Part shown: piece after piece, positions 1-64,000 of the stretch
Position numbering within the stretch: the stretch's first letter is position 1
How the letters are laid out: every line of letters starts with the position of its first letter
DNA from: Pseudomonas sp. stari2
GTDB taxonomy: Bacteria; Pseudomonadota; Gammaproteobacteria; Pseudomonadales; Pseudomonadaceae
Assembly: GCF_040760005.1 (NCBI RefSeq)
Contig: NZ_CP099760.1
Location: 3,777,501-3,841,500 of the forward strand
Length of the DNA: 64,000 nt
Direction: 5' to 3'
Position numbers and translations under genes: made by a program
The notes under the pieces: generated by a model
What the model saw: only the letters and a program-made list of their open reading frames with translations
Database searches by the model: none
What the model was told of the DNA's origin: nothing

Positions 1-50
1 CTAAAACCAAAGGGGACAGATCTATTTCCTAAAAGAAATGTCCCCTTTTT
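1..50. repeat. Palindromic repeat, decayed copy of the GGGGACAGATTTATTT family
   Basis: A 10-bp inverted repeat (AAAGGGGACA at 9-18, TGTCCCCTTT at 39-48) encloses CTATTT-type sequence. It is a degenerate relative of the perfect palindrome at 44329-44379. It lies just past the stop codon of the OLD-family gene, so it may also act as that gene's terminator. That this repeat type is linked to Y1-type transposases elsewhere is recollection, not something seen here. Confidence 0.6.
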
Positions 51-96
51 GCCCCCATTCATTGGCGAACCCGACCACTCGACCTACTACACCACC

Positions 97-1887
97 TCAA
101 ATGTAAGGCCTAAAAGCTTTCGCAATGACAACTCTAAGATTCTCAGGCACTCCCTCCCAGTTTTCTTCCCATTGCAAAGTATGCAAGTAAGCTTTAAACG
201 GCTTTTCAGAACTTGGAGCAGCATAACCAAGCAAATCTTCCATACACTCATGAATAACTTCAAGATTATCTACTTCCGCAACCGCATCTGCAATTGGCTT
301 GTTGAAGACTTCAGCTCCTGCTGTGCCCTGATCCCTATCATGAATAACGAAAAAATTCACACCAAGCGCAGTAAGATATTTAGCCAAGCCTATTATTGCC
401 GCTTTACCCCTCGCCTTGATGATCTCGGTGCATGACAAAACTTTTGCGCGTACATCGGGTGCCATCCTACGAATTGCTTCTTTTAAAACCAGCTCTTCCG
501 TATCGCCCTCTACAACGATAACTTTTCGGGTGAAAAATATTCGAGAAACGTGATCATCAAGCTTAATTAGCATCTTAACCTGATCCTTATCATTCCCTTG
601 GAGCAATCTAAATTTTTCAGAAACGGAGAATGGGTGAACGGTTGAGTGCCCCTCTTCATAACTAAAGCGATTCAACACCTGCCTAGGTTTTCTCGCCAAG
701 TCTATTAGGTAAGGAGAGTGAGTTGTCGCGACAATCTGGGACAGACCTCCAGATAACTCATAAATCAAATCTCTCATTTGGTTTGCAGCGCTGGGATGAA
801 GGAATATTTCAGGTTCCTCAAAACCGATTATTAATCCTCGCTCGTCATTACCACCTCTTTTTTTAAGCCATTGCTGCCGAAATCGTAGCAGTCCAAAGAC
901 CGCAGCACGAACCATTCCTGTGCCCTGATTAGCGATAGTTGTTCGTATATTGCTAGACATCTCTATTGAAAAAATTGGAATTAAAGATTCGGGACCAGAC
1001 AAGTCGGCCGAAGCAAAAATTTTTGACTCAGGAAACACTCCACAAAGGACAGCGTTTAGTTCCTGCATCATTTTTCCGAATTCAGAATCTGAATCCGAAG
1101 GATCAAGCTCCTTTGCGAGCATAATCAAGCTTTCCTGAGCAACCCTGTAGTGCTCAGATGTTTCCCTAACATCTTTAAAAAGCTCATTCAGTGTTTTATG
1201 CAGCACTCCAGCCTTATCAAACTCATGAGCTGCCGCCTCCGCTGGTATTAACAAAAAATTTGGTAATTTTGATAAAACAACCGCCGGAACCCCTCCTGGA
1301 TTCTTGTCCCAAACCTCATCTTCAGAAACATCCCATATCTCATCAATCAGCTCTAACTTCACACGTTCCGCTGCAGATATTTTTTTCTCAAGATCTTTAA
1401 ATAACTCAGCAAACGGCGCCGGATCAATCCCTCGCTCTAAAAACTCTACAGGCTTTGTTAAATTTAAGTATTCCTCCTTTATACTTCTTGCGTAAGACTT
1501 AAGCTCAATTACTACATCTTCTCCAAGGACATATGTTTTCCGATAAAAGATACTTCGCCCGGTTTCTCCTGTATCAATCGGATCGTATTGAAACAATCGC
1601 CCCTTAAATCCTCGCCAACCCACTGCACTATCCGGAACATTGCGAAACTCGGCTTCCAGAACGACAGTTTTGCAGGAGATCTTGTTTTCACCAGTCTCGG
1701 GATCGACTTCAGAACAATAAAAATGCGGCTCCATCCTAGTTTTTGCAGACAGCAACCACTCAATAGCTTTTAGCACTGAGCTCTTACCAGCATTATTTGC
1801 CCCAATTAAAAACGTTGCCTCTCCAAACTCAACATCCGCAGAATGTATGCGTTTAAAACCTTCGACCTTAAGCTTATGCAGTCTCAT
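97..1887 (-). CDS. OLD-family ATP-dependent endonuclease (AAA ATPase + TOPRIM)
   Basis: A 596-residue protein with an SMC/ABC-like ATPase module followed by a TOPRIM nuclease module. The Walker A motif GANNAGKSS lies at residues 29-37, the Walker B-like segment is GFEEPEIFLHP, and a TATTHSPY-type switch segment follows it. TOPRIM begins near residue 455 with VVEGDTEE and continues to a DRDQG acidic motif. OLD-family nucleases act in phage defence, for example P2 Old and GajA of Gabija. The gene is clearly richer in A+T than its neighbours and is flanked by related repeats, which suggests acquisition by transfer. A GajB-like helicase would lie downstream, beyond position 1, so the system type cannot be settled. 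The ATG start leaves the ATPase N-terminus intact. Confidence 0.85.
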   Translation of the reverse strand: MRLHKLKVEGFKRIHSADVEFGEATFLIGANNAGKSSVLKAIEWLLSAKTRMEPHFYCSEVDPETGENKISCKTVVLEAEFRNVPDSAVGWRGFKGRLFQYDPIDTGETGRSIFYRKTYVLGEDVVIELKSYARSIKEEYLNLTKPVEFLERGIDPAPFAELFKDLEKKISAAERVKLELIDEIWDVSEDEVWDKNPGGVPAVVLSKLPNFLLIPAEAAAHEFDKAGVLHKTLNELFKDVRETSEHYRVAQESLIMLAKELDPSDSDSEFGKMMQELNAVLCGVFPESKIFASADLSGPESLIPIFSIEMSSNIRTTIANQGTGMVRAAVFGLLRFRQQWLKKRGGNDERGLIIGFEEPEIFLHPSAANQMRDLIYELSGGLSQIVATTHSPYLIDLARKPRQVLNRFSYEEGHSTVHPFSVSEKFRLLQGNDKDQVKMLIKLDDHVSRIFFTRKVIVVEGDTEELVLKEAIRRMAPDVRAKVLSCTEIIKARGKAAIIGLAKYLTALGVNFFVIHDRDQGTAGAEVFNKPIADAVAEVDNLEVIHECMEDLLGYAAPSSEKPFKAYLHTLQWEENWEGVPENLRVVIAKAFRPYI

Positions 1888-2169
1888 CCATTTAACTCCA
1901 CATGAATAGTTTTTATTTAAACAACTCCACGCTTTAGAGCCCTCTCATGCCTAAAATAATCGACTACGGTGTCACGCAACTTAAAAATCATTAACCTTGG
2001 TAAAAATAGACCCAAATTCCACGACTCGCTGGACCAAATTTAAAAATAGGGAAATGGACGTATTCGGACGGAAAAGGGAGATGGGCTCTTCTCAAATAAC
2101 GAGTCCGCCTCCCTTTTCTGGAATCATGAAGGCAATGTGAAAGCATGCGTCCGCCCCCCCCCCCGGAGA
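1888..2169. other. A+T-rich intergenic region upstream of the OLD gene, with inverted repeat and poly-C tract
   Basis: No convincing gene is visible. The segment should hold the promoter of the OLD-family gene. It contains a 10-bp inverted repeat (GAAAAGGGAG at 2071-2080, CTCCCTTTTC at 2109-2118) and an uninterrupted run of eleven C at 2154-2164. The base composition resembles the OLD gene rather than the G+C-rich genes further right. Confidence 0.5.
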
Positions 2170-2212
2170 GAAAATAAATCTATCCCTTTTTGGTGCTGTC
2201 CCTTTTGGTGCC
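2170..2212. repeat. Half copy of the GGGGACAGATTTATTT palindromic repeat
   Basis: The string GAAAATAAATCTATCCC followed by two TTTTGGTGC-type units matches the right half and tandem tail of the element at 44355-44412, with a few changes. The matching left half is absent. Together with the copy at 1-50 it brackets the OLD-family nuclease gene. Confidence 0.6.
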
Positions 2213-2718
2213 ACAGAGGATGTTGGCGCTACCTAGCGAGTGAGGTGAAACGACAGTCCGCTTTTCGTTTTTCTTATCTCATCTGCTTGAAATTTCGTAG
2301 ATCGGTTCTAAATTTTCCGTGCACGCCTAGGAACCAAGCCGTTGGTTGCTAGCTGCCCCCATCTGAAAATCACCCACTTGGATATCGAGACAAGTATGTC
2401 AACTCACATCAAACCAGGCCCAAAACCAAAACGTGACGACGGAAAGGACGACAGAAGGCATCACGTTAACCCTCCAAACAAACCGAAACATCCAACGCTT
2501 CCGACTCACAAACCAGATAAATAACAAGTTTTTGGGGAACGGGAGGGTTCCGTAGTTACTTTGGAAGGAACCCTTACCAACGAGTGCTCTTCGCTTTACC
2601 GGCTAATCCACCGATACTCGCTCAATCTCATGCAAAATTTCTCGACTTAAACGGCCACGTTTAAAGTCACCAGCCGTAACTTCCCCAAGGCTACAACGCC
2701 TTGCGTCATTGCCTACGA
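2213..2718. other. Gene-poor stretch, no recognised function
   Basis: Apart from one weak short reading frame (2396-2524), I see no conserved gene, RNA gene or repeat here. The first part is of mixed composition. The last hundred bases lead into the conserved leader upstream of the DUF6124 gene. Confidence 0.4.
2396..2524 (+). CDS. Possible small basic, proline-rich protein (42 aa)
   Basis: An open frame from ATG encodes a Lys/Pro/His-rich peptide beginning MSTHIKPGPKPKRDD and ending KPTLPTHKPDK-like. No family is recognised. The upstream GAGACAAGT is a poor ribosome-binding site. The skewed composition could reflect a real small basic protein or chance, and no neighbouring gene supports it. 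Confidence 0.2.
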   Translation: MSTHIKPGPKPKRDDGKDDRRHHVNPPNKPKHPTLPTHKPDK

Positions 2719-2998
2719 CTACGCCAGAATCCGCCGGCTTGTGCGTCTGGCATGCGGGTCTTATCGTTTCGAGGTCACTGAAAATCAGTGATCGGGTTTG
2801 GTAGCCCGGTATTCCAGGCGCATGGCGCCACCTCTTTGCAGGGATTATTTTCGTCTCTGCTTCTTTATGGTGGCCGTGCGCAGGGCTTCTTCGGAAGCGC
2901 CGGGTTCCTGGACCGGTCTACCAACCTGAGCATGGCCACCACCTTACGTTTGGTAGCGAAGGGTGATGGCTCCTAGATTGCTTTCCAGGAGATACATC
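2719..2998 (+). promoter_or_regulatory. Conserved structured leader upstream of DUF6124 gene (copy A)
   Basis: This region is alignable with 57462-57739, which precedes the other DUF6124 gene. In order it holds an identical 27-bp block (2719-2745), a hairpin TCACTGA-AAA-TCAGTGA, CGGGTTTGGTAGCCCG (2793-2808), a GGTGGCC / GGCCACC pair, CCGGTCTACCAACCTG (2913-2928), and GTTTGGTAGC (2948-2957). The third-last element is the reverse complement of the TTGGTAG core in the other two, so it can pair with either. An AGGAG ribosome-binding site at 2987-2991 follows. A cis-acting RNA switch or a protein-binding array are both possible; the function is unknown. Confidence 0.55.
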
Positions 2999-3358
2999 AT
3001 GATCAAACCAACACCCAACCCACCCGAAACCGACCCAACCTCCCCCTACGAATCCCCCAATTCCAAAAAGCTCCACGACGCCGCCGAGCGTGCGCAGGAT
3101 CACTACCTCTTCCCCGCCGCCGGGGTCATGTCGTCCTGCAACGAGCCCGAGCGGATGTACCTGGCCAATCCGAAGTTCAACACCGAATGTTTGCTGGCCA
3201 ATGCCAGCGAAACCCTGAGTTCTGCGAGCGAGATGCTCAGTAACTTCGCCGCCCTGCTCGATCCCTCGAACCGCAAGACGGCGCTGGGTATTGCGCAGGT
3301 GGTGATGATTGCCGAGTTGGCGGTGAATCAGGCGCTGGATCACGTCGAAGTGGCGTAA
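2999..3358 (+). CDS. DUF6124-type protein, paralogue 1
   Basis: A 119-residue soluble protein of unknown function. It opens with a Pro/Thr-rich segment (MIKPTPNPP, then SPYESP), followed by two helical stretches ending in MIAELAVNQALDHV. It aligns over its full length with the protein at 57740-58129, sharing TPNPP, PTSPYE, SKK, LLA-ETL and AQ-VM-AELAVNQ. The start was chosen because AGGAG sits 7 bases upstream and the paralogue begins the same way; an upstream in-frame ATG at 2963 lies inside the conserved leader. The family assignment is from memory. The shared leader implies common control of both copies. Confidence 0.75.
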   Translation: MIKPTPNPPETDPTSPYESPNSKKLHDAAERAQDHYLFPAAGVMSSCNEPERMYLANPKFNTECLLANASETLSSASEMLSNFAALLDPSNRKTALGIAQVVMIAELAVNQALDHVEVA

Positions 3359-3369
3359 CCGGTTGGCTC

Positions 3370-3400
3370 CTGTAGAAGCAGTCGATGAATGCTTCTACAG
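3370..3400. repeat. Hairpin CTGTAGAAGCA / TGCTTCTACAG
   Basis: Perfect 11-bp arms with a 9-base loop lie just after the DUF6124 stop codon. There is no T-run, so it is a weak terminator candidate. A related hairpin at 7691-7722 shares TGTAGA and GCTTCTACAG, suggesting a dispersed REP-like family. Confidence 0.5.
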
Positions 3401-3439
3401 CGTGATTCCCTCAGTACTTTGCCTCCCCAACGCTCCTGA

Positions 3440-3595
3440 AATCGCGAGGTGACACGCCTGCTTATCCCCTTTCAAAGCGTGTGCACGTATCCTTGCGCGA
3501 ATTCGGGCGTCTTGGTTGAGCCAGTCACAGGACAAGTGGTTGCGGATTCATTGGATGAAGAGCTGGAGGCGTTTTCGCATTGGGACATTTTCTGA
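3440..3595 (+). pseudogene. Possible C-terminal remnant of a toxin-like gene
   Basis: An open frame with no good start encodes a peptide containing VEPVTGQVVADS and ending EELEAFSHWDIF, then TGA. It overlaps the TTG start of the next gene by 16 bases, as toxin and immunity pairs often do. The composition looks protein-like, but no family is recognised and nothing upstream extends it. It is either a degraded 3' end or chance. Confidence 0.25.
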
Positions 3596-3936
3596 CTGAG
3601 CCACAGCTGACCGAGGTCAGAGCTGCACTCTCCTGGCCTTTCAACGACTTTCCGGTGGAGTATGACTACGTAGCGAATAAGGTTAGAGGCGTCGATCCTG
3701 ACGTACTTTATGAAATCCTTTATTCAGAAGTCGCACCGGTCTGCTTCACCAATCTCGCAGCAGTCTTGCCCACTGTCTGGACAGGCTTTGATCCTGACTC
3801 GCTCAGAGCCTCGATAGAGGAAAGGCTGGCAGCCAGACAACGTAACTGGTTCCGCCGGCAGTTCGATAAGGCCTTGGTTCGCTGGCTGAAATACAACTAC
3901 GGCTACATCTGGAAGGAAATCTCCTCCAGACTTTGA
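3580..3936 (+). CDS. DUF7079-like small protein, possible orphan immunity protein
   Basis: A 118-residue soluble protein with a helical N-terminus, a central EILYSEVAPVCFTNL motif and WTGFDPDSL, ending in a basic helix (RRQFDKALVRWLKYNYGY). The pattern of a short helical domain with E-x-x-PV-x-x-NL followed by x-GFD resembles what I recall of DUF7079 proteins. The frame has only a TTG or later alternative start, so its N-terminus is uncertain. The preceding coding remnant ends inside it, consistent with a toxin/immunity arrangement that has decayed. Confidence 0.5.
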   Translation: MGHFLTEPQLTEVRAALSWPFNDFPVEYDYVANKVRGVDPDVLYEILYSEVAPVCFTNLAAVLPTVWTGFDPDSLRASIEERLAARQRNWFRRQFDKALVRWLKYNYGYIWKEISSRL

Positions 3937-3979
3937 ATGCCATCGGGAAAATTCACAGGCGCTCTGTCAGAACCATCAA

Positions 3980-4321
3980 ATGAAACTAAAACCACTCTTC
4001 ATCAGCCTCCTCTGCTGCATCAGCACCCTGTCCCACGCAACCGACGTCCCGATCAAAGAACACATGCCCTTTGTAACCGCACGAAAGGCCTTGATCAAAA
4101 ATGGCTGGAAGCCGAACCCGACCTACACAGGTGAATACGGGGTCGAAAACATCCTCCAGAGAAAAGGCTTCACTGAAATCGAGTCGTGCACGGTGGGTCT
4201 TCAATTCTGCAGTTTCAACTACGTCAGGAACGGCGTCTGCCTGGGCGTGGCGACTGTCGGGGAAGAGGTCAAAGACATGAAGGTCTATTCCTGGAACTTC
4301 AAATGCCCTGACCAGGATTGA
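3980..4321 (+). CDS. Small secreted protein of unknown function
   Basis: A 113-residue protein with a clear Sec signal peptide (MKLKPLFISLLCCISTLSHA, cleavage near residue 20). The mature part has four Cys (SCTVGLQFC, NGVCLG, FKCPDQD) that could form two disulfides in the periplasm. The motif FVTARKALIKNGWKP resembles a repeat seen in small pseudomonad exported proteins, but I do not recognise a named family. It stands alone between the DUF7079-like gene and an AraC regulator. Confidence 0.6.
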   Translation: MKLKPLFISLLCCISTLSHATDVPIKEHMPFVTARKALIKNGWKPNPTYTGEYGVENILQRKGFTEIESCTVGLQFCSFNYVRNGVCLGVATVGEEVKDMKVYSWNFKCPDQD

Positions 4322-4432
4322 GATCCCTTTTTAATGGTCACGCCTCAAGCGGACATCTAAATACCTGCACTTGTATATTCCCGACAGACAGATCTTCACC
4401 ACTAACGCGCTGAATCAGGAAGGCACACGTTT

Positions 4433-5257
4433 ATGGATCAGAAAAATGGCCAGGCTGGCAATGTCGACTGGGTCATCCGCAGTGTTCAACCTGGAGGGAT
4501 CGAGCGAATCGAAGCGTGGTTTGGCAGCCACGGCTACGATCCGCATCGCCATGACACCTATTCGATCGGTCGAACGTTGGCAGGCGTGCAGAGCTTTCAC
4601 TACAAAGGCTCGCTGCGCCACGGTGTTCCCGGCAACACGCTCGTGCTTCACCCCGACGAACTCCACGATGGTATGGCCGGCACCGATGCAGGCTTTCGTT
4701 ACCGTATGGCCTACGTTGATCCCGCACTAATCCAGAACATCTTGGGGGGAGAACCCTTGCCCTTTATCGCGGGGGGAATTTCGAGCGATCCGCGTCTGTT
4801 CCATGCCAGTGCAGCTTTCATGCAAGCAATGGATCATCCACTGGAGACACTGGAGGAACAGGACGCGCTATTTGACTTGGCAATGGCGTTGCGTGCCGTC
4901 GGTGGCAAGCCACGCGGGCGCAAGCGTCTGGATTACTGTGCAGCCGAGCGCGCCAGAGTGTTCATCCTGGAACATCTGCATTCATGCATTACGCTGGAGA
5001 TGCTGGAGCGTGCCAGTGGGCGCGAACGCTGGAGCCTGTCACGCGACTTCAGAACGCTTTACGGTACGAGCCCTTACCGATTCGTCACCCTGCGCCGCCT
5101 GGATCGGTTCCGCGCATTGGTGCTTGAAGGTTTCACTCTGGTGGATGCCGCCCTCGTCGCGGGTTTCCACGATCAAAGTCATATGACGCGACACTTCACT
5201 CGCTGCTACGGAATACCACCCATGCGCTGGCTGGAACGATTGCGGGCCGCACGCTGA
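4433..5257 (+). CDS. AraC-family transcriptional regulator
   Basis: A 274-residue regulator. The N-terminal cupin-like sensor domain carries PHRHDTYSIG near residue 37 and LHPDELHDG near residue 75. The C-terminal double helix-turn-helix domain spans about residues 170-270, with LEMLERASGRERWSLSRDF and a second helix pair AALVAGFHDQSHMTRHF. This architecture matches AraC regulators that bind a small ligand in the N-domain and often control an adjacent gene. A cupin gene follows on the same strand after 72 bases, but no shared operator is evident. The ligand is unknown. Confidence 0.85.
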   Translation: MDQKNGQAGNVDWVIRSVQPGGIERIEAWFGSHGYDPHRHDTYSIGRTLAGVQSFHYKGSLRHGVPGNTLVLHPDELHDGMAGTDAGFRYRMAYVDPALIQNILGGEPLPFIAGGISSDPRLFHASAAFMQAMDHPLETLEEQDALFDLAMALRAVGGKPRGRKRLDYCAAERARVFILEHLHSCITLEMLERASGRERWSLSRDFRTLYGTSPYRFVTLRRLDRFRALVLEGFTLVDAALVAGFHDQSHMTRHFTRCYGIPPMRWLERLRAAR

Positions 5258-5329
5258 CTTGCAGGATCGTACAAGAGTGCCCTGCTCCATGCGCTATAGG
5301 CTGGCGACTTCAACCACAGAGGATCCGTC

Positions 5330-5716
5330 ATGTCAGTGCACCGTCATCACCAATCATCAGTTCCTGTAAACCTGATACGTAAGGTTTCGCTCATCGAACA
5401 GCAATGGAGCCCCAGGGTTGTTGCAGAGATGAATGACTACCAGTTCAAGGTTGTGCGAATCGAAGGCGAATTCATCTGGCACTCACATCCTGAGACCGAC
5501 GAAGCATTTCTTGTCCTGGAGGGCACCCTGCGCATAGACCTGCCGGAAGGCTGCGTCTATGTGAATCCGGGTGAACTCTATGTGGTACCCCGTGGCGTTG
5601 AACATCGGACGGCTGCTAAAGGTGAAGCAAAACTGATGATGATCGAGCCACGAGGTATTTTGAACACCGGACATGAAGATGACGAAAGAACGGCCTTGAA
5701 TGACGTCTGGATATAA
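5330..5716 (+). CDS. Cupin-domain protein
   Basis: A 128-residue single-domain cupin. Motif 1 is [15 protein letters not shown] (metal-binding His, Glu) and motif 2 is [14 protein letters not shown]. Such proteins bind a metal in a small beta-barrel and may be isomerases, dioxygenases or binding proteins, and the substrate cannot be read from sequence. It follows the AraC gene on the same strand and converges with the DUF2256/photolyase pair. The 3' end overlaps an antisense extension of the DUF2256 frame. Confidence 0.8.
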
Positions 5717-5985
5717 TCCAACGCCATCCTGTGCAATGTCTGCGCTGAGTTGAAAATAGTTGAACTTGACCGGCAGCTTGATAACAGCCTGATCAAGGGC
5801 ATCGATTTCGCGTCGGATATCCTCCATGCCGGCGCACTCTTCAAGGGTGGGTGTGTTGATTTACTACGCCGGCAACGCTCCGAGCAGTAGCGCACGTCCT
5901 CCCAGCAGCGAGCCCATTTCTTCCGCCATGTGAATGGCAAGCCGCAGGTCGCGCAGGTTTTGACGGGCAGCTCACTTTTTTTCAC
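5578..5985 (-). CDS. DUF2256 zinc-ribbon protein with aberrant C-terminal extension
   Basis: The first 43 or so residues are a typical DUF2256 domain: [19 protein letters not shown] followed by RYCSERCRR, with two CxxC-type pairs suited to zinc. The GTG start overlaps the stop codon of the photolyase gene, so the two are translationally coupled. Family members normally stop soon after CRR. Here the frame runs on for about 90 residues antisense to the cupin gene, with no family similarity. A shifted frame would stop at once (TAG TAA). The extension is therefore probably the product of a deletion that removed the native stop codon. Confidence 0.6.
5738..5857 (-). pseudogene. Fragment of a chorismate-mutase / PchB-like gene
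   Basis: In a second frame overlapping the DUF2256 tail, the peptide [18 protein letters not shown] continues as [10 protein letters not shown]. This closely matches the N-terminus of AroQ-type chorismate mutases and isochorismate pyruvate lyase PchB. There is no start codon (ATC at the expected place) and similarity fades after about 35 residues. Both ends are lost, so this is a remnant lying between photolyase/DUF2256 and the cupin gene. Confidence 0.55.
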
Positions 5986-7523
5986 AGCGACTCACCATCG
6001 TCTAATTGCTTGAGCAACCATTCGCCGCGTTGCCAAAACGCCTGTTGTTTGGCTTCCGGCATGCGGTCGAGGTTTTTGTAGATGATGCTCATGCGTTGAT
6101 TGCCGCGCAGTCGGTCGCCGTGACGCATTAGAAAGTGCCAGTAGAGCGAATTGAAAGGGCAAGCGTCGTCTGTGGTGCTTTCGCTCACTTTGTAGGCGCA
6201 GCCACGGCAATAGTCGGACATGCGCTTGATGTATTGGCCGCTCGCACAATAGGGTTTGGAACCGAGATAGCCGCCATCGGCGTGCATGACCATGCCCAGC
6301 GTATTGGGCAGTTCCACCCAGTCGAAGGCGTCCATGTAAATCGCCAGATACCACTCACATATTTCACTCGGAGCGATACCGGCGAGTAGTGCGAAGTTGC
6401 CGGTCACCATCAATCGCTGGATGTGGTGGGCGTAGGCATGTTCCAGGCTCTGGTTGATGGCCTGGCGCATGCAGTTCATCTGTGTTTGCCCCGTCCAGTA
6501 GAACTCTGGAAGCGAACGCGTATTACCAAAGGCATTTCCCTGGGCATAGTCAGGCATCTTCAGCCAGTAGACACCCCGGACATACTCACGCCAGCCGATC
6601 AGTTGCCGAATAAAGCCTTCGGCGGCGTTGAGTGCAATGCTGCCGGACCAATAGGCAGATTCCACATCGCTGCAAAGCTTACGAAGATCCAGCAAGCCGA
6701 TATTCAGTGCCGCGCTGATACGCGCATGAAACAGAAACGGCTCATCGCTGGCCATGGCGTCTTGATAGTCGCCGAAGGCTGCCAGCCCCCAATCGAGAAA
6801 GTACTCCCACAGGGCCTGCGCTTCGGCGTGGGTGACCGGATAGTCGAACGTATCGAGGGCGCCGTAGTGGCCGGAAAAGTTGTTGGAAACTAACGCAAGC
6901 ACCTCACGGGTGATTGCATCTGGCGTAAAACGGGCTGGCGAAGGCGGCCTGACACCCTTGGGCAAGGCTTTGCGGTTTTCCGCATCAAAATTCCAGGCGC
7001 CTCCGACCGGGCTGCCGTCGCCATTGAGCAACAACCTGCTCTTGCGGCGCATCTCTCGATAAAAGAACTCCATGCGCAGCTGTTTTTTGCCCTGCGCCCA
7101 TTGAGCGAACTCGGCACGTGAGCAAAGAAAGCGATTATCGCAATGCCAGTGGATCGCCAGGCCACAGTCCCTGAGCGAATGCTCCAGTCGCCAGTCACCG
7201 CACTCTGTCATGTGCAGTTCATCCGGCTGTAGACGTGAGTGCCAGCGGTGCAACTCGCTCGGCACGGATCCGGTATTTTGCGGATCATCGAGCGTTACGT
7301 ACTGCACCTTGACGCCTCTCTGCCGCAAGGCTTCGGCGAAGTGGCGCATGGCGCTGAATATGAGGGCGATCTTTTGCGGATGATGAGGAACATGGCTAGC
7401 CTCCTCCATCACCTCGACCAGCAGCACCGTATCGCTGTGTTGATCCAGCACCTGCAGAGAGGCGAGATCGAACGATAACTGGTCGCCCAGGACGAGGCAC
7501 AATCGGCGAGTCGTGTTCATCAA
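5982..7523 (-). CDS. phrB: FeS-type cryptochrome/(6-4) photolyase
   Basis: A 513-residue flavoprotein of the prokaryotic FeS-BCP/CryPro class, repairing UV-induced (6-4) photoproducts with light. The N-terminal antenna domain starts [13 protein letters not shown]. The C-terminal catalytic half contains [24 protein letters not shown] and GNFALLAG. Cysteines in [16 protein letters not shown] and [11 protein letters not shown] match the four 4Fe-4S ligands known from Agrobacterium PhrB. DUF2256 follows with overlapping start and stop codons, a common pairing. Two TGTACA palindromes lie about 85-115 bases upstream of the start. ATG at 7523 or 7520 is equally possible. Confidence 0.9.
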
Positions 7524-7607
7524 TCAGGTTCCAGTTGATGGGGGCGTTCAGGCTGACTGCGTAGAGTTGATCCACTGAACGGCTTTCAACAAGCGAGAGC
7601 CTGAATT

Positions 7608-7634
7608 CTTGTACAAGAGCACTAAAATGTACAA
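7608..7634 (-). promoter_or_regulatory. Paired TGTACA operator-like sites upstream of the photolyase
   Basis: CTTGTACAAG (7608-7617) and TTGTACAT on the minus strand (7627-7634) place two TGTACA cores 18 bp apart, upstream of the photolyase gene. On the minus strand they read TTGTACA-N11-TTGTACA. This is a candidate operator or promoter overlap. A MerR-type light regulator (LitR/CarH class) is a guess from context. Confidence 0.35.
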
Positions 7635-7690
7635 TTTTATTGCAAGAGATTGGCTGGCCACACCATGAAATCAGCCCAGGCGTGGCGCCG

Positions 7691-7722
7691 TGTAGAGGCG
7701 GCCGATGGCTGCTTCTACAGCC
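7691..7722. repeat. REP-like hairpin TGTAGAGGC...GCTTCTACA
   Basis: An imperfect hairpin with G-T pairs lies just downstream of the glycosyltransferase stop codon and is related to the one at 3370-3400. It may serve as a transcription end for the minus-strand gene, but has no T-run. Confidence 0.45.
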
Positions 7723-7724
7723 AT

Positions 7725-9134
7725 TTACCAAAACCAATACGGCAAAAACTTCGGCGTAGGCTCGATCATCAGTTCCAGGTGATAAGTGATCGGATTGAAG
7801 AAAAACATATCCAGAATCAAAAACGCCCCTACCCCAAACGACAACGTCATGAACTCGCGATAAGGATGTTCAGCAAAGTACTCGCGTTTGGCGTGATAGA
7901 AGCTCAACAGCGCAATCAATCCCAACCCTGCGCCCAGGTAGTTGGGCTGTAACGGGACTTCGGCGAAGTTGTTGTAGACCAGCACCGACACCAGCATCCC
8001 CAACCCAAGCATGGGCAACTTCAGGCAGAACTTCAGCAGGCCGTTTTTGGCGCGCACGAACGCGGCTTCCTGGCTGACAAAGATATACGCGGCCAGCAGT
8101 GAAATGGCCGGGGTGATTGCCAGGATGTAGCGTGCTTTTTTGGAACTCGGGATGGTGAACAGCACCAGCAGCACCAACAGCCACCCGGTCAGATAGAGCA
8201 ACAGGTCGATGTCTTTGTCACGGGTCGGGCGGAAGAACAATTTGTACTTCTGCAGGATCACGTTGATGGCGTAAAACACCGTGAAGCCATAGGTAAACAG
8301 GCCTGCGGAGAAGTAGAAGTAATAGCGCGGCGCGTGGTCGGAGCCGAAGCGGCCGATGCCCTGCATGTTAAGCATGTCTTCGAGGAACGTTTGCCCCCCT
8401 TGCAGGTACGCCGCCCAGGCCAGCAGCACAACTCCGGCGGCCAGGATCAGGCCCGACAGAAATGAAAACAGCAGTAGCATGCGCCATTGGCGGCTCAGCA
8501 AGTAATAAGCCCCGATGACGCAAGCGGGCCCTATCAAACCGATCGGCCCACGAAACGCAAAGCCCAGCGCCAGCCCGACGAACAGAAAAGCCAGGCGTCG
8601 CGGGTCTTTTTTCAGTTCGGCGGAATAGGCCACGTAGAAGCACATCACCGTAAACAGCGCCGGGTAGATATCCAGTGCCAGCGAGTTCACGCCGTCGAGA
8701 AAGGCCCAGGTCAACAGGCTGAAAAGCACGCCGTACGCGCCCCACCTCTTGCTGTGCAGCGCCCCCAGCCGATAAATGAACACCAGCATCAGGGACGCGG
8801 CCACGCAGGACGGAAATCCCATGGAAAGTATCGACACCCGGCCGAAAGGCAAGGAAACCAGATAGACCAACAAGGTATTGAGGACGGTGTAGTCGGGATA
8901 AGGCTTGAGGTCGTCTGCAATGGGAAACAGCGTGACGCCGTGCTGCAACATGTACTCGGCAAAGTCGACAAAGCGTGTTGTGTAGTTGAGGACAGCAGGT
9001 TTGTACTGCAACACCATGAACACGGTCAGTGTCGTGAAGAAAATGCTCAGGCATGGATTTCTTGTAATCAATCCCTTCAACATGCCGGCCCGCCAAGTGC
9101 GCTCTACAACAAGCGGGGCATCATATCGATCCAT
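7725..9134 (-). CDS. ArnT-like membrane glycosyltransferase (PMT/GT83 superfamily)
   Basis: A 469-residue integral membrane protein with roughly ten to twelve hydrophobic segments. The first extracytoplasmic loop after TM1 carries an acidic motif (RFVDFAEYM) in the place where PMT/ArnT enzymes hold catalytic acids. A second feature is DGVNSLALDIYPALF in the middle of the protein. The family transfers sugars from polyprenyl-phosphate donors to lipids, glycans or proteins. The start was placed at ATG 9134, preceded by AAGGG; an in-frame GTG upstream adds 19 polar residues. It stands alone, so the acceptor is unknown. Confidence 0.7.
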   Translation of the reverse strand: MDRYDAPLVVERTWRAGMLKGLITRNPCLSIFFTTLTVFMVLQYKPAVLNYTTRFVDFAEYMLQHGVTLFPIADDLKPYPDYTVLNTLLVYLVSLPFGRVSILSMGFPSCVAASLMLVFIYRLGALHSKRWGAYGVLFSLLTWAFLDGVNSLALDIYPALFTVMCFYVAYSAELKKDPRRLAFLFVGLALGFAFRGPIGLIGPACVIGAYYLLSRQWRMLLLFSFLSGLILAAGVVLLAWAAYLQGGQTFLEDMLNMQGIGRFGSDHAPRYYFYFSAGLFTYGFTVFYAINVILQKYKLFFRPTRDKDIDLLLYLTGWLLVLLVLFTIPSSKKARYILAITPAISLLAAYIFVSQEAAFVRAKNGLLKFCLKLPMLGLGMLVSVLVYNNFAEVPLQPNYLGAGLGLIALLSFYHAKREYFAEHPYREFMTLSFGVGAFLILDMFFFNPITYHLELMIEPTPKFLPYWFW

Positions 9135-9303
9135 CGTTAACCCTTTAGTGAAGTTGTTCTTTTGGCCACCATCCTGAAAGCCCGGATACACCGGAATTAA
9201 TGTTCTGCTTTCCGGGAAGTTGAATTTGAGCCTAGCCCACAGCGGGGACTATTCAAGCATGACGCGCCCCAACACTCCCTGAACAAGATGGATGAAAGTC
9301 AAC

Positions 9304-9355
9304 AAAAAAGCCCGGCCATAGACTCTCGTCATCCACGAGAGTCTATGGCCGGGCT
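9304..9355 (-). terminator. Strong intrinsic terminator after the PixA-like gene
   Basis: Perfect 21-bp arms (9309-9329 and 9335-9355) with a 5-base loop are followed on the minus strand by TTTTTT. It lies 14 bases past the stop codon of the PixA-like gene. Confidence 0.9.
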
Positions 9356-9368
9356 GTGTACTTTTCAG

Positions 9369-9890
9369 TTACTGGTTATTCACGGTGATGTAGGGATCCC
9401 AGGTGTGGTCTGTGCCAATCTGGTTAAGGTCACGGTCGTACAGGGCGAAGTTGATGGTGTACCAGAGTTTGCCTGGATTCAGAGCAGTGGCTTGCCACAG
9501 GGAGTACGTCACATCGGTTTTGGAAATACCGCCGGGAGCCCCCTTGTTCAGATAGATCACCACACCGGGCACGTTGAAAGAGATAGGTGGAGAGATGGTG
9601 CCTCTGTAATCGCCGCCCTGGTGTGGGTCGCCGGGCTGGACGTTCTTGATTTGTGCGATGCGATCGAAGTTGCGCGACAGCGTGGTGGCACGCCAGCGGA
9701 TGTTGTCGCCGGTTTTGACATCGATCCACAGCTCGTTGCCGCCTTCGCCGGTGTTGCCGCTGGCATGTGGATCGACGGCATCGCGCGTCACCAGCATGGA
9801 AATCGCACCGCCAACGTCGTTGGGATGGGCAATCAGGTAGTCGGCATCGATGTTGACGAGCACGTCGTAAGTATTGGTCGCACTGGACAT
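9369..9890 (-). CDS. AidA/PixA-family inclusion-body protein
   Basis: A 173-residue soluble beta-rich protein. It begins MSSATNTYDVLVNIDADYL and contains MLVTRDAVDPHASGN, GNELWIDVKTGD and DDTVRW-like IRWRATTLS, ending WDPYITVNNQ. This matches the PixA/AidA family, which forms cytoplasmic inclusions in Xenorhabdus and is quorum-regulated in some proteobacteria. The start at 9890 has an AGGAGC ribosome-binding site; a longer frame adds 20 unrelated residues. A strong terminator follows directly, so it is probably expressed as a single gene. Confidence 0.8.
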   Translation of the reverse strand: MSSATNTYDVLVNIDADYLIAHPNDVGGAISMLVTRDAVDPHASGNTGEGGNELWIDVKTGDNIRWRATTLSRNFDRIAQIKNVQPGDPHQGGDYRGTISPPISFNVPGVVIYLNKGAPGGISKTDVTYSLWQATALNPGKLWYTINFALYDRDLNQIGTDHTWDPYITVNNQ

Positions 9891-10012
9891 TTTGCTGCTC
9901 CTTGATGGAATGGCATGAACGACCGCGCCCGCAAAGGCTGTCCGGCTCATCCGGTCCCTGGATGCGGTCTGCGAAGAACGATAGGAGATGGTTGGATGGT
10001 GTCAACGTGCGA

Positions 10013-10288
10013 TCAGTTGACGCGGAAAAAATGCAGCGAAATACGCCGCTGCCAAAGCGTTGATCCAGGACTGTCCAAGTCGATCCCCTCATCGACTACG
10101 AGGCATTTTCTGACACGTTGAACCGCCGAAAACATATAGACGTTGCCGGTATTCACCGAATGGCATGTACCTGAAACCCCGCCATCGCCCAATGACGACA
10201 ACAACAAGGAATATGGATAGTATTGCGGCGTTTTTTCCCAGCATTCAAAACGGACGAAAGCTGATTCCACAATGAAAACATCGCTCAT
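10013..10288 (-). CDS. Hypothetical protein (91 aa), doubtful
   Basis: An open frame starting MSDVFIVESAFVRFECW, with a composition plausible for a folded protein and ending LHFFRVN. No family is recognised. It starts 17 bases inside the divergently read cytochrome c gene, which leaves no room for separate promoters and counts against it. It ends about 120 bases upstream of the PixA-like gene on the same strand, so it could be a leader gene of that unit. Confidence 0.3.
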   Translation of the reverse strand: MSDVFIVESAFVRFECWEKTPQYYPYSLLLSSLGDGGVSGTCHSVNTGNVYMFSAVQRVRKCLVVDEGIDLDSPGSTLWQRRISLHFFRVN

Positions 10289-10652
10289 TGTCTTGATGAC
10301 TGTCGCGCTATCAATTCAAACCACACACGTCTTCGCCGATAACACCAACGGCAAGAACCTCTACGTTCAAAGATGCGCCGTGTGCCACGGACCCGATATC
10401 AAGGGAACAGGCCCACTGGCCCATAAAAGCAATCCACCGACACCTGATCTGACAACACCTGCCTTCAAGAAACGGCTCAATGACTATCCGGGCGTGATCG
10501 TCTCTTCGATCATCCTTCGCCCGAACGGAGACCTGATTCCAAAAACCTTGCGCGAGAATGGTGTGAAGATCCCGCCGCATGCCTGGAGCGTCAGCGATTT
10601 TCGCGATTTGAATCAGTACATGAACGATGTCATTTCAAAAAAGCAGCACTAA
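10272..10652 (+). CDS. Small periplasmic c-type cytochrome
   Basis: A 126-residue protein with a signal peptide ending near TTHVFA and one haem-binding motif CAVCHG. The domain has class I cytochrome c layout: haem motif near residue 36, then GTGPLAHKSNPPTPDL, ending WSVSDFRDLNQYMNDV. The usual axial Met in a KMPPH-type loop is replaced by Ile (VKIPPHAW), which would alter haem ligation unless a nearby His or a later Met substitutes. The gene appears single, so its redox partner is unknown. Confidence 0.75.
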   Translation: MKTSLIVLMTVALSIQTTHVFADNTNGKNLYVQRCAVCHGPDIKGTGPLAHKSNPPTPDLTTPAFKKRLNDYPGVIVSSIILRPNGDLIPKTLRENGVKIPPHAWSVSDFRDLNQYMNDVISKKQH

Positions 10653-10670
10653 GCTGGACAACTATACCCT

Positions 10671-11174
10671 TCAGCGTTCGTCGGCCTTTTTGTCGGCGCC
10701 CTTTATGTTTTCAATCAGGTCAACGACATAGTCTTGATTGAAGCCCGCCACGAATGACCAGAACAGCAACTTGGCGTAGGCCGCGTACCCTTCCGCATGT
10801 TGGCAAAAAATATCGTTGAAGATTTGCTTCAAACATTTCGGATCGTCGTCCGGAACGATCACCGGAAACAGATCACCCCTGATAACGCCGGAAAGGAACA
10901 AGAGATACAAGAGCCCCGCCAAAATGCCGCCTATGAATGAAGGCAGTATCAAAGCGAACCAGGATTTGGAGAGGTTTTCGATTTCCGGATCGGTCAGTAT
11001 CGACAGTCGTCTGTGAAACCCTACGTAGCCCCCGATATTCCCGGCGATACATACAATAAAGGGCACTTTGTAATCGGGCAGACTGTAAGTGACGGCAATT
11101 GCCAGCAACAACAGGGCTATGAAAATCCAGAATATCCGCTTCCAGATGATGTTTAGGTCGTCCTGACGATTCAT
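10671..11174 (-). CDS. Membrane protein of unknown function
   Basis: A 167-residue protein with about four transmembrane segments: IFWIFIALLLLAIAVTY, VPFIVCIAGNIGGYVGF, LILPSFIGGILAGLLYL, and LLFWSFVAGFNQDYVVDL. A cytoplasmic charged tail ends GADKKADER. The FNQDYVVDLIENI ending resembles small membrane proteins found in many Proteobacteria without assigned roles. Start at 11174 is supported by GGGAGC 8 bases upstream; earlier in-frame starts lack this. It converges with the cytochrome gene. Confidence 0.65.
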   Translation of the reverse strand: MNRQDDLNIIWKRIFWIFIALLLLAIAVTYSLPDYKVPFIVCIAGNIGGYVGFHRRLSILTDPEIENLSKSWFALILPSFIGGILAGLLYLLFLSGVIRGDLFPVIVPDDDPKCLKQIFNDIFCQHAEGYAAYAKLLFWSFVAGFNQDYVVDLIENIKGADKKADER

Positions 11175-11318
11175 GATCAGCTCCCTGATCCTGGCCATGT
11201 GTTGATCTTCATGACGATAGACGAATCCTGTCGCCCGCATGGAAGATCAAACCGAAAATGCCTCGAAAGTCCGCTTCTAAAGCAACACGCACCCTCGCGG
11301 CATATCGGATGCCGCCGC

Positions 11319-11975
11319 TCAGCCCAACCGCATCGACACTTCAATGTCATCGGCAAACGGCACGCTGAGATAGCCATTCTCTGGCAAGCGCACATGGGCC
11401 AGGTATTCCGGGCAGTAGTCGGTGTTGTCGGCGATCACCAGCGCGCCAGGTCGCAGGTGCTTTTCAACCAGCTTCAACACGTCGCCATACAACGCCTTGG
11501 CGCCATCGAGCAGCAACAGATCGACCGTGTCCGGCAGGCCGCTCGCCAAGGTCACCAGCGCGTCCCCTTCGCGAATTTCAATCAAATCACTGACGCCACC
11601 CTCAATAAAGTGATGCCGCGCCAGTTCGACTTTCGACGGTTCGAATTCGCTGCCGATCAGCACACCTCCGCCGTTGTCCCGCAGGGCCGCTGCCAGGTGC
11701 AGGGTCGACAGGCCGAACGACGTGCCGAACTCGACAATGGCTTTCGTCTTGCTGCTGCGCGCCAGCATGTACAGCAGTTTTCCGGTGTCGCGGGAGACGG
11801 GCAGCCACAGGTCTTTGAGCATGCCGTACAGCTCGCGGTACTCGGTTTTGCTGTGCATCAGGCGCTCGCGTTCTTCGTTGGATACGGAATTCAAAACCGG
11901 GCTGGTGGCGGCGCTGGCCTGGGTGTAGAGGCGTTCGATCAGGGTTACCAGAGGTTCGGTGGTCAATGTGGTCAT
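11319..11975 (-). CDS. Class I SAM-dependent O-methyltransferase
   Basis: A 218-residue cytosolic methyltransferase of the catechol-O-methyltransferase-like group (COG4122 type). Motif I is VEFGTSFGLSTLHLA near residue 82, the acidic residue after strand 2 is in GSEFEPSK, and DLLLLDGAK near residue 153 carries the metal/acceptor-side Asp. A further motif, VIADNTDYC, is typical of these enzymes. A TetR gene is divergent across a 112-bp gap, so TetR control of this methyltransferase is likely. The substrate is unknown. Confidence 0.8.
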   Translation of the reverse strand: MTTLTTEPLVTLIERLYTQASAATSPVLNSVSNEERERLMHSKTEYRELYGMLKDLWLPVSRDTGKLLYMLARSSKTKAIVEFGTSFGLSTLHLAAALRDNGGGVLIGSEFEPSKVELARHHFIEGGVSDLIEIREGDALVTLASGLPDTVDLLLLDGAKALYGDVLKLVEKHLRPGALVIADNTDYCPEYLAHVRLPENGYLSVPFADDIEVSMRLG

Positions 11976-12087
11976 GGTGGTTTTCCGTCAGTCGAGGGCT
12001 AAAATGCGAATGATTCGTCGCGTTTAAATGATGCGAGCGAATGGCCCGATTCGCTATTCGCATTCCCTCTTCACGCCTGAGCCGACC

Positions 12088-12720
12088 ATGACCGACCGCC
12101 AGACCGCCCGTATTTCCTCACGCAAACAACCGCAACAGGCCCGCTCCGCCGAGTTGGTTTCGGCGATTCTTGAGGCGGCTATTCAGGTTTTGGCCAAGGA
12201 AGGCGCTGCCCGATTCACCACAGCGCGAGTTGCGGAGAAGGCTGGCGTGAGTGTTGGCTCGCTATATCAGTACTTCCCGAACAAGGCGGCGATTCTGTTT
12301 CGATTGCAGAGTGATGAGTGGCTGCAGACCACGGAGATGCTGCAGCGGATTCTGCAAAATCGGGATGCGCCGCCACTGGACCGTCTCCGCACGCTGGTGC
12401 ATGCGTTCATTCGTTCGGAGTGTGAGGAGGCGCAGATGCGCGGCGCACTGAGCGATGCAGCGCCGCTTTATCGCGATGCGCCCGAGGCTCATGAAGTGCG
12501 GGCGGCGGGCAAACGAACCTTTGAGGCGTTCATGGTTGAGTTGCTGCCCGAGGCGAGTGAATCCACTCGCACACTGGCCTGCGATCTGATCCTGGCCACA
12601 CTCAGTTCGGTGGGGAAGGATTTTTCACTCAGCCCGCGTACTGACGAGGAAATCACCGCGCGTGCGGACGCGATGGCGGACATGTTTCACGCTTACGTGG
12701 TTTCGCTCGATGCCAGGTAA
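12088..12720 (+). CDS. TetR-family regulator, divergent from the O-methyltransferase
   Basis: A 210-residue repressor. The N-terminal helix-turn-helix reads FTTARVAEKAGVSVGSLYQYF around residues 38-58, followed by the all-helical ligand domain. An ATG at 12088 gives the standard short basic arm (MTDRQTARISSRKQPQ); the frame could extend 20 residues upstream, into the promoter region. It probably represses the divergent O-methyltransferase and itself. The 3' end overlaps the convergent mug gene by 28 bases. Confidence 0.85.
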   Translation: MTDRQTARISSRKQPQQARSAELVSAILEAAIQVLAKEGAARFTTARVAEKAGVSVGSLYQYFPNKAAILFRLQSDEWLQTTEMLQRILQNRDAPPLDRLRTLVHAFIRSECEEAQMRGALSDAAPLYRDAPEAHEVRAAGKRTFEAFMVELLPEASESTRTLACDLILATLSSVGKDFSLSPRTDEEITARADAMADMFHAYVVSLDAR

Positions 12721-13202
12721 AGCTGTCGGTACGCCGTCACCAGTTGCTCCTGGTTGAACGCCAGATTGCGGCCGCTGGGGTTGGGCAGGATCCACACCGC
12801 AGTGCCGCCGAACGTGGTGTCTTGCAGCCCCCATTCAACCGACTTATTACCGGACAACCCGGCATAGGCAGCCTTGCCGAGAAACGCCACGAAGCGCGGC
12901 GAATACCGGGCGATCTTGCGTTCGAAATTCGCAGCCGCAGCGGTGAATTCGTCCGCCGATAACTGATCCGCCCGGGCCGTCGCCCGCTCGACCACAGCGG
13001 TCAGCCCGCAATGAAATTCCAGAATCGAGCGATCGTTTTCCGGGCTCACCTCATGCGGTGTGAACCCGGCCAGATGCAACGTGCGCCAGAACCGATTGCT
13101 TCGCCCCGCGAAGTGATGCCCCTGCTCCGCCGCCAGAAGGCCGGGGTTAATGCCGCAGAACACCACAGCAAGGCCTTCGGTCAGGACGTCTTCCAATCCC
13201 AT
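12693..13202 (-). CDS. mug: G/U mismatch-specific DNA glycosylase
   Basis: A 169-residue DNA repair enzyme that removes uracil or ethenocytosine opposite guanine. The catalytic-site motif is VVFCGINPG near residue 13, where Asn is the catalytic residue in E. coli Mug, and the intercalation motif region is NPSGRN near the C-terminus. SNRFWRTLHLAGFTP also matches. ATG 13202 follows GAGG at a suitable distance and gives the same N-terminal length as E. coli Mug. It overlaps the TetR gene at its 3' end and adjoins a second TetR gene upstream. Confidence 0.9.
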   Translation of the reverse strand: MGLEDVLTEGLAVVFCGINPGLLAAEQGHHFAGRSNRFWRTLHLAGFTPHEVSPENDRSILEFHCGLTAVVERATARADQLSADEFTAAAANFERKIARYSPRFVAFLGKAAYAGLSGNKSVEWGLQDTTFGGTAVWILPNPSGRNLAFNQEQLVTAYRQLYLASSETT

Positions 13203-13209
13203 AAAAACC

Positions 13210-13833
13210 TCAGCCACAGATGACGCTGACGGCGTTGCGTGCCTGAGCGGTCAGTTCCTCGCGGGATTTACCGGCCCGGGCGCGGATCGAGATGCTGTGC
13301 AGCAGCGATGACGCGAGCATGGCCAGTGCAGCGAGATCGGTATCGGGTTTCAGTTCGCCGGTATCAAGTGCCTTCTGCAAGCGGGCTTCCAGATCCGCAT
13401 CGAGCTGGCTGAGTCGTAGGGACAGCACCTTGCGGATTTCAGGGTCTTCGACGGCTTCAGTAGTCGCCGTGCCGATCGCGAAACAACCACGGGGCTGGCC
13501 ATCACCGGAAAAGTAGATTGCCAATTGCCCTTCGTAAAAACCGGTCAGCGCCTGCTCCAGAGTCAGGTTGCTGTCGTTCAAAGCAGCCTGCATCGCGGCG
13601 TGGGCGGTTTCCCAATATTGGTCGAGTGCCTTGATGTAGAGCGCATGTTTGTCGCCGAACGCGGCGTACAGGCTGGGGCGATTCATGCCGGCGGCGGTGG
13701 CGATGCTGTCCAGTGAAGCAGCCGAATAACCGGTATTCCAGAACACGCCAAGCGCCTGTTGCAGCGCGGTTTGCGGGTCGTAGGCACGCGGGCGGCCACG
13801 GCCTTTTCCTTCTGTCGGTTTATTTTGTGCCAT
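13210..13833 (-). CDS. TetR-family regulator, likely repressor of the EmrAB-type pump
   Basis: A 207-residue protein. A Lys/Arg-rich N-terminal arm (KPTEGKGRGRPRAYD) precedes the helix-turn-helix LDSIATAAGMNRPSLYAAFGDK; the ligand domain contains GCFAIGTATTEAVEDPE, typical of the AcrR/NemR-like C-terminal domain. It is divergent from the HlyD/MFS/OprM-type pump operon, a classic local repressor position. The intervening 250 bp hold two inverted repeats that could be its operators. Confidence 0.85.
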   Translation of the reverse strand: MAQNKPTEGKGRGRPRAYDPQTALQQALGVFWNTGYSAASLDSIATAAGMNRPSLYAAFGDKHALYIKALDQYWETAHAAMQAALNDSNLTLEQALTGFYEGQLAIYFSGDGQPRGCFAIGTATTEAVEDPEIRKVLSLRLSQLDADLEARLQKALDTGELKPDTDLAALAMLASSLLHSISIRARAGKSREELTAQARNAVSVICG

Positions 13834-13843
13834 GTCGTATAAA

Positions 13844-13914
13844 TTCCTTGCAGGAAAGATTGGTCGCTCATATTCTTACACCATCGCACAAAATTAAGGA
13901 ACCAGAAATTCCTT
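13844..13914. promoter_or_regulatory. Candidate TetR operator pair
   Basis: Two inverted repeats related by sequence: TTCCTTGCAGGAA (13844-13856) and AAGGAA-N7-TTCCTT (13896-13914). Both lie between the TetR gene and the divergent efflux operon, close to the TetR start. They share the TTCCTT/AAGGAA half-site, as expected for one regulator binding twice. Confidence 0.45.
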
Positions 13915-14083
13915 GATCGGCAGGTTTGTTGTAACAGCGCTCGTACCGGGGCTGGCGACGACGAAACAGCGGCAGCGGAGCCACCCTCCCACACCGCGCA
14001 CGGACTTGATGACGCACAGCTTTTAACGACGCCCGGGCCGCTGACGAATTCGCACAGGGACCCAGCCCTTTGGAGTACCGATC

Positions 14084-15208
14084 ATGACTCAGCCATTCGA
14101 TCTCGCCGCCGCACAAATCAGTGCCCACCCGGCTGACGCACCAGCGAAAAAACCGCTCAAGCAGAAGCTGCGACCGCTGCTGATGGGCGGCATCCCCGCC
14201 CTCTTCGCCGCGATTGGCTACGGCCAATACGTCGCCAACGAGCCCTTCGTTTCCACCGATAACGCCTATGCCCGCGTCGCCAAAGCGTCGATCAACGCAC
14301 GCATTTCCGGGCAAGTGGTGGAGATCGCCGTCGACGACAACCAACCGGTGCAAAAAGGCCAGGTGCTGTTTCGCATCGACCCCAAGCCGTTGCAGATCGC
14401 CGTCGACCGCGCCGAAGCTCAGCTTGGCAGTGCTCGCCTGCGCATCGACGGCCTCAAGGCCAGCTATCGCCAGCAACAGGCTGAATTGCAATCGGCCAAG
14501 GCTTCGGCGGATTTCGACCAGAAAGAGTTCGCCCGCAAGAAAACCCTGGTCGCCACCGAGTTCGTTTCGCGGGCCGTTTACGAACGCGCCGAAACCGACT
14601 TGAAAGTTTCGCGCCAGCACATCGCATCCATCGAGCAACAGATCGCCAGCACCGTCGTCGCGTTGAACGGCAACCCGGACATCGCCATCGACAGCCACCC
14701 GACCGTACGCGAAGCCAAGGCCCAGCTCGACGAAGCGCAGCTGTATCTGTCCTATGCGACCGTCACCGCGCCAGACGATGGCATCGTTGCCAAGGTCGAT
14801 GATTTGCAGGTCGGCAACTACGTCAACAACGGCGCACCGGCGTTCGCTTTGATTTCCGATCGGGAAATCTGGGTGGAAGCCAACTTCCGCGAAACGCAAC
14901 TGACGCACATGCGCCCCGGCCAGCCGGCGACCATCACCCTCGATACCTACCCGGATCGTCAGTTCAAGGCGCACGTCATCAGCATGAGCCCCGGCGCCGG
15001 TGCCGACTTCGCCCTGCTGCCGCCGGAAAACGCCACCGGCAACTGGGTGAAGGTGGTGCAGCGGGTGCCGGTTCGCCTGGAGCTGGACGAGGCCGATCCT
15101 GCCCTGCCGCTGTTTTCCGGCACCAGCGCCACGGTCAAGGTCGATACAGGGCACCGCACGCCGTGGTGGCATCCGCTCAAGTCGCTGTTGTCCGCCGGTA
15201 ACTCGTGA
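14084..15208 (+). CDS. HlyD/EmrA-type membrane fusion protein
   Basis: A 374-residue periplasmic adaptor of a tripartite exporter. One N-terminal transmembrane helix near residues 28-45 (LLMGGIPALFAAIGYG) precedes FVSTDNAYARVAKASI and the lipoyl half-motifs (ISGQVVEIAVDDNQPVQKGQ). A long alpha-hairpin (residues about 95-190) follows, then TAPDDGIVAKVDD and a beta-barrel. It is first in the pump operon and overlaps the MFS gene (TGATG). It links the MFS pump with the outer-membrane channel encoded third. Confidence 0.9.
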   Translation: MTQPFDLAAAQISAHPADAPAKKPLKQKLRPLLMGGIPALFAAIGYGQYVANEPFVSTDNAYARVAKASINARISGQVVEIAVDDNQPVQKGQVLFRIDPKPLQIAVDRAEAQLGSARLRIDGLKASYRQQQAELQSAKASADFDQKEFARKKTLVATEFVSRAVYERAETDLKVSRQHIASIEQQIASTVVALNGNPDIAIDSHPTVREAKAQLDEAQLYLSYATVTAPDDGIVAKVDDLQVGNYVNNGAPAFALISDREIWVEANFRETQLTHMRPGQPATITLDTYPDRQFKAHVISMSPGAGADFALLPPENATGNWVKVVQRVPVRLELDEADPALPLFSGTSATVKVDTGHRTPWWHPLKSLLSAGNS

Positions 15209-16674
15209 TGAACACCTCAACAGCAGACGCCCGGGCGCTGAGGTTTGTCGCCCTGCTCGCCACCTACATGCAGTCGGCCAACCTGCCGTTGCCGAACGCC
15301 GCACTGCGCCTGATTCAGGGCAGCCTGTCGATGAGTGACGATCAGGCTGGATGGATTTTTACGTCCTATCTGGCAGCGAGCGCGATCACCCTGCCGGTCG
15401 CGCAATGGCTGGCCGGGCGCTTCGGTTTGAAGCGGGTTTACCAGATTGCACTTGCTGCATTCGCCCTCGGCTTGTGGCTCGGCACACTGGCCGACACGCC
15501 GCTGGAATTCATCGGCGCCCGCATCCTGCAAGGTCTGGCCAGCGGTGTGATCGCGCCGTTGTCCATGGCCATTGCGCTGGAAACGTTACCCGCTGAGCGC
15601 CGCCCCGCGTTCGGCCCGAAATGGACGGCGCTGGTGCTGTTCGGCATCGTCAGCGGCCCAAGCATTGGCGGTCTGATCTGCGAGTATTTCGACTGGCGCC
15701 CGATGTTCTACCTCAGCCTGCCGCTGACGGCGTACATCTTCATGGTGGTGACGTTGCTGCTGGCCGAGAAGAAAGCAAACCCTCGTCCGACGTTCGATTT
15801 CTTCGGTTTCGGCAGCTTCACCGTCAGCATGATCGGCCTGCAGATGCTGCTTGATCGGGGCGAACGGCTGGATTGGTTCGACTCGCCGGAAATATGGATC
15901 GAAGCACTGGCCTGCGCCCTCGGCACGTACTTGTTCATCGTCCATGCACTCACCCGCAAGGCGCATTTTCTCAGCAAAGGATTGTTCGGCGACCGCAACT
16001 TCATGTTGTCGACAGCGATGTTTTTCGCCCTCGGTTTCGTGTTGCTGTCGACCATGGCGCTGACCTCGCCGATGCTCGACGAAATACTCGGCTACCCGCC
16101 GGACACCACGGGGCTTCTGACCGTCCCGCGTGGTATCGGACTGGTGGGCGCGTTCCTGCTGATGGGGCGTGCGCCAACATGGATTGATTCCCGGCTGTTC
16201 GTCGCCACTGGCATCGCGCTGGTGGTCTACGCCAATTGGCTGATGCTCGGTTACTCACCGCTGATGGACTGGACGCCCGTGGCCGTCACCGGGTTCATCC
16301 AGGGCGTCGGCCTCGGCATCTTGATGCCGGCGCTCAGCAAAACAGCGTTCAGCACCCTCGACCCGAAACTGCGCCCGGAAGCCACCGGTTTCTTCAACCT
16401 GATGCGGGTCTACGGCAGCACCCTCGGCGTGGCCGTGGTGCAGATCTTTTTCTTCAACAACACCCAGGCGATGCACTCGGCGTTGGCCAGCCACCTGACG
16501 CCCTATCGTGGCTCGATGCCGACCTCGTTGCCGGCGCTTGAAGGGTTCAACCATCTGGTCACCCATCAAGCGGCGTTCATCGCGGTGATGGGTCAATTCA
16601 AGATTCTGATGCTGGCGATGCTCGTGGTGAGCCCGCTGGTGATGTTCCTGCGCAAGCCCGTTGCGGCCAACTGA
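15208..16674 (+). CDS. EmrB-type MFS drug exporter (DHA2, 14 TM)
   Basis: A 488-residue inner-membrane H+/drug antiporter. Motifs include WIFTSYLAASAITLPVAQWL, the loop AGRFGLKRVYQ (motif A-like), and ARILQGLASGVIAPLSMA (motif B/C region). Hydrophobic segments are consistent with about 14 helices. The start codon overlaps the stop of the adaptor gene (TGATG); a GTG one codon earlier is also in frame. It works with the preceding adaptor and following channel as a tripartite system exporting toxic compounds. Confidence 0.9.
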   Translation: MNTSTADARALRFVALLATYMQSANLPLPNAALRLIQGSLSMSDDQAGWIFTSYLAASAITLPVAQWLAGRFGLKRVYQIALAAFALGLWLGTLADTPLEFIGARILQGLASGVIAPLSMAIALETLPAERRPAFGPKWTALVLFGIVSGPSIGGLICEYFDWRPMFYLSLPLTAYIFMVVTLLLAEKKANPRPTFDFFGFGSFTVSMIGLQMLLDRGERLDWFDSPEIWIEALACALGTYLFIVHALTRKAHFLSKGLFGDRNFMLSTAMFFALGFVLLSTMALTSPMLDEILGYPPDTTGLLTVPRGIGLVGAFLLMGRAPTWIDSRLFVATGIALVVYANWLMLGYSPLMDWTPVAVTGFIQGVGLGILMPALSKTAFSTLDPKLRPEATGFFNLMRVYGSTLGVAVVQIFFFNNTQAMHSALASHLTPYRGSMPTSLPALEGFNHLVTHQAAFIAVMGQFKILMLAMLVVSPLVMFLRKPVAAN

Positions 16675-16693
16675 TTAACGTGGAGTCTGAACC

Positions 16694-18112
16694 ATGAAAG
16701 CTTCTATGCGCTTCACCCCGCTGGCGATGATGGTGATGTTGTCCGCCTGCACCGTCGGCCCTGATTTCCAACGGCCTGACGCGAGTCAATCACAGCATTA
16801 CGATCAAGCCGCCGAACAGCATTTCGACATGGGCAAACGCGTCAACGGCGACTGGTGGTCGGCGTTCCGCTCGCCAAAACTCGATCAGGTTGTGCGCCGC
16901 GCCATCGACGGTAACCTCGAACTGGTGGCCGCCGACGCGACCATTCGCCAGGCGGCATCTTCGGTTGCAGCGGCGGAAGGTGCGCTGTATCCGCAGGTGG
17001 ATTTCGGCGCCTCGGCTGGTCGTCAACGCACTCACAACGGGCCGGAACCAACCGCTTCGAACTTCTATGCCATCGGCCCACGAGTCGCTTTCGATCTGGA
17101 CGCATTCGGCGGCAACAAGCGTCGGGTCGAAGAGCAGCAGGCGCTGACCGATCTGCAAAAGCATCGCTACGAGGCCGCCTACCTGACCTTGACCGGCGAC
17201 GTCGCCAGTCAGGCGTTGTTGCTCGCTTCTGCCAATGCGCAGATTCAGGCCGTGCAAACGTTGTTGGTCAATGACACGAAAAACCTCGACCTGGTGCGCA
17301 GGGCGCAGGCAAGCGGCACGACCACGCGGATCGATGTGTCGCTGGCCGAAACTCGCCTCGCTCAGGATCGCACGCTGCTGCCGCCCCTCGCCCAGCAGCG
17401 CGATGCGGCGCGACACGCGTTGTCGATTCTGGCCGGCAAAGGCCCGGCGGACTGGATTGCGCCGGACTTTACCCTCGATGAATTCGCCTTGCCGTCGAAC
17501 ATCCCGGTCAGCCTGCCGTCGGAAATGGCCCGCACCCGGCCGGACATCCTGCAAGCCGAATCCGAACTGCACATCGCCAGCGCGGCGGTGGGTGTGGCGA
17601 CCGCCAACCTCTATCCCCGCATCGAGTTGTCCGCCTCTTTGGCGCAAGCCGCGTCGGGCAATGGCGGTGCTGCACTTTGGGGATTCGCCGCCGGGCTGAC
17701 TGCGCCAATCTTCAATGGCGGCACGCTCAAGGCTGAACGCGAAGGCGCGGTCGAGGGCTACAACGCGTCACTCGCTCGCTATCGACAGACGGTGATTCAG
17801 TCCTTCGGCCAGGTCGCGGACACCTTGCAGGCGCTCAATCACGGCGCCGAACAAAACCTCGCCCAGGACGACGCCTTGCACGCCGCCGACACCAGCCTGC
17901 GCTTGAACCAACAGGCTTACGCCCAAGGCGAAAACAGCCTGCTGCAAGTGCTCGAGGCCGAGCGCGCCTACCAACAAGCGCTGCTCGGGCAGATTCAGGT
18001 GAAGACCGCGCGTTATCTCGACTCGGTGCGCCTGTTCGTGGCGCTGGGCGGCAACTCGGTGGGTGTCTTCGATCAGAAAGTCGCTATGCGCGAAACCTCA
18101 AAATCTCTTTAA
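16694..18112 (+). CDS. OprM/NodT-type outer-membrane efflux lipoprotein
   Basis: A 472-residue outer-membrane channel subunit. The signal peptide ends with a lipobox (MLSACTVGPDF, Cys near residue 19). Two repeated outer-membrane efflux halves follow, with NGDWWSAFRSPKLDQVV in the first and RPDILQAESELHIASA, FGFAAGLTAPIFNGG-type sequence in the second. It lies 19 bases after the MFS gene and completes the pump. Export specificity cannot be read from sequence. Confidence 0.9.
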   Translation: MKASMRFTPLAMMVMLSACTVGPDFQRPDASQSQHYDQAAEQHFDMGKRVNGDWWSAFRSPKLDQVVRRAIDGNLELVAADATIRQAASSVAAAEGALYPQVDFGASAGRQRTHNGPEPTASNFYAIGPRVAFDLDAFGGNKRRVEEQQALTDLQKHRYEAAYLTLTGDVASQALLLASANAQIQAVQTLLVNDTKNLDLVRRAQASGTTTRIDVSLAETRLAQDRTLLPPLAQQRDAARHALSILAGKGPADWIAPDFTLDEFALPSNIPVSLPSEMARTRPDILQAESELHIASAAVGVATANLYPRIELSASLAQAASGNGGAALWGFAAGLTAPIFNGGTLKAEREGAVEGYNASLARYRQTVIQSFGQVADTLQALNHGAEQNLAQDDALHAADTSLRLNQQAYAQGENSLLQVLEAERAYQQALLGQIQVKTARYLDSVRLFVALGGNSVGVFDQKVAMRETSKSL

Positions 18113-18131
18113 CGCCAAGCCGGAGAACGAC

Positions 18132-19082
18132 ATGACTTACGAAGCCTTTCACGATGAACTTCGCGACACCCGATTGCCGCTGAACAACGGCGCCGGCTCG
18201 ATGCCGGCGGTGGGATTCGGCACGCTGTTTCGTGATTTGAGCACCACCACCGAAGCGGTCAAATGTGCGCTGGAAACCGGTTTTCGCCATTTCGACTGCG
18301 CCGAGCGTTATCGCAACGAAGCGCAGATTGGCGTGGCGTTCCAACAGACCTTCGCCGCCGGCCAGATCCGCCGGGAAGACGTGTTCGTCACCACCAAACT
18401 GTGGAACACCAACCACCGTCCCGAACGCGTAAAACCGGCGTTTGAAGCCAGTTGCCAGCGGCTGCAAGTCGACTATATCGACTGCTACTTGATCCACACG
18501 CCATTCGCCTTTCTGCCTGGCGACGATCAAGACCCTCGGGATGCTTTTGGACATGTGATCTACGATGGCGAAACCCGCCTGATCGACACCTGGCGCGCCC
18601 TCGAAAGTCTGGTGGATGAAGGACGTTGCAAGTCCATCGGACTCTCGGACATCACCCTCGACGCGCTGAAGGAAATCGTCGCCGTTGCGCGAATCAAACC
18701 GGCAGTGGTACAGATCGAATCCCACCCGTACCTACCCGAATGGGAGATGCTGGAATTCTGCAAGTCGCACGGCATTATCCTGCTTGCGTTCGCACCGCTG
18801 GGGCATGGCATGGAGCCGAATGTGCTCGAGGATTCGGTGCTTACCGGGATTGCTCGGCACGTACAGAAAACCCCGGCGCAAGTGGCACTGGCCTGGGCGG
18901 TGCAACGTGGTGCGGCGTTTTTGACGACCTCGGCGAACCCGGGTCGGATTCAGGAAAACTTCGACATCGCGACCCTGCCGCATCGGGCAATGCACGAAAT
19001 CAAGGAAGAGATCACGACGCGGATTCGCTTCAACTCGGTGGTCGAGACTGGCGTGCCCGGTTTCATCCCCCGCAAGAAATGA
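18132..19082 (+). CDS. Aldo/keto reductase
   Basis: A 316-residue NADPH-dependent oxidoreductase. The catalytic tetrad is visible: Asp in HFDCAERY, Tyr in the same motif, Lys in VTTKLWN, His in YLIHTPF. The C-terminal cofactor motif lies around LTTSANPGRIQENFD. The start at 18132 has GGAGAACGAC just upstream; an in-frame start 69 bases earlier lies inside the channel gene. It follows the pump genes closely and may be co-transcribed, which would pair reduction of a toxic aldehyde or ketone with export. Confidence 0.88.
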   Translation: MTYEAFHDELRDTRLPLNNGAGSMPAVGFGTLFRDLSTTTEAVKCALETGFRHFDCAERYRNEAQIGVAFQQTFAAGQIRREDVFVTTKLWNTNHRPERVKPAFEASCQRLQVDYIDCYLIHTPFAFLPGDDQDPRDAFGHVIYDGETRLIDTWRALESLVDEGRCKSIGLSDITLDALKEIVAVARIKPAVVQIESHPYLPEWEMLEFCKSHGIILLAFAPLGHGMEPNVLEDSVLTGIARHVQKTPAQVALAWAVQRGAAFLTTSANPGRIQENFDIATLPHRAMHEIKEEITTRIRFNSVVETGVPGFIPRKK

Positions 19083-19092
19083 CGCATAGAAA

Positions 19093-19118
19093 GGGGCGGC
19101 CTCCAGCGAGGTCGCCCC
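19093..19118 (+). terminator. Hairpin after the pump/reductase operon
   Basis: An 11-bp stem (GGGGCGGCCTC / GAGGTCGCCCC, one G-T pair) with a 4-base loop lies 10 bases after the reductase stop codon. The following sequence TATACTCTT has only a short T content, so termination is uncertain. Confidence 0.45.
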
Positions 19119-19152
19119 TATACTCTTCCCACCCGATTGCCGAGAGACACCG

Positions 19153-20088
19153 ATGGACGTTTTCCAGACCATGCGCTTCTTCATCGCAGTCGCCCAAAGC
19201 GGCAGCTTCACCGCCGCTGCCGAATTGCTGGACACCAACACCACCAACGTCTCCAAAGCCGTTTCCGCCCTCGAAGCACGCCTGCACACACGCCTGATCA
19301 ACCGCACCACCCGCCGCCTGGCCCTGACCGAGGCCGGTGTGCGCTACCTGGAACGCTGCGAAAAAATCCTCGATGACCTGCGCGAAGCAGACGAAGAAGC
19401 CGGTACCGCCCAGACCCTGCCCGTCGGCCGCTTGAAGATTCACACCATGTCGGCCATCGGCAACCACTATGTGATCGACGCGATTGCCCGCTATCGCGAG
19501 ATTCATCCGACAGTGATGTTCGACCTGAGCCTGACCAACCGCGTGCCGGACCTGCTCGAAGAAGGCTTCGACATGTCCATCGTGCTGGCCCGCGACCTGC
19601 CCGATTCCGGCTTCGTCGCCCAACGCCTGGGCATCACCTACAGCATCCTCTGCGCCTCACCTGGATACGTGGCAAAACGCGGTCTGCCCAAGTCGCCCGG
19701 CGAACTCTGCGAACACGAGTGCCTGCGGATCGTCAACACGGTGATGCCGGTGGAGAACTGGACCTTCGAAGGCCCCCAAGGCATGGAAACCATCACCATT
19801 CCCCTGTCGCCGTTTCATATCAACACCGCCGATGGCATGACCATCGCGATCAAAAAAGGCATGGGGATAGGCATTCAACCGATTGCATCAGCCGTGGATG
19901 GCTTGAGGGCGGGAACTCTGGTGCGGGTGTTGCCGGAATACCGGCTGGAGGAGTTGAACCTGTTCGCGATCTATCCGTCGCGCAAGTTCGTCGATGCGAA
20001 GATCAAGACGTGGGTTGAGTTTTTGAAGCAGTCGATCCCGGAACTGCTGGCATCGGATGAAGAAGTCGTTGGAGCAAAACAGGCGTGA
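19153..20088 (+). CDS. LysR-family transcriptional regulator
   Basis: A 311-residue regulator. The winged helix-turn-helix is at residues 3-60 (FFIAVAQSGSFTAAAELLDTN, then VSALEARLHTRLINRTTRR), followed by the effector domain with VGRLKIHTMSAIGN and DMSIVLARDLPDSGF. The length is normal. It lies 70 bases after the aldo/keto reductase, same strand, behind a hairpin. Its targets are not apparent since no gene is divergent from it. Confidence 0.88.
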   Translation: MDVFQTMRFFIAVAQSGSFTAAAELLDTNTTNVSKAVSALEARLHTRLINRTTRRLALTEAGVRYLERCEKILDDLREADEEAGTAQTLPVGRLKIHTMSAIGNHYVIDAIARYREIHPTVMFDLSLTNRVPDLLEEGFDMSIVLARDLPDSGFVAQRLGITYSILCASPGYVAKRGLPKSPGELCEHECLRIVNTVMPVENWTFEGPQGMETITIPLSPFHINTADGMTIAIKKGMGIGIQPIASAVDGLRAGTLVRVLPEYRLEELNLFAIYPSRKFVDAKIKTWVEFLKQSIPELLASDEEVVGAKQA

Positions 20089-20133
20089 GTACGGCAGATA
20101 TGGAGTGTCGACCCTCCATCGTCTGCACCGGGC

Positions 20134-20394
20134 TCAACCGTTGGAACAACCACTGCCCATCACTTGATACTGCAGAACGTGTTGTTCACCGTAGGAATCT
20201 TCGTAGGTCATCTGAACCGGCGACGGTGCACATTCATTGGCAGGTTCGGAGATCGAGATGACGTGCGCGATGTCCAATTTGGTCGCATAACTGTAGGTCT
20301 CGACCGGGGTGTTATTGGCCTCGGCAGTGTCCGCATAGGCGTGCGCGCCAAAGCTGCCAAGCATTAAAACCAGTGCGATTTTCTTGAAGTTCAT
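20134..20394 (-). CDS. DUF2790 small exported protein
   Basis: An 86-residue protein with a signal peptide (MNFKKIALVLMLGSFGAHAYA) and a mature DUF2790 domain: YATKLDIAHVISISEP, then MTYEDSYGEQHVLQYQV and a closing GCSNG. Two Cys (ECAPSP and SGCSN) could form a disulfide. This family is common and multicopy in Pseudomonas and is thought to be periplasmic; its role is unknown. ATG 20394 was preferred over a GTG three codons upstream. Confidence 0.85.
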   Translation of the reverse strand: MNFKKIALVLMLGSFGAHAYADTAEANNTPVETYSYATKLDIAHVISISEPANECAPSPVQMTYEDSYGEQHVLQYQVMGSGCSNG

Positions 20395-20520
20395 GATGTT
20401 CACCGTCTCGTTGAGGACCGTGTTCGTTCACGGGTTGGAGACAATGCTAAGGGTTGAGGCGGTGCTGAAAAATCGGCAGGTTGGACAAACACTGTTGCTG
20501 GAATTTGTATGAATACGTGA

Positions 20521-20679
20521 TTGCTCGTCAGCCTGCTCGCCGCACCCAGCGGGGTCTGGCTGGGTTGGCGGCTGCATCCAAGTCTGGATCAGCGCCGAAT
20601 GTACCGTGCCAGCTACGGCTTGCTGGTGGTCACGGCGCTGAAACTGCTGTGGGATGGCTTCGCGGGTTTTCTGGCCTGA
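20521..20679 (+). pseudogene. C-terminal fragment of a TauE/SafE (TSUP) permease
   Basis: An open frame with no start encodes LLAAPSGVWLGWRLHP, then RRMYRASYGLLVVTALKLL and a terminal FAGFLA. This matches the last helices of TSUP-family membrane permeases, with the typical G-x-x-LG-x-RL loop and K-LL-DG ending. Everything upstream of it is missing and a stop precedes the segment directly. It sits in a short stretch of decayed genes. Confidence 0.5.
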
Positions 20680-20692
20680 ACAGGGACCGGGC

Positions 20693-20755
20693 TTACTTGA
20701 ACACCGGCAGCGCCCCATCCGCCTGCTTGAGATACTCGCGCAACCGCCCGCCGGG
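20693..20755 (-). pseudogene. Unidentified C-terminal coding remnant
   Basis: In a frame different from the pirin fragment that precedes it on this strand, the peptide RLREYLKQADGALPVFK ends at a TAA. It reads like the real end of a soluble protein, but no family is recognised. A small deletion may have joined it to the pirin fragment out of frame. Confidence 0.3.
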
Positions 20756-20955
20756 TGCATCGGCATGTTGTGAATGAACGAGGCTTCGCCTTCAAAGAGG
20801 TCGAGGAACACGAAGGGTTTGATCAACTGGCCCAGATCCGAAGAGCTCATCCGTCGCACGATCGAGCCGTGCCCGCTGCCGCTGGTGCGGTAGCGAAGGG
20901 CGCGGTGAGTGACGGGTTCGCGAGTGTAGCCGGGGAGGTGTTGCTGAACGGTCAC
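20752..20955 (-). pseudogene. N-terminal fragment of a pirin-family gene
   Basis: The first 68 residues are pirin-like: RYRTSGSGHGSIVRRM, then KPFVFLDLFEG and IHNMPMHP, the last containing the start of the metal-binding His cluster. Directly after MPMHP the sequence loses similarity; intact pirins continue with HSGI and about 200 more residues. The frame then runs on as low-complexity Arg/Ser/Cys-rich sequence. The gene is therefore truncated and cannot make an active protein. Confidence 0.65.
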
Positions 20956-21001
20956 GATGATTACTCGATGCTGTTACAGAGGGCGGCCAACAAACGGCAA
21001 A

Positions 21002-21032
21002 GCGCCGCGAGGGAACCTGTCCCTCGCGGCGC
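21002..21032 (-). terminator. Terminator after doxX
   Basis: Perfect 13-bp arms (GCGCCGCGAGGGA / TCCCTCGCGGCGC) with a 5-base loop lie immediately after the DoxX stop codon. The minus strand continues with TTTGCCGTTTG, a modest T-rich tail. Confidence 0.65.
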
Positions 21033-21039
21033 CCGGCTT

Positions 21040-21477
21040 TCAGCGGCGACGGGCGTCGAGGCTGAAGCGACCGGCACCGAAGGCCACGACTTGCAACAGG
21101 CCGCCGGCCATGGCGATGTTCTTGAAGAAGTGGATGAACTGGTTCTGGTCAGCCAGCGCATTGTGGAAGGCCAGTGCGGTGACCACGCTGAACGCGGCCA
21201 GCACAGCGGCGACGGTGCGAGTGCGGTAGCCGGCGATCAGCGCCAGGCCACCACCGATTTCGACGATGATTGCCAAAGCCAGCGCCACTTGCGGCAGCGG
21301 CAGCCCGACCGAGCCGATGTAGCCGATCATCATGGCCGGCGCGGCGAGTTTGGAAAAACCGGAGAGGATGAAAATCACGCTGAGCAAGACACGGCCGATC
21401 AAGGCAGCCGAGGCTTGTTTGGTGTCGGAAGCGTTCTGTACAGCAGTTGCTTGAGCGATGTTTGCAGAAGTAGCCAT
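21040..21477 (-). CDS. DoxX-family membrane protein
   Basis: A 145-residue inner-membrane protein with four helices: ALIGRVLLSVIFILSGFSK, ALALAIIVEIGGGLALIAG, AAVLAAFSVVTALAFH, and a last helix before FGAGRFSLDARRR. The motif LSGFSKL-x-P is characteristic of DoxX/YphA proteins, which are linked to redox or thiol stress in some bacteria. A LysR gene is divergent across 169 bp and probably regulates it. Confidence 0.85.
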   Translation of the reverse strand: MATSANIAQATAVQNASDTKQASAALIGRVLLSVIFILSGFSKLAAPAMMIGYIGSVGLPLPQVALALAIIVEIGGGLALIAGYRTRTVAAVLAAFSVVTALAFHNALADQNQFIHFFKNIAMAGGLLQVVAFGAGRFSLDARRR

Positions 21478-21646
21478 GGGAGTATTTCCTTCAATGGGGT
21501 CCGGTTCGACTTGAACCGTCCGGATGAAGAAATGTTGCGCCTCGACAGCTCATCTGAATAGACGACTAATTTAGATCGTTACGTTCGATAAAATAGGCAA
21601 GCTGTTCACCCAATATAGGCCTCCATGGCGACTCAAGGACACCGAC

Positions 21647-22555
21647 ATGATCTCCGACCCAGGCACACCGACACTCGATCAACTGCGGGTCTTTCTTACC
21701 GTCGTCGAAGTCGGCAGTTTTGCCGCCGCGGCGCGCAAGCTCCACCGGGCGACCTCGGTCATCAGCTACTCGATTGCCAATCTCGAAATGCAACTGGGCG
21801 TCACCCTCTTCGATCGTGAAACCACCCGCAAACCGCAACTCACCGACGCCGGCCGCACTGTGCTGGCCGAAGCCCGGACCATCGCCAACGGCGTGCATGG
21901 CTTGCGCGCCAAGGTCAAAGGCCTGCTGCAGGGGCTGGAAGCCGAAGTGCATGTCGTACTCGACGTAATGTTGCCCGCCGAGCGCGTGGTGGATGCGCTG
22001 AAATCCTTTCGCGAGGAATTCCCCACTGTTGCCCTGCATCTGCACATTGAAGCGCTCGGCGCCGTGACTGAGTTGGTAATCAATCGCGGCGCGGTGGTTG
22101 GCGTCAGCGGCCCGATGAATGACGGCATCAACGGCATCGAAAAAATCGGCATCGGCAGCGTCGAGCTGATTCCGGTGGCGGCGCCGAATCACCCGTTGGC
22201 GACCGCTGAAGGCAATGTTCCGGGTGCCGGGCGCGAGCACACGCAACTGGTGCTGTCGGATCGCTCGCAACTGACCAAAGACAAGGAATTCGCTGTGCTG
22301 AGCAACCGCACCTGGCGCCTGGCGGACCTGGGTGCCAAGCACATGCTGCTGCGCGAGGGCATCGGCTGGGGCAACATGCCCCGGCCGATGATCCAGGAAG
22401 ATCTGGATACCGGCCGACTGGTGCAACTGGATCTGCCGGAATACACCAGCGGGCAATACACCTTCGACGCGATCTACCGCACCGATGTGCCACCGGGGCC
22501 GGCGGCGCGGTGGTTGATCGAGCGTTTCGTTCAGCAGAATACGCGCGAGGCTTGA
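21647..22555 (+). CDS. LysR-family transcriptional regulator, divergent from doxX
   Basis: A 302-residue regulator. The DNA-binding domain at residues 8-66 reads LDQLRVFLTVVEVGSFAAAA then SYSIANLEMQLGVTLFDRE; the effector domain follows, with GVSGPMNDGINGI and WRLADLGAKHMLLREGIGW. Position and orientation make the divergent doxX gene the likely target. AAGGACACC precedes the ATG as a ribosome-binding site. Confidence 0.88.
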   Translation: MISDPGTPTLDQLRVFLTVVEVGSFAAAARKLHRATSVISYSIANLEMQLGVTLFDRETTRKPQLTDAGRTVLAEARTIANGVHGLRAKVKGLLQGLEAEVHVVLDVMLPAERVVDALKSFREEFPTVALHLHIEALGAVTELVINRGAVVGVSGPMNDGINGIEKIGIGSVELIPVAAPNHPLATAEGNVPGAGREHTQLVLSDRSQLTKDKEFAVLSNRTWRLADLGAKHMLLREGIGWGNMPRPMIQEDLDTGRLVQLDLPEYTSGQYTFDAIYRTDVPPGPAARWLIERFVQQNTREA

Positions 22556-22594
22556 TCCGGCAAGTTGACGAGCGCCCATCCGGATGTTCAGATG

Positions 22595-22782
22595 CCGCCC
22601 TGTTTCAGGTGTCCCATGCCGCCGTGCATGGGGTGAAACGGGAAACCGGTACGTTCTTTTCGAACAAGTCCGGTGCTGCCCCCGCAACGGTAGGCGCGTG
22701 ATGCTTTCGATACACCACTGTGGCCAGACGGCCATGGGAAGGTGAAAGCGTCCATACGCGCGAGCCCGGAGACCGGCCTGAA
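22595..22782 (+). promoter_or_regulatory. Cobalamin riboswitch
   Basis: The segment carries the conserved cobalamin-riboswitch landmarks in order: GAAACGGGAAACCGGT, GGTGCTGCCCCCGCAACGGTA (the B12 box core, near 22672-22692), and AGCCCGGAGACCGGCCT near the 3' end. It lies directly upstream of btuB and should shut the operon off when adenosylcobalamin is abundant. A longer BtuB reading frame runs through it, but that N-terminus is not real. Confidence 0.93.
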
Positions 22783-22887
22783 ATTCTGTTTGGCAAACTC
22801 CTGCGGTGGGCGGGCATGGGCCGGTGTCGGCGTGTGCGCGATGCCTTCTCCTGCATGCTCTTCTGCGAAGATCCTTTCGAGAAGACA

Positions 22888-24825
22888 ATGATTCGACCTT
22901 TCAACACTCCGGCTCCATCCCTGTTGTTCGGCTGCCTGTTCAGCCCCCTGCTGCTGGCGGATGATGCACCGCTCGAACTCACCCAGCAAATCGTTTCCGC
23001 GCCGTCGGTGGAGTCCACCACGGTGGCGGACATGGCGCAGTTCGGCAGCAAGGTCGAGGTCGTCACCCGTGAGCAGATCGAACGCGCCGGCCCCAGCGCC
23101 GATGTCACCCGCGTCATGCAGATGTTCATTCCCGGCCTGTACGTCGCGCCGAAAAACGGCCCGTTCGACTACGGCACCTATTCGCTGCTGGGTGGGCGCA
23201 ACGATGACACGCTGATCCTGCTCGACGGCGTGCGCCTGAACAATCGCCTGTACGGCGGCCTGTATCTGGACACCCTGCCGGCCAACGCCATCGAACGCAT
23301 CGAAGTGCTCAAGGGTGGGCAAAGTCTGTTGTTCGGCACCCAGGCCGTGTCCGGCGTGATCAACATCGTCACTCGTAGCCCGCAAAGTCGCAAAGCCTCC
23401 GGCGAAGTGAACATGGGCGTGGATACATTCGGCGGCACCACCGAGGATGCGCGGGTCGAGAACATCTTCACCAACGGTTTCGGCGACCTGGGCTTGCTGG
23501 CCTACGTCAGCCATAACGTCTCGGACGGCTATCAGCCGTTTCGCAATCGCGACATCAAGAACGACAGCGAAAAGAAGCGCGCCTACGAAGTCACCACCTT
23601 CGGCGGCAAGGCGATTCAGTCCTTTGGCGATGACGCGCGCCTGGAACTGTTCTACCAGTACGCTGACGCCAACCTCGACTTCGCCCGCCCGGTGGACAAC
23701 CACAAGACCACCAACGACCGTATCCAGCAGATCGCCACGGCGACCTTTGAACAGAACGTCAACGAACGCCTGAGCTACTTCGTCAAAGGCCATATCAACG
23801 ACTGGGATACCCGCTACACGCGCATCAACAACACGTCCGATGGCGGTGTAAAAACCATCAACCACAACGACTATTGGGGCTTCACCGACTGGGGTGTGCA
23901 GGCCGAAGGCAAGGCCGAATTGCCCGGCGGCCATGTGCTGGTGTTCGGCACGGACAACCAATGGTTCAAGGGCCAGGACGATGTGCTGATCATCGACAAT
24001 GACAAGGCTGAAGCCCACGCGCTCTATACTCAAATGCGCCCGCAGATCGACGCCCTGCCCGACTGGCATCCGAGCATCGGTATTCGTCACGAAGCCATGA
24101 GCGGCGGCGACAGCGCAACGATCGGCATGCTCACTTCGTTGTATGACCTCAATGAACACTGGGCACTGCGCGGCCAGTACGGCACCGCCTACAAACTGCC
24201 GAACGCCGAGCAACTGTTCGTCAACGAACCGGGCGACGAGTTGGGCAACCGCAACCTGAAACCAGAGAAAAGTCGCAACGCCGAACTCGGCCTCGACTAC
24301 AAAGGCTTGCTGCTCGATCGCGAGTTCAGCGCCAGCGTCACCCTGTTCAAACGCAAGATCGATGACCTGATTACTCTCGACGACATTCAGTGGGTCAATG
24401 GCCAGGGGCGGATACAGATGCGTGGTTTCGAGGCGGACGCAAAACTGGCGCTCAACGCGCAATGGAGCCTGCAAGCGGACATGACCCGCAACCTCACCGA
24501 GTCGCGTGCCGGCGTCACACTCAACGATGTTCCGAGCTTCTTCGCTCGTTCCCGCATCGGTTACGAGTCGGTTGACCGGATGTGGGGCGCCGGCAGTGCG
24601 ATCCGCTATATCCGCGATGTGATCAGCTCGAAGCAGGTCGAGTACGGCCATTACTCCGTGGTGGATGCCGACGCTTATCGCTATCTCGACGGTGCCCATC
24701 AGCATCGCCTGAGCCTGCTGGTGGAAAACCTGTTCGACCGCGACTACGTCACCAGCCGTTCGAGCAACGTCGACAACCTCGGACGGCCGTTCACCTCCGA
24801 AGTGCGCTACACGTACCGTTTCTGA
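22888..24825 (+). CDS. btuB: TonB-dependent vitamin B12 receptor, BtuB-like
   Basis: A 645-residue outer-membrane receptor. The signal peptide ends near PLLLADD. The plug domain has VEVVTREQIERAG, GGRNDDTLILLDGVRLNN and VLKGGQSLLFGTQAVSGVINIVT-like sequence, followed by the 22-strand barrel ending in the terminal Phe of VRYTYRF. The start was placed at ATG 22888, after the riboswitch; upstream in-frame codons belong to the leader. B12 specificity is inferred from the riboswitch and the downstream btuF-like gene. The next gene starts within its stop codon (TGATG). Confidence 0.9.
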   Translation: MIRPFNTPAPSLLFGCLFSPLLLADDAPLELTQQIVSAPSVESTTVADMAQFGSKVEVVTREQIERAGPSADVTRVMQMFIPGLYVAPKNGPFDYGTYSLLGGRNDDTLILLDGVRLNNRLYGGLYLDTLPANAIERIEVLKGGQSLLFGTQAVSGVINIVTRSPQSRKASGEVNMGVDTFGGTTEDARVENIFTNGFGDLGLLAYVSHNVSDGYQPFRNRDIKNDSEKKRAYEVTTFGGKAIQSFGDDARLELFYQYADANLDFARPVDNHKTTNDRIQQIATATFEQNVNERLSYFVKGHINDWDTRYTRINNTSDGGVKTINHNDYWGFTDWGVQAEGKAELPGGHVLVFGTDNQWFKGQDDVLIIDNDKAEAHALYTQMRPQIDALPDWHPSIGIRHEAMSGGDSATIGMLTSLYDLNEHWALRGQYGTAYKLPNAEQLFVNEPGDELGNRNLKPEKSRNAELGLDYKGLLLDREFSASVTLFKRKIDDLITLDDIQWVNGQGRIQMRGFEADAKLALNAQWSLQADMTRNLTESRAGVTLNDVPSFFARSRIGYESVDRMWGAGSAIRYIRDVISSKQVEYGHYSVVDADAYRYLDGAHQHRLSLLVENLFDRDYVTSRSSNVDNLGRPFTSEVRYTYRF

Positions 24826-25184
24826 TGGCTGAAATCAAAACCATCGACGGCGTCGACACGCACCCGGACTGGTCGCATGTTCCCGCCCATGCCCGCCACG
24901 TATTCCTCTGCACCGGCCCGCGCTGCACCCAGCGCGGCGCCTTGCAGCTATGGAAAACCCTGCGTCGGCACTTGCTGGCCCATGACCGCATCGAGACCCC
25001 CGGCGGCGTTTTGCTGACCCGCACGCACTGTCAATTCCCGTGCAACCTGGGGCCGGTCATGACGGTGTATCCGGAGACCTGCTGGTATGGCGTGCGCAGC
25101 CACGCGGATGCGCAACGGCTGGTCGAAGTGCACCTGGTGGGCGGCGAGGTGGTCGAGGATCTGTTGATCAAGGAGCGCTCATGA
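24825..25184 (+). CDS. Thioredoxin-fold [2Fe-2S] ferredoxin-like protein in the B12 operon
   Basis: A 119-residue cytosolic protein with four Cys in the pattern FLCTGPRCTQRG ... THCQFPCNLGP. This spacing matches thioredoxin-like [2Fe-2S] ferredoxins. MTVYPETCWYGVRS adds a fifth Cys. Start and stop codons overlap both neighbours (TGATG after btuB, ATGA before btuF), so translation is coupled. The job in B12 uptake is not established; reduction of incoming corrinoid or a regulatory role are guesses. Confidence 0.8.
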   Translation: MAEIKTIDGVDTHPDWSHVPAHARHVFLCTGPRCTQRGALQLWKTLRRHLLAHDRIETPGGVLLTRTHCQFPCNLGPVMTVYPETCWYGVRSHADAQRLVEVHLVGGEVVEDLLIKERS

Positions 25185-26092
25185 GAAGGCTGTGTTTTCT
25201 GGCGGGTGCCCTGCTCTGCACTTCGCCGGTTCTGGCAGATGATTATCGCAATTGTGGCGAGACCTGGCACCTGCCGGTGTCGCCACCGTCGCGGATTGTT
25301 GCGCTCAACCAGCATGCGGCCGATCTTGTGTTGGCGTTGGGCGCCGGCCCGGCGCTGGCCGGCGTCGCCTATCTGGATGACACCGGTACGCCGCAATCCG
25401 AGTACTTCGGCGTGCCGGTGATTTCGCCCCGCTATCCATCGAGCGAAGTGCTGTACGCGCAGAAACCGGATCTCGTGGTCGGCGGCTTCGCCACGGCGTT
25501 TGGCAACGGCGTCACGTCACGCAGCGGACTGGAGCGCAACGGCGTGGCTTCGTATTTGCTGGAGTCGGCCTGCAACGGACACTCGCTGGATTACTTCGAA
25601 CTCATCCACAACGACCTCTCGACCCTCGGTGCCTTGCTGCACAAGCAGCAGCGCGCTCGGGAACTGAGCGATGCAATGGATGCCGATCTGGAAAAGGCCA
25701 AGGCTTTAACCCACCTGGACAGGCCGCTGTCAGTGTTCTACCTAGACAGCGAGGTCAACGGACTCGACAGCGAAGGCCGGCGTGGTTTTGTTACCAATCT
25801 GCTGGCCGCCGCCGGGGCACGAAACCTGTTCGCCGACATCAACCAATACCGGGTGACCGTCAGCCGCGAAACCCTGCTTGCCACGGACCCCGACGTGATC
25901 CTGCTGGCCGATGCCCAATGGTCACCGGCCAGCCGCAAACGTCAGTTGCTGATGCAGGATCCAGTGCTGTCGACCCTGCGGGCCGTGCGTGAGGGGCGGA
26001 TGATCGATATTCCGTTTACGCATCTGTTGCCGACCGTCAGCAGCGGTCGGGTGGCGCTGGAGTTGGCAGAGCGGCTCAGGGCCTTGCCTTGA
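25181..26092 (+). CDS. btuF: Periplasmic cobalamin-binding protein, BtuF-like
   Basis: A 303-residue ABC-type solute-binding protein of the helical-backbone class. The signal peptide is LCFLAGALLCTSPVLADD. Fold markers include PSRIVALNQHAADLVLALG, PDLVVGGFATAFG, and DPDVILLADAQW; the C-terminal helix bundle has GRVALELAERLRALP. Start overlaps the ferredoxin stop. No permease or ATPase gene follows within the window, so BtuCD-type partners, if present, are elsewhere. Function is inferred from the riboswitch and btuB. Confidence 0.82.
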   Translation: MRRLCFLAGALLCTSPVLADDYRNCGETWHLPVSPPSRIVALNQHAADLVLALGAGPALAGVAYLDDTGTPQSEYFGVPVISPRYPSSEVLYAQKPDLVVGGFATAFGNGVTSRSGLERNGVASYLLESACNGHSLDYFELIHNDLSTLGALLHKQQRARELSDAMDADLEKAKALTHLDRPLSVFYLDSEVNGLDSEGRRGFVTNLLAAAGARNLFADINQYRVTVSRETLLATDPDVILLADAQWSPASRKRQLLMQDPVLSTLRAVREGRMIDIPFTHLLPTVSSGRVALELAERLRALP

Positions 26093-26211
26093 ACATCAAC
26101 ACGAGATTTATCCGGAACGGCAATAAATGACGAGACGGTTATCCCGTAAGACTGGTAGAACGGCTGGGCAAACGTCCCGTTTGCTCACTTTGATCAAGGA
26201 AGAGAAAAACA

Positions 26212-27249
26212 ATGAAAAAAGCTTTCGGCCTCTTGCTTCTGATCTGCCTTTCGACCAGCGCAAACGCTGACGAAAACCCCATCGGTTTCCGGACCTCCAC
26301 ACTGCCGGATGCACACAACGACCGTCCGCTGGAGATGGTCGTCTGGTATCCCGCCAGGACCACCGCCACCCCGCAGTTGATTGCAGACGATATTGTGTTT
26401 GTCGGGACGTCCGCCGTGCGCGATGCACCACCGACTGCCGGAGAGCATCCGTTACTGGTGCTTTCACACGGTTACCGAGGGAACTGGAGCAACCAGGCGT
26501 GGCTGGCCACAGCCTTGGCCCGTCAGGGTTACATCGTGGCGGCGGTCAACCATCCCGGCACCACGACACATGACCGCAGTCCTCAAGCGGCTGCCCAGTT
26601 GTGGCAACGACCTGCCGACATCAGCCGCGTCATTGATGCAGTGACCACTCGGCCCGAGCAACTGGGTGCCGTTTCGATGCGTCGAATTGCGGTAGCCGGC
26701 CATTCGCTTGGCGGCTGGACTGCCCTCGAACTCGCCGGCTCACGTTTCGACCCCGAGCGCTTTGCGAAGGACTGCGCAGCCCATCAAAAGCTGGCCAGTT
26801 GCTCGGTCTACAAGACGATCAACGTCGCCAATACGCCAGAATCAAAAGGCCGGATGAGCGCGGACTTGAGCGACAAACGCGTCGGCGCGATCGTTTCACT
26901 GGACCTGGGCCTGTCACGCGGGATGACCGATGCAAGCCTCGCTGAACTGCCGGTTCCGACGCTGGTGATTGGCGCTGGCGTGCCGTCCGAGGACCTGCCA
27001 GCCCAACTGGAGTCGGCCGATCTCGCCAAGCGGCTGCCTCCGGCATCGTCGCAGTATGTCGAGATCAGCGACGCCAGCCATTTCAGCTTCATGGCATCGT
27101 GCAAGGCCGGCGCAGTGGCGTTGCTTGAAGAAGACTCGCCGGGTGACGGCATCATTTGCGGGGATGGCGGCGGTCGTTCGCGTGAGATGATCCAGCAGCA
27201 GGTTGTGGCATTGATCGACGGGTTTCTGAACCGGTCACTCCCGAACTGA
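26212..27249 (+). CDS. Secreted alpha/beta hydrolase (dienelactone hydrolase / PAF-AH-like)
   Basis: A 345-residue protein with a signal peptide (AFGLLLLICLSTSANA). The nucleophile elbow is AVAGHSLGGWTAL near residue 165, the oxyanion segment is LLVLSHGYRGNWSN, and the His is probably in SDASHFSFMA. The acid is in the strand before it. Homologues are called dienelactone-hydrolase-like or predicted lipase/acetylhydrolase. It stands alone after the B12 operon and its substrate is not indicated. Confidence 0.8.
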   Translation: MKKAFGLLLLICLSTSANADENPIGFRTSTLPDAHNDRPLEMVVWYPARTTATPQLIADDIVFVGTSAVRDAPPTAGEHPLLVLSHGYRGNWSNQAWLATALARQGYIVAAVNHPGTTTHDRSPQAAAQLWQRPADISRVIDAVTTRPEQLGAVSMRRIAVAGHSLGGWTALELAGSRFDPERFAKDCAAHQKLASCSVYKTINVANTPESKGRMSADLSDKRVGAIVSLDLGLSRGMTDASLAELPVPTLVIGAGVPSEDLPAQLESADLAKRLPPASSQYVEISDASHFSFMASCKAGAVALLEEDSPGDGIICGDGGGRSREMIQQQVVALIDGFLNRSLPN

Positions 27250-27314
27250 TGACGGTGTTGCCTGTGGTTTCGTGATACATCAGGATCCCTCCTTTTTGAT
27301 CGTCAGGAGCAATC

Positions 27315-27638
27315 GTGGAACGTCTCTTCATTTATGGAACCCTGGGCCCCGGCAGACCGAATGAACATGTGATGCTGAACATCGGCGGCACCTGGCAGGC
27401 CGCTTCGTTGAAGGGGCGTCTGTCGCACGCCGGCTGGGGTGCGGCGATGGGCTTTCCCGGTCTGGTGATTGCGGAAGATGGTGATGTCATTGAAGGCTTT
27501 GTATTCTCCTCCGAAAACTTCCAGCAGCACTGGGCGGCGCTCGATGAGTTTGAAGGGGCCGAGTATCAGCGGGTTTTGACCAAGGTGACTCTGGATGACG
27601 GGACGACAACGGATGCCTGGGTCTACTCCCTGCGCTAG
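27315..27638 (+). CDS. Gamma-glutamylcyclotransferase-like (AIG2/YtfP) protein
   Basis: A 107-residue protein with the family's substrate loop YGTLGPGRPN near the N-terminus and the catalytic-type Glu in ALDEFEGAEYQRV. YtfP-like enzymes release 5-oxoproline from gamma-glutamyl compounds. The GTG start is preceded by AGGAGC at good spacing. The next gene starts inside its 3' end, so the two are probably expressed together. Confidence 0.82.
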   Translation: MERLFIYGTLGPGRPNEHVMLNIGGTWQAASLKGRLSHAGWGAAMGFPGLVIAEDGDVIEGFVFSSENFQQHWAALDEFEGAEYQRVLTKVTLDDGTTTDAWVYSLR

Positions 27639-28293
27639 GCAACTTCACCAAAACGGCTACGCCCTGCTCCACCAGGCAATCCCGGCTGCATGGCTGACCG
27701 AACTTCGGCATACGTTCGACACCGGCGTAAAGCCCTCAAGCGAATGGCCCGTGCCCCGTGGTATCGACTGGCGCCATTCGCTGCTGGACACTGATCCGAC
27801 CGTCCAGGCTGTTTGCCGGTTGCCACAATTGCTGGCAGTGGTGGGCGAGTTGATCGGCGAGCACTTCTTCATCTCCCAGGTTGAAGGCCGCGAACCGCTC
27901 GCCAATGGCGGCCACCAGCAACTGCACCGGGACCTGTCGGCACAACGCCCCGGCGACACCGTCATCGCGCTGGTCTACCTCGACGATTATGGCCCGGAGA
28001 ACGGCGCAACCCGCATCGTCCCCGGCAGCCATCGCCCTGCACTCGGCGAGCCCCCGTTCGACTTCTCTGATGAATCCCGATCCGTGCAACTGACGGGCAA
28101 CGCCGGCGATATCCTGATATTCGATGCCGATCTCATTCACGCCGGCAGCCTGAACCCCGCAGGCGCCCGTCGTCGCACCCTGCTGATCACTTATTTTTCG
28201 GAAACGCTCTATGCATCACACCTGGAAACGGTGGGTCTCAGAAACATTCGAATGGACACCAGCGAAAGGTTCGATCCGGCGTGTTTGCCCTGA
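27613..28293 (+). CDS. Phytanoyl-CoA dioxygenase (PhyH)-family protein
   Basis: A 226-residue non-haem Fe(II)/2-oxoglutarate-type oxygenase. The iron ligands are the HxD pair in QLHRDLSAQ and a distal His in DADLIHAGSLN, with the 2-oxoglutarate-binding Arg probably in AGARRRTLLI. The ATG used overlaps the previous gene by 26 bases; a start 18 bases further upstream is also open. The substrate is unknown. Confidence 0.8.
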   Translation: MPGSTPCARQLHQNGYALLHQAIPAAWLTELRHTFDTGVKPSSEWPVPRGIDWRHSLLDTDPTVQAVCRLPQLLAVVGELIGEHFFISQVEGREPLANGGHQQLHRDLSAQRPGDTVIALVYLDDYGPENGATRIVPGSHRPALGEPPFDFSDESRSVQLTGNAGDILIFDADLIHAGSLNPAGARRRTLLITYFSETLYASHLETVGLRNIRMDTSERFDPACLP

Positions 28294-28321
28294 AAGAATC
28301 TGAGCAATTCATTTGACTTGA

Positions 28322-28355
28322 TTGCCTTGGGCAACTATATAGTTGCTCAAGGCAA
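28322..28355. promoter_or_regulatory. 34-bp palindromic operator of the MarR/GNAT gene
   Basis: Two 17-base arms (TTGCCTTGGGCAACTAT / ATAGTTGCTCAAGGCAA) differ from perfect symmetry at one position. The centre ends 18 bases upstream of the MarR-GNAT start. Its size and position fit autoregulation by the MarR-like domain of the adjacent gene. Confidence 0.65.
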
Positions 28356-28372
28356 CCATTAGAGCACATGTC

Positions 28373-29296
28373 ATGTCCGCGAACCCACTGATCGAACGCG
28401 CCGACATCGTCCGGCAATTCAACCGCTTCTACACCCATCAGATCGGCGTTCTGCAGGAGCACCTGCTGCAAAGCGACTACTCGTTGACCGAGCTGCGCAT
28501 CCTCTACGAACTGGCCTCCGGCGGCGATCTGACCAGCGCCGATCTGCGCCAGATGCTGAGCCTGGACGCCGGTTACATGAGCCGGATCATCAGCGGCTTC
28601 GACAAAAAAGGCCTGATCCAGAAAGTCCCCTCAGCCACCGACGCCCGCGCCAGCCAGCTGCACATCACCGACCTCGGCCGCGAAATCCTCGCCCCGCTGG
28701 AACAGGCCTCGCGGCAGGAAGTCATCACCCTGCTCGAACGCATGGCCGAGCCGCAGCAACTGCAATTGATCGAGTCCATGAAGCAGATCCAGACCCTGCT
28801 CGAGGGCGGCAAGCAACCCGCCTACCTGTTGCGCGATCCTCAGCCGGGCGACATGGGGCTGGTGGTGCAGCAGCAAACGGTGATCTACACCCGCGAATAC
28901 GGCTGGAACTGGGAGTTCGAAGCGCTGGTCGCCGAGATCGTCGCCAAGTACCTGCGCGAGTTCGACCCTGCCAGCGAACGCTGCTGGATTGCGGAAAAGG
29001 ACGGCAAGGTTGTCGGATCAGTATTTGTCATCCGGCACGACGCAACCACGGCAAAACTGCGCATGCTGTTTGTGGATGCCAGCGCACGGGGGTTGGGGAT
29101 CGGCAATCGGCTGGTCGAGGAATGCCTGAGGTTTGCCCGGGATGTCGGGTACAAAAAGATGATTCTGTGGACGACCAGCAATCTGGTGGACGCGCGCAAG
29201 TTGTATCAGCGGGCGGGGTTTGAGTTGGTGGAGGAAGAGCCGATATTCAGCTTCGGGAAGGAGCTGGTGAGTCAGACGTGGGCGATTGGGTTGTGA
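28373..29296 (+). CDS. MarR-type regulator fused to a GNAT acetyltransferase
   Basis: A 307-residue fusion. Residues about 1-145 form a MarR-like winged-helix domain (YSLTELRILYELASGG, ADLRQMLSLDAGYMSRIISGFDKKGLI). Residues about 155-307 are a GNAT domain with EREYGWNWEFE-type N-terminal signature and an acetyl-CoA loop in RMLFVDASARGLGIGNRLV. Such fusions are widespread in Proteobacteria. ATG 28373 was chosen as the first after the palindrome; an earlier start would lie within it. The acetyl acceptor is unknown. Confidence 0.87.
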   Translation: MSANPLIERADIVRQFNRFYTHQIGVLQEHLLQSDYSLTELRILYELASGGDLTSADLRQMLSLDAGYMSRIISGFDKKGLIQKVPSATDARASQLHITDLGREILAPLEQASRQEVITLLERMAEPQQLQLIESMKQIQTLLEGGKQPAYLLRDPQPGDMGLVVQQQTVIYTREYGWNWEFEALVAEIVAKYLREFDPASERCWIAEKDGKVVGSVFVIRHDATTAKLRMLFVDASARGLGIGNRLVEECLRFARDVGYKKMILWTTSNLVDARKLYQRAGFELVEEEPIFSFGKELVSQTWAIGL

Positions 29297-29323
29297 GGTC
29301 TTTTAGCCCCAAGCAAAGGAAAA

Positions 29324-29602
29324 ATGCTGCAGATGAATATTGATCTGGCGGAAGTATCGAGCGCTGAAGAGCTTCATTCAATCCTCAGAGATGCCCTCGG
29401 TTTCCCCGTCTGGTATGGCTGTAACTGGGATGCTTTCTGGGACGCGATCACGGGCCTCGTTCAAATGCCCGCTTACCTGAGATTTTCAGGGTGGGAGTCT
29501 TTTTCCACCCGACTACCAAGGGATGCGAAGCTACTGCAGGAATGCCTCGCGAATTTGAAAATCGAGTTTCCAGAACTTGCCCCCGATTTGGAATTTAGCT
29601 GA
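29324..29602 (+). CDS. Barstar-family protein (ribonuclease-inhibitor fold)
   Basis: A 92-residue protein with barstar hallmarks: a helix containing SSAEELHSILRDALGFP followed by YGCNWDAFWDAITG and a C-terminal acidic strand region. Barstar binds and neutralises barnase-type ribonucleases. AAAGGA precedes the ATG. No barnase-like gene lies beside it, so it is an orphan and may protect against external toxins. The phosphodiesterase gene follows after 13 bases. Confidence 0.85.
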   Translation: MLQMNIDLAEVSSAEELHSILRDALGFPVWYGCNWDAFWDAITGLVQMPAYLRFSGWESFSTRLPRDAKLLQECLANLKIEFPELAPDLEFS

Positions 29603-29615
29603 ACGGAACCTCCGT

Positions 29616-30083
29616 ATGAAAATCGGCCTCATCTCCGACACCCACAACCTCCTTCGCCCCGAAGCCCTCGCCGCGCTGCAAGGCTGCGATCAGATCATCC
29701 ATGCCGGCGACATAGGTTGCGCGGACATCCTCGCGCAACTGACGGAAATCGCCCCCGTCCATGCAGTGCGCGGCAACAACGATCTGAACAGCCTGTGGGC
29801 CCAAGACCTTCCCGACCTCTTGAGCGTAAACCTCAACGGCTGGTCAACCCTCCTCGTCCACGACATCGTCGACGTCCCCACTGACCTGGACCCCGGCGTA
29901 AAACTCATCATCACCGGCCACTCCCACAAACCGCTTATTGAATGGCGTGGTGAGCGTCTCTACGTCAACCCGGGCAGCGCCGGCCCCCGTCGTTTCAAAC
30001 TGCCGGTCACGCTGGCGATCCTTGAGATACAACCTGACGCCATCGAACCCCGCCTCATCTCCCTGCTGGATCCCCCAGCCTGA
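29616..30083 (+). CDS. YfcE-type metallophosphoesterase
   Basis: A 155-residue calcineurin-like phosphodiesterase. Metal-binding motifs are GLISDTHN, IHAGDIG, RGNND and ITGHSHKP. This matches E. coli YfcE-type enzymes, which hydrolyse phosphodiesters in vitro. The upstream frame extends 13 residues but lies in the barstar 3' region, so ATG 29616 was chosen. Physiological substrate is not known. Confidence 0.88.
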   Translation: MKIGLISDTHNLLRPEALAALQGCDQIIHAGDIGCADILAQLTEIAPVHAVRGNNDLNSLWAQDLPDLLSVNLNGWSTLLVHDIVDVPTDLDPGVKLIITGHSHKPLIEWRGERLYVNPGSAGPRRFKLPVTLAILEIQPDAIEPRLISLLDPPA

Positions 30084-30126
30084 AACCGCTACCGTTCCCC
30101 CATCCAGAACAGGGAACCCACGCGCC

Positions 30127-30747
30127 ATGTCCATCGCCGACAACCTCCTCGCTTTCACCTTCGCTGCCACGCTGTTGACCCTGACACCCGGCCTCGACAC
30201 CGCGCTGGTCCTGCGCACCGCGACCGTCGAAGGCAAGCAACAGGCCTTGCGCGCGGCGTTGGGTATCAACGCCGGTTGTCTGTTGTGGGGCGCGGCGGTG
30301 GCGTTCGGGCTCGGGGCGTTGATTGCGGTGTCGGAGCTGGCCTACAACCTGTTGAAGTATTGCGGCGCGGCGTATCTGGCATGGCTCGGGTTGAACATGC
30401 TGCTGCGCCCTCGCCGCTCGCTGGCGCCCGCCGAAGCCAATGGCAAGCCGGGGGGCAACTGGTTCTTGAAGGGCATGCTGGGCAATGTGCTCAATCCCAA
30501 GGTGGGGATTTTCTACGTGTCGTTCCTGCCCCAGTTCATTCCGCAAGGGCAGCCACTGGTGCCGTGGACGTTCGCACTGGTGAGCATTCATGTGGTGCTC
30601 GGGCTGATCTGGTCGCTGGTGTTGATCGGCGCGACGCAACCGCTGTCGGGATTTCTGCGCCGCGAGAAGGTGATTCGCTGGATGGATCGCACCACCGGGA
30701 TGATTTTCGTGTTGTTTGCGGCGCGACTGGCCTTCAGCAAGCGCTGA
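30127..30747 (+). CDS. LysE/RhtB-family amino-acid exporter
   Basis: A 206-residue inner-membrane protein with six predicted helices. The family signature TLTPGLDTALVLRT near the N-terminus matches the RhtB motif (TPGP-type), and NPKVGIFYVSFLPQFI marks the third helix region. It probably exports an amino acid or homoserine-lactone-like compound. The true start is ATG 30127; the frame upstream is open but noncoding. Confidence 0.87.
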   Translation: MSIADNLLAFTFAATLLTLTPGLDTALVLRTATVEGKQQALRAALGINAGCLLWGAAVAFGLGALIAVSELAYNLLKYCGAAYLAWLGLNMLLRPRRSLAPAEANGKPGGNWFLKGMLGNVLNPKVGIFYVSFLPQFIPQGQPLVPWTFALVSIHVVLGLIWSLVLIGATQPLSGFLRREKVIRWMDRTTGMIFVLFAARLAFSKR

Positions 30748-30775
30748 GTCGCCCGAAATTACGGAGTCAAAAAAC

Positions 30776-30815
30776 AAGAGGGGGATTTTGAATAAGTATT
30801 CAAAATCCCCCTCTT
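30776..30815 (-). terminator. Terminator between LysE and the DUF2846 lipoprotein gene
   Basis: Perfect 19-bp arms with a 2-base loop. On the minus strand the stem is followed by CTTGTTTTTTGAC, so it ends transcription of the lipoprotein gene. It may also stop the plus-strand LysE transcript. Confidence 0.85.
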
Positions 30816-30864
30816 CGTTCAATCGCTGAAAGCACGTTACTTCACAGCCATTGCTTTAACCTTG

Positions 30865-31326
30865 TCAGTGCACACGCTTACCAACGACTTCACCGGTAGC
30901 TGCGTCTTCCAACCATACTTCCAATCGGTTGAGGCCGACATATCGCGTACGAGCGATGATCTTTTGACCGGGCTTGCCTTCAAACTCCAGATCGGCAAAC
31001 AAGAAGTGCAACGGCAGATTGTATTCCAGTTGAATCGTGTACTTACCCGGGATCAGCACTGCACGCTGGGGGGAATCATTCTTGTAGTAGTAAGTGGAAA
31101 ACGGAATGTTCCCCACTTTCTTGTCGTTGATTCTAATGATGTTCAGGTTTGGCTCGCCGTCCCCCCAGGAGCGCTGGGGCCTTCCTGCATAGGTATCGGT
31201 TTCGATGACGGTGTAACGGGATTCGTCACTCGGCTCACCAGACTTAACGTTCGAATACGCAGGCATTTCTGCACACCCCTGCAGGCACAGCAGCAGGATG
31301 AGCGTCGGTATCGCAATCTTGATCAT
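30865..31326 (-). CDS. DUF2846 lipoprotein
   Basis: A 153-residue protein with a lipoprotein signal peptide (ILLLCLQGC, lipid-linked Cys near residue 18). The mature domain carries PGKYTIQLEYN and VGNIPFSTYYY, with the PEGA/DUF2846-like pattern of a beta-sandwich. Families like this are outer-membrane or periplasmic lipoproteins of unknown role. A strong terminator follows. ATG 31326 gives the short signal; the frame extends upstream without one. Confidence 0.7.
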   Translation of the reverse strand: MIKIAIPTLILLLCLQGCAEMPAYSNVKSGEPSDESRYTVIETDTYAGRPQRSWGDGEPNLNIIRINDKKVGNIPFSTYYYKNDSPQRAVLIPGKYTIQLEYNLPLHFLFADLEFEGKPGQKIIARTRYVGLNRLEVWLEDAATGEVVGKRVH

Positions 31327-31376
31327 GGGTAAATCTGCATTGATTGAATATAAAAAACGGAGACGCTGAAAGGCAA

Positions 31377-31805
31377 TCAAGCCAAAGCGTTGCTGATTTC
31401 GCCGCGCAAATAAGCAATGAAACCCGCCCAATCGTGCTGCTGATATTTATCCAGCATGCGTTTGGGCAGTTTTATCTGAGACAGGCGCCAATCAATGGAT
31501 TGCGCCCACTCGGATTCGGCCAGAATTTGCTGGCCCGTGAAGTAGCGAACTTCATCGACGGTGGTGTTGTAGATCAGGAAGATCCGCTCGGGGTTCATGC
31601 TGACCGCTGCGCGACTGAGTCCGCGCTGGTTGTTCCAGTTCACCCCGCTTTTGACTTGCACTTCAAAGTATCGGCCGTTGTGCCCGACGATTCCGTCAAT
31701 GCCTTTATCGTCGACCAGGGATGGGAAAACGTCGAAGCCTGCTTCCAGTAGATAACCCCAGATGGCGAACTCATTGCGTTTGCCGATGGCCAGTTTGTTC
31801 TTCAT
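31377..31805 (-). CDS. PD-(D/E)XK nuclease-like protein
   Basis: A 142-residue protein with the hallmarks of the PD-(D/E)XK fold: an N-terminal helix (AIGKRNEFAIWGYLLEAGFDV), then DDKGIDGIVG (first acid), and YFEVQVKSG (E-x-x-K). The remaining half is alpha/beta with LSRAAVSMNPERIFLIYNT. Similar solo domains occur in restriction, Holliday-junction and orphan nucleases. No methylase or partner gene is adjacent. Start at 31805 precedes the conserved helix; earlier starts add an unlikely 21 residues. Confidence 0.7.
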   Translation of the reverse strand: MKNKLAIGKRNEFAIWGYLLEAGFDVFPSLVDDKGIDGIVGHNGRYFEVQVKSGVNWNNQRGLSRAAVSMNPERIFLIYNTTVDEVRYFTGQQILAESEWAQSIDWRLSQIKLPKRMLDKYQQHDWAGFIAYLRGEISNALA

Positions 31806-31910
31806 GCCTTGTGTCCTTGCACGCTGCCCGAGGAGGCTGTTTGTCAGCCTCACCTCCATGAAGGCCACATGCTATCACTCACCCCAGAAAAATTCAGACC
31901 TTGCCTAATA

Positions 31911-31946
31911 CATATGGAAATCCGTATATTCGAATTTCCGCATATG
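31911..31946. promoter_or_regulatory. arsR operator-like inverted repeat
   Basis: Imperfect palindrome CATATGGAAATCC ... TTTCCGCATATG centred about 30 bases upstream of the arsR start, with TATATTCGAA in the middle. The A+T-rich symmetric layout and position fit an ArsR-type repressor site overlapping the promoter. AAGGG near 31948 is the likely ribosome-binding site. Confidence 0.5.
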
Positions 31947-31959
31947 CAAGGGCACTCCC

Positions 31960-32307
31960 ATGCTCGACCCTACCTCCGTTTTCAAATGCCTCGCCGACGA
32001 AACCCGCGCCCGGGCCACGTTGCTGATCACCCGTGAAGGCGAGTTGTGCGTCTGCGAGCTGGTCTGCGCACTCGACGACAGCCAGCCGAAAATCTCCCGT
32101 CATCTCGCGCAGCTGCGCACTTGTGGCTTGTTGCTGGATCGCCGTCAGGGCCAGTGGGTGTATTACCGGCTCAACCCGCAGCTGCCGGAATGGGTAAGCG
32201 AGATATTGCAGACCACTCTCGCCGCCAACACCGCGTGGCTGGAAGAAAACAGCGCGCGACTCGCCGCGATGGGCGACCGCCCACTCAATACATCCGCCTG
32301 CTGCTGA
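31960..32307 (+). CDS. arsR: ArsR-type arsenic-responsive repressor
   Basis: A 115-residue winged-helix repressor. The metal-binding motif ELCVCELVCALD (Cys-x-Cys at the DNA-binding helix) is typical of arsenite-sensing ArsR, and SQPKISRHLAQLRTCGLL is the recognition helix region. A terminal CC could also bind metal. It heads the arsR-arsC-arsH unit. Arsenite release from the promoter would induce the operon. Confidence 0.92.
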   Translation: MLDPTSVFKCLADETRARATLLITREGELCVCELVCALDDSQPKISRHLAQLRTCGLLLDRRQGQWVYYRLNPQLPEWVSEILQTTLAANTAWLEENSARLAAMGDRPLNTSACC

Positions 32308-32316
32308 GGACCGATC

Positions 32317-32787
32317 ATGCGCGTTCTATTCATGTGTACCGCCAACAGTTGCCGCAGCATTCTGTCCGAAGCGATGTTCAATCACTTGGCGCCGCCAGGT
32401 TTCGAAGCGGTCAGCGCCGGCAGTTTCCCCAAAGGCCAGGTGTTGCCGCGCAGCCTGACCACGTTGCAGGAGGCCGGCATTTCCATCGCCGGCTTGAGCA
32501 GCAAGGGCAACGATGCCTTCGAGGACAACCCGCCGGACATCGTCATCACCGTGTGCGACAAGGCCGCCGGCGAAGCCTGCCCCGTCTACTTCGGCCCGGC
32601 CTTGAAGGCCCATTGGGGACTGGAGGATCCGTCGGAAGTGCGCGGCGATGAAGCCGCCATCAGCGCAGCCTTCCACGGGACCCTTGCCCGGATCGAAACC
32701 CGCTGCAGGGCCTTCCTCGCCCTGCCCTTCGCCGAACTCGACCGCGATGCCCTCAAGCGCGAGCTCGACCGCATCAGCCTGCTGTGA
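32317..32787 (+). CDS. arsC: Arsenate reductase, LMW-phosphatase type
   Basis: A 156-residue enzyme reducing arsenate to arsenite. The P-loop CTANSCR (Cys-x5-Arg) is at residues 8-14, and a Cys pair in [15 protein letters not shown] matches the thioredoxin-coupled redox relay of S. aureus-type ArsC. The Asp-Pro loop is in WGLEDPSE. It follows arsR by 9 bases. No arsenite efflux gene lies between them, unusual for this operon type. Confidence 0.92.
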
Positions 32788-32798
32788 CCGGAGCCGTC

Positions 32799-33488
32799 AT
32801 GATCGACTTGCCCAATCTCGACCCATCACTGATTCAGAAAACCACCCGCGACGACGGCATACCCAAACCGCGCATTCTGTTGTTGTACGGCTCGACCCGC
32901 CCACGCTCGTTCAGCCGCTTGCTGGTGGAAGAAGCCGCCCGCCTGCTGGAGCACTTCGGCGCCGAGACGCGAATCTTCAACCCCTCGGGCTTGCCGCTGC
33001 CGGACGACGCGCCCGGCGATCATCCGAAAGTCCAGGAGCTGCTTGAGCTGATGCAATGGTCCGAAGGCCAGGTCTGGTGTTCGCCCGAACGTCACGGCGC
33101 GATGTCGGCGGTGTTCAAGGCGCAGATCGACTGGGTGCCGCTGGCGCTTGGCGCAGTGCGCCCGACCCAGGGCAAGACCCTGGCGGTGATGCAAGTCTGT
33201 GGTGGTTCTCAATCGTTCAACGTGGTCAATCAACTGCGGGTGCTGGGCCGCTGGATGCGCATGTTCACCATCCCCAATCAGTCTTCGGTGCCCAAGGCGT
33301 ATCTGGAGTTTGACGAAGGCAATCGCATGAAGCCTTCGGCGCTGTATGACCGGGTGGTCGACGTGATGGAGGAACTGGTGAAATTCACGCTGTTGCTGCG
33401 TGATCGCCCGGACCTGGTGGATCGCTACTCGGAGCGCAAGGAGTCGGCGGAGGAACTGATGCAGCGAGTCAATCAGCGCTCGATCTGA
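32799..33488 (+). CDS. arsH: ArsH-type FMN reductase (organoarsenical oxidase)
   Basis: A 229-residue flavodoxin-fold protein. The FMN-binding loop is [35 protein letters not shown] is the family's active-site segment. ArsH oxidises trivalent methyl- and aryl-arsenicals with NADPH/FMN. ATG 32799 has GGAG upstream; a GTG at 32784 overlapping the arsC stop is also open. A strong terminator ends the operon. Confidence 0.92.
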
Positions 33489-33500
33489 AAACCCGAATAA

Positions 33501-33534
33501 AAACCGGCGCGATGATTCGCGCCGGTTTTTTTTA
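33501..33534 (+). terminator. Terminator after arsH
   Basis: A 12-bp stem (AAAACCGGCGCG / CGCGCCGGTTTT) with a 6-base loop followed by TTTT and more T. It separates the arsenic genes from the convergent Cus operon. Confidence 0.88.
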
Positions 33535-33544
33535 CGTCACAGCC

Positions 33545-33895
33545 TTACTTGCTGATCGAAACCAGCGTTGCCTTGCTGCCCTCCATCCGGAACGAAAACT
33601 TCACCCGGTCGCCCACCGCCAACCCGGACAACTGCTCCTGAGTCGCCGCAAAGCCCATGGTCATCGGCGGCCACTGCAACGCCGCAACGGCGCCATGTGC
33701 AATGGTCACGGTGTGCTTCGCGGTATCGATTGTCTTGATCGTGCCCTCGGCATTCGCGGCCGGAGCCTGTTGCGTGGCGGCCTGCGTCTGCATGCCTTGC
33801 ATGTCGTCCATCTTCATGCCGGGCATGTCCTCGGCGTGGGCGGTCAGTGCGAACGCTACCAGCGTGCCCGCAAAGGTGATCGGGATCAGTTTCAT
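33545..33895 (-). CDS. cusF: Periplasmic copper/silver chaperone CusF-like
   Basis: A 116-residue protein with a signal peptide ([16 protein letters not shown]) and a Met/His-rich linker ([12 protein letters not shown]). The OB-fold domain carries the CusF copper site: His in TIAHGAV, then WPPMTMGF supplying Trp and two Met. It passes Cu(I)/Ag(I) to the CusB/CusA pump. It is last in the operon and overlaps cusA by 4 bases (ATGA). Confidence 0.92.
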
Positions 33896-36800
33896 GAGGT
33901 TTTTCCTTCAGGTGGGAGGGTTTCAACGGACAAGTGACGGCGGCGCATCAATCGATACGCCGCCGGGATGACGAACAGAGACAACAAAGGCGCGGTAACC
34001 ATGCCGCCAACCATGGGCGCGGCGATGCGGCTCATGACTTCGCTACCGGCGCCGCTGCCGAGCAGAATCGGCAACAGACCGGCAATGATCACGGCCACCG
34101 TCATGGCTTTGGGGCGCACGCGCTGCACGGCGCCTTCGCGAATCGCCGCGACCAGCCCGCGCTCGGTGCGATCGCCGAAGTCTTCGCGTTCGGCCCAGGC
34201 GTTTTTCAGATAGAGCAGCATGATCACGCCGAACTCGGCGGAGACCCCGGCCAGTGCAATGAAGCCGACTCCGGTGGCCACCGACAGGTTGTAGCCCAGC
34301 AGATAGAGAAACCACGCACCGCCACTCAGGGCGAACGGCAACGTGGCCATGATCAGCAGCGCTTCGTCGAAGCGGGCGAAGGTCAGGTAGAGCAGCACGA
34401 AGATGATCAGCAACGTGGCCGGCACCACCAGTTTCAGGCGAGCGTTGGCCCGTTCGAGAAACTCGAACTGCCCCGAGTAACTCAAGCTCATGCCGGGCTG
34501 CAATTTCACCTGCTCGCTGACCGCTCGACGCAAGTCACCCACCACCGAAGCGATGTCCCGCCCGCGCACATCGATGTACACCCAGCCGGACGGTCGGGCG
34601 TTTTCGCTCTTGAGCATCGGCGGGCCGTCCGTGACCCGGATTTTCGCCAGCATGCCGAGGGTGACCTGACTGCCCGAAGGCGTGTAGATCGGCAGTTGCT
34701 CCAGGGCACCGGGTGAATCGCGCCACTCTCGCGGGTAACGGATGTTGATCGGGAAACGTGCCAGTCCCTCAATGGTTTCTCCGACGGTTTCGCCGCCGAT
34801 GGCCCCCGCGACGATGGACTGCACATCACTGATGTTCAGCCCGTAGCGGCCGGCGGCGTTGCGGTCGATATCGACGTCGATGTAGCGGCCACCGGTGAGG
34901 CGCTCGGCCAGCGCCGAACTGACGCCGGGCACGTCTTTGGCCACACGCTCGACGGCCTGGGTCACCGCATCGATCTGGGCCAGATCGTTGCCGGCGACCT
35001 TCACGCCGATGGGACTTTTGATCCCCGTGGCGAGCATGTCGATGCGGTTGCGGATCGGTGGAATCCAGATGTTGGTCAGCCCCGGCACTTTCACCACGCG
35101 GTCCAGTTCCTCCACGAGTTTTTCCGGGGTCATGCCCGGGCGCCATTGCTCGTGGGGCTTGAACTGGATCGTGGTTTCGAACATCTCCAGCGGCGCCGGA
35201 TCGGTAGCCGTTTCGGCGCGGCCAGCCTTGCCGAACACATGCTCGACCTCGGGCACGGTCTTGATCAGCCGATCAGTCTGTTGCAGCAATTGCGCAGCTT
35301 TCTGCGCCGACAGCCCCGGCAGTGCCGACGGCATGTACAACAGATCGCCTTCGTCCAGCGGCGGCAGAAACTCGCCACCCAGGCGCGTAACCGGCCACGC
35401 CGCACTTATGAACACTAGCAGCGCCATCACCAGCGTTAACCTCGGTCGACGCAACACCGCATCCAGCGCTGGCTGGTAGATCCGGATCAGCCAACGGTTG
35501 AGCGGATTGTGGCGCTCATCCGGAATCCGCCCACGAATCCAGTAGCCCATCAGCACCGGCACCAGCGTCACCGACAACCCCGCTGCCGCCGCCATGGCGT
35601 AGGTCTTGGTGAACGCCAGCGGGCCGAACAACCGTCCTTCCTGAGCCTGCAAGGTAAACACCGGGATGAACGACAGCGTGATGATCAACAGGCAGAAAAA
35701 CAGCGCCGGCCCGACCTCCGCCGCCGCGTCGGTCATCACCTGCCAATGGCGCTCGCCCTTGAGTTCCTCACCCGGATTGGCGGCGTGCCACGCCTCGATC
35801 TTCTTGTGCGCGTTCTCGATCATCACCACGGCGGCATCGACCATCGCACCAATGGCGATGGCAATTCCGCCCAGTGACATGATGTTGGCGTTCAGCCCCT
35901 GATGACGCATGACGATGAACGCAATCAGCACACCCACCGGCAACGAGATGATCGCCACCAATGAAGAGCGCAAATGCCAGAGGAAGATCCCGCAGACCAG
36001 CGCCACAACAATGAACTCTTCGAGCAGTTTTTGGCTGAGGTTGTCCACGGCGCGATCGATTAGCTTGCTGCGATCGTAGGTGGTGACGATTTCCACGCCG
36101 GGCGGCAGGCTGCTTTTCATGTCCTCGAGTTTGGCCTTGACCGCCGCGATGGTCTCGCGGGCATTCTTGCCGCTGCGCAGGATCACCACGCCACCGACGG
36201 TCTCGCCCTGGCCGTCCAGCTCGGTGATGCCCCGGCGCATGTCCGGCCCGGTCTGGATCGTCGCGACATCGCCCAGTGTCACCGGCACGCCGCCGGCGCC
36301 GAGTTTGAGCGGAATCGCCCGGAAGTCGTCGAGGGAATTCAGGTAACCGGAGGCCCGCACGATGAACTCGGTTTCGGCCATTTCCAGCACCGCACCGCCG
36401 GTTTCCTGATTGGCCTGGCCGATGGCTTCACGCACTTGCGCCAGGGTGATGCCGAGGCTGGCCAGTTTTACCGGATCGGGCTGTACCTGATACTGCTTGA
36501 CCATGCCGCCGAGGGTGGCGACTTCGGCGACGTTGGGCAGGGTCTTGAGCTCGAACTTGAGGAACCAGTCCTGCAACGCCCGCAACTGCGCCAGATCGTG
36601 CTGGCCGCTGCGATCCACCAGCGCGTACTGATAGATCCAGCCGACCCCGGTGGCATCCGGGCCCAACGCCGGTTTGGCACTGGCCGGCAGACGACTCTGA
36701 ATCTGGCTCAGGTACTCCAGCACCCGCGAGCGCGCCCAGTATTGATCGGTGCCATCCTCGAACAACACGTACACAAAGCTGTCACCGAAAAACGAATAGC

Positions 36801-37050
36801 CGCGCACGGTTTTCGCTCCCGGCACCGAAAGCATGGTGGTGGTCAGCGGATAGGTCACCTGGTTCTCGACGATCTGCGGCGCCTGTCCGGGGTACGGCGT
36901 GCGGATAATCACCTGCACATCGGACAAGTCCGGCAGTGCATCGATCGGCGTGCTCTGCACCGACCACGCACCCCATCCCGTGACGAACAGCGTCACCAGC
37001 AGCACCAGAAAACGGTTGGCCACGGACCAGCGAATCAGCGCGGCAATCAT
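33892..37050 (-). CDS. cusA: CusA-type heavy-metal RND exporter
   Basis: A 1052-residue inner-membrane proton-driven pump. It contains 12 helices and two large periplasmic loops, with [17 protein letters not shown] at the start, and the heavy-metal RND signature [20 protein letters not shown] in the fourth helix. This variant (A-M-V-D-A-A) is the monovalent Cu/Ag type rather than the divalent CzcA type, in line with the neighbouring cusF. Start and stop overlap cusB and cusF by 4 bases each. Confidence 0.93.
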
Positions 37051-38294
37051 GGCTGGCGCCCCGAGGCTTGGCCGTCCGTCTCAAGCGGGGCGGCTACGAT
37101 GCCTTTCAGGCTGGCCTCGGAGTCGAGCAGGAACTGGCCGGAAGTCACAACCTTCTGCCCTTCTTCCAGGCCTTGGAGGATCACCGTTTTGCCGTCGCTT
37201 TCCTGTCCGGGCCGTACCTCCACCGGGCGATAGTGACCCGCGTCCTCGGCCAGCATGACCAAGGCACGCTTGCCGGTGCGGATCACCGCTTCGCTCGGCA
37301 CCCACAGGCTGTCCTGCCCGGTCAAGCGGTTCAGCCGTACTTGAACGGTCATTCCCGGACGCAAGCGACCCTCGGGGTTGGCCAGTTCGACGCGCACGCG
37401 CAGGGTGCGGCTGTCCGGGCTGGTGTCCGGCAGAATTGCGCTGACCTTGCCGTTGAACACGGTGCCGGGAAACGCCGGCAATCGTGCTTCGATGGATTGC
37501 CCTTCGGTGATGGAACCGGTCTGTGCTTCCGGCACCGCCACGGCGAGCCATACGCTTCCCAGACCATTGATCCGCGCCAGCGTCTCGCCGCTCGCCACGG
37601 TCATGCCGGTGCGCACATTGAGTTCCTGTACCACGCCGCCCACCGGGCTGGTGACGGTGAGGTTCGGCTGAACCTTGCCGCTGCGTTCCACCTGGGCAAT
37701 CAGGCTCGATGGCATGCCGGTCAGTTGCAAGCGTTGGCGCGCCGCCGAAATCAGCTCTTGGTCGCCGCTGCGCCTGAGGGCCAGAAACTCGGTCTGCGAT
37801 GCCGCCCAGTCCGGTACGAGAATGTCCGCCAATGGCGCCCCCGCCGCCAGCACATCTCCCGGTGCCAGGGCATAGACCCGTTCGACAAAACCGCTGGTGC
37901 GAGTCTGGATCACCGCCACATCGCGCTCGTTGAAGGCCAGTACACCGGTCACGTCGAGGCTGGAGGAAAACCGCCCGCGCACAACCGTTGCCGTGCGCAG
38001 CCCCAGATTCTGGGTCAGGCCCGGATCGATGCTGACCGTCGCATTGCCTGCGCCTTCGCTGGCGTATCGCGGCACCAGTTGCATGTCCATGAAGGGCGAC
38101 TTGCCCGGTTTATCGAACTTCTGCTGCGGGTACATCGGGTCGTACCAGTACAGGGCCTTGGGTTCGGTGCCCTGCTCCGCTGCCGCACCGGATTCGCCAG
38201 CCATGCGCTGATAAGCCACGCCGTAGCCCGCAGCAACACCCACCGCAAGGGCGAGGCCGGCCAGCCAGAAGCTGTTGTGTTTTGGTAGGTTCAC
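37047..38294 (-). CDS. cusB: CusB-type membrane fusion protein
   Basis: A 415-residue periplasmic adaptor. After one N-terminal membrane helix it has a heavy-metal-binding segment ([24 protein letters not shown]) with Met residues expected for Cu/Ag transfer. A helical hairpin and [13 protein letters not shown] lipoyl motif follow. It joins CusA to the CusC channel. Start overlaps the cusC stop (ATGA) and its own stop overlaps cusA. Confidence 0.92.
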
Positions 38295-39547
38295 AGGCTG
38301 CTCTCCCCGTAGGCGAAATGCAGTCGCGCAGCGGTCAGTGCGCGCTGTTCTTCCACGTCGATCTGTTTGAAGCGAGCCTCGATCAGCTCACGGCGCGCGT
38401 TGACCACCGCGTTCAGATCGCCCTTGCCCGCGCGATAACTGGCCAGACTCAAGTCGACTTTTTCTTTGGCCAGCGGCACGAGACTTTGCTGACTGCGCAG
38501 CAGCGCCCGGTCGAGGCGCGCGTAGTCGGCCAACTGGTTTTCCAATTGCTCGGTGTGCTCACGGGACAGGGCTTCGCGCTCGGCTTCCAGTTGGCTGAGC
38601 TCGGCTTGTCGGGCGGCGATTGTCGGGTTCTGGCGCGTCTCGGGAAACAGCGGCAGATCCCAGGAAAACTGCACGCTGACCATGTCGCCGAATTCGCGGC
38701 CACGGTGCTGGTAATCCACTTCCCAGCTCCAATCGGACTTTTTCTCGGACACAGCTTCTTGCACCTTCGCCTGCGCTTCGCGGGTCATGGGCGCAAACGC
38801 GGCCAGTTCGGGATGGTGTTGCAGTTGGTGATTGAAGGTGACGGGCTCGACCGACCATTGCGGCAGGTTGCCTTCGGGTATGTCGTTGGCGGCGGTGCCG
38901 ATCCAGCGTTTTAGCGCCGCCCGGGCCTGGGTGCGTTCCAGCGTCAGGTTGTCTTCTTGCTCCGCCAGTCGGGCAGCTTCCTGCTTGGGCGTTACAGCGT
39001 CGGCGGGTTGCGCCCGACCGCCGGCGATCTGCGCCCGCACGGTATCGCTCAGCAGGCGGTTCTCCTTGTAGAAGTCCTGAAGCAGCGCCTGTTTGCGCTC
39101 CACCGAATAGCTGCCGATCCATGCCAGCGCGGTGGCCTGACGGACTTTCAGCCGTTCGATGCGACGTTCTGCCGCCGCACGCTCGATGGCTGCATCGGCG
39201 ACTTCGATGCGCGCCTTGCGCTTGTCGCCATTGGGCATTTCCTGGCGCCAGCCGACCATTTGCATGGTCATGAAGTCCTGGTCGAGGCTATAGCGATCCG
39301 GACCGCCCACGGGATAGTTCTGCACGCCCAGCACGAGTTTCGGATCGGGCAACTCCCCCGCCGGGATGGCGGCGCTGCTGGCGGCCTGGATCTTTGCATC
39401 TTGCGCATTCAGCGACGGCGCATTGGTTTCCGCCAGCCGCAGCGCTTCATCGAGTGTCAGCGCGGCGGCGAAACCCGGCCACGCCAGCACGCTTGCCGCG
39501 AGGCCGACCACCATGGGCCACCCCGTGCAATTGCACTTGAGTTTCAT
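38291..39547 (-). CDS. cusC: CusC-like outer-membrane efflux channel (TolC family)
   Basis: A 418-residue channel with a signal peptide (AASVLAWPGFAAA) and no visible lipobox. It carries repeated outer-membrane-efflux motifs LTLDEALRLAETNAPSL, WRQEMPNGDKRKARIEV and VNARRELIEARFKQ. It is the first pump gene in the operon and its stop overlaps the cusB start. ATG 39547 follows a copper-associated small gene and gives a good signal; 29 further upstream codons lack one. Confidence 0.88.
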   Translation of the reverse strand: MKLKCNCTGWPMVVGLAASVLAWPGFAAALTLDEALRLAETNAPSLNAQDAKIQAASSAAIPAGELPDPKLVLGVQNYPVGGPDRYSLDQDFMTMQMVGWRQEMPNGDKRKARIEVADAAIERAAAERRIERLKVRQATALAWIGSYSVERKQALLQDFYKENRLLSDTVRAQIAGGRAQPADAVTPKQEAARLAEQEDNLTLERTQARAALKRWIGTAANDIPEGNLPQWSVEPVTFNHQLQHHPELAAFAPMTREAQAKVQEAVSEKKSDWSWEVDYQHRGREFGDMVSVQFSWDLPLFPETRQNPTIAARQAELSQLEAEREALSREHTEQLENQLADYARLDRALLRSQQSLVPLAKEKVDLSLASYRAGKGDLNAVVNARRELIEARFKQIDVEEQRALTAARLHFAYGESSL

Positions 39548-39646
39548 GTTTACGATTCCTGTGATCGTCCGCTGCGCGCGGCGTAAAACACGCGCACAGC
39601 CAATCCACTCCGCCGGGGCGGAATGAGTTTTCAAGGGAGACAGGAA

Positions 39647-39988
39647 TCAGACGCGGGGCGGTCGCCAGACCCCGGACGGGGTCGCTACGGGCAGGGAATC
39701 ACTGAAGAAAGAATGCGTCACGGGGCTAAACACGGTGACAGGCGGCTTGAGGATCGCGACTTGCAGCACGCCGCCGGTCTTGCACTCCTGGCCTGGCTTG
39801 CAGGGTGTGCCATGGTCGGCAGGACTTTTCATGTCCTTGCAGCAATCCATGCCCATGCCATCCATCATCGCCATGCCCATGGCTTGCATCGGGCAGGGTT
39901 CTGTCGGTGCCTGCACGCCCGCCATCCCGCTGAGGGGAAGCGCCAGGCTGATCAGGAAGACGAGACAAAACCGCAGGTAGCGTTTCAT
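39647..39988 (-). CDS. Met/Cys-rich exported protein at the head of the Cus operon (CopL/DUF2946-like)
   Basis: A 113-residue protein with a signal peptide (FCLVFLISLALPLSGMA) and a metal-rich segment: MQAMGMAMMDGMGMDCC, then HGTPCKPGQECK. It ends in VWRPPRV, a tail I associate with CopL/DUF2946-type copper proteins. It probably binds copper in the periplasm, as a sensor or buffer. It lies 99 bases upstream of cusC on the same strand and should share its promoter. Family naming is tentative. Confidence 0.6.
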   Translation of the reverse strand: MKRYLRFCLVFLISLALPLSGMAGVQAPTEPCPMQAMGMAMMDGMGMDCCKDMKSPADHGTPCKPGQECKTGGVLQVAILKPPVTVFSPVTHSFFSDSLPVATPSGVWRPPRV

Positions 39989-40144
39989 GGCCGGAAGTCT
40001 AGTTGCGAGAAACGGGATTCACAATCGGATGCCGGCGATATCAGCGGATGAGCATTAAGCCAGGATTAGCAGCGGAAAATCATGCAGCGCTCGAACGATC
40101 ACCTAACCTCATTGATTGTGTGTTCAACCGGAATCGCCAGTCCC

Positions 40145-42529
40145 ATGCGCAACGCCTTGAAGTCATTGATGTTCGTCGCCCTGATCCTGCTCGGTCCGGG
40201 GCTGGCCATGGTGTCGGCAGCTGAAGCGCCGGGCGCGGCCGACAGCGGTGCCCCGCTCCCCGGCGTGACCCAGAATGATCTGCAAGCCCTGCAACAACGC
40301 CTCGACGGCCTCAAGCAGCAGATCTCGTCCGCCAACAATTACAATCAGCTCGAAGGCCCGCAGGATCGGGTGCAGGCGTTCATTCTCGATATTGATCGGC
40401 TGTCGGCTTCGCTGTTGCCGCAACAGGCACAACTGACCGTGCAACTGGGCGTTCTGGGGGCGGCGCCCACGGAGACGGTAGCCGCCGAACAGGCCGATAT
40501 CGCCGCACAACGGGCGGCGCTGATCGAGCAGAAGAACAAGGTCGATACCGCGCTGAAGAATCTGGCCACGCTCAAGCAGAACGCTACCGATCTGATCACC
40601 CAGATCGCCGGCATTCGCCGCACGTTGCTGGAAAGCGAACTCACCCTGCGTACCGACAGCGTGCTCAGCCCCGATTTCTGGTCGCCGATGGTCGACCCCG
40701 ATCCTACCGATCGCCAACGCCTGCAGATGTTCGTCGACCAGATCAAGGAAACCGGCAACGAGGCCTGGCAGCCGGGGCAACGGATCTACACCAGCGTGCT
40801 GGTGGTGCTGTCCTTCATGGTCTGGACCCTGGGCCGACGGCTCGCCGACCGTTGGCTGGCGTGGGTGTGTATTCATCGCATGCCCGAAGGCCGCTTGCGC
40901 CGCAGTTCGCTGGCTTTCGCCTCGGCGCTGGCGACACTGGCAACCACCGCGATGGCCCTGGAGCTGCTGTATTACGCCTGCACCCGGCATGTGCCGCTGC
41001 CGCCGATGCTGGCGACGTTCTCCGACGAATTCCAGAAAGTCGTGTACGCCTGCGTGATGATCACCAGCCTGAGCCGCGCCTTGCTGTCCACCGAGCACCC
41101 GTCGTGGCGGTTGCCGGCGATTGCCGAACCGGTAGCCCTCACGCTCAAGCCTTTCGCCAGGGTCCTGGCCGCGACGCTGCTGGTGCTGGTAACGGCGGTG
41201 CAGGTCGGCAATTCGTCCGGCATGAGCAGCCAGATCGTGATCACCGGCCGTGGCGTCATCGCGCTGGTGGTATTGGCCATCGTCACCGTGCTGCTGATGC
41301 GCGTCGGCAAGGTGCGCAAGGCGCTGGCGGCGGCCGGAGATGCGCAGGTGACGGGCAACACCCTGACCGGGGTGATTTACACCGTGACCACGCTGGCGAT
41401 GGTCATTTCACTCGGCGCGTTGCTGGCTGGCTACGTATCGCTGGCGCGGTTCATCACCTATGAACTGGTGTGGGCGTTTATCGTACTGTCCGGTTTCTAC
41501 CTGCTGATGCAGTTGCTCAAGGACAGCTGCGAATACTTCTTCTCGCCCCGCCACTCCAGCGGCAAGGCCTTGAAGCAACTGCTGGGCGTCGGCGACCGGC
41601 GCCTCGAACAGGCCTCGACCCTGCTGGCCGGCGTGGGTCGGGCGGCGTTGCTGTTGCTGGCGGGGATCACGCTGTTCGTGGGCGGCATCGGCACCACGCT
41701 GGGTCAATTGGCCAACAGCATCGGCACCATTCTCGGCGGCGCCGGCCTGCGCAAGCTGAACATCGTTCCCGGGCATTTGCTCAACGCGGTGCTGGCGCTA
41801 TTGATTGGTATCTACCTGATCCGTGCCCTGCGCCGCTGGCTCGACAATGAGTTCCTGCCCAAGACCGACATGGACCCCGGTATGTGTGCGTCGCTCAGCA
41901 CGCTGTTTTCCAACATCGGCTACGCGGTGGTGATTCTGCTGACGCTGTCGTCGCTGGGCGTGCAGTGGACCAACCTGGCGTGGATCGTCAGCGCGCTGTC
42001 GGTGGGGATCGGTTTCGGTCTGCAGGAGATCGTGAAGAACTTTGTCTCGGGACTGATTCTGCTCACCGAACGCCCGGTCAAGGTCGGCGACCTGATCAGC
42101 ATCAGCGGCGTCGAGGGCGACATCCGCCGGATCAACGTGCGCGCCACGGAAATCCAGCTCAGCGACCGCTCCATCGTGATCGTGCCCAACTCGCAACTGA
42201 TCTCGCAGAACCTGCGCAACGTCACCCTCGGCGGCAGCGCCCAGGGCGTGGCGACGCTGGAGCTGATGTTCCCGCTGGATATCGACCCCGAGCAGGTCAA
42301 AGGCCTGCTGCTCGACACCTACAAAGAACACGAAACCATCCTCGGCAAACCGGCGCCGTTCGTGCGCTTCAGCAAACTTTCACCCGATGGCATTACGTTG
42401 ACCGTGACGGGTTACGTCGACAGCCCGAGGATTGTCGGCAAGACCAAGAGTGATTTGTTGTTCGAGATTCTCAAGCGGCTGGGGGCGGCGGGGATTGAGT
42501 TGGCCAAGCCACCGCAGCCGGGCAGCTGA
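40145..42529 (+). CDS. DUF3772/MscK-like mechanosensitive channel
   Basis: A 794-residue membrane protein. A signal peptide (MFVALILLGPGLAMVSAAE) precedes a periplasmic coiled-coil domain with DUF3772-like sequence (LQQRLDGLKQQISS, AQLTVQLGVLG). Multiple membrane segments follow, then the conserved MscS pore and beta domain: GFGLQEIVKNFVSGLI, ERPVKVGDLISISGVEGDI and VIVPNSQLISQNLRN. Such channels open under osmotic stress. The ATG used is at the signal peptide; an earlier frame lacks one. Confidence 0.87.
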   Translation: MRNALKSLMFVALILLGPGLAMVSAAEAPGAADSGAPLPGVTQNDLQALQQRLDGLKQQISSANNYNQLEGPQDRVQAFILDIDRLSASLLPQQAQLTVQLGVLGAAPTETVAAEQADIAAQRAALIEQKNKVDTALKNLATLKQNATDLITQIAGIRRTLLESELTLRTDSVLSPDFWSPMVDPDPTDRQRLQMFVDQIKETGNEAWQPGQRIYTSVLVVLSFMVWTLGRRLADRWLAWVCIHRMPEGRLRRSSLAFASALATLATTAMALELLYYACTRHVPLPPMLATFSDEFQKVVYACVMITSLSRALLSTEHPSWRLPAIAEPVALTLKPFARVLAATLLVLVTAVQVGNSSGMSSQIVITGRGVIALVVLAIVTVLLMRVGKVRKALAAAGDAQVTGNTLTGVIYTVTTLAMVISLGALLAGYVSLARFITYELVWAFIVLSGFYLLMQLLKDSCEYFFSPRHSSGKALKQLLGVGDRRLEQASTLLAGVGRAALLLLAGITLFVGGIGTTLGQLANSIGTILGGAGLRKLNIVPGHLLNAVLALLIGIYLIRALRRWLDNEFLPKTDMDPGMCASLSTLFSNIGYAVVILLTLSSLGVQWTNLAWIVSALSVGIGFGLQEIVKNFVSGLILLTERPVKVGDLISISGVEGDIRRINVRATEIQLSDRSIVIVPNSQLISQNLRNVTLGGSAQGVATLELMFPLDIDPEQVKGLLLDTYKEHETILGKPAPFVRFSKLSPDGITLTVTGYVDSPRIVGKTKSDLLFEILKRLGAAGIELAKPPQPGS

Positions 42530-42666
42530 GGCCCTTCAGCCCAATGGCCCGATACCATCTATAGTCACATCGTTCACCTCATGGGGATTCGTCAGAAGTT
42601 TGCTGTTGGCCGTGTTCGATCAGAACTCCAGCTCCCCTGACAACCCAAGTGAAAATGGAGAAAGTC

Positions 42667-44313
42667 ATGGCCTTGGTCGATCCGCGGAACAACGAATACG
42701 ACGTGAACAAACTTGGCACTGCCAGCATCGTCGGGCACGTGAGCACTGACAGCGCCCGAATCTGGATTCGCGTCTATATGGCGGGAGAATGGACGCTGGT
42801 CTGGTCCGAAAAGGCGTTGGTCGGGGACCTGTTCACGCTAGATGGCAAAACCATTGAGCTGTTTCTAAAAGGTCAGGGATGCGACCCCAAAAACATACTG
42901 TCGTACAAGTTCAGTGAAGACTCGGATCTGACCAATACCTTCGACATTACCAATCTGAAACCGAACACCACCTACTACTATTACTTGATGAGTCAGAAGC
43001 CTACGTCCAAAAGTATGTGGCGCAGAACAGAAATCGGATATCAAAAGATCTACTCCTTTACCACCATGGCGCAATCCATGCCCGATTTCAGCTTCGGATT
43101 CTATAGCTGCCATGACCCGTTCAACGCCAATAACAGCAATGGTGCGTGGCCCTTGTTTCTCAGCAGAGCCAACAACGCAAAAGTCAGATTCGTCATTGGC
43201 GGTGGCGATCAGGTCTATGTGGACTGCCAGGAAAATAAATACTTTCCGGACATCTGGGAATGGCTGCAGAACAACAAGGACGATCTGATCGCGGCTTTTA
43301 CAAAAGACGGAAAGCTGCTCACCGCGGGCCTTGATGCTTACCTTCTGAGCCTCTACCGCTGGTATTACCGTGTGTACTGGAATTTCCCTCAAATGCAGGA
43401 GATCTTTTCGAAAACGCCTCAATACATGATTTGGGATGACCATGAAATCATGGATGGCTGGGGATCGCGAACCAACAAGGAGCGTCTGGAAATTCTTTCA
43501 AGGTACTTCAAGAAAGACGACCCCGACATTGACCAGCAACTTATAGACTCGATGTGGAACGCGGCAAGAACAGCCTATTTTGAATATGGCCACAGTCACA
43601 ATCCTCCCACCAACATTGTCAGGTCGTTGTTGAAAACGCCCGAAAAATGCGTCTGGGACTATAACTTCATCAAGGGGACAACCCCATTCTACGTGCTCGA
43701 CCTGCGCGGGCATCATGATGTTGAAAGAGCCCAGAACAGACTGCTTGGAGATGATCAGGTTGCACGCTTTCTAGGCTGGCTGGATACGCCGCCCGTCAAA
43801 AAATCAAAAATCGTGTTTGTGGTCAGTTCCGTTCCAGTCGTTCACTGGCGATCCATCGTATTGACGGCAGGGTCCTTGATTAACAGCCTCAAGGACGACT
43901 TCATGGATGAATGGGATCATCCCTCCAACCATGTTGAAAGAAATCTTCTGCTGGAAAAAATATTCGCTGCCTTCGATGCCGAAGGCCGGACGTTGGTGTT
44001 CTTGAGCGGCGATGTTCATTGTGCTGCCGCCTTCAGGTTGCAACATAAAATCTATCGCCAGGCCAACGTTTACCAGATCACTTCTAGTGCCATTTCGCGA
44101 ATGCCCGCCGGGCAGGCTGTCTCTGCCGGAATAGCCAAATCCGGTACGCTCAGTGGTAATGACAATGTCCAGTTCGAGCACCTGTTCAGCCATTCGGAAG
44201 ACAAGAACTTCGCCATTTTCCATGTGAAAAACAGTGATTCGATAACCGTCGATCTCTGCTGGCCGGGCGGCACCGAAGGCGAAGCCGTCATCAAGACCAT
44301 CGAGTTGGAATAG
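42667..44313 (+). CDS. PhoD-like alkaline phosphatase D family protein
   Basis: A 548-residue metallophosphoesterase. An N-terminal fibronectin-like domain ([15 protein letters not shown]) is followed by the PhoD catalytic domain with [26 protein letters not shown] and [11 protein letters not shown] as metal ligands. GGAGAAAG lies upstream of ATG 42667. Typical PhoD enzymes carry a Tat signal peptide; this one has none, so it is likely cytosolic or differently routed. Codon use is less G+C-rich than in neighbouring genes, hinting at recent acquisition. Confidence 0.83.
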
Positions 44314-44328
44314 CGCACACAAAAGGCA

Positions 44329-44426
44329 CACAAAAGGGGACAGATTTATTTTCTGAAAATAAATCTGTCCCCTTTTGTGCTGGTCCCCTTTTGTGCTGGT
44401 CCCCTTTTGTGCTGTGCCTTTTGTGC
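44329..44426. repeat. Perfect palindrome plus 16-bp tandem repeats, GGGGACAGATTTATTT family
   Basis: Twenty-five-base arms (44329-44353 and 44355-44379) are perfectly complementary around one base. The right arm is followed by two exact copies of TGGTCCCCTTTTGTGC (44381-44412) and a shortened third (44413-44426). The left side also repeats CACAAAAGG. It shares its core with 1-50 and 2170-2212. The block ends precisely where a crcB fragment begins. Transposase association is remembered from other genomes; none is visible here. Confidence 0.85.
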
Positions 44427-44564
44427 TTTGCGGCCGAAACCGTTGTTTTGATTCAGGAAGGCAGGCTGCTCTGGGCACTCGGCTCGATTTCGGTACACGT
44501 CGTCGGCTCGCTCGCAATGACTGCGATGGGGCTGTTGTCCTATCAATTGATTGGCACGCGTTAA
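44427..44564 (+). pseudogene. crcB: 3' fragment of crcB (fluoride channel), 5' part lost
   Basis: The 45 codons from [18 protein letters not shown] to [14 protein letters not shown] match the last helix and a half of CrcB fluoride channels, including the F-x-x-E-x-V of the third/fourth helix region. All earlier sequence is replaced by the repeat block, so the gene lacks a start and most of the pore. It sits just before a DUF190 gene, the common partner of CrcB. The remnant cannot make a channel by itself. Confidence 0.7.
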
Positions 44565-44574
44565 GGAGACCGAA

Positions 44575-44910
44575 ATGAAAGGTTTTCTGGTGATTTTCTT
44601 CACTCAACAAAACCGCCGCCATCAAGGAAAGATGCTCGGCGACTGGATTGTCGATCTGGCAAAGGAAATGGGCCTGCGAGGGGCGACCCTTTCCACCGGC
44701 ATCGAGGGTTTTGGCCATACGGGCCGGCTGCATTCCTCGCATTTATTCGAGTTGGCGGATCAGCCGACCGAGATTCGCATGGCGATTACCGAGGAGGAGA
44801 CCGAGCGATTGTTCAAACGGCTGGAGGCGGAAGACATCTCGGTGTTTTACATAAGGACGCCGATTGAAATGGGCTTTGTCGGTAAGAAGGCCGGCAGCCC
44901 TCCGCCATAG
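44575..44910 (+). CDS. DUF190 protein
   Basis: A 111-residue soluble protein of the DUF190 family, a ferredoxin-like/PII-like fold with MKGFLVIFFTQQNR at the start and ATLSTGIEGFGHTGRLHS in the centre. Such genes often accompany crcB, though their part in fluoride tolerance is unclear. GGAGAC precedes the ATG. With crcB truncated upstream, this gene may be left without its usual partner or depend on another crcB copy. Confidence 0.85.
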   Translation: MKGFLVIFFTQQNRRHQGKMLGDWIVDLAKEMGLRGATLSTGIEGFGHTGRLHSSHLFELADQPTEIRMAITEEETERLFKRLEAEDISVFYIRTPIEMGFVGKKAGSPPP

Positions 44911-44958
44911 TGACGGCTTGCAGACAAAACCAAAACGATGCGGGTTATGGAATCTGCA

Positions 44959-45123
44959 TCATTCTTCAGTAGAAAGGCTCGGCTCTTGACTGGCTTCAGC
45001 TTCCATCTTCAAGCGGTCAGCCTTGCTGATGTACTTGGGCTTGTTGCTTTTCGGCGCCAGTTTGGCGTTGGCCTTTCTGGACTTTTCCTTGAAGAGTTGT
45101 TGCAGTTTCTTTTGGCGATTCAT
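44959..45123 (-). CDS. DUF2986 small basic protein
   Basis: A 54-residue, Lys-rich protein starting MNRQKKLQQLFKEKSRKAN and continuing PKYISKADRLKMEAE. It matches short DUF2986 proteins common in gammaproteobacteria, with no known function. The helical, charged composition suggests nucleic-acid binding. An ATG in good context starts it; longer frame extensions run into a LysR gene and are rejected. Confidence 0.75.
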   Translation of the reverse strand: MNRQKKLQQLFKEKSRKANAKLAPKSNKPKYISKADRLKMEAEASQEPSLSTEE

Positions 45124-45191
45124 GGTGTCTTGCCTGGCTTGAAAGTGGGTGGATGATATCAGCTTCGACCGGACGGGTTGCGCCGCATCCG

Positions 45192-46088
45192 TTAAGCACA
45201 ATCGAGCCTCTCGCGCAGAAACTCGATAAAGCGTTGGGTCTTGGCCGGCAGCAGCCGGGTCTCGGTCAGCGCATAGACCGGGACTGGAGGGGCCTGCCAT
45301 TGCGGCAAGACGCGCCGAAACGAACCGCTCGCCACGTCCTGCGCTGCGATGCCATCCGGTAATAGCGCGATGCCCAGGTCCAGAGAAGCCAGACGCCGAA
45401 GCATGCCCACGCTATTGACCTCGAATCGCCCACCGACAGCCACTTGCTCGATTCCTTTCTCGCTGGTCAGCGTCCAGCGGTCAGCATCGGGACCGCGCAT
45501 TCTCAGGCATTCGTGATTCACCAGTTGAGCGGGTTGCTCCGGTTCCCCGGCGACATCCAGATACCCGGGCGACGCGTAGAAACCGCGTTTCAGGCTTGCG
45601 AGCTTGCGGGCGATCAGGTTTGAGTCAGGCGGCTCCCCCATGCGAATGACCACGTCTACAGGATCGCTGATCAGGTCTGCCTGATGCGGTGTGAGGTCGA
45701 AATCGAAGTGGATGCCGGGGTATTCACGAGAGAACTCCGCAATGAGCGGTGCCAGATAAATGTTGGCAAAATCCACCGGCAGCGAGGCCCGCAGCAGCCC
45801 GTTCGGCCGGGCGAGCATCTCGCCCAGCTGTTCGTGAGCCAGCCGCGCCTCTTCCACAATCCGCTTGCAGCGTTCGTAGTAAAGCTGTCCCGCTTCCGTC
45901 AGTTCGGTGCGGCGTGTGGTGCGATGCAACAGACGCAGGCCAATGGATTTCTCCAGGCCGCTGATCCGTCGGGAAAGCGTTGAATTGGGCATGCCCAGCG
46001 ATTCCGCGGCCCCACGAAAACCACGCTTCTTCACGACTTCCACAAACAACGCCATGTCATTCAGGTATTCCAACGCCCATTGCTCCAC
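45192..46088 (-). CDS. LysR-family regulator, divergent from an isochorismatase-like gene
   Basis: A 298-residue regulator. Residues about 10-70 form the DNA-binding domain (MALFVEVVKKRGFRGAAES, SRRISGLEKSIGLRLLHRTTRR), followed by the substrate-sensing domain with VDVVIRMGEPPDSNLIAR. It is divergent across an 87-bp gap from the isochorismatase-like hydrolase, so control of that gene is likely. A second ATG 11 codons in could be the true start. Confidence 0.87.
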   Translation of the reverse strand: MEQWALEYLNDMALFVEVVKKRGFRGAAESLGMPNSTLSRRISGLEKSIGLRLLHRTTRRTELTEAGQLYYERCKRIVEEARLAHEQLGEMLARPNGLLRASLPVDFANIYLAPLIAEFSREYPGIHFDFDLTPHQADLISDPVDVVIRMGEPPDSNLIARKLASLKRGFYASPGYLDVAGEPEQPAQLVNHECLRMRGPDADRWTLTSEKGIEQVAVGGRFEVNSVGMLRRLASLDLGIALLPDGIAAQDVASGSFRRVLPQWQAPPVPVYALTETRLLPAKTQRFIEFLRERLDCA

Positions 46089-46175
46089 CTATGGATCAGT
46101 CATTTCAATTTAACCGGATTTATCCCGTTTTTGAATTGACTGAAGATGCGCCCGACACTGTTGAGGAGCACCGCA

Positions 46176-46769
46176 ATGAACGTACCCTTTTCCGAAGGTT
46201 TCAACGCTGACAATGCAGCCTTTCTGTTGATCGATCACCAGGTCGGCACCATGGGCTGGGCCAGATCGATGCCCTTTGAAGAACTCAAGCGCAACGCCCT
46301 GATGCTAGCCAAGGCCGCGTGCATTCTGAAAATGCCCGTCGTGTTGACGTCGAGCATGGAAGAACACGCACAAGGCCCGCTTCTGAGCGAGCTTGAGCAG
46401 ATCCTGCCGACCGCGTTCGCAAGCCGCATCAAGCGCCTCGGCATCGTCAATGCGATGGACGACGAACACTTCGCCGCCGCCGTGAAAGCCACCGGGCGCC
46501 GGAAGCTCATCATCGCCGGCGTGACCAACGACGTTTGCACCGTTTACCCGGCGGTCTCGCTGGTGCGTGATGGCTATGAAGTCCAGGTGGTCGCCGATGC
46601 CGGTGCCTCACCGACCAAAATGGCCGATGACATCGCATTGCGTCGCATGGACAAGGCCGGGGTCACACTGACCAGCACCAATCAATTGATTGCCGAACTG
46701 GCGGGAAGCTGGGCGACGCCAGAGGGTGGCGAACTGGTACAGGTATTGATGGAGTCTTTTGGCAACTGA
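46176..46769 (+). CDS. Isochorismatase-family hydrolase (YcaC-like)
   Basis: A 197-residue cysteine hydrolase. Catalytic triad candidates are Asp in FLLIDHQVG, Lys around residue 90, and Cys in GVTNDVCTVYPA. YcaC-like members form octamers and have poorly known substrates. GAGGAG precedes the ATG. Divergent from the LysR gene that probably regulates it, and followed by a terminator. Confidence 0.85.
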   Translation: MNVPFSEGFNADNAAFLLIDHQVGTMGWARSMPFEELKRNALMLAKAACILKMPVVLTSSMEEHAQGPLLSELEQILPTAFASRIKRLGIVNAMDDEHFAAAVKATGRRKLIIAGVTNDVCTVYPAVSLVRDGYEVQVVADAGASPTKMADDIALRRMDKAGVTLTSTNQLIAELAGSWATPEGGELVQVLMESFGN

Positions 46770-46778
46770 GCCGGTCAG

Positions 46779-46816
46779 CGAGTGAGTCCGGGATAGCGCC
46801 TCCCCGGACTCGCTCG
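46779..46816. terminator. Hairpin between isochorismatase and trmK
   Basis: A 14-bp stem (CGAGTGAGTCCGGG / CCCGGACTCGCTCG, one G-T pair) with a 10-base loop lies between two convergent genes. No clear T-run on either strand, so strength is uncertain. Confidence 0.55.
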
Positions 46817-46831
46817 AATGGAGGCGCCGTT

Positions 46832-47533
46832 TCAGGCCAGCACGTCGGTAATCCACCGCACCTGCTGTGTGAGTTCCTGCACTTTGCACTCGCAAACCCC
46901 GTGTCGCGCCCGCCCGAAGTGGTTCAGAGTTTGTTGCTTGTGCCGCAACCGGTGCCGCCACTTGCTGACAAACGCCGGGCTGCGCGCCTGCAATTGCAGC
47001 GGGCCGAAGTACAGTTCTTCGGCGGTGTACGTCACCGGGCCGTCGCGCTCGGCGACGATGATTTCGTAGTCGAAGCGGTTTTCCTGCAGGACTTCCTCGC
47101 AGAGGATCCGGTAGTCGTTGTCCATCAACCATTGGCGCAGCGGTTGTTCGCCGCCGTTGGGTTGCAGGATCAGGCGTTCACGGCCGCTCAGGCGCGCTTT
47201 GCCAGCTTCGAGAATGTCGCGGATGGTCTCACCACCCATGCCGCACATCGTAATTGCATTGATCCCGTCGTCCGGTTCGACAGCCATCAAGCCATTGGCC
47301 AGACGCACGGTGATCTGCTGCTGCAGATCGTTCTCGCACACGGTACGTTCAGCCGAGCGAAATGGCGTCAACGCCATCTCCCCCGCCACCGCTGCCTTGA
47401 TCGCGCCACGGCGCATCAACGCCACCGGCAGGTAGCCGTGATCCGAGCCGATATCGGCCAGGCGCGCGCCGGCGGGTACGTGCGCAGCGACACGCTCCAG
47501 GCGCATGGACAAAGTCTGTTGGTTCAACCGCAA
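46832..47533 (-). CDS. trmK: tRNA (adenine-N1)-methyltransferase TrmK-like
   Basis: A 233-residue SAM-dependent enzyme. The SAM site is ARLADIGSDHGYLPVALM near residue 20, and MCGMGGETIRDIL near residue 92 is typical of TrmK, which makes m1A22 in tRNA in Bacillus. In Pseudomonas the role is assumed from similarity. The C-terminal part is predicted helical. It is convergent with the isochorismatase gene. Confidence 0.8.
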   Translation of the reverse strand: MRLNQQTLSMRLERVAAHVPAGARLADIGSDHGYLPVALMRRGAIKAAVAGEMALTPFRSAERTVCENDLQQQITVRLANGLMAVEPDDGINAITMCGMGGETIRDILEAGKARLSGRERLILQPNGGEQPLRQWLMDNDYRILCEEVLQENRFDYEIIVAERDGPVTYTAEELYFGPLQLQARSPAFVSKWRHRLRHKQQTLNHFGRARHGVCECKVQELTQQVRWITDVLA

Positions 47534-47632
47534 CCCCTTTTACATTGAGCGTCCGGCACCAGTGGCCGGATCGGGGCGCGATTCTGGGGGGCTGCGCGGT
47601 GTATTTCAAATTTATATGACCGGGCGCAATGA

Positions 47633-48229
47633 TCAGACCAACACCGTCAACCACGCCGACAACAACAGCAAAAACGCCAGCACGGCATTCATGCGCCTGA
47701 ATGCCCGTGGCGATCCAAAGAACCGCGCACTGCCCACACCCAGCACCGCCCACGCCGTCATGCACGGCAGGCAGACCAGCAGAAACACAAACGCCAACAG
47801 CACCATCCGCATCTGTTCATCGCCATTTCCGCCAAACACGCTCACCACCGCCACCGCCATCATCCACACTTTGGGATTGATCAGTTGCAGGCCGGCGGCG
47901 CCATAAACACCAATTCCCTCTTCTCCCGCCGTTGCCGGGTCAAGGGACGGCGGCGTACTGCGGAAGATCTGCCACGCCAGCCAGCTCAGCCACAGCACTC
48001 CGGCCCAGGCCATTGCCTGTTGCACCCGGGGATAGCGCAGCAATGTTTCGCCAACGCCGAGCCCGACCACCAGCACCACCAGTGCCGCCGACACACAGGC
48101 GCCGAAGATGATCGGCAGCGTAGCGACCATCCCGCGCCGCGAACTGTGGCTCATCACCAGAATATTGGTCGGCCCCGGGGTGATCGAGGCAACGAAGGAA
48201 AACAGCAGGAAGGGCAACAACGATTCCAT
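47633..48229 (-). CDS. LysE/RhtB-family exporter
   Basis: A 198-residue membrane protein with six helices and the family motif SITPGPTNILVM near the N-terminus; INPKVWMMAVAVVSVF is in the third helix region. It is 51 bases downstream of an AraC regulator on the same strand, a pairing seen with LysE exporters under AraC control. Substrate is unknown. Confidence 0.87.
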   Translation of the reverse strand: MESLLPFLLFSFVASITPGPTNILVMSHSSRRGMVATLPIIFGACVSAALVVLVVGLGVGETLLRYPRVQQAMAWAGVLWLSWLAWQIFRSTPPSLDPATAGEEGIGVYGAAGLQLINPKVWMMAVAVVSVFGGNGDEQMRMVLLAFVFLLVCLPCMTAWAVLGVGSARFFGSPRAFRRMNAVLAFLLLLSAWLTVLV

Positions 48230-48280
48230 GGGATGGACTCCGGATCAGAACAAGAGTCCATGGTCGCGCTTGCTCGGGGT

Positions 48281-49165
48281 TCAGTCTGGAAGGTTTGAGC
48301 AACGCTTGCGGTAGTCCGCCGGCGTCAGGTGATAGGCGCGGCGAAACCAGCGGCCGAGATGACTTTGATCGGCAAACCCCAGCGCACTGGCGACGTCGGC
48401 GGGCGTTTCGCCTCGCGCCAGCATCTGCCGGGCCCGGGCCAGTCGCAACTGGATCAAGTAACCATGGGGCGCCAGCCCGAAGGCCGACTTGAAGGCCCGG
48501 GTCAGCCGAAAGCGATCAACCCCGCAGGCCCGGGCCAGATCATCCAGGCCGATGTCTTCGAAGGCATGGGCATGCAGGTAGTCCCGCGCCACCTGCGCCA
48601 CGCGCGGCAAGCGTGGATCGAACGCCTGACGTTTGCGCCAGTCGAGGTGGGACGTCAAAGCCCCCAGCAAGTGGTCGACAGCGCTCTGCCGGACGATGCG
48701 CAGGTCGCCGTGATGCAAGGCGTGAAAGGCTTGATTGATGGAAGTGGCCAGACGCGGATCCTGGCTCAGGGTGTCGGCGAATCCGAGCTGGCGGTTGTCC
48801 GGCGCCTGCTCGAACAGCGCCAGCAACTCGCGCTCCAGCCAATGCGGATCGAGATAGAGCATCGAATAGGTAAAGCCTTCCTCGGTGGGCGCGTGCCCGT
48901 CGTGAATCTCCCCCGGCTCCAGCATGAAGATCTTGCCCGGCGTACTGAAGTGCCGCACCCGCCGGCAATCGAACTGTTGAACCCCTTGCTCGGTGACACC
49001 CACCAGAAAACTGTCATGCCAGTGCGGATCGTAGGCATGCCCCTGGAAATGGGCACGAATCGACTCGATGCCGGTATCGGCATCCTGGGACAGGTCGATC
49101 CAGTTGCGTTTGTCCACGCAAGGCTCCAGAAAAACGGGTTCAGCCGCTACGTTACCGCGCTTCAC
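48281..49165 (-). CDS. AraC-family regulator upstream of LysE-type exporter
   Basis: A 294-residue protein. The N-terminal sensor cupin contains YDPHWHDSFLVGVTEQG; the C-terminal double helix-turn-helix spans residues about 190-290 with DLARACGVDRFRLTRAFKSAF and ADVASALGFADQSHLGRWF. It lies just upstream of the exporter gene and probably activates it in response to an amino acid or analogue. Confidence 0.88.
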   Translation of the reverse strand: MKRGNVAAEPVFLEPCVDKRNWIDLSQDADTGIESIRAHFQGHAYDPHWHDSFLVGVTEQGVQQFDCRRVRHFSTPGKIFMLEPGEIHDGHAPTEEGFTYSMLYLDPHWLERELLALFEQAPDNRQLGFADTLSQDPRLATSINQAFHALHHGDLRIVRQSAVDHLLGALTSHLDWRKRQAFDPRLPRVAQVARDYLHAHAFEDIGLDDLARACGVDRFRLTRAFKSAFGLAPHGYLIQLRLARARQMLARGETPADVASALGFADQSHLGRWFRRAYHLTPADYRKRCSNLPD

Positions 49166-49276
49166 GTCGATGCGTTTAGAAGATTTGTGCAGGTTGCCCG
49201 ACGCAGGCGAGACGCAAATTTAATGAACCCTCGGTTTCACCGCCCGCCTAACCGAATGACCATCAGGAGGTAGCTC

Positions 49277-49471
49277 ATGCAAATCGAAACCACGTGGATC
49301 GTACTGGCCATCATTCTTTTGCTCGTGGAACTGTGGGCAATCAACCGAGTGCGCAAGAGCGAAGGGAAATCGAGCAACAAGGGCGTCTGGATCGTACTGA
49401 TCGTGTTTGTACCACTACTGGGACTGATCGCCTGGGCGCTGGCCGGACCGAAACACGCAACCCAGGCCTGA
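49277..49471 (+). CDS. PLDc_N-type small membrane protein
   Basis: A 64-residue protein with two membrane helices (WIVLAIILLLVELWAI and VWIVLIVFVPLLGLIAWAL) and a basic loop between. This matches PLDc N-terminal domain proteins, named for a membrane segment found before phospholipase D domains but common alone. AGGAGGTAG is a very strong ribosome-binding site. A terminator follows. Confidence 0.8.
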   Translation: MQIETTWIVLAIILLLVELWAINRVRKSEGKSSNKGVWIVLIVFVPLLGLIAWALAGPKHATQA

Positions 49472-49497
49472 ATCTGCGAAAAGCGCAATACAACCAG

Positions 49498-49520
49498 GCC
49501 CCGATCATTCGGGGCTTTTT
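49498..49520 (+). terminator. Terminator after the PLDc_N-type gene
   Basis: A 7-bp G+C-rich stem (GCCCCGA / TCGGGGC) with a 4-base loop and TTTTT tail, 27 bases past the stop codon. Confidence 0.85.
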
Positions 49521-49691
49521 CATGGACGGCGGATTTGTATCGCACTGTGTACGCAATGCCTGCTGATACACACGCCCTTAACTCGGGAGCAAAACCGAAA
49601 CAGCACGGATACACCGGCAGGCTTTACTGGGATCCAGTTCAGAAGGGTTCACCCAGAACCCCATCCCCGTCGATTGCAAAGGAGCCTGACC

Positions 49692-50753
49692 ATGAAACAA
49701 GCACTGCACACCACCGCTACCGGCAACTCCCGTCGTCGCCTGCTGGGCCTGTCGATTCTCGCCACCGCCCTGATGCAATTCGGCGCGTACGCCAACGCGC
49801 AATCGGCGGCGCCGGAACCGGTCAAGGTCGTAGCCGCCAGCGTGAAAGCCGACCTGCCCTTCGGCCCGTTGAAACATGTGAAAGCCGGTGTGCTGGACGT
49901 GGCCTACGCCGAAACCGGCCCGGCCGATGGCCCGGTGGTAATTCTCCTGCACGGCTGGCCGTACGACATTCACAGCTACGACGAAGTCGCACCGATTCTG
50001 GCGGCCAAAGGTTATCGGGTGCTGATGCCGTACGCCCGGGGTTATGGCGACACGCACTTCCTTTCCGACAAGACTGTGCGTAATGGGCAGCCTGCGGCGC
50101 TCGCCAGTGACGTGATCGATTTCATGGATGCACTGAAAATCAAAAAAGCCGTACTCGGCGGCTATGACTGGGGCGCACGCTCGGCGGATATCGTCTCGGC
50201 GCTGTGGCCGGAGCGAGTCAAAGCGCTGGTGTCAGTCAGCGGCTACCTGATCGGCAATCAGGCCGCCGGCAAGAACCCGCTGCCGCCCAAGGCCGAGCTG
50301 CAATGGTGGTATCAGTTCTACTTCGCCACCGACCGTGGTGCCGCCGGTTACGCCAAGAACACCCACGACTTCGCCAAGCTGATCTGGCAGACCGCCTCAC
50401 CAAAATGGGCCCTCGACGACGCCACGTTCGACCGCAGCGCCAAGGCCCTGGAAAACCCGGATCACGTCGCCATCACCGTGTTCAACTACCGCTGGCGTCT
50501 GGGCCTGGTGCAGGGTGAAAGCCAGTACGAAGCGCTGGAGCAGAAACTCGCCACCGCGCCATCGATCAGCGTGCCGACCATCACCCTGGAAGGCGATGCC
50601 AACGGCGCGCCACACCCGGCGCCCGAGGATTACGCCAAACGCTTCACCGGCAAGTACGAATTCCGGCTGATCAACGGCGGCATCGGCCACAACCTGCCGC
50701 AGGAAAGTCCGCAGACCTTCGCCAAGGCGATCATCGACGCCGATCACCTCTGA
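49692..50753 (+). CDS. Exported alpha/beta hydrolase, epoxide-hydrolase/dehalogenase-like
   Basis: A 353-residue protein with a signal peptide (RRRLLGLSILATALMQFGAYANA), whose twin-arginine start may use the Tat route. The oxyanion motif HGWPYDIHSYD, nucleophile loop GGYDWGARSAD (Asp nucleophile), and catalytic His in GGIGHNLPQE indicate an aspartate-nucleophile hydrolase of the epoxide hydrolase/haloalkane dehalogenase group. AGGAGCC precedes the ATG. It is convergent with a GlxA regulator gene. Substrate unknown. Confidence 0.83.
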   Translation: MKQALHTTATGNSRRRLLGLSILATALMQFGAYANAQSAAPEPVKVVAASVKADLPFGPLKHVKAGVLDVAYAETGPADGPVVILLHGWPYDIHSYDEVAPILAAKGYRVLMPYARGYGDTHFLSDKTVRNGQPAALASDVIDFMDALKIKKAVLGGYDWGARSADIVSALWPERVKALVSVSGYLIGNQAAGKNPLPPKAELQWWYQFYFATDRGAAGYAKNTHDFAKLIWQTASPKWALDDATFDRSAKALENPDHVAITVFNYRWRLGLVQGESQYEALEQKLATAPSISVPTITLEGDANGAPHPAPEDYAKRFTGKYEFRLINGGIGHNLPQESPQTFAKAIIDADHL

Positions 50754-50765
50754 AGCAGTACGCCG

Positions 50766-50794
50766 AACGGCTCGTCATTTGACGAGCCGTTTTT
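50766..50794 (+). terminator. Terminator at the hydrolase / GlxA-regulator junction
   Basis: A 12-bp stem (AACGGCTCGTCA / TGACGAGCCGTT) with a 2-base loop and a T-run for the plus strand. The left arm contains the stop codon of the convergent regulator gene. Confidence 0.85.
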
Positions 50795-51800
50795 CCTTGG
50801 ACGGCCGATAACCGAAATAGGCGCTGTAGCACTTGCTGAAATGACTCGGCGACACAAACCCGCAAGCCACCAGCACATCCACTTGGGACAACTCGGTGTG
50901 TTGCAGCAGACGCCGGGCCTCGGTGATCCGCAATTCCATGTAATAACGCTGCGGTGTGGTGCCCAGTTGTTCCTTGAACAGCCGCTCCAGCTGACGCCGG
51001 GAACGCCCGGCATACACCGCCAGTTGTTCCAGCTCCAGCGGTTCTTCGAGGTTGGCATCCATCAGCTTCACCACTTCGCGCAACGGCGCGCTGACGCTGA
51101 TGTTTTCGGTGGGTTTGATCCGCCGGTAACGCGATTCCTCGAACGCCAGAATGTCTTCAATGCCCTCGACCAGCGCCTTGTCGTGCAGACCCTTGATCCA
51201 GTCCAGCGCCATGTGGAATGCCCCGGACGGACTCGATGCCGTCAACCGGTCGCGGTCGATCACATAGGGCTCGCTGCTGACCTGGGTCGCTTTGGAGATT
51301 TCCGCCAACGCTGGCCGATGCTCCGGGTGAATTGCACAGCGATACCCTTCCAGCACCCCTGCCCGCCCCAGAAACCATGAGCCGTTCCACAACCCGGCGA
51401 GTATCACTCCCGCCTCGGCGGCCATTTTAAGCAGGCCGATGAACTCGTCGCTGGCCTTCAATTCCGTGCGGTAACCGCCGCAGATCACCAGCAGGTCCAG
51501 CTCCTGCAACACACTCGCCTCAAGCCGTGAATCCGGGCGGATCACCAGCCCCAGATCGCTGATCACTTCGCCGTCGCTCAGGCCGAAGGTGCGCGTGGAA
51601 AACAGACCGGGGCGCAGCAGATTGGCGGTGACAAGGGTGTCCAGCGCCTGGGTAAAGGCCGGCAGGGAAAAATGCTCCAGCAGCACGAACCCGGTGCGGG
51701 TCATGCGCCCCGCACCGGCGGAAGGCTCGTTCAGGTAGCGAAGGTTCTTGCCCTTCATGCCACCGCTGAATTGACGTCGTTCGATCAAGATGCGGTCCAT
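50775..51800 (-). CDS. GlxA-type AraC regulator with DJ-1/PfpI domain
   Basis: A 341-residue protein. A DJ-1/PfpI-like sensor domain spans about residues 30-200 (TGFVLLEHFSLPAFTQAL, VICGGYRTE, and GLWNGSWFLGRAGVL, where Cys is absent at the usual elbow). The C-terminal AraC helix-turn-helix follows (LEQLAVYAGRSRRQLERLF, VDVLVACGFVSPSHFSKCY). Members control carnitine, choline and amino-acid genes in Pseudomonas. It converges with the hydrolase gene and may regulate it. Confidence 0.87.
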   Translation of the reverse strand: MDRILIERRQFSGGMKGKNLRYLNEPSAGAGRMTRTGFVLLEHFSLPAFTQALDTLVTANLLRPGLFSTRTFGLSDGEVISDLGLVIRPDSRLEASVLQELDLLVICGGYRTELKASDEFIGLLKMAAEAGVILAGLWNGSWFLGRAGVLEGYRCAIHPEHRPALAEISKATQVSSEPYVIDRDRLTASSPSGAFHMALDWIKGLHDKALVEGIEDILAFEESRYRRIKPTENISVSAPLREVVKLMDANLEEPLELEQLAVYAGRSRRQLERLFKEQLGTTPQRYYMELRITEARRLLQHTELSQVDVLVACGFVSPSHFSKCYSAYFGYRPSKEKRLVK

Positions 51801-52153
51801 CAGTTACTTGTTATGCCGCCATGCTAACCGCCGGGACGGCAAAATACTCGGGAATGAATGCACCGGGCCCAAACCTAAACGACCGTGCCTGAGGCCTGCG
51901 TCCCAACGTCGCAGGCCCGGCACCTTGGCAAACGCCGCACAAGGCTTAAAATCGCGCCTCCTCTTGCAGTCGCCCGACCGGCGCCTGCCCGCAGCCATGA
52001 CAACCCTCAGGTTTGAACAGCCGGCCACTTTCACCAAGTGCGCCAGGCCCAATCGTCCTGCCCGTTCGGCGGTCGCTTGTCTTCAACACACTTCGGCTTG
52101 GCACTCGCATGCGCAGAGGCGCACGTTCCGCTGTTCGATCACTTGAGGTTTTT
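51801..52153. other. Intergenic region between divergent GlxA regulator and MFS genes
   Basis: About 350 bases with no supportable gene or repeat. The promoters of both divergent genes should lie here. A weak ribosome-binding site (TTGAGG) precedes the MFS start. The coding-like open frames seen in it are high-G+C artefacts. Confidence 0.5.
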
Positions 52154-53464
52154 ATGACACCGCGTTTGCTGGCCATGGCGCTGGCGCCCCTGCTCGGGCT
52201 GTTCATCGTTGCCCTGGGCAACGGTTTTCTGTCTTCTTTGACTACATTGCGCCTGGGCGCTGCCGGCGAATCGGCGACGATGATCGGCATCGTGTCCTCG
52301 GCCTATTTCGCCGGCCTGACGCTTGGCGCGATCTTCAATGACCGGCTGATCCTGCGCATCGGCCACATCCGCGCCTACAGCAGCTTCGCCTCGCTGATCG
52401 CCGCGACCATCCTGCTGCAAGGGCTGTTTTATGACACCTGGGGCTGGGTCGTCCTGCGCTTGATCAACGGCTGGGCCACGGTCGGCGTGTTTCTGGTGAT
52501 CGAGAGCTGGCTGCTGCTGGCCGGTGACGCGAAAATTCGCGGCCGTCTGCTGGCGCTGTACATGATCGTCCTCTACGGCGCCGGGGTGCTGGGGCAGGCG
52601 TTTTTGGGGAAAATCACCGGTCTGGGCGATACCGCGCCGTTCATGGTCGCCGGCATGCTGGCGACCCTGTCGGTGTTGCCGATCGTGATCCTGCCGCGTG
52701 TTTCGCCGTTGCTGGAGCAGGTCGAACCGCTCAAGCCACGGGCACTGCTCGGCGTGTCGCCGACCGGGCTGGTCGGCTGCTTCGGCTCCGGCGTCACCAT
52801 CGCGGCGATCTACACCTTGCTGCCGCTGTACCTGCAACGCATCGGCCTGAACGTCGGCGAAGTCGGCAGCATGATGGCATGGACGATCCTCGGCGCGATG
52901 CTCCTGCAATACCCGGTCGGGCGCTGGTCCGATCGCAAGGATCGTCTGCAAGTGCTGACCGTACTCTGCGCCGCGTGCACCGTGCTGTCGCTGGTGATCG
53001 TGCTGGTGCCGCTGTCCTCGGCCATGCTCGCGGCGATGTTGTTCCTGCTGGGTGGCGGCGTGTTCGCGTTGTACCCGGTTGCGGTTAGCCACGCTGCCGA
53101 CCGTGCACCGGTCGAAACCTTGGTGCCGATGATTCAGGGCATGCTGCTGATCAATTCGCTGGGCTCGGCGATGAGCCCGCTGCTGATTTCCCCGGCGATG
53201 AACGCTCACGGCGAAACCGGCCTGTTCTGGGCCTTTGCTCTGGTCAACCTGGCCATGGTGACGTTCTTCTTCTGGCGCCGAGGCAAGCGCCCGGTGCCGG
53301 CCAACCCGGCGCCGTTTGCGGCGGCAGCGACGTTCTCGCCAACTGGCGCAGAGCTACGGGTGACCGAAGACTTGCGTCAAGCGGCCCAGGAACATCCGCC
53401 GATGGTCGATGCGTTGAGCGGCGAAACAGCGCCGCCAACGGGATCGCGCTACGAAGCCAGTTGA
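52154..53464 (+). CDS. MFS transporter (YcaD/UMF1-like)
   Basis: A 436-residue 12-helix transporter. It has GFLSSLTTLRLGAAGESATMIG in the first helices, NDRLILRIGHIRAYS as the loop 2-3 motif, and GRWSDRKDRLQVLT (motif A-like) between helices 8 and 9. This resembles the E. coli YcaD subgroup. The cytoplasmic C-terminal tail of about 55 residues is Ala/Pro-rich and unusual in length. ATG 52154 precedes the first helix; the earlier frame is noncoding. Substrate unknown. Confidence 0.83.
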   Translation: MTPRLLAMALAPLLGLFIVALGNGFLSSLTTLRLGAAGESATMIGIVSSAYFAGLTLGAIFNDRLILRIGHIRAYSSFASLIAATILLQGLFYDTWGWVVLRLINGWATVGVFLVIESWLLLAGDAKIRGRLLALYMIVLYGAGVLGQAFLGKITGLGDTAPFMVAGMLATLSVLPIVILPRVSPLLEQVEPLKPRALLGVSPTGLVGCFGSGVTIAAIYTLLPLYLQRIGLNVGEVGSMMAWTILGAMLLQYPVGRWSDRKDRLQVLTVLCAACTVLSLVIVLVPLSSAMLAAMLFLLGGGVFALYPVAVSHAADRAPVETLVPMIQGMLLINSLGSAMSPLLISPAMNAHGETGLFWAFALVNLAMVTFFFWRRGKRPVPANPAPFAAAATFSPTGAELRVTEDLRQAAQEHPPMVDALSGETAPPTGSRYEAS

Positions 53465-53480
53465 GTTTCTGGCACGCATA

Positions 53481-53512
53481 AAAAAACCGGTGACTTTCGT
53501 CACCGGTTTTTT
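53481..53512. terminator. Bidirectional terminator between MFS and rlhA genes
   Basis: A 14-bp stem including A/T tails (AAAAAACCGGTGAC / GTCACCGGTTTTTT) with a 4-base loop, which functions on both strands between two convergent genes. Confidence 0.92.
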
Positions 53513-53524
53513 ATTGCCGCTGAA

Positions 53525-55513
53525 TCAGTGCGGCGCCCGAGGAATGGTCTTCATCAGGTCTTCAGGGCTGATATGCCCCACCACACTGCCCGGCTGCGGC
53601 ATGTTCAGGATGTGGCCCTTCATCTTGCCGATCACGTGCATCTCGCACGGTTTGCAGTCGAACTTCAGGGTCAGCACTTCATCACCGTGAATCAGCTGCA
53701 TCGGCGCGACTTTGGTTTTCACGCCGGTCACGCCTTTGGCCTGTTTCGGGCACAGGTTGAAGGAGAATCGCAGGCAGTGCTTGGTGATCATCACCGGCAC
53801 TTCGCCCGCCTCTTCGTGGGCCTCGTATGCCGCGTCGATCAGCTTCACGCCGTGGCGGTGGTAGAAGTCGCGGGCCTTCTGGTTGTAGACGTTGGCCAGG
53901 AACGACAGGTGCGCTTCCGGGTACACCGGCGGTGGCGTGGTCTCGGCCTTGCGCGAACCGCGCGGGTGGGCGGCAACGCGGGCGGCGGTCAGCGCTTCGA
54001 TCACTTCGCGGCGCAACGACTTGAGCTGCGAGTTCGGAATGAAGAACGCTTGCGGCGCATCGAGTTTGATCGAGGTCGCGTGGTACTCGGTGGTGCCGAG
54101 CTGGCCGAGCAGGTCATGCAAGGTGTCCAGCGCCTGTTCCGGTTTGTTGGCGACGCCGAACGGGCCGTCCAGCGCAACGCTGGCGCTGATGCCCTCTTCA
54201 CTGGTCACGGTCAGTTCCAGACGCTCTTCACGCAGCTTCGCCAGCCAGCTCACGCCGATACGACGCTCGGCGGAGGTCTTGAGCAAGGCCTGCTGCCAGT
54301 TGTGGTCGAGGTTGCGGTTCAGCGGGTGGTTCGGGCGTAGCTTGTACAGGCCTTCCGGCATTTCGTTCGGTTCGACGCGGTAGCGGTAGCGCTTCTCGCC
54401 TTCTTCCTCGAACTCGCCCTTGGCTTCGGCGATGTTGGCGCGGAAACCCACCACTTCGCGCTTGACCAGCACGTTGAGGCCGTCGCCGTTGGACAGCGGC
54501 TCGTGGGTGATCACTTGCATGTCACGCTTGCCGACTTTCTCGACCGTGCCCACCGCCAGACCGGTGAAGGTCGGCGAATCGAACGCGCCGATGTCGATCT
54601 TGCGCTCGCTGACGAAGTAGTCGGTGCTGCCACGGTGAAAGGTCTTTTCCGGGTCCGGCATGAAGAAATGCGCGGTGCGGCCGCTGGAGGCACGGGCCAG
54701 GTCCGGGCGGTCGTTGAGCACGTCGTCGAGGCGCTGGCGGTAATAGGCGGTGATGTTCTTCACATAGCCCATGTCCTTGTAGCGACCTTCGATCTTGAAC
54801 GAACGCACACCGGCCTCGACCAGCGCGCGGATGTTGGCGCTCTGGTTGTTGTCCTTCATCGACAGCAGGTGTTTTTCGTAGGCGATCACGCCACCCTTTT
54901 CGTCTTTCAGGGTGTACGGCAGACGGCAGGCCTGGGAGCAGTCGCCACGGTTGGCACTGCGACCGGTCTGCGCGTGGGAAATGTTGCACTGACCGGAGAA
55001 CGCCACGCACAACGCGCCGTGAATGAAGAACTCGATGGCGGCATCGGTTTCATCGGCGATCGCGCGGATTTCCTTGAGGTTCAGTTCACGGGCCAGTACC
55101 AGTTGCGAGAAACCGGCCTGATCGAGGAACTTCGCCCGCTCAAGGGTGCGGATATCGGTCTGGGTGCTGGCGTGCAGCTCGATGGGTGGAATGTCCAGCT
55201 CCATCACGCCCAGGTCCTGGACGATCAGCGCATCGACGCCGGCGTCGTACAACTGATGGATCAGCTTGCGCGCCGGCTCCAGTTCGTTGTCGTGCAGGAT
55301 GGTGTTGATGGTGGTGAAGATGCGCGCGTGATAGCGACGGGCAAATTCCACCAGTTCGGCGATTTCGCTCACCTCGTTGCACGCGTTGTGGCGCGCACCG
55401 AAGCTCGGGCCGCCGATGTACACCGCGTCGGCGCCATGCAGGATGGCCTCGCGGGCGATGGCCACGTCACGGGCGGGGCTGAGCAGTTCCAGGTGATGTT
55501 TGGGCAAGGACAT
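53525..55513 (-). CDS. rlhA: U32-family 23S rRNA hydroxylation protein RlhA
   Basis: A 662-residue protein aligning along its length with E. coli RlhA (YdcP), which installs 5-hydroxycytidine in 23S rRNA (C2501). Signature segments are LLSPARDVAIAREAIL, DAVYIGGPSFGARHN, FFIHGALCVAFSGQCNIS and SANRGDCSQACRLPYTL, whose cysteines probably bind iron-sulfur. The C-terminal region CLRFSFNLCPKQAKG and FDCKPCEMHVIGK adds further Cys. The related TrhP is shorter (about 450 residues), so RlhA fits better. It is convergent with the MFS gene. Confidence 0.92.
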   Translation of the reverse strand: MSLPKHHLELLSPARDVAIAREAILHGADAVYIGGPSFGARHNACNEVSEIAELVEFARRYHARIFTTINTILHDNELEPARKLIHQLYDAGVDALIVQDLGVMELDIPPIELHASTQTDIRTLERAKFLDQAGFSQLVLARELNLKEIRAIADETDAAIEFFIHGALCVAFSGQCNISHAQTGRSANRGDCSQACRLPYTLKDEKGGVIAYEKHLLSMKDNNQSANIRALVEAGVRSFKIEGRYKDMGYVKNITAYYRQRLDDVLNDRPDLARASSGRTAHFFMPDPEKTFHRGSTDYFVSERKIDIGAFDSPTFTGLAVGTVEKVGKRDMQVITHEPLSNGDGLNVLVKREVVGFRANIAEAKGEFEEEGEKRYRYRVEPNEMPEGLYKLRPNHPLNRNLDHNWQQALLKTSAERRIGVSWLAKLREERLELTVTSEEGISASVALDGPFGVANKPEQALDTLHDLLGQLGTTEYHATSIKLDAPQAFFIPNSQLKSLRREVIEALTAARVAAHPRGSRKAETTPPPVYPEAHLSFLANVYNQKARDFYHRHGVKLIDAAYEAHEEAGEVPVMITKHCLRFSFNLCPKQAKGVTGVKTKVAPMQLIHGDEVLTLKFDCKPCEMHVIGKMKGHILNMPQPGSVVGHISPEDLMKTIPRAPH

Positions 55514-55638
55514 ATGTTTTTTTAGTCAGGCTGTCACGGTCGAGGCGCGCATTGTAGCCGCGAAACGCGCGGGCGGCACGCCTGTGCTGCCGGGTGGCAG
55601 CCCTGCTCAGGGCAGAACTGCCAAACCGAACCGCAAAC

Positions 55639-56019
55639 TCAGGCCTTCGCGGCCATCGCAGTCACTTCCACCTTCATTCCTTCAACCGCCAGCGCCGCCA
55701 CGCCAACCGCCGCACGCACCGGCCATGGCTTGGCGAAGTAGCGCTTGTACACTTCGTTGAACGCAGCGCGATCAGCCATATCGGTCAGGTAAATGGTCAG
55801 GTGCAGCACGCGGTCCATCGAGCTGCCGGCCTTCTCCAGCGCGACTTTCAGCGCCTGCAACGTGCATTCGCTTTGCGCAGTGACGTCGCCCAGTTCCAGA
55901 CTGCCGTCGGCACGGGTCGGGATCTGGGTCGACATCAGGATGCCGTTGAATTCGGTCACGTCCGAAGAGATCGAGTCTGCATCCGGATCCGGGGTGTAGG
56001 TGATGTCTTGGTTGGCCAT
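55639..56019 (-). CDS. RidA-family protein
   Basis: A 126-residue YjgF/YER057c/UK114 protein, the fold that deaminates reactive enamine/imine intermediates. It has FNGILMSTQIPTRADGSLELGD in the first part and HLTIYLTDMADRAAFNEVY, then PVRAAVGVAALAVEGMKVEV; the active-site Arg is in PWPVRAAV. AAGGAC precedes the chosen ATG. Lone position upstream of rlhA on the same strand. Confidence 0.85.
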   Translation of the reverse strand: MANQDITYTPDPDADSISSDVTEFNGILMSTQIPTRADGSLELGDVTAQSECTLQALKVALEKAGSSMDRVLHLTIYLTDMADRAAFNEVYKRYFAKPWPVRAAVGVAALAVEGMKVEVTAMAAKA

Positions 56020-56120
56020 GGGAAAGTCCTTCGCTGGCAGTGAGGACGGCGCCATCGCGCGCCGTTTCGGGCGGCCAGTTTACAGACACACTCGCCGGTT
56101 GGAAGACCAGACATCGAGTG

Positions 56121-56852
56121 TTACCCGTGCGCCAATATCCGTCGCAACTCCAGCGCATTGCCCAGCGCCGCTCCGCTGGCGGTATTGTCGAAGATGCACC
56201 AAGTGTCGACGCCATCGACAGCCGCCGCCCGCAAATCGCCGGCGAGCCTTTCCAGATACGCCGAGTCATAGGCGCTGAAATAAATGCGCGGCGAACCGTG
56301 CAACCGCCAGTAGCGCACGCCCGGCCAGCCGCACGGAGCCGCATCGGCGCTGATTCGCGAGGGATCGACCACCGCTTGCGCGATGCGATATGCCATCAAC
56401 AACAGCTCGGCGGCGGCCCAGGTTTCGTGGCGCGGCTCCAACACCACGGCCCCGGAATAACGCTGGCGCAACGCGATGAAAAAGGCCTCGGCAATCGGTT
56501 CGTCAAACGCCAGCGACGGCGGCAATTGCAGCAGCAGACAACCCAGGCGATCTCCCAGTCCCGAACACTGCTCAAGAAATGCATCGAGCTCCGGTTCGCA
56601 GTCCCGCAGACGTTGCTCATGGCTGATCGACTTCGGCATCTTCACGCAGAAGCGAAAGCCGTCCGTTACCGACTCGGCCCAGCGGACGTAGGTTTGGCGC
56701 TTGTGCGGGCGATAAAAGGAGCTGTTGATTTCCACGCCATTGAGGTGTGCGGCATAGCGTTGCAGGTGGGTGCCCTGCTCCGGGAATGACGGCCAGTATT
56801 CGCGAGGCAGGCTCCAACCCGCGCAACCAATAAAGATCGACGACGCACTCAA
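56121..56852 (-). CDS. DUF72 protein (TIM-barrel-like)
   Basis: A 243-residue DUF72 protein. It begins IFIGCAGWSLPREYWPSFP and contains LNGVEINSSFYRPHKRQTY, FCVKMPKSISHEQRL, and WCIFDNTASGAALGNAL, the typical YecE/DUF72 sequence. Its function is unknown, with a nuclease-like role proposed for some relatives. Its start overlaps the stop of a helix-hairpin-helix gene (ATGA), so the two are translationally coupled. Confidence 0.88.
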   Translation of the reverse strand: MSASSIFIGCAGWSLPREYWPSFPEQGTHLQRYAAHLNGVEINSSFYRPHKRQTYVRWAESVTDGFRFCVKMPKSISHEQRLRDCEPELDAFLEQCSGLGDRLGCLLLQLPPSLAFDEPIAEAFFIALRQRYSGAVVLEPRHETWAAAELLLMAYRIAQAVVDPSRISADAAPCGWPGVRYWRLHGSPRIYFSAYDSAYLERLAGDLRAAAVDGVDTWCIFDNTASGAALGNALELRRILAHG

Positions 56853-57280
56853 AACAGCACCTTGCCCGCTTCGCGCATGAAGATTTCCACGGTTTTCGGG
56901 CCGATGCCGTCGAAGGCTTGCAAACGCTTTTCGAAGTCCTGGCGGTCGGTGCTCGCCTCGACCATGTTCATGACCCGCCCGGCATACTCTTCATTCAGTT
57001 GGGCAGCCAGCGCGAGCAGTCGCTTGGCGGTGGTTTCGTCGTAACGCACGTAATGCGCCTCGCCAAGCATCCGCACCAGTTCGCGGTGAGTGCAATGGCC
57101 GAGCTTGCGCGGCGTATCGCGCTGGTGTCGTTCAACGATCACTCGATAGGCTTCGGCCGCAATCTCGGCTTGGATGCGTTTGCCCATCAGGAAACTGGCG
57201 AGCAGCCATTTGAAAAGCGCTGATTCGCTTAGCGGGTGGAGGCTGATATGCAAGTCTTCGGCGTTGATGGTTTTGGTCAT
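56849..57280 (-). CDS. Helix-hairpin-helix protein (endonuclease III-like fragment)
   Basis: A 143-residue protein. The C-terminus carries a helix-hairpin-helix motif (AFDGIGPKTVEIFM) followed by a REAG segment. The N-terminal part is helical (LFKWLLASFLMGKRIQAEIAAEAYRVIV). It resembles the small HhH-GPD-related proteins annotated as DNA methylase or glycosylase-like, but no catalytic Asp or 4Cys cluster is seen. Its stop overlaps the DUF72 start, so the pair may work together on DNA or RNA. Confidence 0.65.
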   Translation of the reverse strand: MTKTINAEDLHISLHPLSESALFKWLLASFLMGKRIQAEIAAEAYRVIVERHQRDTPRKLGHCTHRELVRMLGEAHYVRYDETTAKRLLALAAQLNEEYAGRVMNMVEASTDRQDFEKRLQAFDGIGPKTVEIFMREAGKVLF

Positions 57281-57461
57281 GCAGCTTTTGAGCGAACGTC
57301 GGCGTGATGAGTGCGAGGCAGGCGACGAATGGTTTTTGGGGCAAAAAGCGTCAGGCTTCTCCTCGTTGGGTGATGATCGATAAACAGGTTTGGGTCGCGC
57401 CGTTTAAAGGCATGTCGGAATGCGTCCGGATGCCTACAAATCCTTGCGCCAGAGCCTACCG

Positions 57462-57739
57462 CTACGCCAGAATCCGCCGGCTTGTGCGCCTTGGGGTCGG
57501 CCGGTAACTTGGATCGGGTCACTGATTTCCAGTGATCGGGTTTAGTAGCCCGTTGGTATTTGAAGAGTGCACAGGTGTCTGTCAGTCAGGTATTCCCATA
57601 CCTGTATTTGATGGTGGTTGTGCGTAGGGTGCCCCCGGGCACGCCGGCTTTCTTCTTTTCCCCGGTCTACTAACCTGCGCACAGCTGCCTCCACCCCTGT
57701 TTAGTAGCTCGGGTCTGGCGGCTTCAAAACAGGAAAAGA
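57462..57739 (+). promoter_or_regulatory. Conserved structured leader upstream of DUF6124 gene (copy B)
   Basis: Second copy of the leader at 2719-2998. The 27-bp block (57462-57488) is identical; the first hairpin is TCACTG-N5-CAGTGA. The three short motifs are CGGGTTTAGTAGCCCG (57537-57552), CCGGTCTACTAACCTG (57662-57677) and GTTTAGTAGC (57699-57708), each carrying A (or T in the complement) where copy A has G (or C). The sequence between them differs more, including the internal hairpins. AGGA before the ATG is the ribosome-binding site. Confidence 0.55.
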
Positions 57740-58129
57740 ATGAATATGTTCAAGGTAACTCCGAATCCTCCGGTCACCGAACCGGCCAGCATCACCGATC
57801 CAACTTCCCCCTACGAATGCCCTGACTCGAAGAAATTCAACGAAGCCGCCAACCGCGCCCTCGACTACCACCTGGGCCCGATATCAGCCCACATGATGGC
57901 CGCGCCCTACTCCCCCAACCGCCTCTACCAGGCCAACCCGGCCAGCAACAACGAATCCCTGCTCGCCGACGCCGTCGAAACCCTCGGTTCGGCCAACGTC
58001 ATGCTCAACAACTTCGTCGACCTCCTCGAAGGCCCCCACCGCAAGACCGCGCAAGGCATCGCGCAGATCGTGATGCTGGCGGAACTGGCGGTGAATCAGG
58101 TGCTGGATAACGTTGTGCCGACGGAGTAA
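57740..58129 (+). CDS. DUF6124-type protein, paralogue 2
   Basis: A 129-residue soluble protein of unknown function. It shares TPNPP, DPTSPYE, SKKF, and VMLAELAVNQVLDNV with the protein at 2999-3358 and differs by an extra N-terminal Met-Asn and a longer TEPASIT segment. No signal peptide or transmembrane helix. Start choice between two nearby ATG codons (57740 or 57746) is open; the paralogue favours the second. It shares its leader with the other copy. Confidence 0.75.
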   Translation: MNMFKVTPNPPVTEPASITDPTSPYECPDSKKFNEAANRALDYHLGPISAHMMAAPYSPNRLYQANPASNNESLLADAVETLGSANVMLNNFVDLLEGPHRKTAQGIAQIVMLAELAVNQVLDNVVPTE

Positions 58130-58150
58130 TCCCTAGCACCGCAATACCCT

Positions 58151-58254
58151 GCGGGAGCTGCGGTGCGACGATTCGACTTGCCAGCGATGACGTGCGATAA
58201 GACGACATCGATATCGAATGTGCCAACCTCATCGCTGGCAAGCCAGCTCCCACA
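58151..58254. repeat. REP-like inverted pair
   Basis: CTTGCCAGCGAT at 58177-58188 and its exact reverse complement at 58231-58242 face each other, each beside a GGGAGCTG-type outer flank (58154-58161 and near 58244-58251). Two oppositely oriented REP sequences about 40 bases apart are typical of pseudomonad REP pairs. The rest of this gap up to 58462 shows no gene. Confidence 0.7.
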
Positions 58255-58462
58255 GATTTCGTGTGCAACCAGCCACCCCAAGTCTCGTCGAGTGGACATC
58301 CAACAGAACCCAATTATGCTCAAAGAAACCCCGCCCTCCCGCGAGGTCGACAGTCTGTGCACGCTCCACGAAACACCTGCTCCAGCACCAACCAAAGGCC
58401 TCGGGTACGCGACGTTGATGAAGTGCTCCGGCCTATAACAACAAGCACGACGGAGAACACCC

Positions 58463-60145
58463 ATGGCCGTACTCGACAGCATGTCCACCGGCAGTGCGCC
58501 GCACCCGCACCACAGTGTCAGCAAAGAGGAGCGCAAGGTCATCTTCGCCTCGTCCCTCGGCACGGTGTTCGAGTGGTACGACTTTTACCTCTACGGCTCG
58601 CTCGCCGCGATCATCGCCAAGCACTTTTTCGCCGGAGTCAACGAGACCACGGCGTTCATCTTCGCCCTGCTCGCCTTCGCCGCCGGTTTTGCAGTGCGGC
58701 CGTTTGGGGCGGTGGTGTTCGGGCGCTTGGGCGACATGATCGGGCGCAAGCACACCTTTCTGATCACGATTGTGATCATGGGTGTGTCGACGGCGATTGT
58801 GGGGCTCCTGCCCGCTTACGCGACCATCGGGGTCGCGGCGCCGATCATTCTGATTACCCTGCGGTTGCTGCAAGGGCTGGCGTTGGGCGGTGAATACGGT
58901 GGCGCGGCGACTTATGTGGCCGAGCATGCACCGAAGGGCAAACGCGGGTATTTCACGTCGTGGATTCAGACCACCGCGACGCTGGGGCTGTTTCTCTCGC
59001 TGCTGGTGATTCTGGCCTGCCGCACCGCGCTGGGCACCGAGGCATTCGAGGCCTGGGGCTGGCGGATTCCGTTCCTGTTGTCGATCCTGCTGCTGGCGGT
59101 GTCGGTGTACATCCGTTTGCAGCTGAACGAATCACCGGTGTTCAAGAAAATGAAGGAAGAAGGTAAATCCTCCAAGGCGCCGCTGACCGAATCCTTCGCC
59201 CGCTGGGACAACCTGAAAATCGTGATCATGGCCCTGCTCGGCGGCACCGCCGGGCAAGCGGTGGTCTGGTACACCGGGCAGTTCTACGCGCTGTTTTTTC
59301 TGCTGCAAACCCTGAAGATCGACCCGCAGACCGCCAACCTGTTGATCGCCGGTTCGCTGTTGATCGGTACACCGTTCTTCGTGATTTTCGGCAGTCTGTC
59401 CGACCGCATCGGGCGCAAGGGCATCATCATGGCCGGGTGCATTCTGGCAGCGGTGACCTACTTCCCGATCTTCCACGCGCTGACCCAGTACGGTAACCCC
59501 GACGTGTTCGTCGCCCAGGAAAAGAACCCGGTCAAAGTGGTCGCCAACCCTGACCAATGCTCGTTCCAGTTCGACCCGGTGGGCAAGGCCAAATTCACCA
59601 GCTCCTGCGACCTGGCGAAAACCATCCTGGCCAAACGGGCCATCCCGTATGAAAACGTGGTGGCCGAACCGGGCACCGTGGCCCAGGTGCGCATTGGCGA
59701 CAAGGTCATCGAAAGTTTCGAAGGCACGGCCATGCCGGCCGCCGACTTCAAGACCCGCAACGATGCCTTCACCGCCAGCCTCGGTACGGCGCTGAAAGAA
59801 GCCGGGTATCCGGAAAAGGCTGATCCGGCCAAGACCAATTATCCGATGGTGCTGCTTCTGCTGACCGTGCTGGTGATCTACGTGACCATGGTCTACGGCC
59901 CGATTGCGGCATGGCTGGTCGAGCTGTTCCCGGCGCGCATCCGCTACACCTCGATGTCGCTGCCCTACCACATCGGTAACGGCTGGTTCGGCGGGTTCCT
60001 GCCGACGGTGGCGTTCGCCATGGTCGCGGCTACCGGGGATATCTACTACGGCTTGTGGTACCCGATTGTCATCGCGGTGATGACGGCGATTCTCGGCATC
60101 TTCTTCATGCCGGAAACCAAGGATCGCGACATCCATCACACCTGA
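58463..60145 (+). CDS. MHS-family metabolite/H+ symporter with inserted domain
   Basis: A 560-residue MFS transporter. Helices and motifs include SLGTVFEWYDFYLYGSLAA, GRLGDMIGRKHTFLI (motif A) and RLLQGLALGGEYGGAATYVAEHAP, which identify the MHS subfamily (ShiA/ProP type). Between about residues 335 and 450, a soluble insertion (NPVKVVANPDQCSFQFDP ... AAPDFKTRNDAF-like) interrupts the seventh-to-tenth helix region; typical members are about 430-450 residues. The substrate is probably a small organic acid or osmolyte. Confidence 0.83.
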   Translation: MAVLDSMSTGSAPHPHHSVSKEERKVIFASSLGTVFEWYDFYLYGSLAAIIAKHFFAGVNETTAFIFALLAFAAGFAVRPFGAVVFGRLGDMIGRKHTFLITIVIMGVSTAIVGLLPAYATIGVAAPIILITLRLLQGLALGGEYGGAATYVAEHAPKGKRGYFTSWIQTTATLGLFLSLLVILACRTALGTEAFEAWGWRIPFLLSILLLAVSVYIRLQLNESPVFKKMKEEGKSSKAPLTESFARWDNLKIVIMALLGGTAGQAVVWYTGQFYALFFLLQTLKIDPQTANLLIAGSLLIGTPFFVIFGSLSDRIGRKGIIMAGCILAAVTYFPIFHALTQYGNPDVFVAQEKNPVKVVANPDQCSFQFDPVGKAKFTSSCDLAKTILAKRAIPYENVVAEPGTVAQVRIGDKVIESFEGTAMPAADFKTRNDAFTASLGTALKEAGYPEKADPAKTNYPMVLLLLTVLVIYVTMVYGPIAAWLVELFPARIRYTSMSLPYHIGNGWFGGFLPTVAFAMVAATGDIYYGLWYPIVIAVMTAILGIFFMPETKDRDIHHT

Positions 60146-60151
60146 CACCGT

Positions 60152-60182
60152 GGCGGCCCTCTTTCATCGAGAGAGGGCCGCC
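60152..60182. terminator. Hairpin between MHS and LTA-synthase-like genes
   Basis: An 11-bp stem (GGCGGCCCTCT / AGAGGGCCGCC) with a 9-base loop lies between two convergent genes. Its T-run is poor on both strands. Confidence 0.6.
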
Positions 60183-60189
60183 GCTTGTT

Positions 60190-62223
60190 TCAACGCACGT
60201 TGCGATACAGCATCAACCTTGCGCTTTCGTGCAGTCCCCGGGTCAGCTCGACCAGTCGTTGAAATTCCTCGGGATGCGCATCGGCGACGTTCTCCAGCGG
60301 TGTCGCCGATTTCAGGTCGTGCAACGTCGGCGCACTGCCGTCGTGTTGCATTTGCAGCAAGTGATCCTTCGTCACTCCGCCGATCAGCGGGAACGTTCCT
60401 TCGCGCAATACCAACGGCACCACCCGCTCGCCTTCAGGCGCCGGTTGCTGCAGGTCGCGGCCCATGGCACGGTTGTCGAAAGCCACGCCGGCCATACCCG
60501 CCACGGTTGGCAGCAGATCGGCAAGCCCCACCGACTCTTCGATCACCTTGGGTTTCAGCAGTCCCGGCGCATGAATCAACATCGGCACATGATTACTTTC
60601 CAGCCCCAGTTGTTCGAAGGCCGGCGGCATGTGCGGGATGCGGCTGATGCGCGTGTTGTGGTCGCCGAAGAACACGAAAATCGTGTTGTCGTAGTATCCG
60701 CCAGCCTTGGCCAGTTCCATCAGGCGACCGATGTTGAAGTCCAGCAGCCGCACCGCGTTGTATTGCTCGACGCTGCGCGAGCCGGCGTTTTGCACCTGCT
60801 CCAGCGAGAGATTGCTGACTTCGAATCCGTCGTTGTCCTTGGGAATGGTGAACGGCCGGTGATTGCCCGAGGTCTGCACGTAGGCGAAGAACGGTTTGTC
60901 CTTGGGCAGTGCGCGCAGAATCTCATCGCCTTCCTTGAACAGGTCCAGATCGGAAATCCCCCACACATCGACCCGTGGCGAAGGCCAGTCGCGCTCCTCG
61001 TACAGGCGCACGCCGTCGATGCTCTGCTGGATCAGTGCATTGATATTGGCCCAACCGGCGTTGCCGCCGATCATGTAGAGCTTCTGGTAGTCAGTGAACG
61101 CGTTGATCAGCGTGCGCTGGTTGGTGATCAGCGGATGGCGGGTAGCGGTCTCCTGACGGGTCACGTCGGGGACGCCGGTGATGCTCGCCCATACGGTTTT
61201 CGCGGTGCCGGTGACCGGGACGTAGAAATGTTTGAAGAACCAGCTCTCCTTTGCCAAACGATCAAGATTTGGTGTCGGGTTCAACGGGTTGCCATAGGCG
61301 CCCACCGCGCTGGTACCGAGGGATTCGAGCATGACAAACATCACGTTCGGCGCCCTCTTACCCGCGACGCGATAAGGCTGCACGGCTTGCTGACGCTCAA
61401 AGGTGAGGTTTTGCACATCCGGCCGATCCACCCCCAGATAACGGGAAATCACCGAGTAATGCGCCCGCACCTGCGCCTCGTCGAACTGCGCCTGCCCGGC
61501 CTTGAGCGTGTCGTAGAGAAACAGCACCGGGTTCAGGCCCACGGCGGCAATCTGTCCGTTGCCGGAAAAGAACGCATCGCTCCAGCGCAGCGGCACCGGG
61601 TTTTCCAGGTTGAGCTTGTCGACCCGGCCCAACAGCGCCAGCAGGACGGTCACCAACCCGAGCCCCGCGCCTATGGCGACTGAACGGCGCCGAATCGCCC
61701 GAGGTTCACGGGCCAGTGTCAGCCGTTCCAGGCGCACAAAACCGTAGAACCACAGCACAAGCACCGCGAGCCAGCCCAACGCAATCCACAGCACCGGATA
61801 GGTTTCCCAAACCATTTGCTGCGAGATCTGCGCATCGTCCAGATAACGCAGCACCGTGGCGTTGATCCGCACGCCGAGGTAGGCGTAATGGCCGAAGTCG
61901 ATGATGTACACCAGACCGATCAGACCCAGCGCCAGCAACAGATAAACCCGGGCCACGCCGCGCAATGTCGGCACAGTGGTCAGATTCCAGCGCGGCAGCC
62001 ACGCCAGCACCGCCAATGGCAACACCAGCAATAGCGCCAGCCTCAAGTCGAAACGAAAACCTATGCCCAGGGTTTGCAGCCAGTGTGGATCGATAAAGAA
62101 CTGCGCGACATCCCCCCCGGAAAACCCGAACAAGAACACCAGCCGCAGCAAGGCAAACAGCAGAAACGCCAAACCTGTCGCGCCCAAGCCATAGCGCAGG
62201 CGACGCGATTGCAACCACCCCAT
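60190..62223 (-). CDS. LTA-synthase-family phosphoglycerol transferase-like protein
   Basis: A 677-residue membrane sulfatase-fold protein. Five helices occupy about residues 1-220. The catalytic domain has MLESLGTSAVGAYG (metal-binding Glu), PVTGTAKTVWASITG (candidate Thr nucleophile), and FFGDHNTRI (Asp/His metal ligands). Homologues modify membrane-derived polymers with glycerol phosphate (LtaS, OpgB-like). In Gram-negatives the product is often a glucan or surface polymer. The next gene upstream ends 3 bases before its start, so an operon is likely. Confidence 0.85.
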   Translation of the reverse strand: MGWLQSRRLRYGLGATGLAFLLFALLRLVFLFGFSGGDVAQFFIDPHWLQTLGIGFRFDLRLALLLVLPLAVLAWLPRWNLTTVPTLRGVARVYLLLALGLIGLVYIIDFGHYAYLGVRINATVLRYLDDAQISQQMVWETYPVLWIALGWLAVLVLWFYGFVRLERLTLAREPRAIRRRSVAIGAGLGLVTVLLALLGRVDKLNLENPVPLRWSDAFFSGNGQIAAVGLNPVLFLYDTLKAGQAQFDEAQVRAHYSVISRYLGVDRPDVQNLTFERQQAVQPYRVAGKRAPNVMFVMLESLGTSAVGAYGNPLNPTPNLDRLAKESWFFKHFYVPVTGTAKTVWASITGVPDVTRQETATRHPLITNQRTLINAFTDYQKLYMIGGNAGWANINALIQQSIDGVRLYEERDWPSPRVDVWGISDLDLFKEGDEILRALPKDKPFFAYVQTSGNHRPFTIPKDNDGFEVSNLSLEQVQNAGSRSVEQYNAVRLLDFNIGRLMELAKAGGYYDNTIFVFFGDHNTRISRIPHMPPAFEQLGLESNHVPMLIHAPGLLKPKVIEESVGLADLLPTVAGMAGVAFDNRAMGRDLQQPAPEGERVVPLVLREGTFPLIGGVTKDHLLQMQHDGSAPTLHDLKSATPLENVADAHPEEFQRLVELTRGLHESARLMLYRNVR

Positions 62224-62226
62224 TGT

Positions 62227-62832
62227 TTACCTCTGTGTTGTTCGTTGAGATGGCAGGGATTGCCACGCGGTCTTAATGCAAAGTCCAAATCCGGCAATCA
62301 CGCAATAACCCGCCAGCAGCGGATCGATCAGGTAATCCCAGTAGTTTTCCGAAGGCTTGAGGCGCAGCGCGAACGCCAACGTGGCCAGTGCCAGCATCGC
62401 CACACCCAGCGAGTTACGCAGCCACAAGAGCACCAGAGTCGCCAGCCCGACAACCACGATCATCGGCCGTGGATTGAAGCCCCACCGGTAAGGATCGACA
62501 TAGGTCAGGCCCATCGTCGCCGGGTACAACAGCACCGTCAGCACCACGAACAGTCCCAGAATCTGACCCCGTGTCAGCGGTGTCAGTTGAGGAACCACCC
62601 CCAGGCGCAACAACGCGGCCCAGCCGAGAAACACCAGCGTGGTGATCGCCAGATCATCGGTGAAACTACGCACATACGCCGCCAGCGGCAGGCCGTTGAG
62701 CGAAATGAAGCTGACCAGTGCCAGCGCCGGTAACAGCCACGGACGCCAGCGTTGAGTGAATTGAAAGGAACCCAGCAAAACAAAACCGAGCAGGATGAAA
62801 CTCAAATGGGCTTGCCAGAGAAACAGCATCAC
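62227..62832 (-). CDS. Membrane protein of unknown function between LtaS-like and sialidase-like genes
   Basis: A 201-residue protein with about six to seven helices, among them LSFILLGFVLLGSFQ, LPALALVSFISLNGLPLAAYV, ITTLVFLGWAALLRLG and ILGLFVVLTVLLYPATM. YVDPYRWGFNPRPMIVV and LKPSENYWDYLIDPLLA are distinctive loops, but no named family is recognised. Start overlaps the upstream sialidase-like gene and its stop lies next to the LtaS-like start, so it belongs to their operon. It could be a partner or flippase-like protein. Confidence 0.65.
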   Translation of the reverse strand: MMLFLWQAHLSFILLGFVLLGSFQFTQRWRPWLLPALALVSFISLNGLPLAAYVRSFTDDLAITTLVFLGWAALLRLGVVPQLTPLTRGQILGLFVVLTVLLYPATMGLTYVDPYRWGFNPRPMIVVVGLATLVLLWLRNSLGVAMLALATLAFALRLKPSENYWDYLIDPLLAGYCVIAGFGLCIKTAWQSLPSQRTTQR

Positions 62833-64000
62833 AGGCGCTCCGCCAGCCAGGCATCGTTGAAGCTGACATGTTTGATGAAAGTGTTGTTCCAGGAATAAAC
62901 CAAGTGATACAGGCCATCGCTGCCACGGCTGAAGTACGGGTATTCGTACTCGAATTCACAGCCTTCGGGCTTGCACACGCGGTAGTCGAGGTTGCTCAGG
63001 AAACGCTGTTCCAGCGGCAAACGCTGAGCGCCACTTGAGGCGCGAAAGCCTTCGCCGATGATTGCCTTGTAGGCCTCTGGTGAAAACGGCTGGCCGAGGG
63101 GATCGGGGGACTGGTCGAGTTCGATGACATTGCGCCAGTCGTTGAGGTTGGCATTGGTGCCGTACAGGCTGAGCTTGAAACGCCCGTCGCGCAGGTCATT
63201 GAGCGCCACCAGCAAACCGTCATCGGCGGTGCCCACGGCTGCCAGCGACGAGTTGGGGTTGGCCGGTTCCAGCGGATACGGTTCGCTCCAGGTTTGCCCG
63301 GCGTCTTCGGTGCGGCTGGCCAGCACCTTGTGATGGGTTTCACCGGCATAACGCAGCATCGCCACGGCGCGGCGCTCGTCCTGCGGCACGATAGTCGGTT
63401 GCAACGAATGCTTGCCCCGGCTGATGCGGAATTTGTCGATCACGGCGCCGTCCGTGCTCAGGTACAGGTATTCGGCGAACTTGCCCATGAACTCGTGATA
63501 TACCGGCAGGCCGATCGAGCCGTCGGCATGAAACACAGGCGCGGCGCGCACCAGAGTGCTGATGTTGAAGAACGGCGAAGTGATCAGCTGTCGAGGTGCG
63601 GTCCAGTTGCGCCCCAAGTCATCGGAGACCATCACGTTGATCGCACTGGTGGCCCAGCCGCCGACGGACACCGACACGTAGAACATCCACAAACGCTGGT
63701 CCGGCGCGAGAGCGATCACCGGATTGCCGAGTTTACGGATGTAGCGCTGGGTGCCGGCCACCGTCGATTCGCGTGTGGCCAACACTTGTTCGGCGCCCCA
63801 CTCCGCAGTCTTGGCGTTGAAGCGCGCGGTGCGGATCTGCACGTCGGCGGCGCCTTCGCGCGAGCCGGCGAACCACACGGCCATCAGGTCGCCGCCGGGC
63901 ACCGCAGTGACCGAAGACGAGTGCACGAAATCATCCAGTTCCGAGGACACGAAACGACTGCTGTACACCGGCTCGGCCGCATTCGCCGAGGCCCGGGCGG
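62829..64000 (-). CDS. Sialidase-like (BNR repeat) protein, 5' end outside window
   Basis: The visible 390 or so residues form a six-bladed beta-propeller of the sialidase superfamily, with Asp-box-like repeats (VSDDLGRNWTAP, RTEDAGQTWSEPY) and SWNNTFIKHVSFNDAWL near the end. The gene continues beyond the right edge: the frame is open through the last base and no start is seen. True sialidases remove sialic acid; related propellers include other glycosidases. The stop overlaps the next gene, indicating coupling with the membrane protein and LtaS-like gene. Confidence 0.75.
   Translation of the reverse strand, partial: ARASANAAEPVYSSRFVSSELDDFVHSSSVTAVPGGDLMAVWFAGSREGAADVQIRTARFNAKTAEWGAEQVLATRESTVAGTQRYIRKLGNPVIALAPDQRLWMFYVSVSVGGWATSAINVMVSDDLGRNWTAPRQLITSPFFNISTLVRAAPVFHADGSIGLPVYHEFMGKFAEYLYLSTDGAVIDKFRISRGKHSLQPTIVPQDERRAVAMLRYAGETHHKVLASRTEDAGQTWSEPYPLEPANPNSSLAAVGTADDGLLVALNDLRDGRFKLSLYGTNANLNDWRNVIELDQSPDPLGQPFSPEAYKAIIGEGFRASSGAQRLPLEQRFLSNLDYRVCKPEGCEFEYEYPYFSRGSDGLYHLVYSWNNTFIKHVSFNDAWLAERL

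Follow-up and report, generated by a model that had tools for sequence, protein, structure and literature searches.

C4-type antisense RNAs with matching target codes in leaders of DUF6124 genes of Pseudomonas

The window analysed here, a stretch of 64,000 nucleotides from the genome of Pseudomonas sp. stari2, contains two leaders (copies A and B), each followed by a gene encoding a DUF6124 protein, as the first-pass annotation had stated. Three short motifs are present at both loci and their variable base changes in step, with TTGGTAG at motifs 1 and 3 and CTACCAA at motif 2 in copy A, and TTAGTAG and CTACTAA at the same places in copy B. The hairpin that had been described in front of motif 1 was recovered in both forms, TCACTGA-AAA-TCAGTGA in copy A and TCACTG-ATTTC-CAGTGA in copy B. 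The heptamer TTRGTAG occurs nine times in the window for 3.09 occurrences expected, a number reached in one of 100 shuffles, and six of these nine are the motifs of copies A and B. What kind of element makes three motifs change together? The first-pass annotation had proposed either an RNA switch with competing helices or one protein reading three sites.

Anatomy of the two leaders

In both copies, motif 2 sits inside a C4 antisense RNA detected by the Rfam model RF01695 (cut-off 45 bits), and motif 1 of copy A is part of a c4-a1b1 element (RF03163, 47.6 bits for a cut-off of 46.7). Motif 1 corresponds to the a1 target, motif 2 to the a′ segment and motif 3 to the a2 target, in the order annotated in the c4 region of phage P1 (a1 at 48255-48261, b1 at 48269-48276, C4 at 48343-48419, a2 at 48423-48429, b2 at 48452-48459 and icd, whose product is annotated as a cell division inhibitor, from 48470). 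The Rfam C4 match of P1 (48337-48422) encloses the annotated c4 and served as the basis for the mature ends proposed here. The same leaders contain a second co-varying trio, b1/b′/b2, which had been overlooked previously, and b2 overlaps the ribosome-binding site of the DUF6124 gene. The parts of the two copies are as follows.

2646-3408, + strand: whole cassette of copy A (leader, C4 and DUF6124 gene), a homology unit with limits taken from locus L088
2723-2741, + strand: conserved promoter-region element of copy A, GCCAGAATCCGCCGGCTTG, with 17 matches in the genome at no more than one mismatch
2739-2767, + strand: putative promoter of copy A, TTGTGC-17-TATCGT, proposed from the spacing between its −10 box and a1
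2775-2791, + strand: hairpin 1 of copy A, inside the RF03163 match at 2761-2812
2798-2804, + strand: a1 of copy A (motif 1, TTGGTAG), in the loop of the hairpin CGGG-TTTGGTAG-CCCG
2813-2818, + strand: b1 of copy A (TCCAGG), complement of b′
2863-2946, + strand: C4 antisense RNA of copy A (RF01695, 77.1 bits)
2869-2943, + strand: probable mature C4 RNA of copy A, with ends placed by analogy with P1 c4
2906-2912, + strand: b′ of copy A (TCCTGGA), a C4 loop complementary to b1 and b2
2918-2924, + strand: a′ of copy A (motif 2, CTACCAA), complementary to a1 and a2
2950-2956, + strand: a2 of copy A (motif 3, TTGGTAG)
2984-2990, + strand: b2 of copy A (TCCAGGA), complement of b′, overlapping the Shine-Dalgarno sequence AGGAG at 2987-2991
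2999-3358, + strand: DUF6124 gene of copy A, 119 aa (PF19619, 68.4 bits, cut-off 27)
57333-58292, + strand: stretch with copy B that is absent from an empty site in the related genome G368
57519-57535, + strand: hairpin 1 of copy B, inside an RF03163 match at 57505-57556 (27.1 bits, below the cut-off of 46.7)
57542-57548, + strand: a1 of copy B (TTAGTAG)
57562-57566, + strand: b1 of copy B (GAAGA, just 5 nt)
57607-57695, + strand: C4 antisense RNA of copy B (RF01695, 68.3 bits)
57613-57692, + strand: probable mature C4 RNA of copy B
57653-57661, + strand: b′ of copy B (TTCTTTTCC)
57667-57673, + strand: a′ of copy B (CTACTAA)
57701-57707, + strand: a2 of copy B (TTAGTAG)
57732-57740, + strand: b2 of copy B (GGAAAAGAA), complement of b′, at the ribosome-binding site
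57740-58129, + strand: DUF6124 gene of copy B, 129 aa, or 127 aa from the second ATG at 57746 (PF19619, 59.3 bits)

The leaders thus resemble the C4 systems of phages P1 and P7 in fold, in the order a1-b1-C4-a2-b2-ribosome-binding site, in complementarity and in spacing. They differ from the P1-type immunity operon (c4-icd-ant) in what follows, since no antirepressor gene is found downstream of the window copies and DUF6124 stands there instead. The pairing proposed in the first-pass annotation is therefore upheld, but the element is of the known C4 type and not a new switch. Two details argue against this assignment: the c4-a1b1 match of copy B falls below the Rfam cut-off, although its a1 hairpin is present, and b1 of this copy matches over just 5 nt. 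In copy A, a weak hairpin of terminator type separates b1 from C4 (2838-2860), but it is not above chance (one found for 0.8 expected). The window also contains an ordinary cobalamin riboswitch (22590-22795, + strand, 113 bits).

Matching codes among leaders

Two loci alone could match by descent. The genome (6.31 Mb, one contig) encodes 32 C4 matches, 31 of them above the cut-off. One C4-like match of 45.2 bits (L055b) is followed by no such gene, and no a1b1 or a2 context was seen around it; it was left out of the code tests, the folding and the leader sets, leaving 31 leaders. Across these 31 copies, 92.6% of the cells in the C4 stems are paired (34.7-48.8% in slid controls), and 16 of the 27 pairs of the three-stem fold present compensatory changes, with substitutions on both sides. 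The a′ loop can base-pair with a2, and the b′ loop with b2 at the ribosome-binding site, in copies A and B as well. At the start expected from RNase P processing of a longer transcript, the predicted C4 has GGC in 18 of the 31 copies and GGT in 13, a further point against reading them as C4 operons: the C4-like RNAs described in Acinetobacter baumannii start mostly with GGW, two of them with GGC, and RNA-seq indicated apparent processing at GGW (PMC5320573).

The a′ segments (9-11 nt) of the 31 leaders are of 23 distinct types, and a1 and a2 change with them, which argues against a match by mere descent. The longest perfect complement of a′ measures on average 7.16 nt in its own a1 window versus 4.44 nt in those of other leaders, and 7.03 versus 4.03 nt in the a2 windows. 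For b′, the corresponding values are 6.29 versus 4.49 nt (b1) and 6.71 versus 4.21 nt (b2). For each of the four pairings (a′-a1, a′-a2, b′-b1 and b′-b2), the sum observed over the 31 leaders was not attained in any of 20,000 permutations; in control windows located 315-400 nt upstream and 300-360 nt downstream, the observed sum was reached in 1,779 to 16,010 of 20,000. Duplexes with a2 and b2 have a combined energy of −23.1 kcal/mol for cognate and −13.5 kcal/mol for non-cognate combinations. The own target is the best one for 26 of the 31 antisense RNAs and the own antisense RNA is the best one for 23 of the 31 targets (25 and 21 with another alignment). The weakest of the four pairings is the one with b1, the own b1 being the best by energy in 8 of the 31 leaders.

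According to the first-pass annotation, a lack of compensatory changes in homologous leaders would refute the RNA-switch reading; such changes were found, in this genome as well as in leaders from elsewhere. We used two genomes of the same genus, G019 (best 30 of 42 C4 matches) and G010 (best 30 of 36), in each of which none of 10,000 permutations reached the observed value for any of the four pairings. The own target is the best one for 29 of 30 antisense RNAs and the own antisense RNA for 25 of 30 targets in G019; the corresponding numbers are 20 and 24 of 30 in G010, where a non-cognate target outdoes the own one for 10 of the 30 antisense RNAs, indicating that the codes are not fully private. 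A mixed set comprised 70 leaders with less than 90% identity (31 of our own and 39 from named species), one identical leader having been removed from 113. Each pairing was again reached in none of 10,000 permutations. Compared with the nearest relative carrying a different antisense RNA, the own pairing is better in 60, 58, 52 and 56 of the 70 leaders for a1, a2, b1 and b2, respectively (sign test, p ≤ 1.5e-5). An exact 7-nt complement of a′ is present in both the a1 and the a2 windows in 59 of the 70 leaders, and one of at least 6 nt in 67. The three remaining leaders are L019, in which a single base of a2 differs, giving a G-U pair, L120_m, a degenerate reverse-strand match, and L167, which contains Ns. 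Leaders with shared codes are part of this mixed-species set, and the own target ranks first in just 34 leaders, the own antisense RNA in 32. No selection for insulation between codes was shown, cross-pairing being seen in 156 of 2,670 combinations within genomes versus 349 of 5,520 between genomes.

These data bear on two alternative readings. A recent duplication of a single leader would make the in-step change inherited rather than selected; the cassettes are indeed paralogues with shared a′:a1:a2 cores, CTACCAA being common to 21 of the 70 leaders. This reading is contradicted by the permutations and by the nearest-relative sign tests, the 31 b′ loops of this genome are all distinct and cognate pairing is the best one for 26 of 31; we regard duplication as practically excluded. 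One protein reading three sites, on DNA or RNA, would account for repeated motifs of about 7 nt, and the conserved 19-bp element of the promoter region may well be a protein site of its own. As there are 21 different 7-nt cores in 31 leaders, with complementarity kept, whereas a shared site would stay constant, this second proposal of the first-pass annotation lacks support and appears very improbable: the sites vary from locus to locus and complementarity alone is retained.

Folding, promoter region and proposed mode of action

The C4 fold (by covariation), the order of the parts and the matching codes are shown here. We consider it highly probable (about 0.88) that each leader is a C4-type antisense RNA operon controlling its DUF6124 gene. 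In phage P1, cleavage of the leader releases the c4 RNA, which binds the target mRNA through its a′ and b′ loops, b′ partly over the ribosome-binding site (PMC5320573). Given the similar anatomy of the leaders, DUF6124 is predicted to be kept off by its own C4. A putative promoter just 5′ of hairpin 1 would produce a single transcript containing, in this order, hairpin 1, the a1 hairpin, b1, the C4 RNA, a2, b2 with the ribosome-binding site and the DUF6124 sequence. The C4 portion would fold into a three-stem RNA and would then be excised as in P1. Binding of the a′ loop to a2 and of the b′ loop to b2 would cover the ribosome-binding site and switch DUF6124 off, and this silencing would operate in trans as well as on the own message. 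In the uncut transcript, a1 and b1 would pair with a′ and b′, unfolding or soaking up C4, and the gene would be made.

Predicted folding agrees in part with this scheme. Of the 31 minimum-energy folds predicted for the leaders, 17 show a′ paired with a1 and one shows it paired with a2; in the remaining 13, it is paired with neither target. For copy A, a′ pairs with a1 when 2772-3001 is folded; with other ends, it counts as pairing with neither (probability 0.26). Copy B adopts the canonical C4 fold with a′ unpaired. Competition of a1/b1 with the C4 fold for a′/b′ in cis is plausible in view of the 17 leaders with a1 pairing, and Salmonella IsrK provides a precedent for it. Pairing of a′ with a2 in cis is hardly predicted, its probability being 0.12 in a single leader and 0.00 in the other 30, so that C4 would most likely meet a2 in trans.

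The same folds bear on a purely cis-acting leader, in which two alternative helices, a1:a′ or a′:a2, would expose or mask the ribosome-binding site and no antisense RNA would be released. The frequent a1:a′ pairing is what such a leader would show, and the IsrK-orf45-anrP region of the Salmonella prophage Gifsy-1, a tested case, offers a precedent: as described in PMC4825925, structures A and B are used there together with IsrK in trans, the upstream hairpin segment pairing with the middle helix and the short form activating in trans. The near absence of predicted a′:a2 pairing speaks against it, and covariation of the C4 stems points to a three-stem RNA in its own right, which a simple attenuator would not need, so that we hold this cis-only reading to be unlikely. 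The C4 leaders resemble the Salmonella system in having an upstream segment that can pair with the middle one. They differ from it in that the matches to the IsrK RNA model (RF01394) at the two window copies score 34.7 and 20.0 bits, below the cut-off of 50, and in that the gene downstream in Salmonella encodes a predicted antirepressor (PMC4825925).

The 19-bp element of copy A overlaps the presumed −35 box. Allowing one mismatch at most, the genome contains it 17 times, in 16 cases before a C4 locus; when up to three mismatches were allowed, 20 matches were obtained for the element and four for the reversed pattern. This element may serve several loci as an operator or as part of their promoters. 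The one copy without a C4 nearby (G000:C1:2527752-2527770) is possibly a remnant. The distance from the −10 box of the putative copy A promoter to a1 is 36, compared with 37 for P1c4 in phage P1; a consensus promoter scan reported no promoter at copy A.

Cassettes in the genome, the genus and mobile elements

The 32 C4 matches of the genome, which has 24 DUF6124 matches, are mostly followed by genes for small proteins. DUF6124 comes directly after 21 of them and a DUF3077 gene after three (L003, L005 and L006), five precede proteins of about 100 aa without Pfam match (L019, L027, L029, L030 and L056r) and one (L001) is followed by a gene for a BRO-N protein, a family that includes antirepressors. 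In L020, the reading frame after C4 begins like DUF6124 and stops at 60 aa. Three of the DUF6124 matches lack a C4 within the stretches that were scanned: one that looks truncated at its N-terminus, one near a PrrF sRNA match and one other. The PrrF match (154.8 bits; L057:3027-3174, corresponding to G000:C1:4277526-4277673) lies just 3′ of the DUF6124 gene lacking a C4. In L003, a 19-codon reading frame lies 50 nt after C4 and stops 4 nt short of the DUF3077 start, an arrangement reminiscent of translational coupling of the icd/orf45 type. A P-N/D-P-P motif (e.g. KPTPNPPE) was often noted at the start of the proteins encoded after C4, in the downstream genes of L002-L030, including the Pfam-less L030, and in genomes G019 and G010.

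A common origin of DUF6124, DUF3077 and the L056r family was considered and found no support in profile comparisons (hhalign probability 0.35-0.55%). The sole link is a DUF3077 member scoring 20.3 bits against DUF6124 (E 5e-4; cut-off 27), and both Pfam labels occur on three of 41 DUF3077 relatives. The predicted structure of DUF6124 (mean pLDDT 72.1, pTM 0.45) contains two confident helices (62-86 and 89-114); a fold search with this model gave no match at E ≤ 0.001 in PDB or BFVD, and no solved structure was matched at the sequence level with E up to 1. PADLOC detected no defence family among four proteins submitted.

We detected C4 in 32 of 36 Pseudomonas genomes (this one included), with copy numbers from 0 to at least 42, which are lower bounds since no more than 62 candidates per genome were scored, under stricter filters; in the same genomes, DUF6124 is present in 28 (up to 43 copies) and DUF3077 in 26. 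Copy numbers of C4 and DUF6124 are correlated (Spearman 0.83, n = 36; 0.90 with DUF3077 added), kinship being uncorrected in these values. Among 21 genomes from other families of the order, four have C4 (up to six copies) and none has DUF6124 or DUF3077. C4 was found in 17 of 273 other genomes of a class-wide sample, where no more than 15 candidates per genome were scored and copy numbers are again lower bounds, and in none of 14 control genomes. The named DUF6124 homologues among 120 listed of 1,029 are all from Pseudomonas except one labelled Streptomyces, and 80 named loci (80 of 493) are all from Pseudomonas. A full C4 lies just 5′ of DUF6124 in 77 of these 80 loci; in the other three, the contig end cuts the leader, the 5′ half of C4 is lost or there is no upstream sequence. 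The second of these (L139:1300-1510), in which a′, a2 and b2 remain before DUF6124, is a natural C4-broken allele.

A prediction published in 2010 (PMC2864571) already gave C4 RNAs and c4-a1b1 elements for Proteobacteria and phages; according to PMC5320573, it included Pseudomonadales. Similarly to the set described here, Group 1 C4-like sRNAs of A. baumannii are present in many copies per genome (21 there) and have a variable a′ loop; unlike that set as described, for which no targets are given (PMC5320573), the 31 C4s analysed here are flanked by matching a1 and a2 and then by a small-protein gene. The difference from P1, where a single copy precedes icd/ant, is that there are 32 matches on one chromosome, mostly before DUF6124, DUF3077 or unnamed small proteins. 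Among the papers retrieved from an open-licence library, we found none that ties C4 to DUF6124 or DUF3077. The kind of RNA is known, and the amplified set of cassettes, most of which carry a matched code of their own ahead of a small-protein gene, looks like a new form of it. A textbook phage immunity RNA would here be available in a single genome as a large natural collection of antisense RNAs with their matching targets, in which the specificity rules of C4, the role of a1/b1 and the functions of several small-protein families become directly testable; the set also hints at where to seek the targets of C4 RNAs that are multi-copy in other bacteria, A. baumannii among them.

The C4-DUF6124 units look like accessory cassettes. 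Long matches among the copies of this genome delimit a shared unit that begins about 160-225 nt 5′ of C4 and finishes near the DUF6124 stop, with an extension of up to about 110 nt past this stop in a few pairs. For copy A, similarity to named relatives begins at 2643-2691 and stops at 3340-3408 (among 40 of 87 matches listed), and the nearest relatives adjoin other genes. In three named loci, a relative of copy A is found directly after a DUF7079 gene; in the window, a DUF7079 relative lies downstream of copy A. At the empty site of G368, the flanks matching 56600-57332 and 58293-59000 (83% identity each) are 31 nt apart; no target-site duplication was seen there by eye. Tentatively, genomes of the genus could harbour a repertoire of dozens of cassettes with largely private codes, each a small selfish or immunity unit whose C4 would silence its own DUF6124-type protein as well as incoming elements with the same code. 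If so, many "heteroimmune" groups would coexist in one chromosome, as P1 and P7 do as phages.

At E ≤ 1e-5, a search of 72,556 plasmids gave no DUF6124 relative, and 50,697 phage records gave one, at the record edge of Pseudomonas phage DVM-2008. In IMG/VR, a C4 match accompanies 73 of 80 DUF6124 loci (80 of 86), many of which lie at the edge of their contig and may represent flanking host DNA. One of these loci (L284) has a gene for a phage tail assembly chaperone (Phage_TAC_7) about 1 kb away from the cassette. Several IMG/VR loci (L284, L288, L325, L327, L329 and others) present tandem C4s, with a second, often weak, C4-like match about 500 nt upstream.
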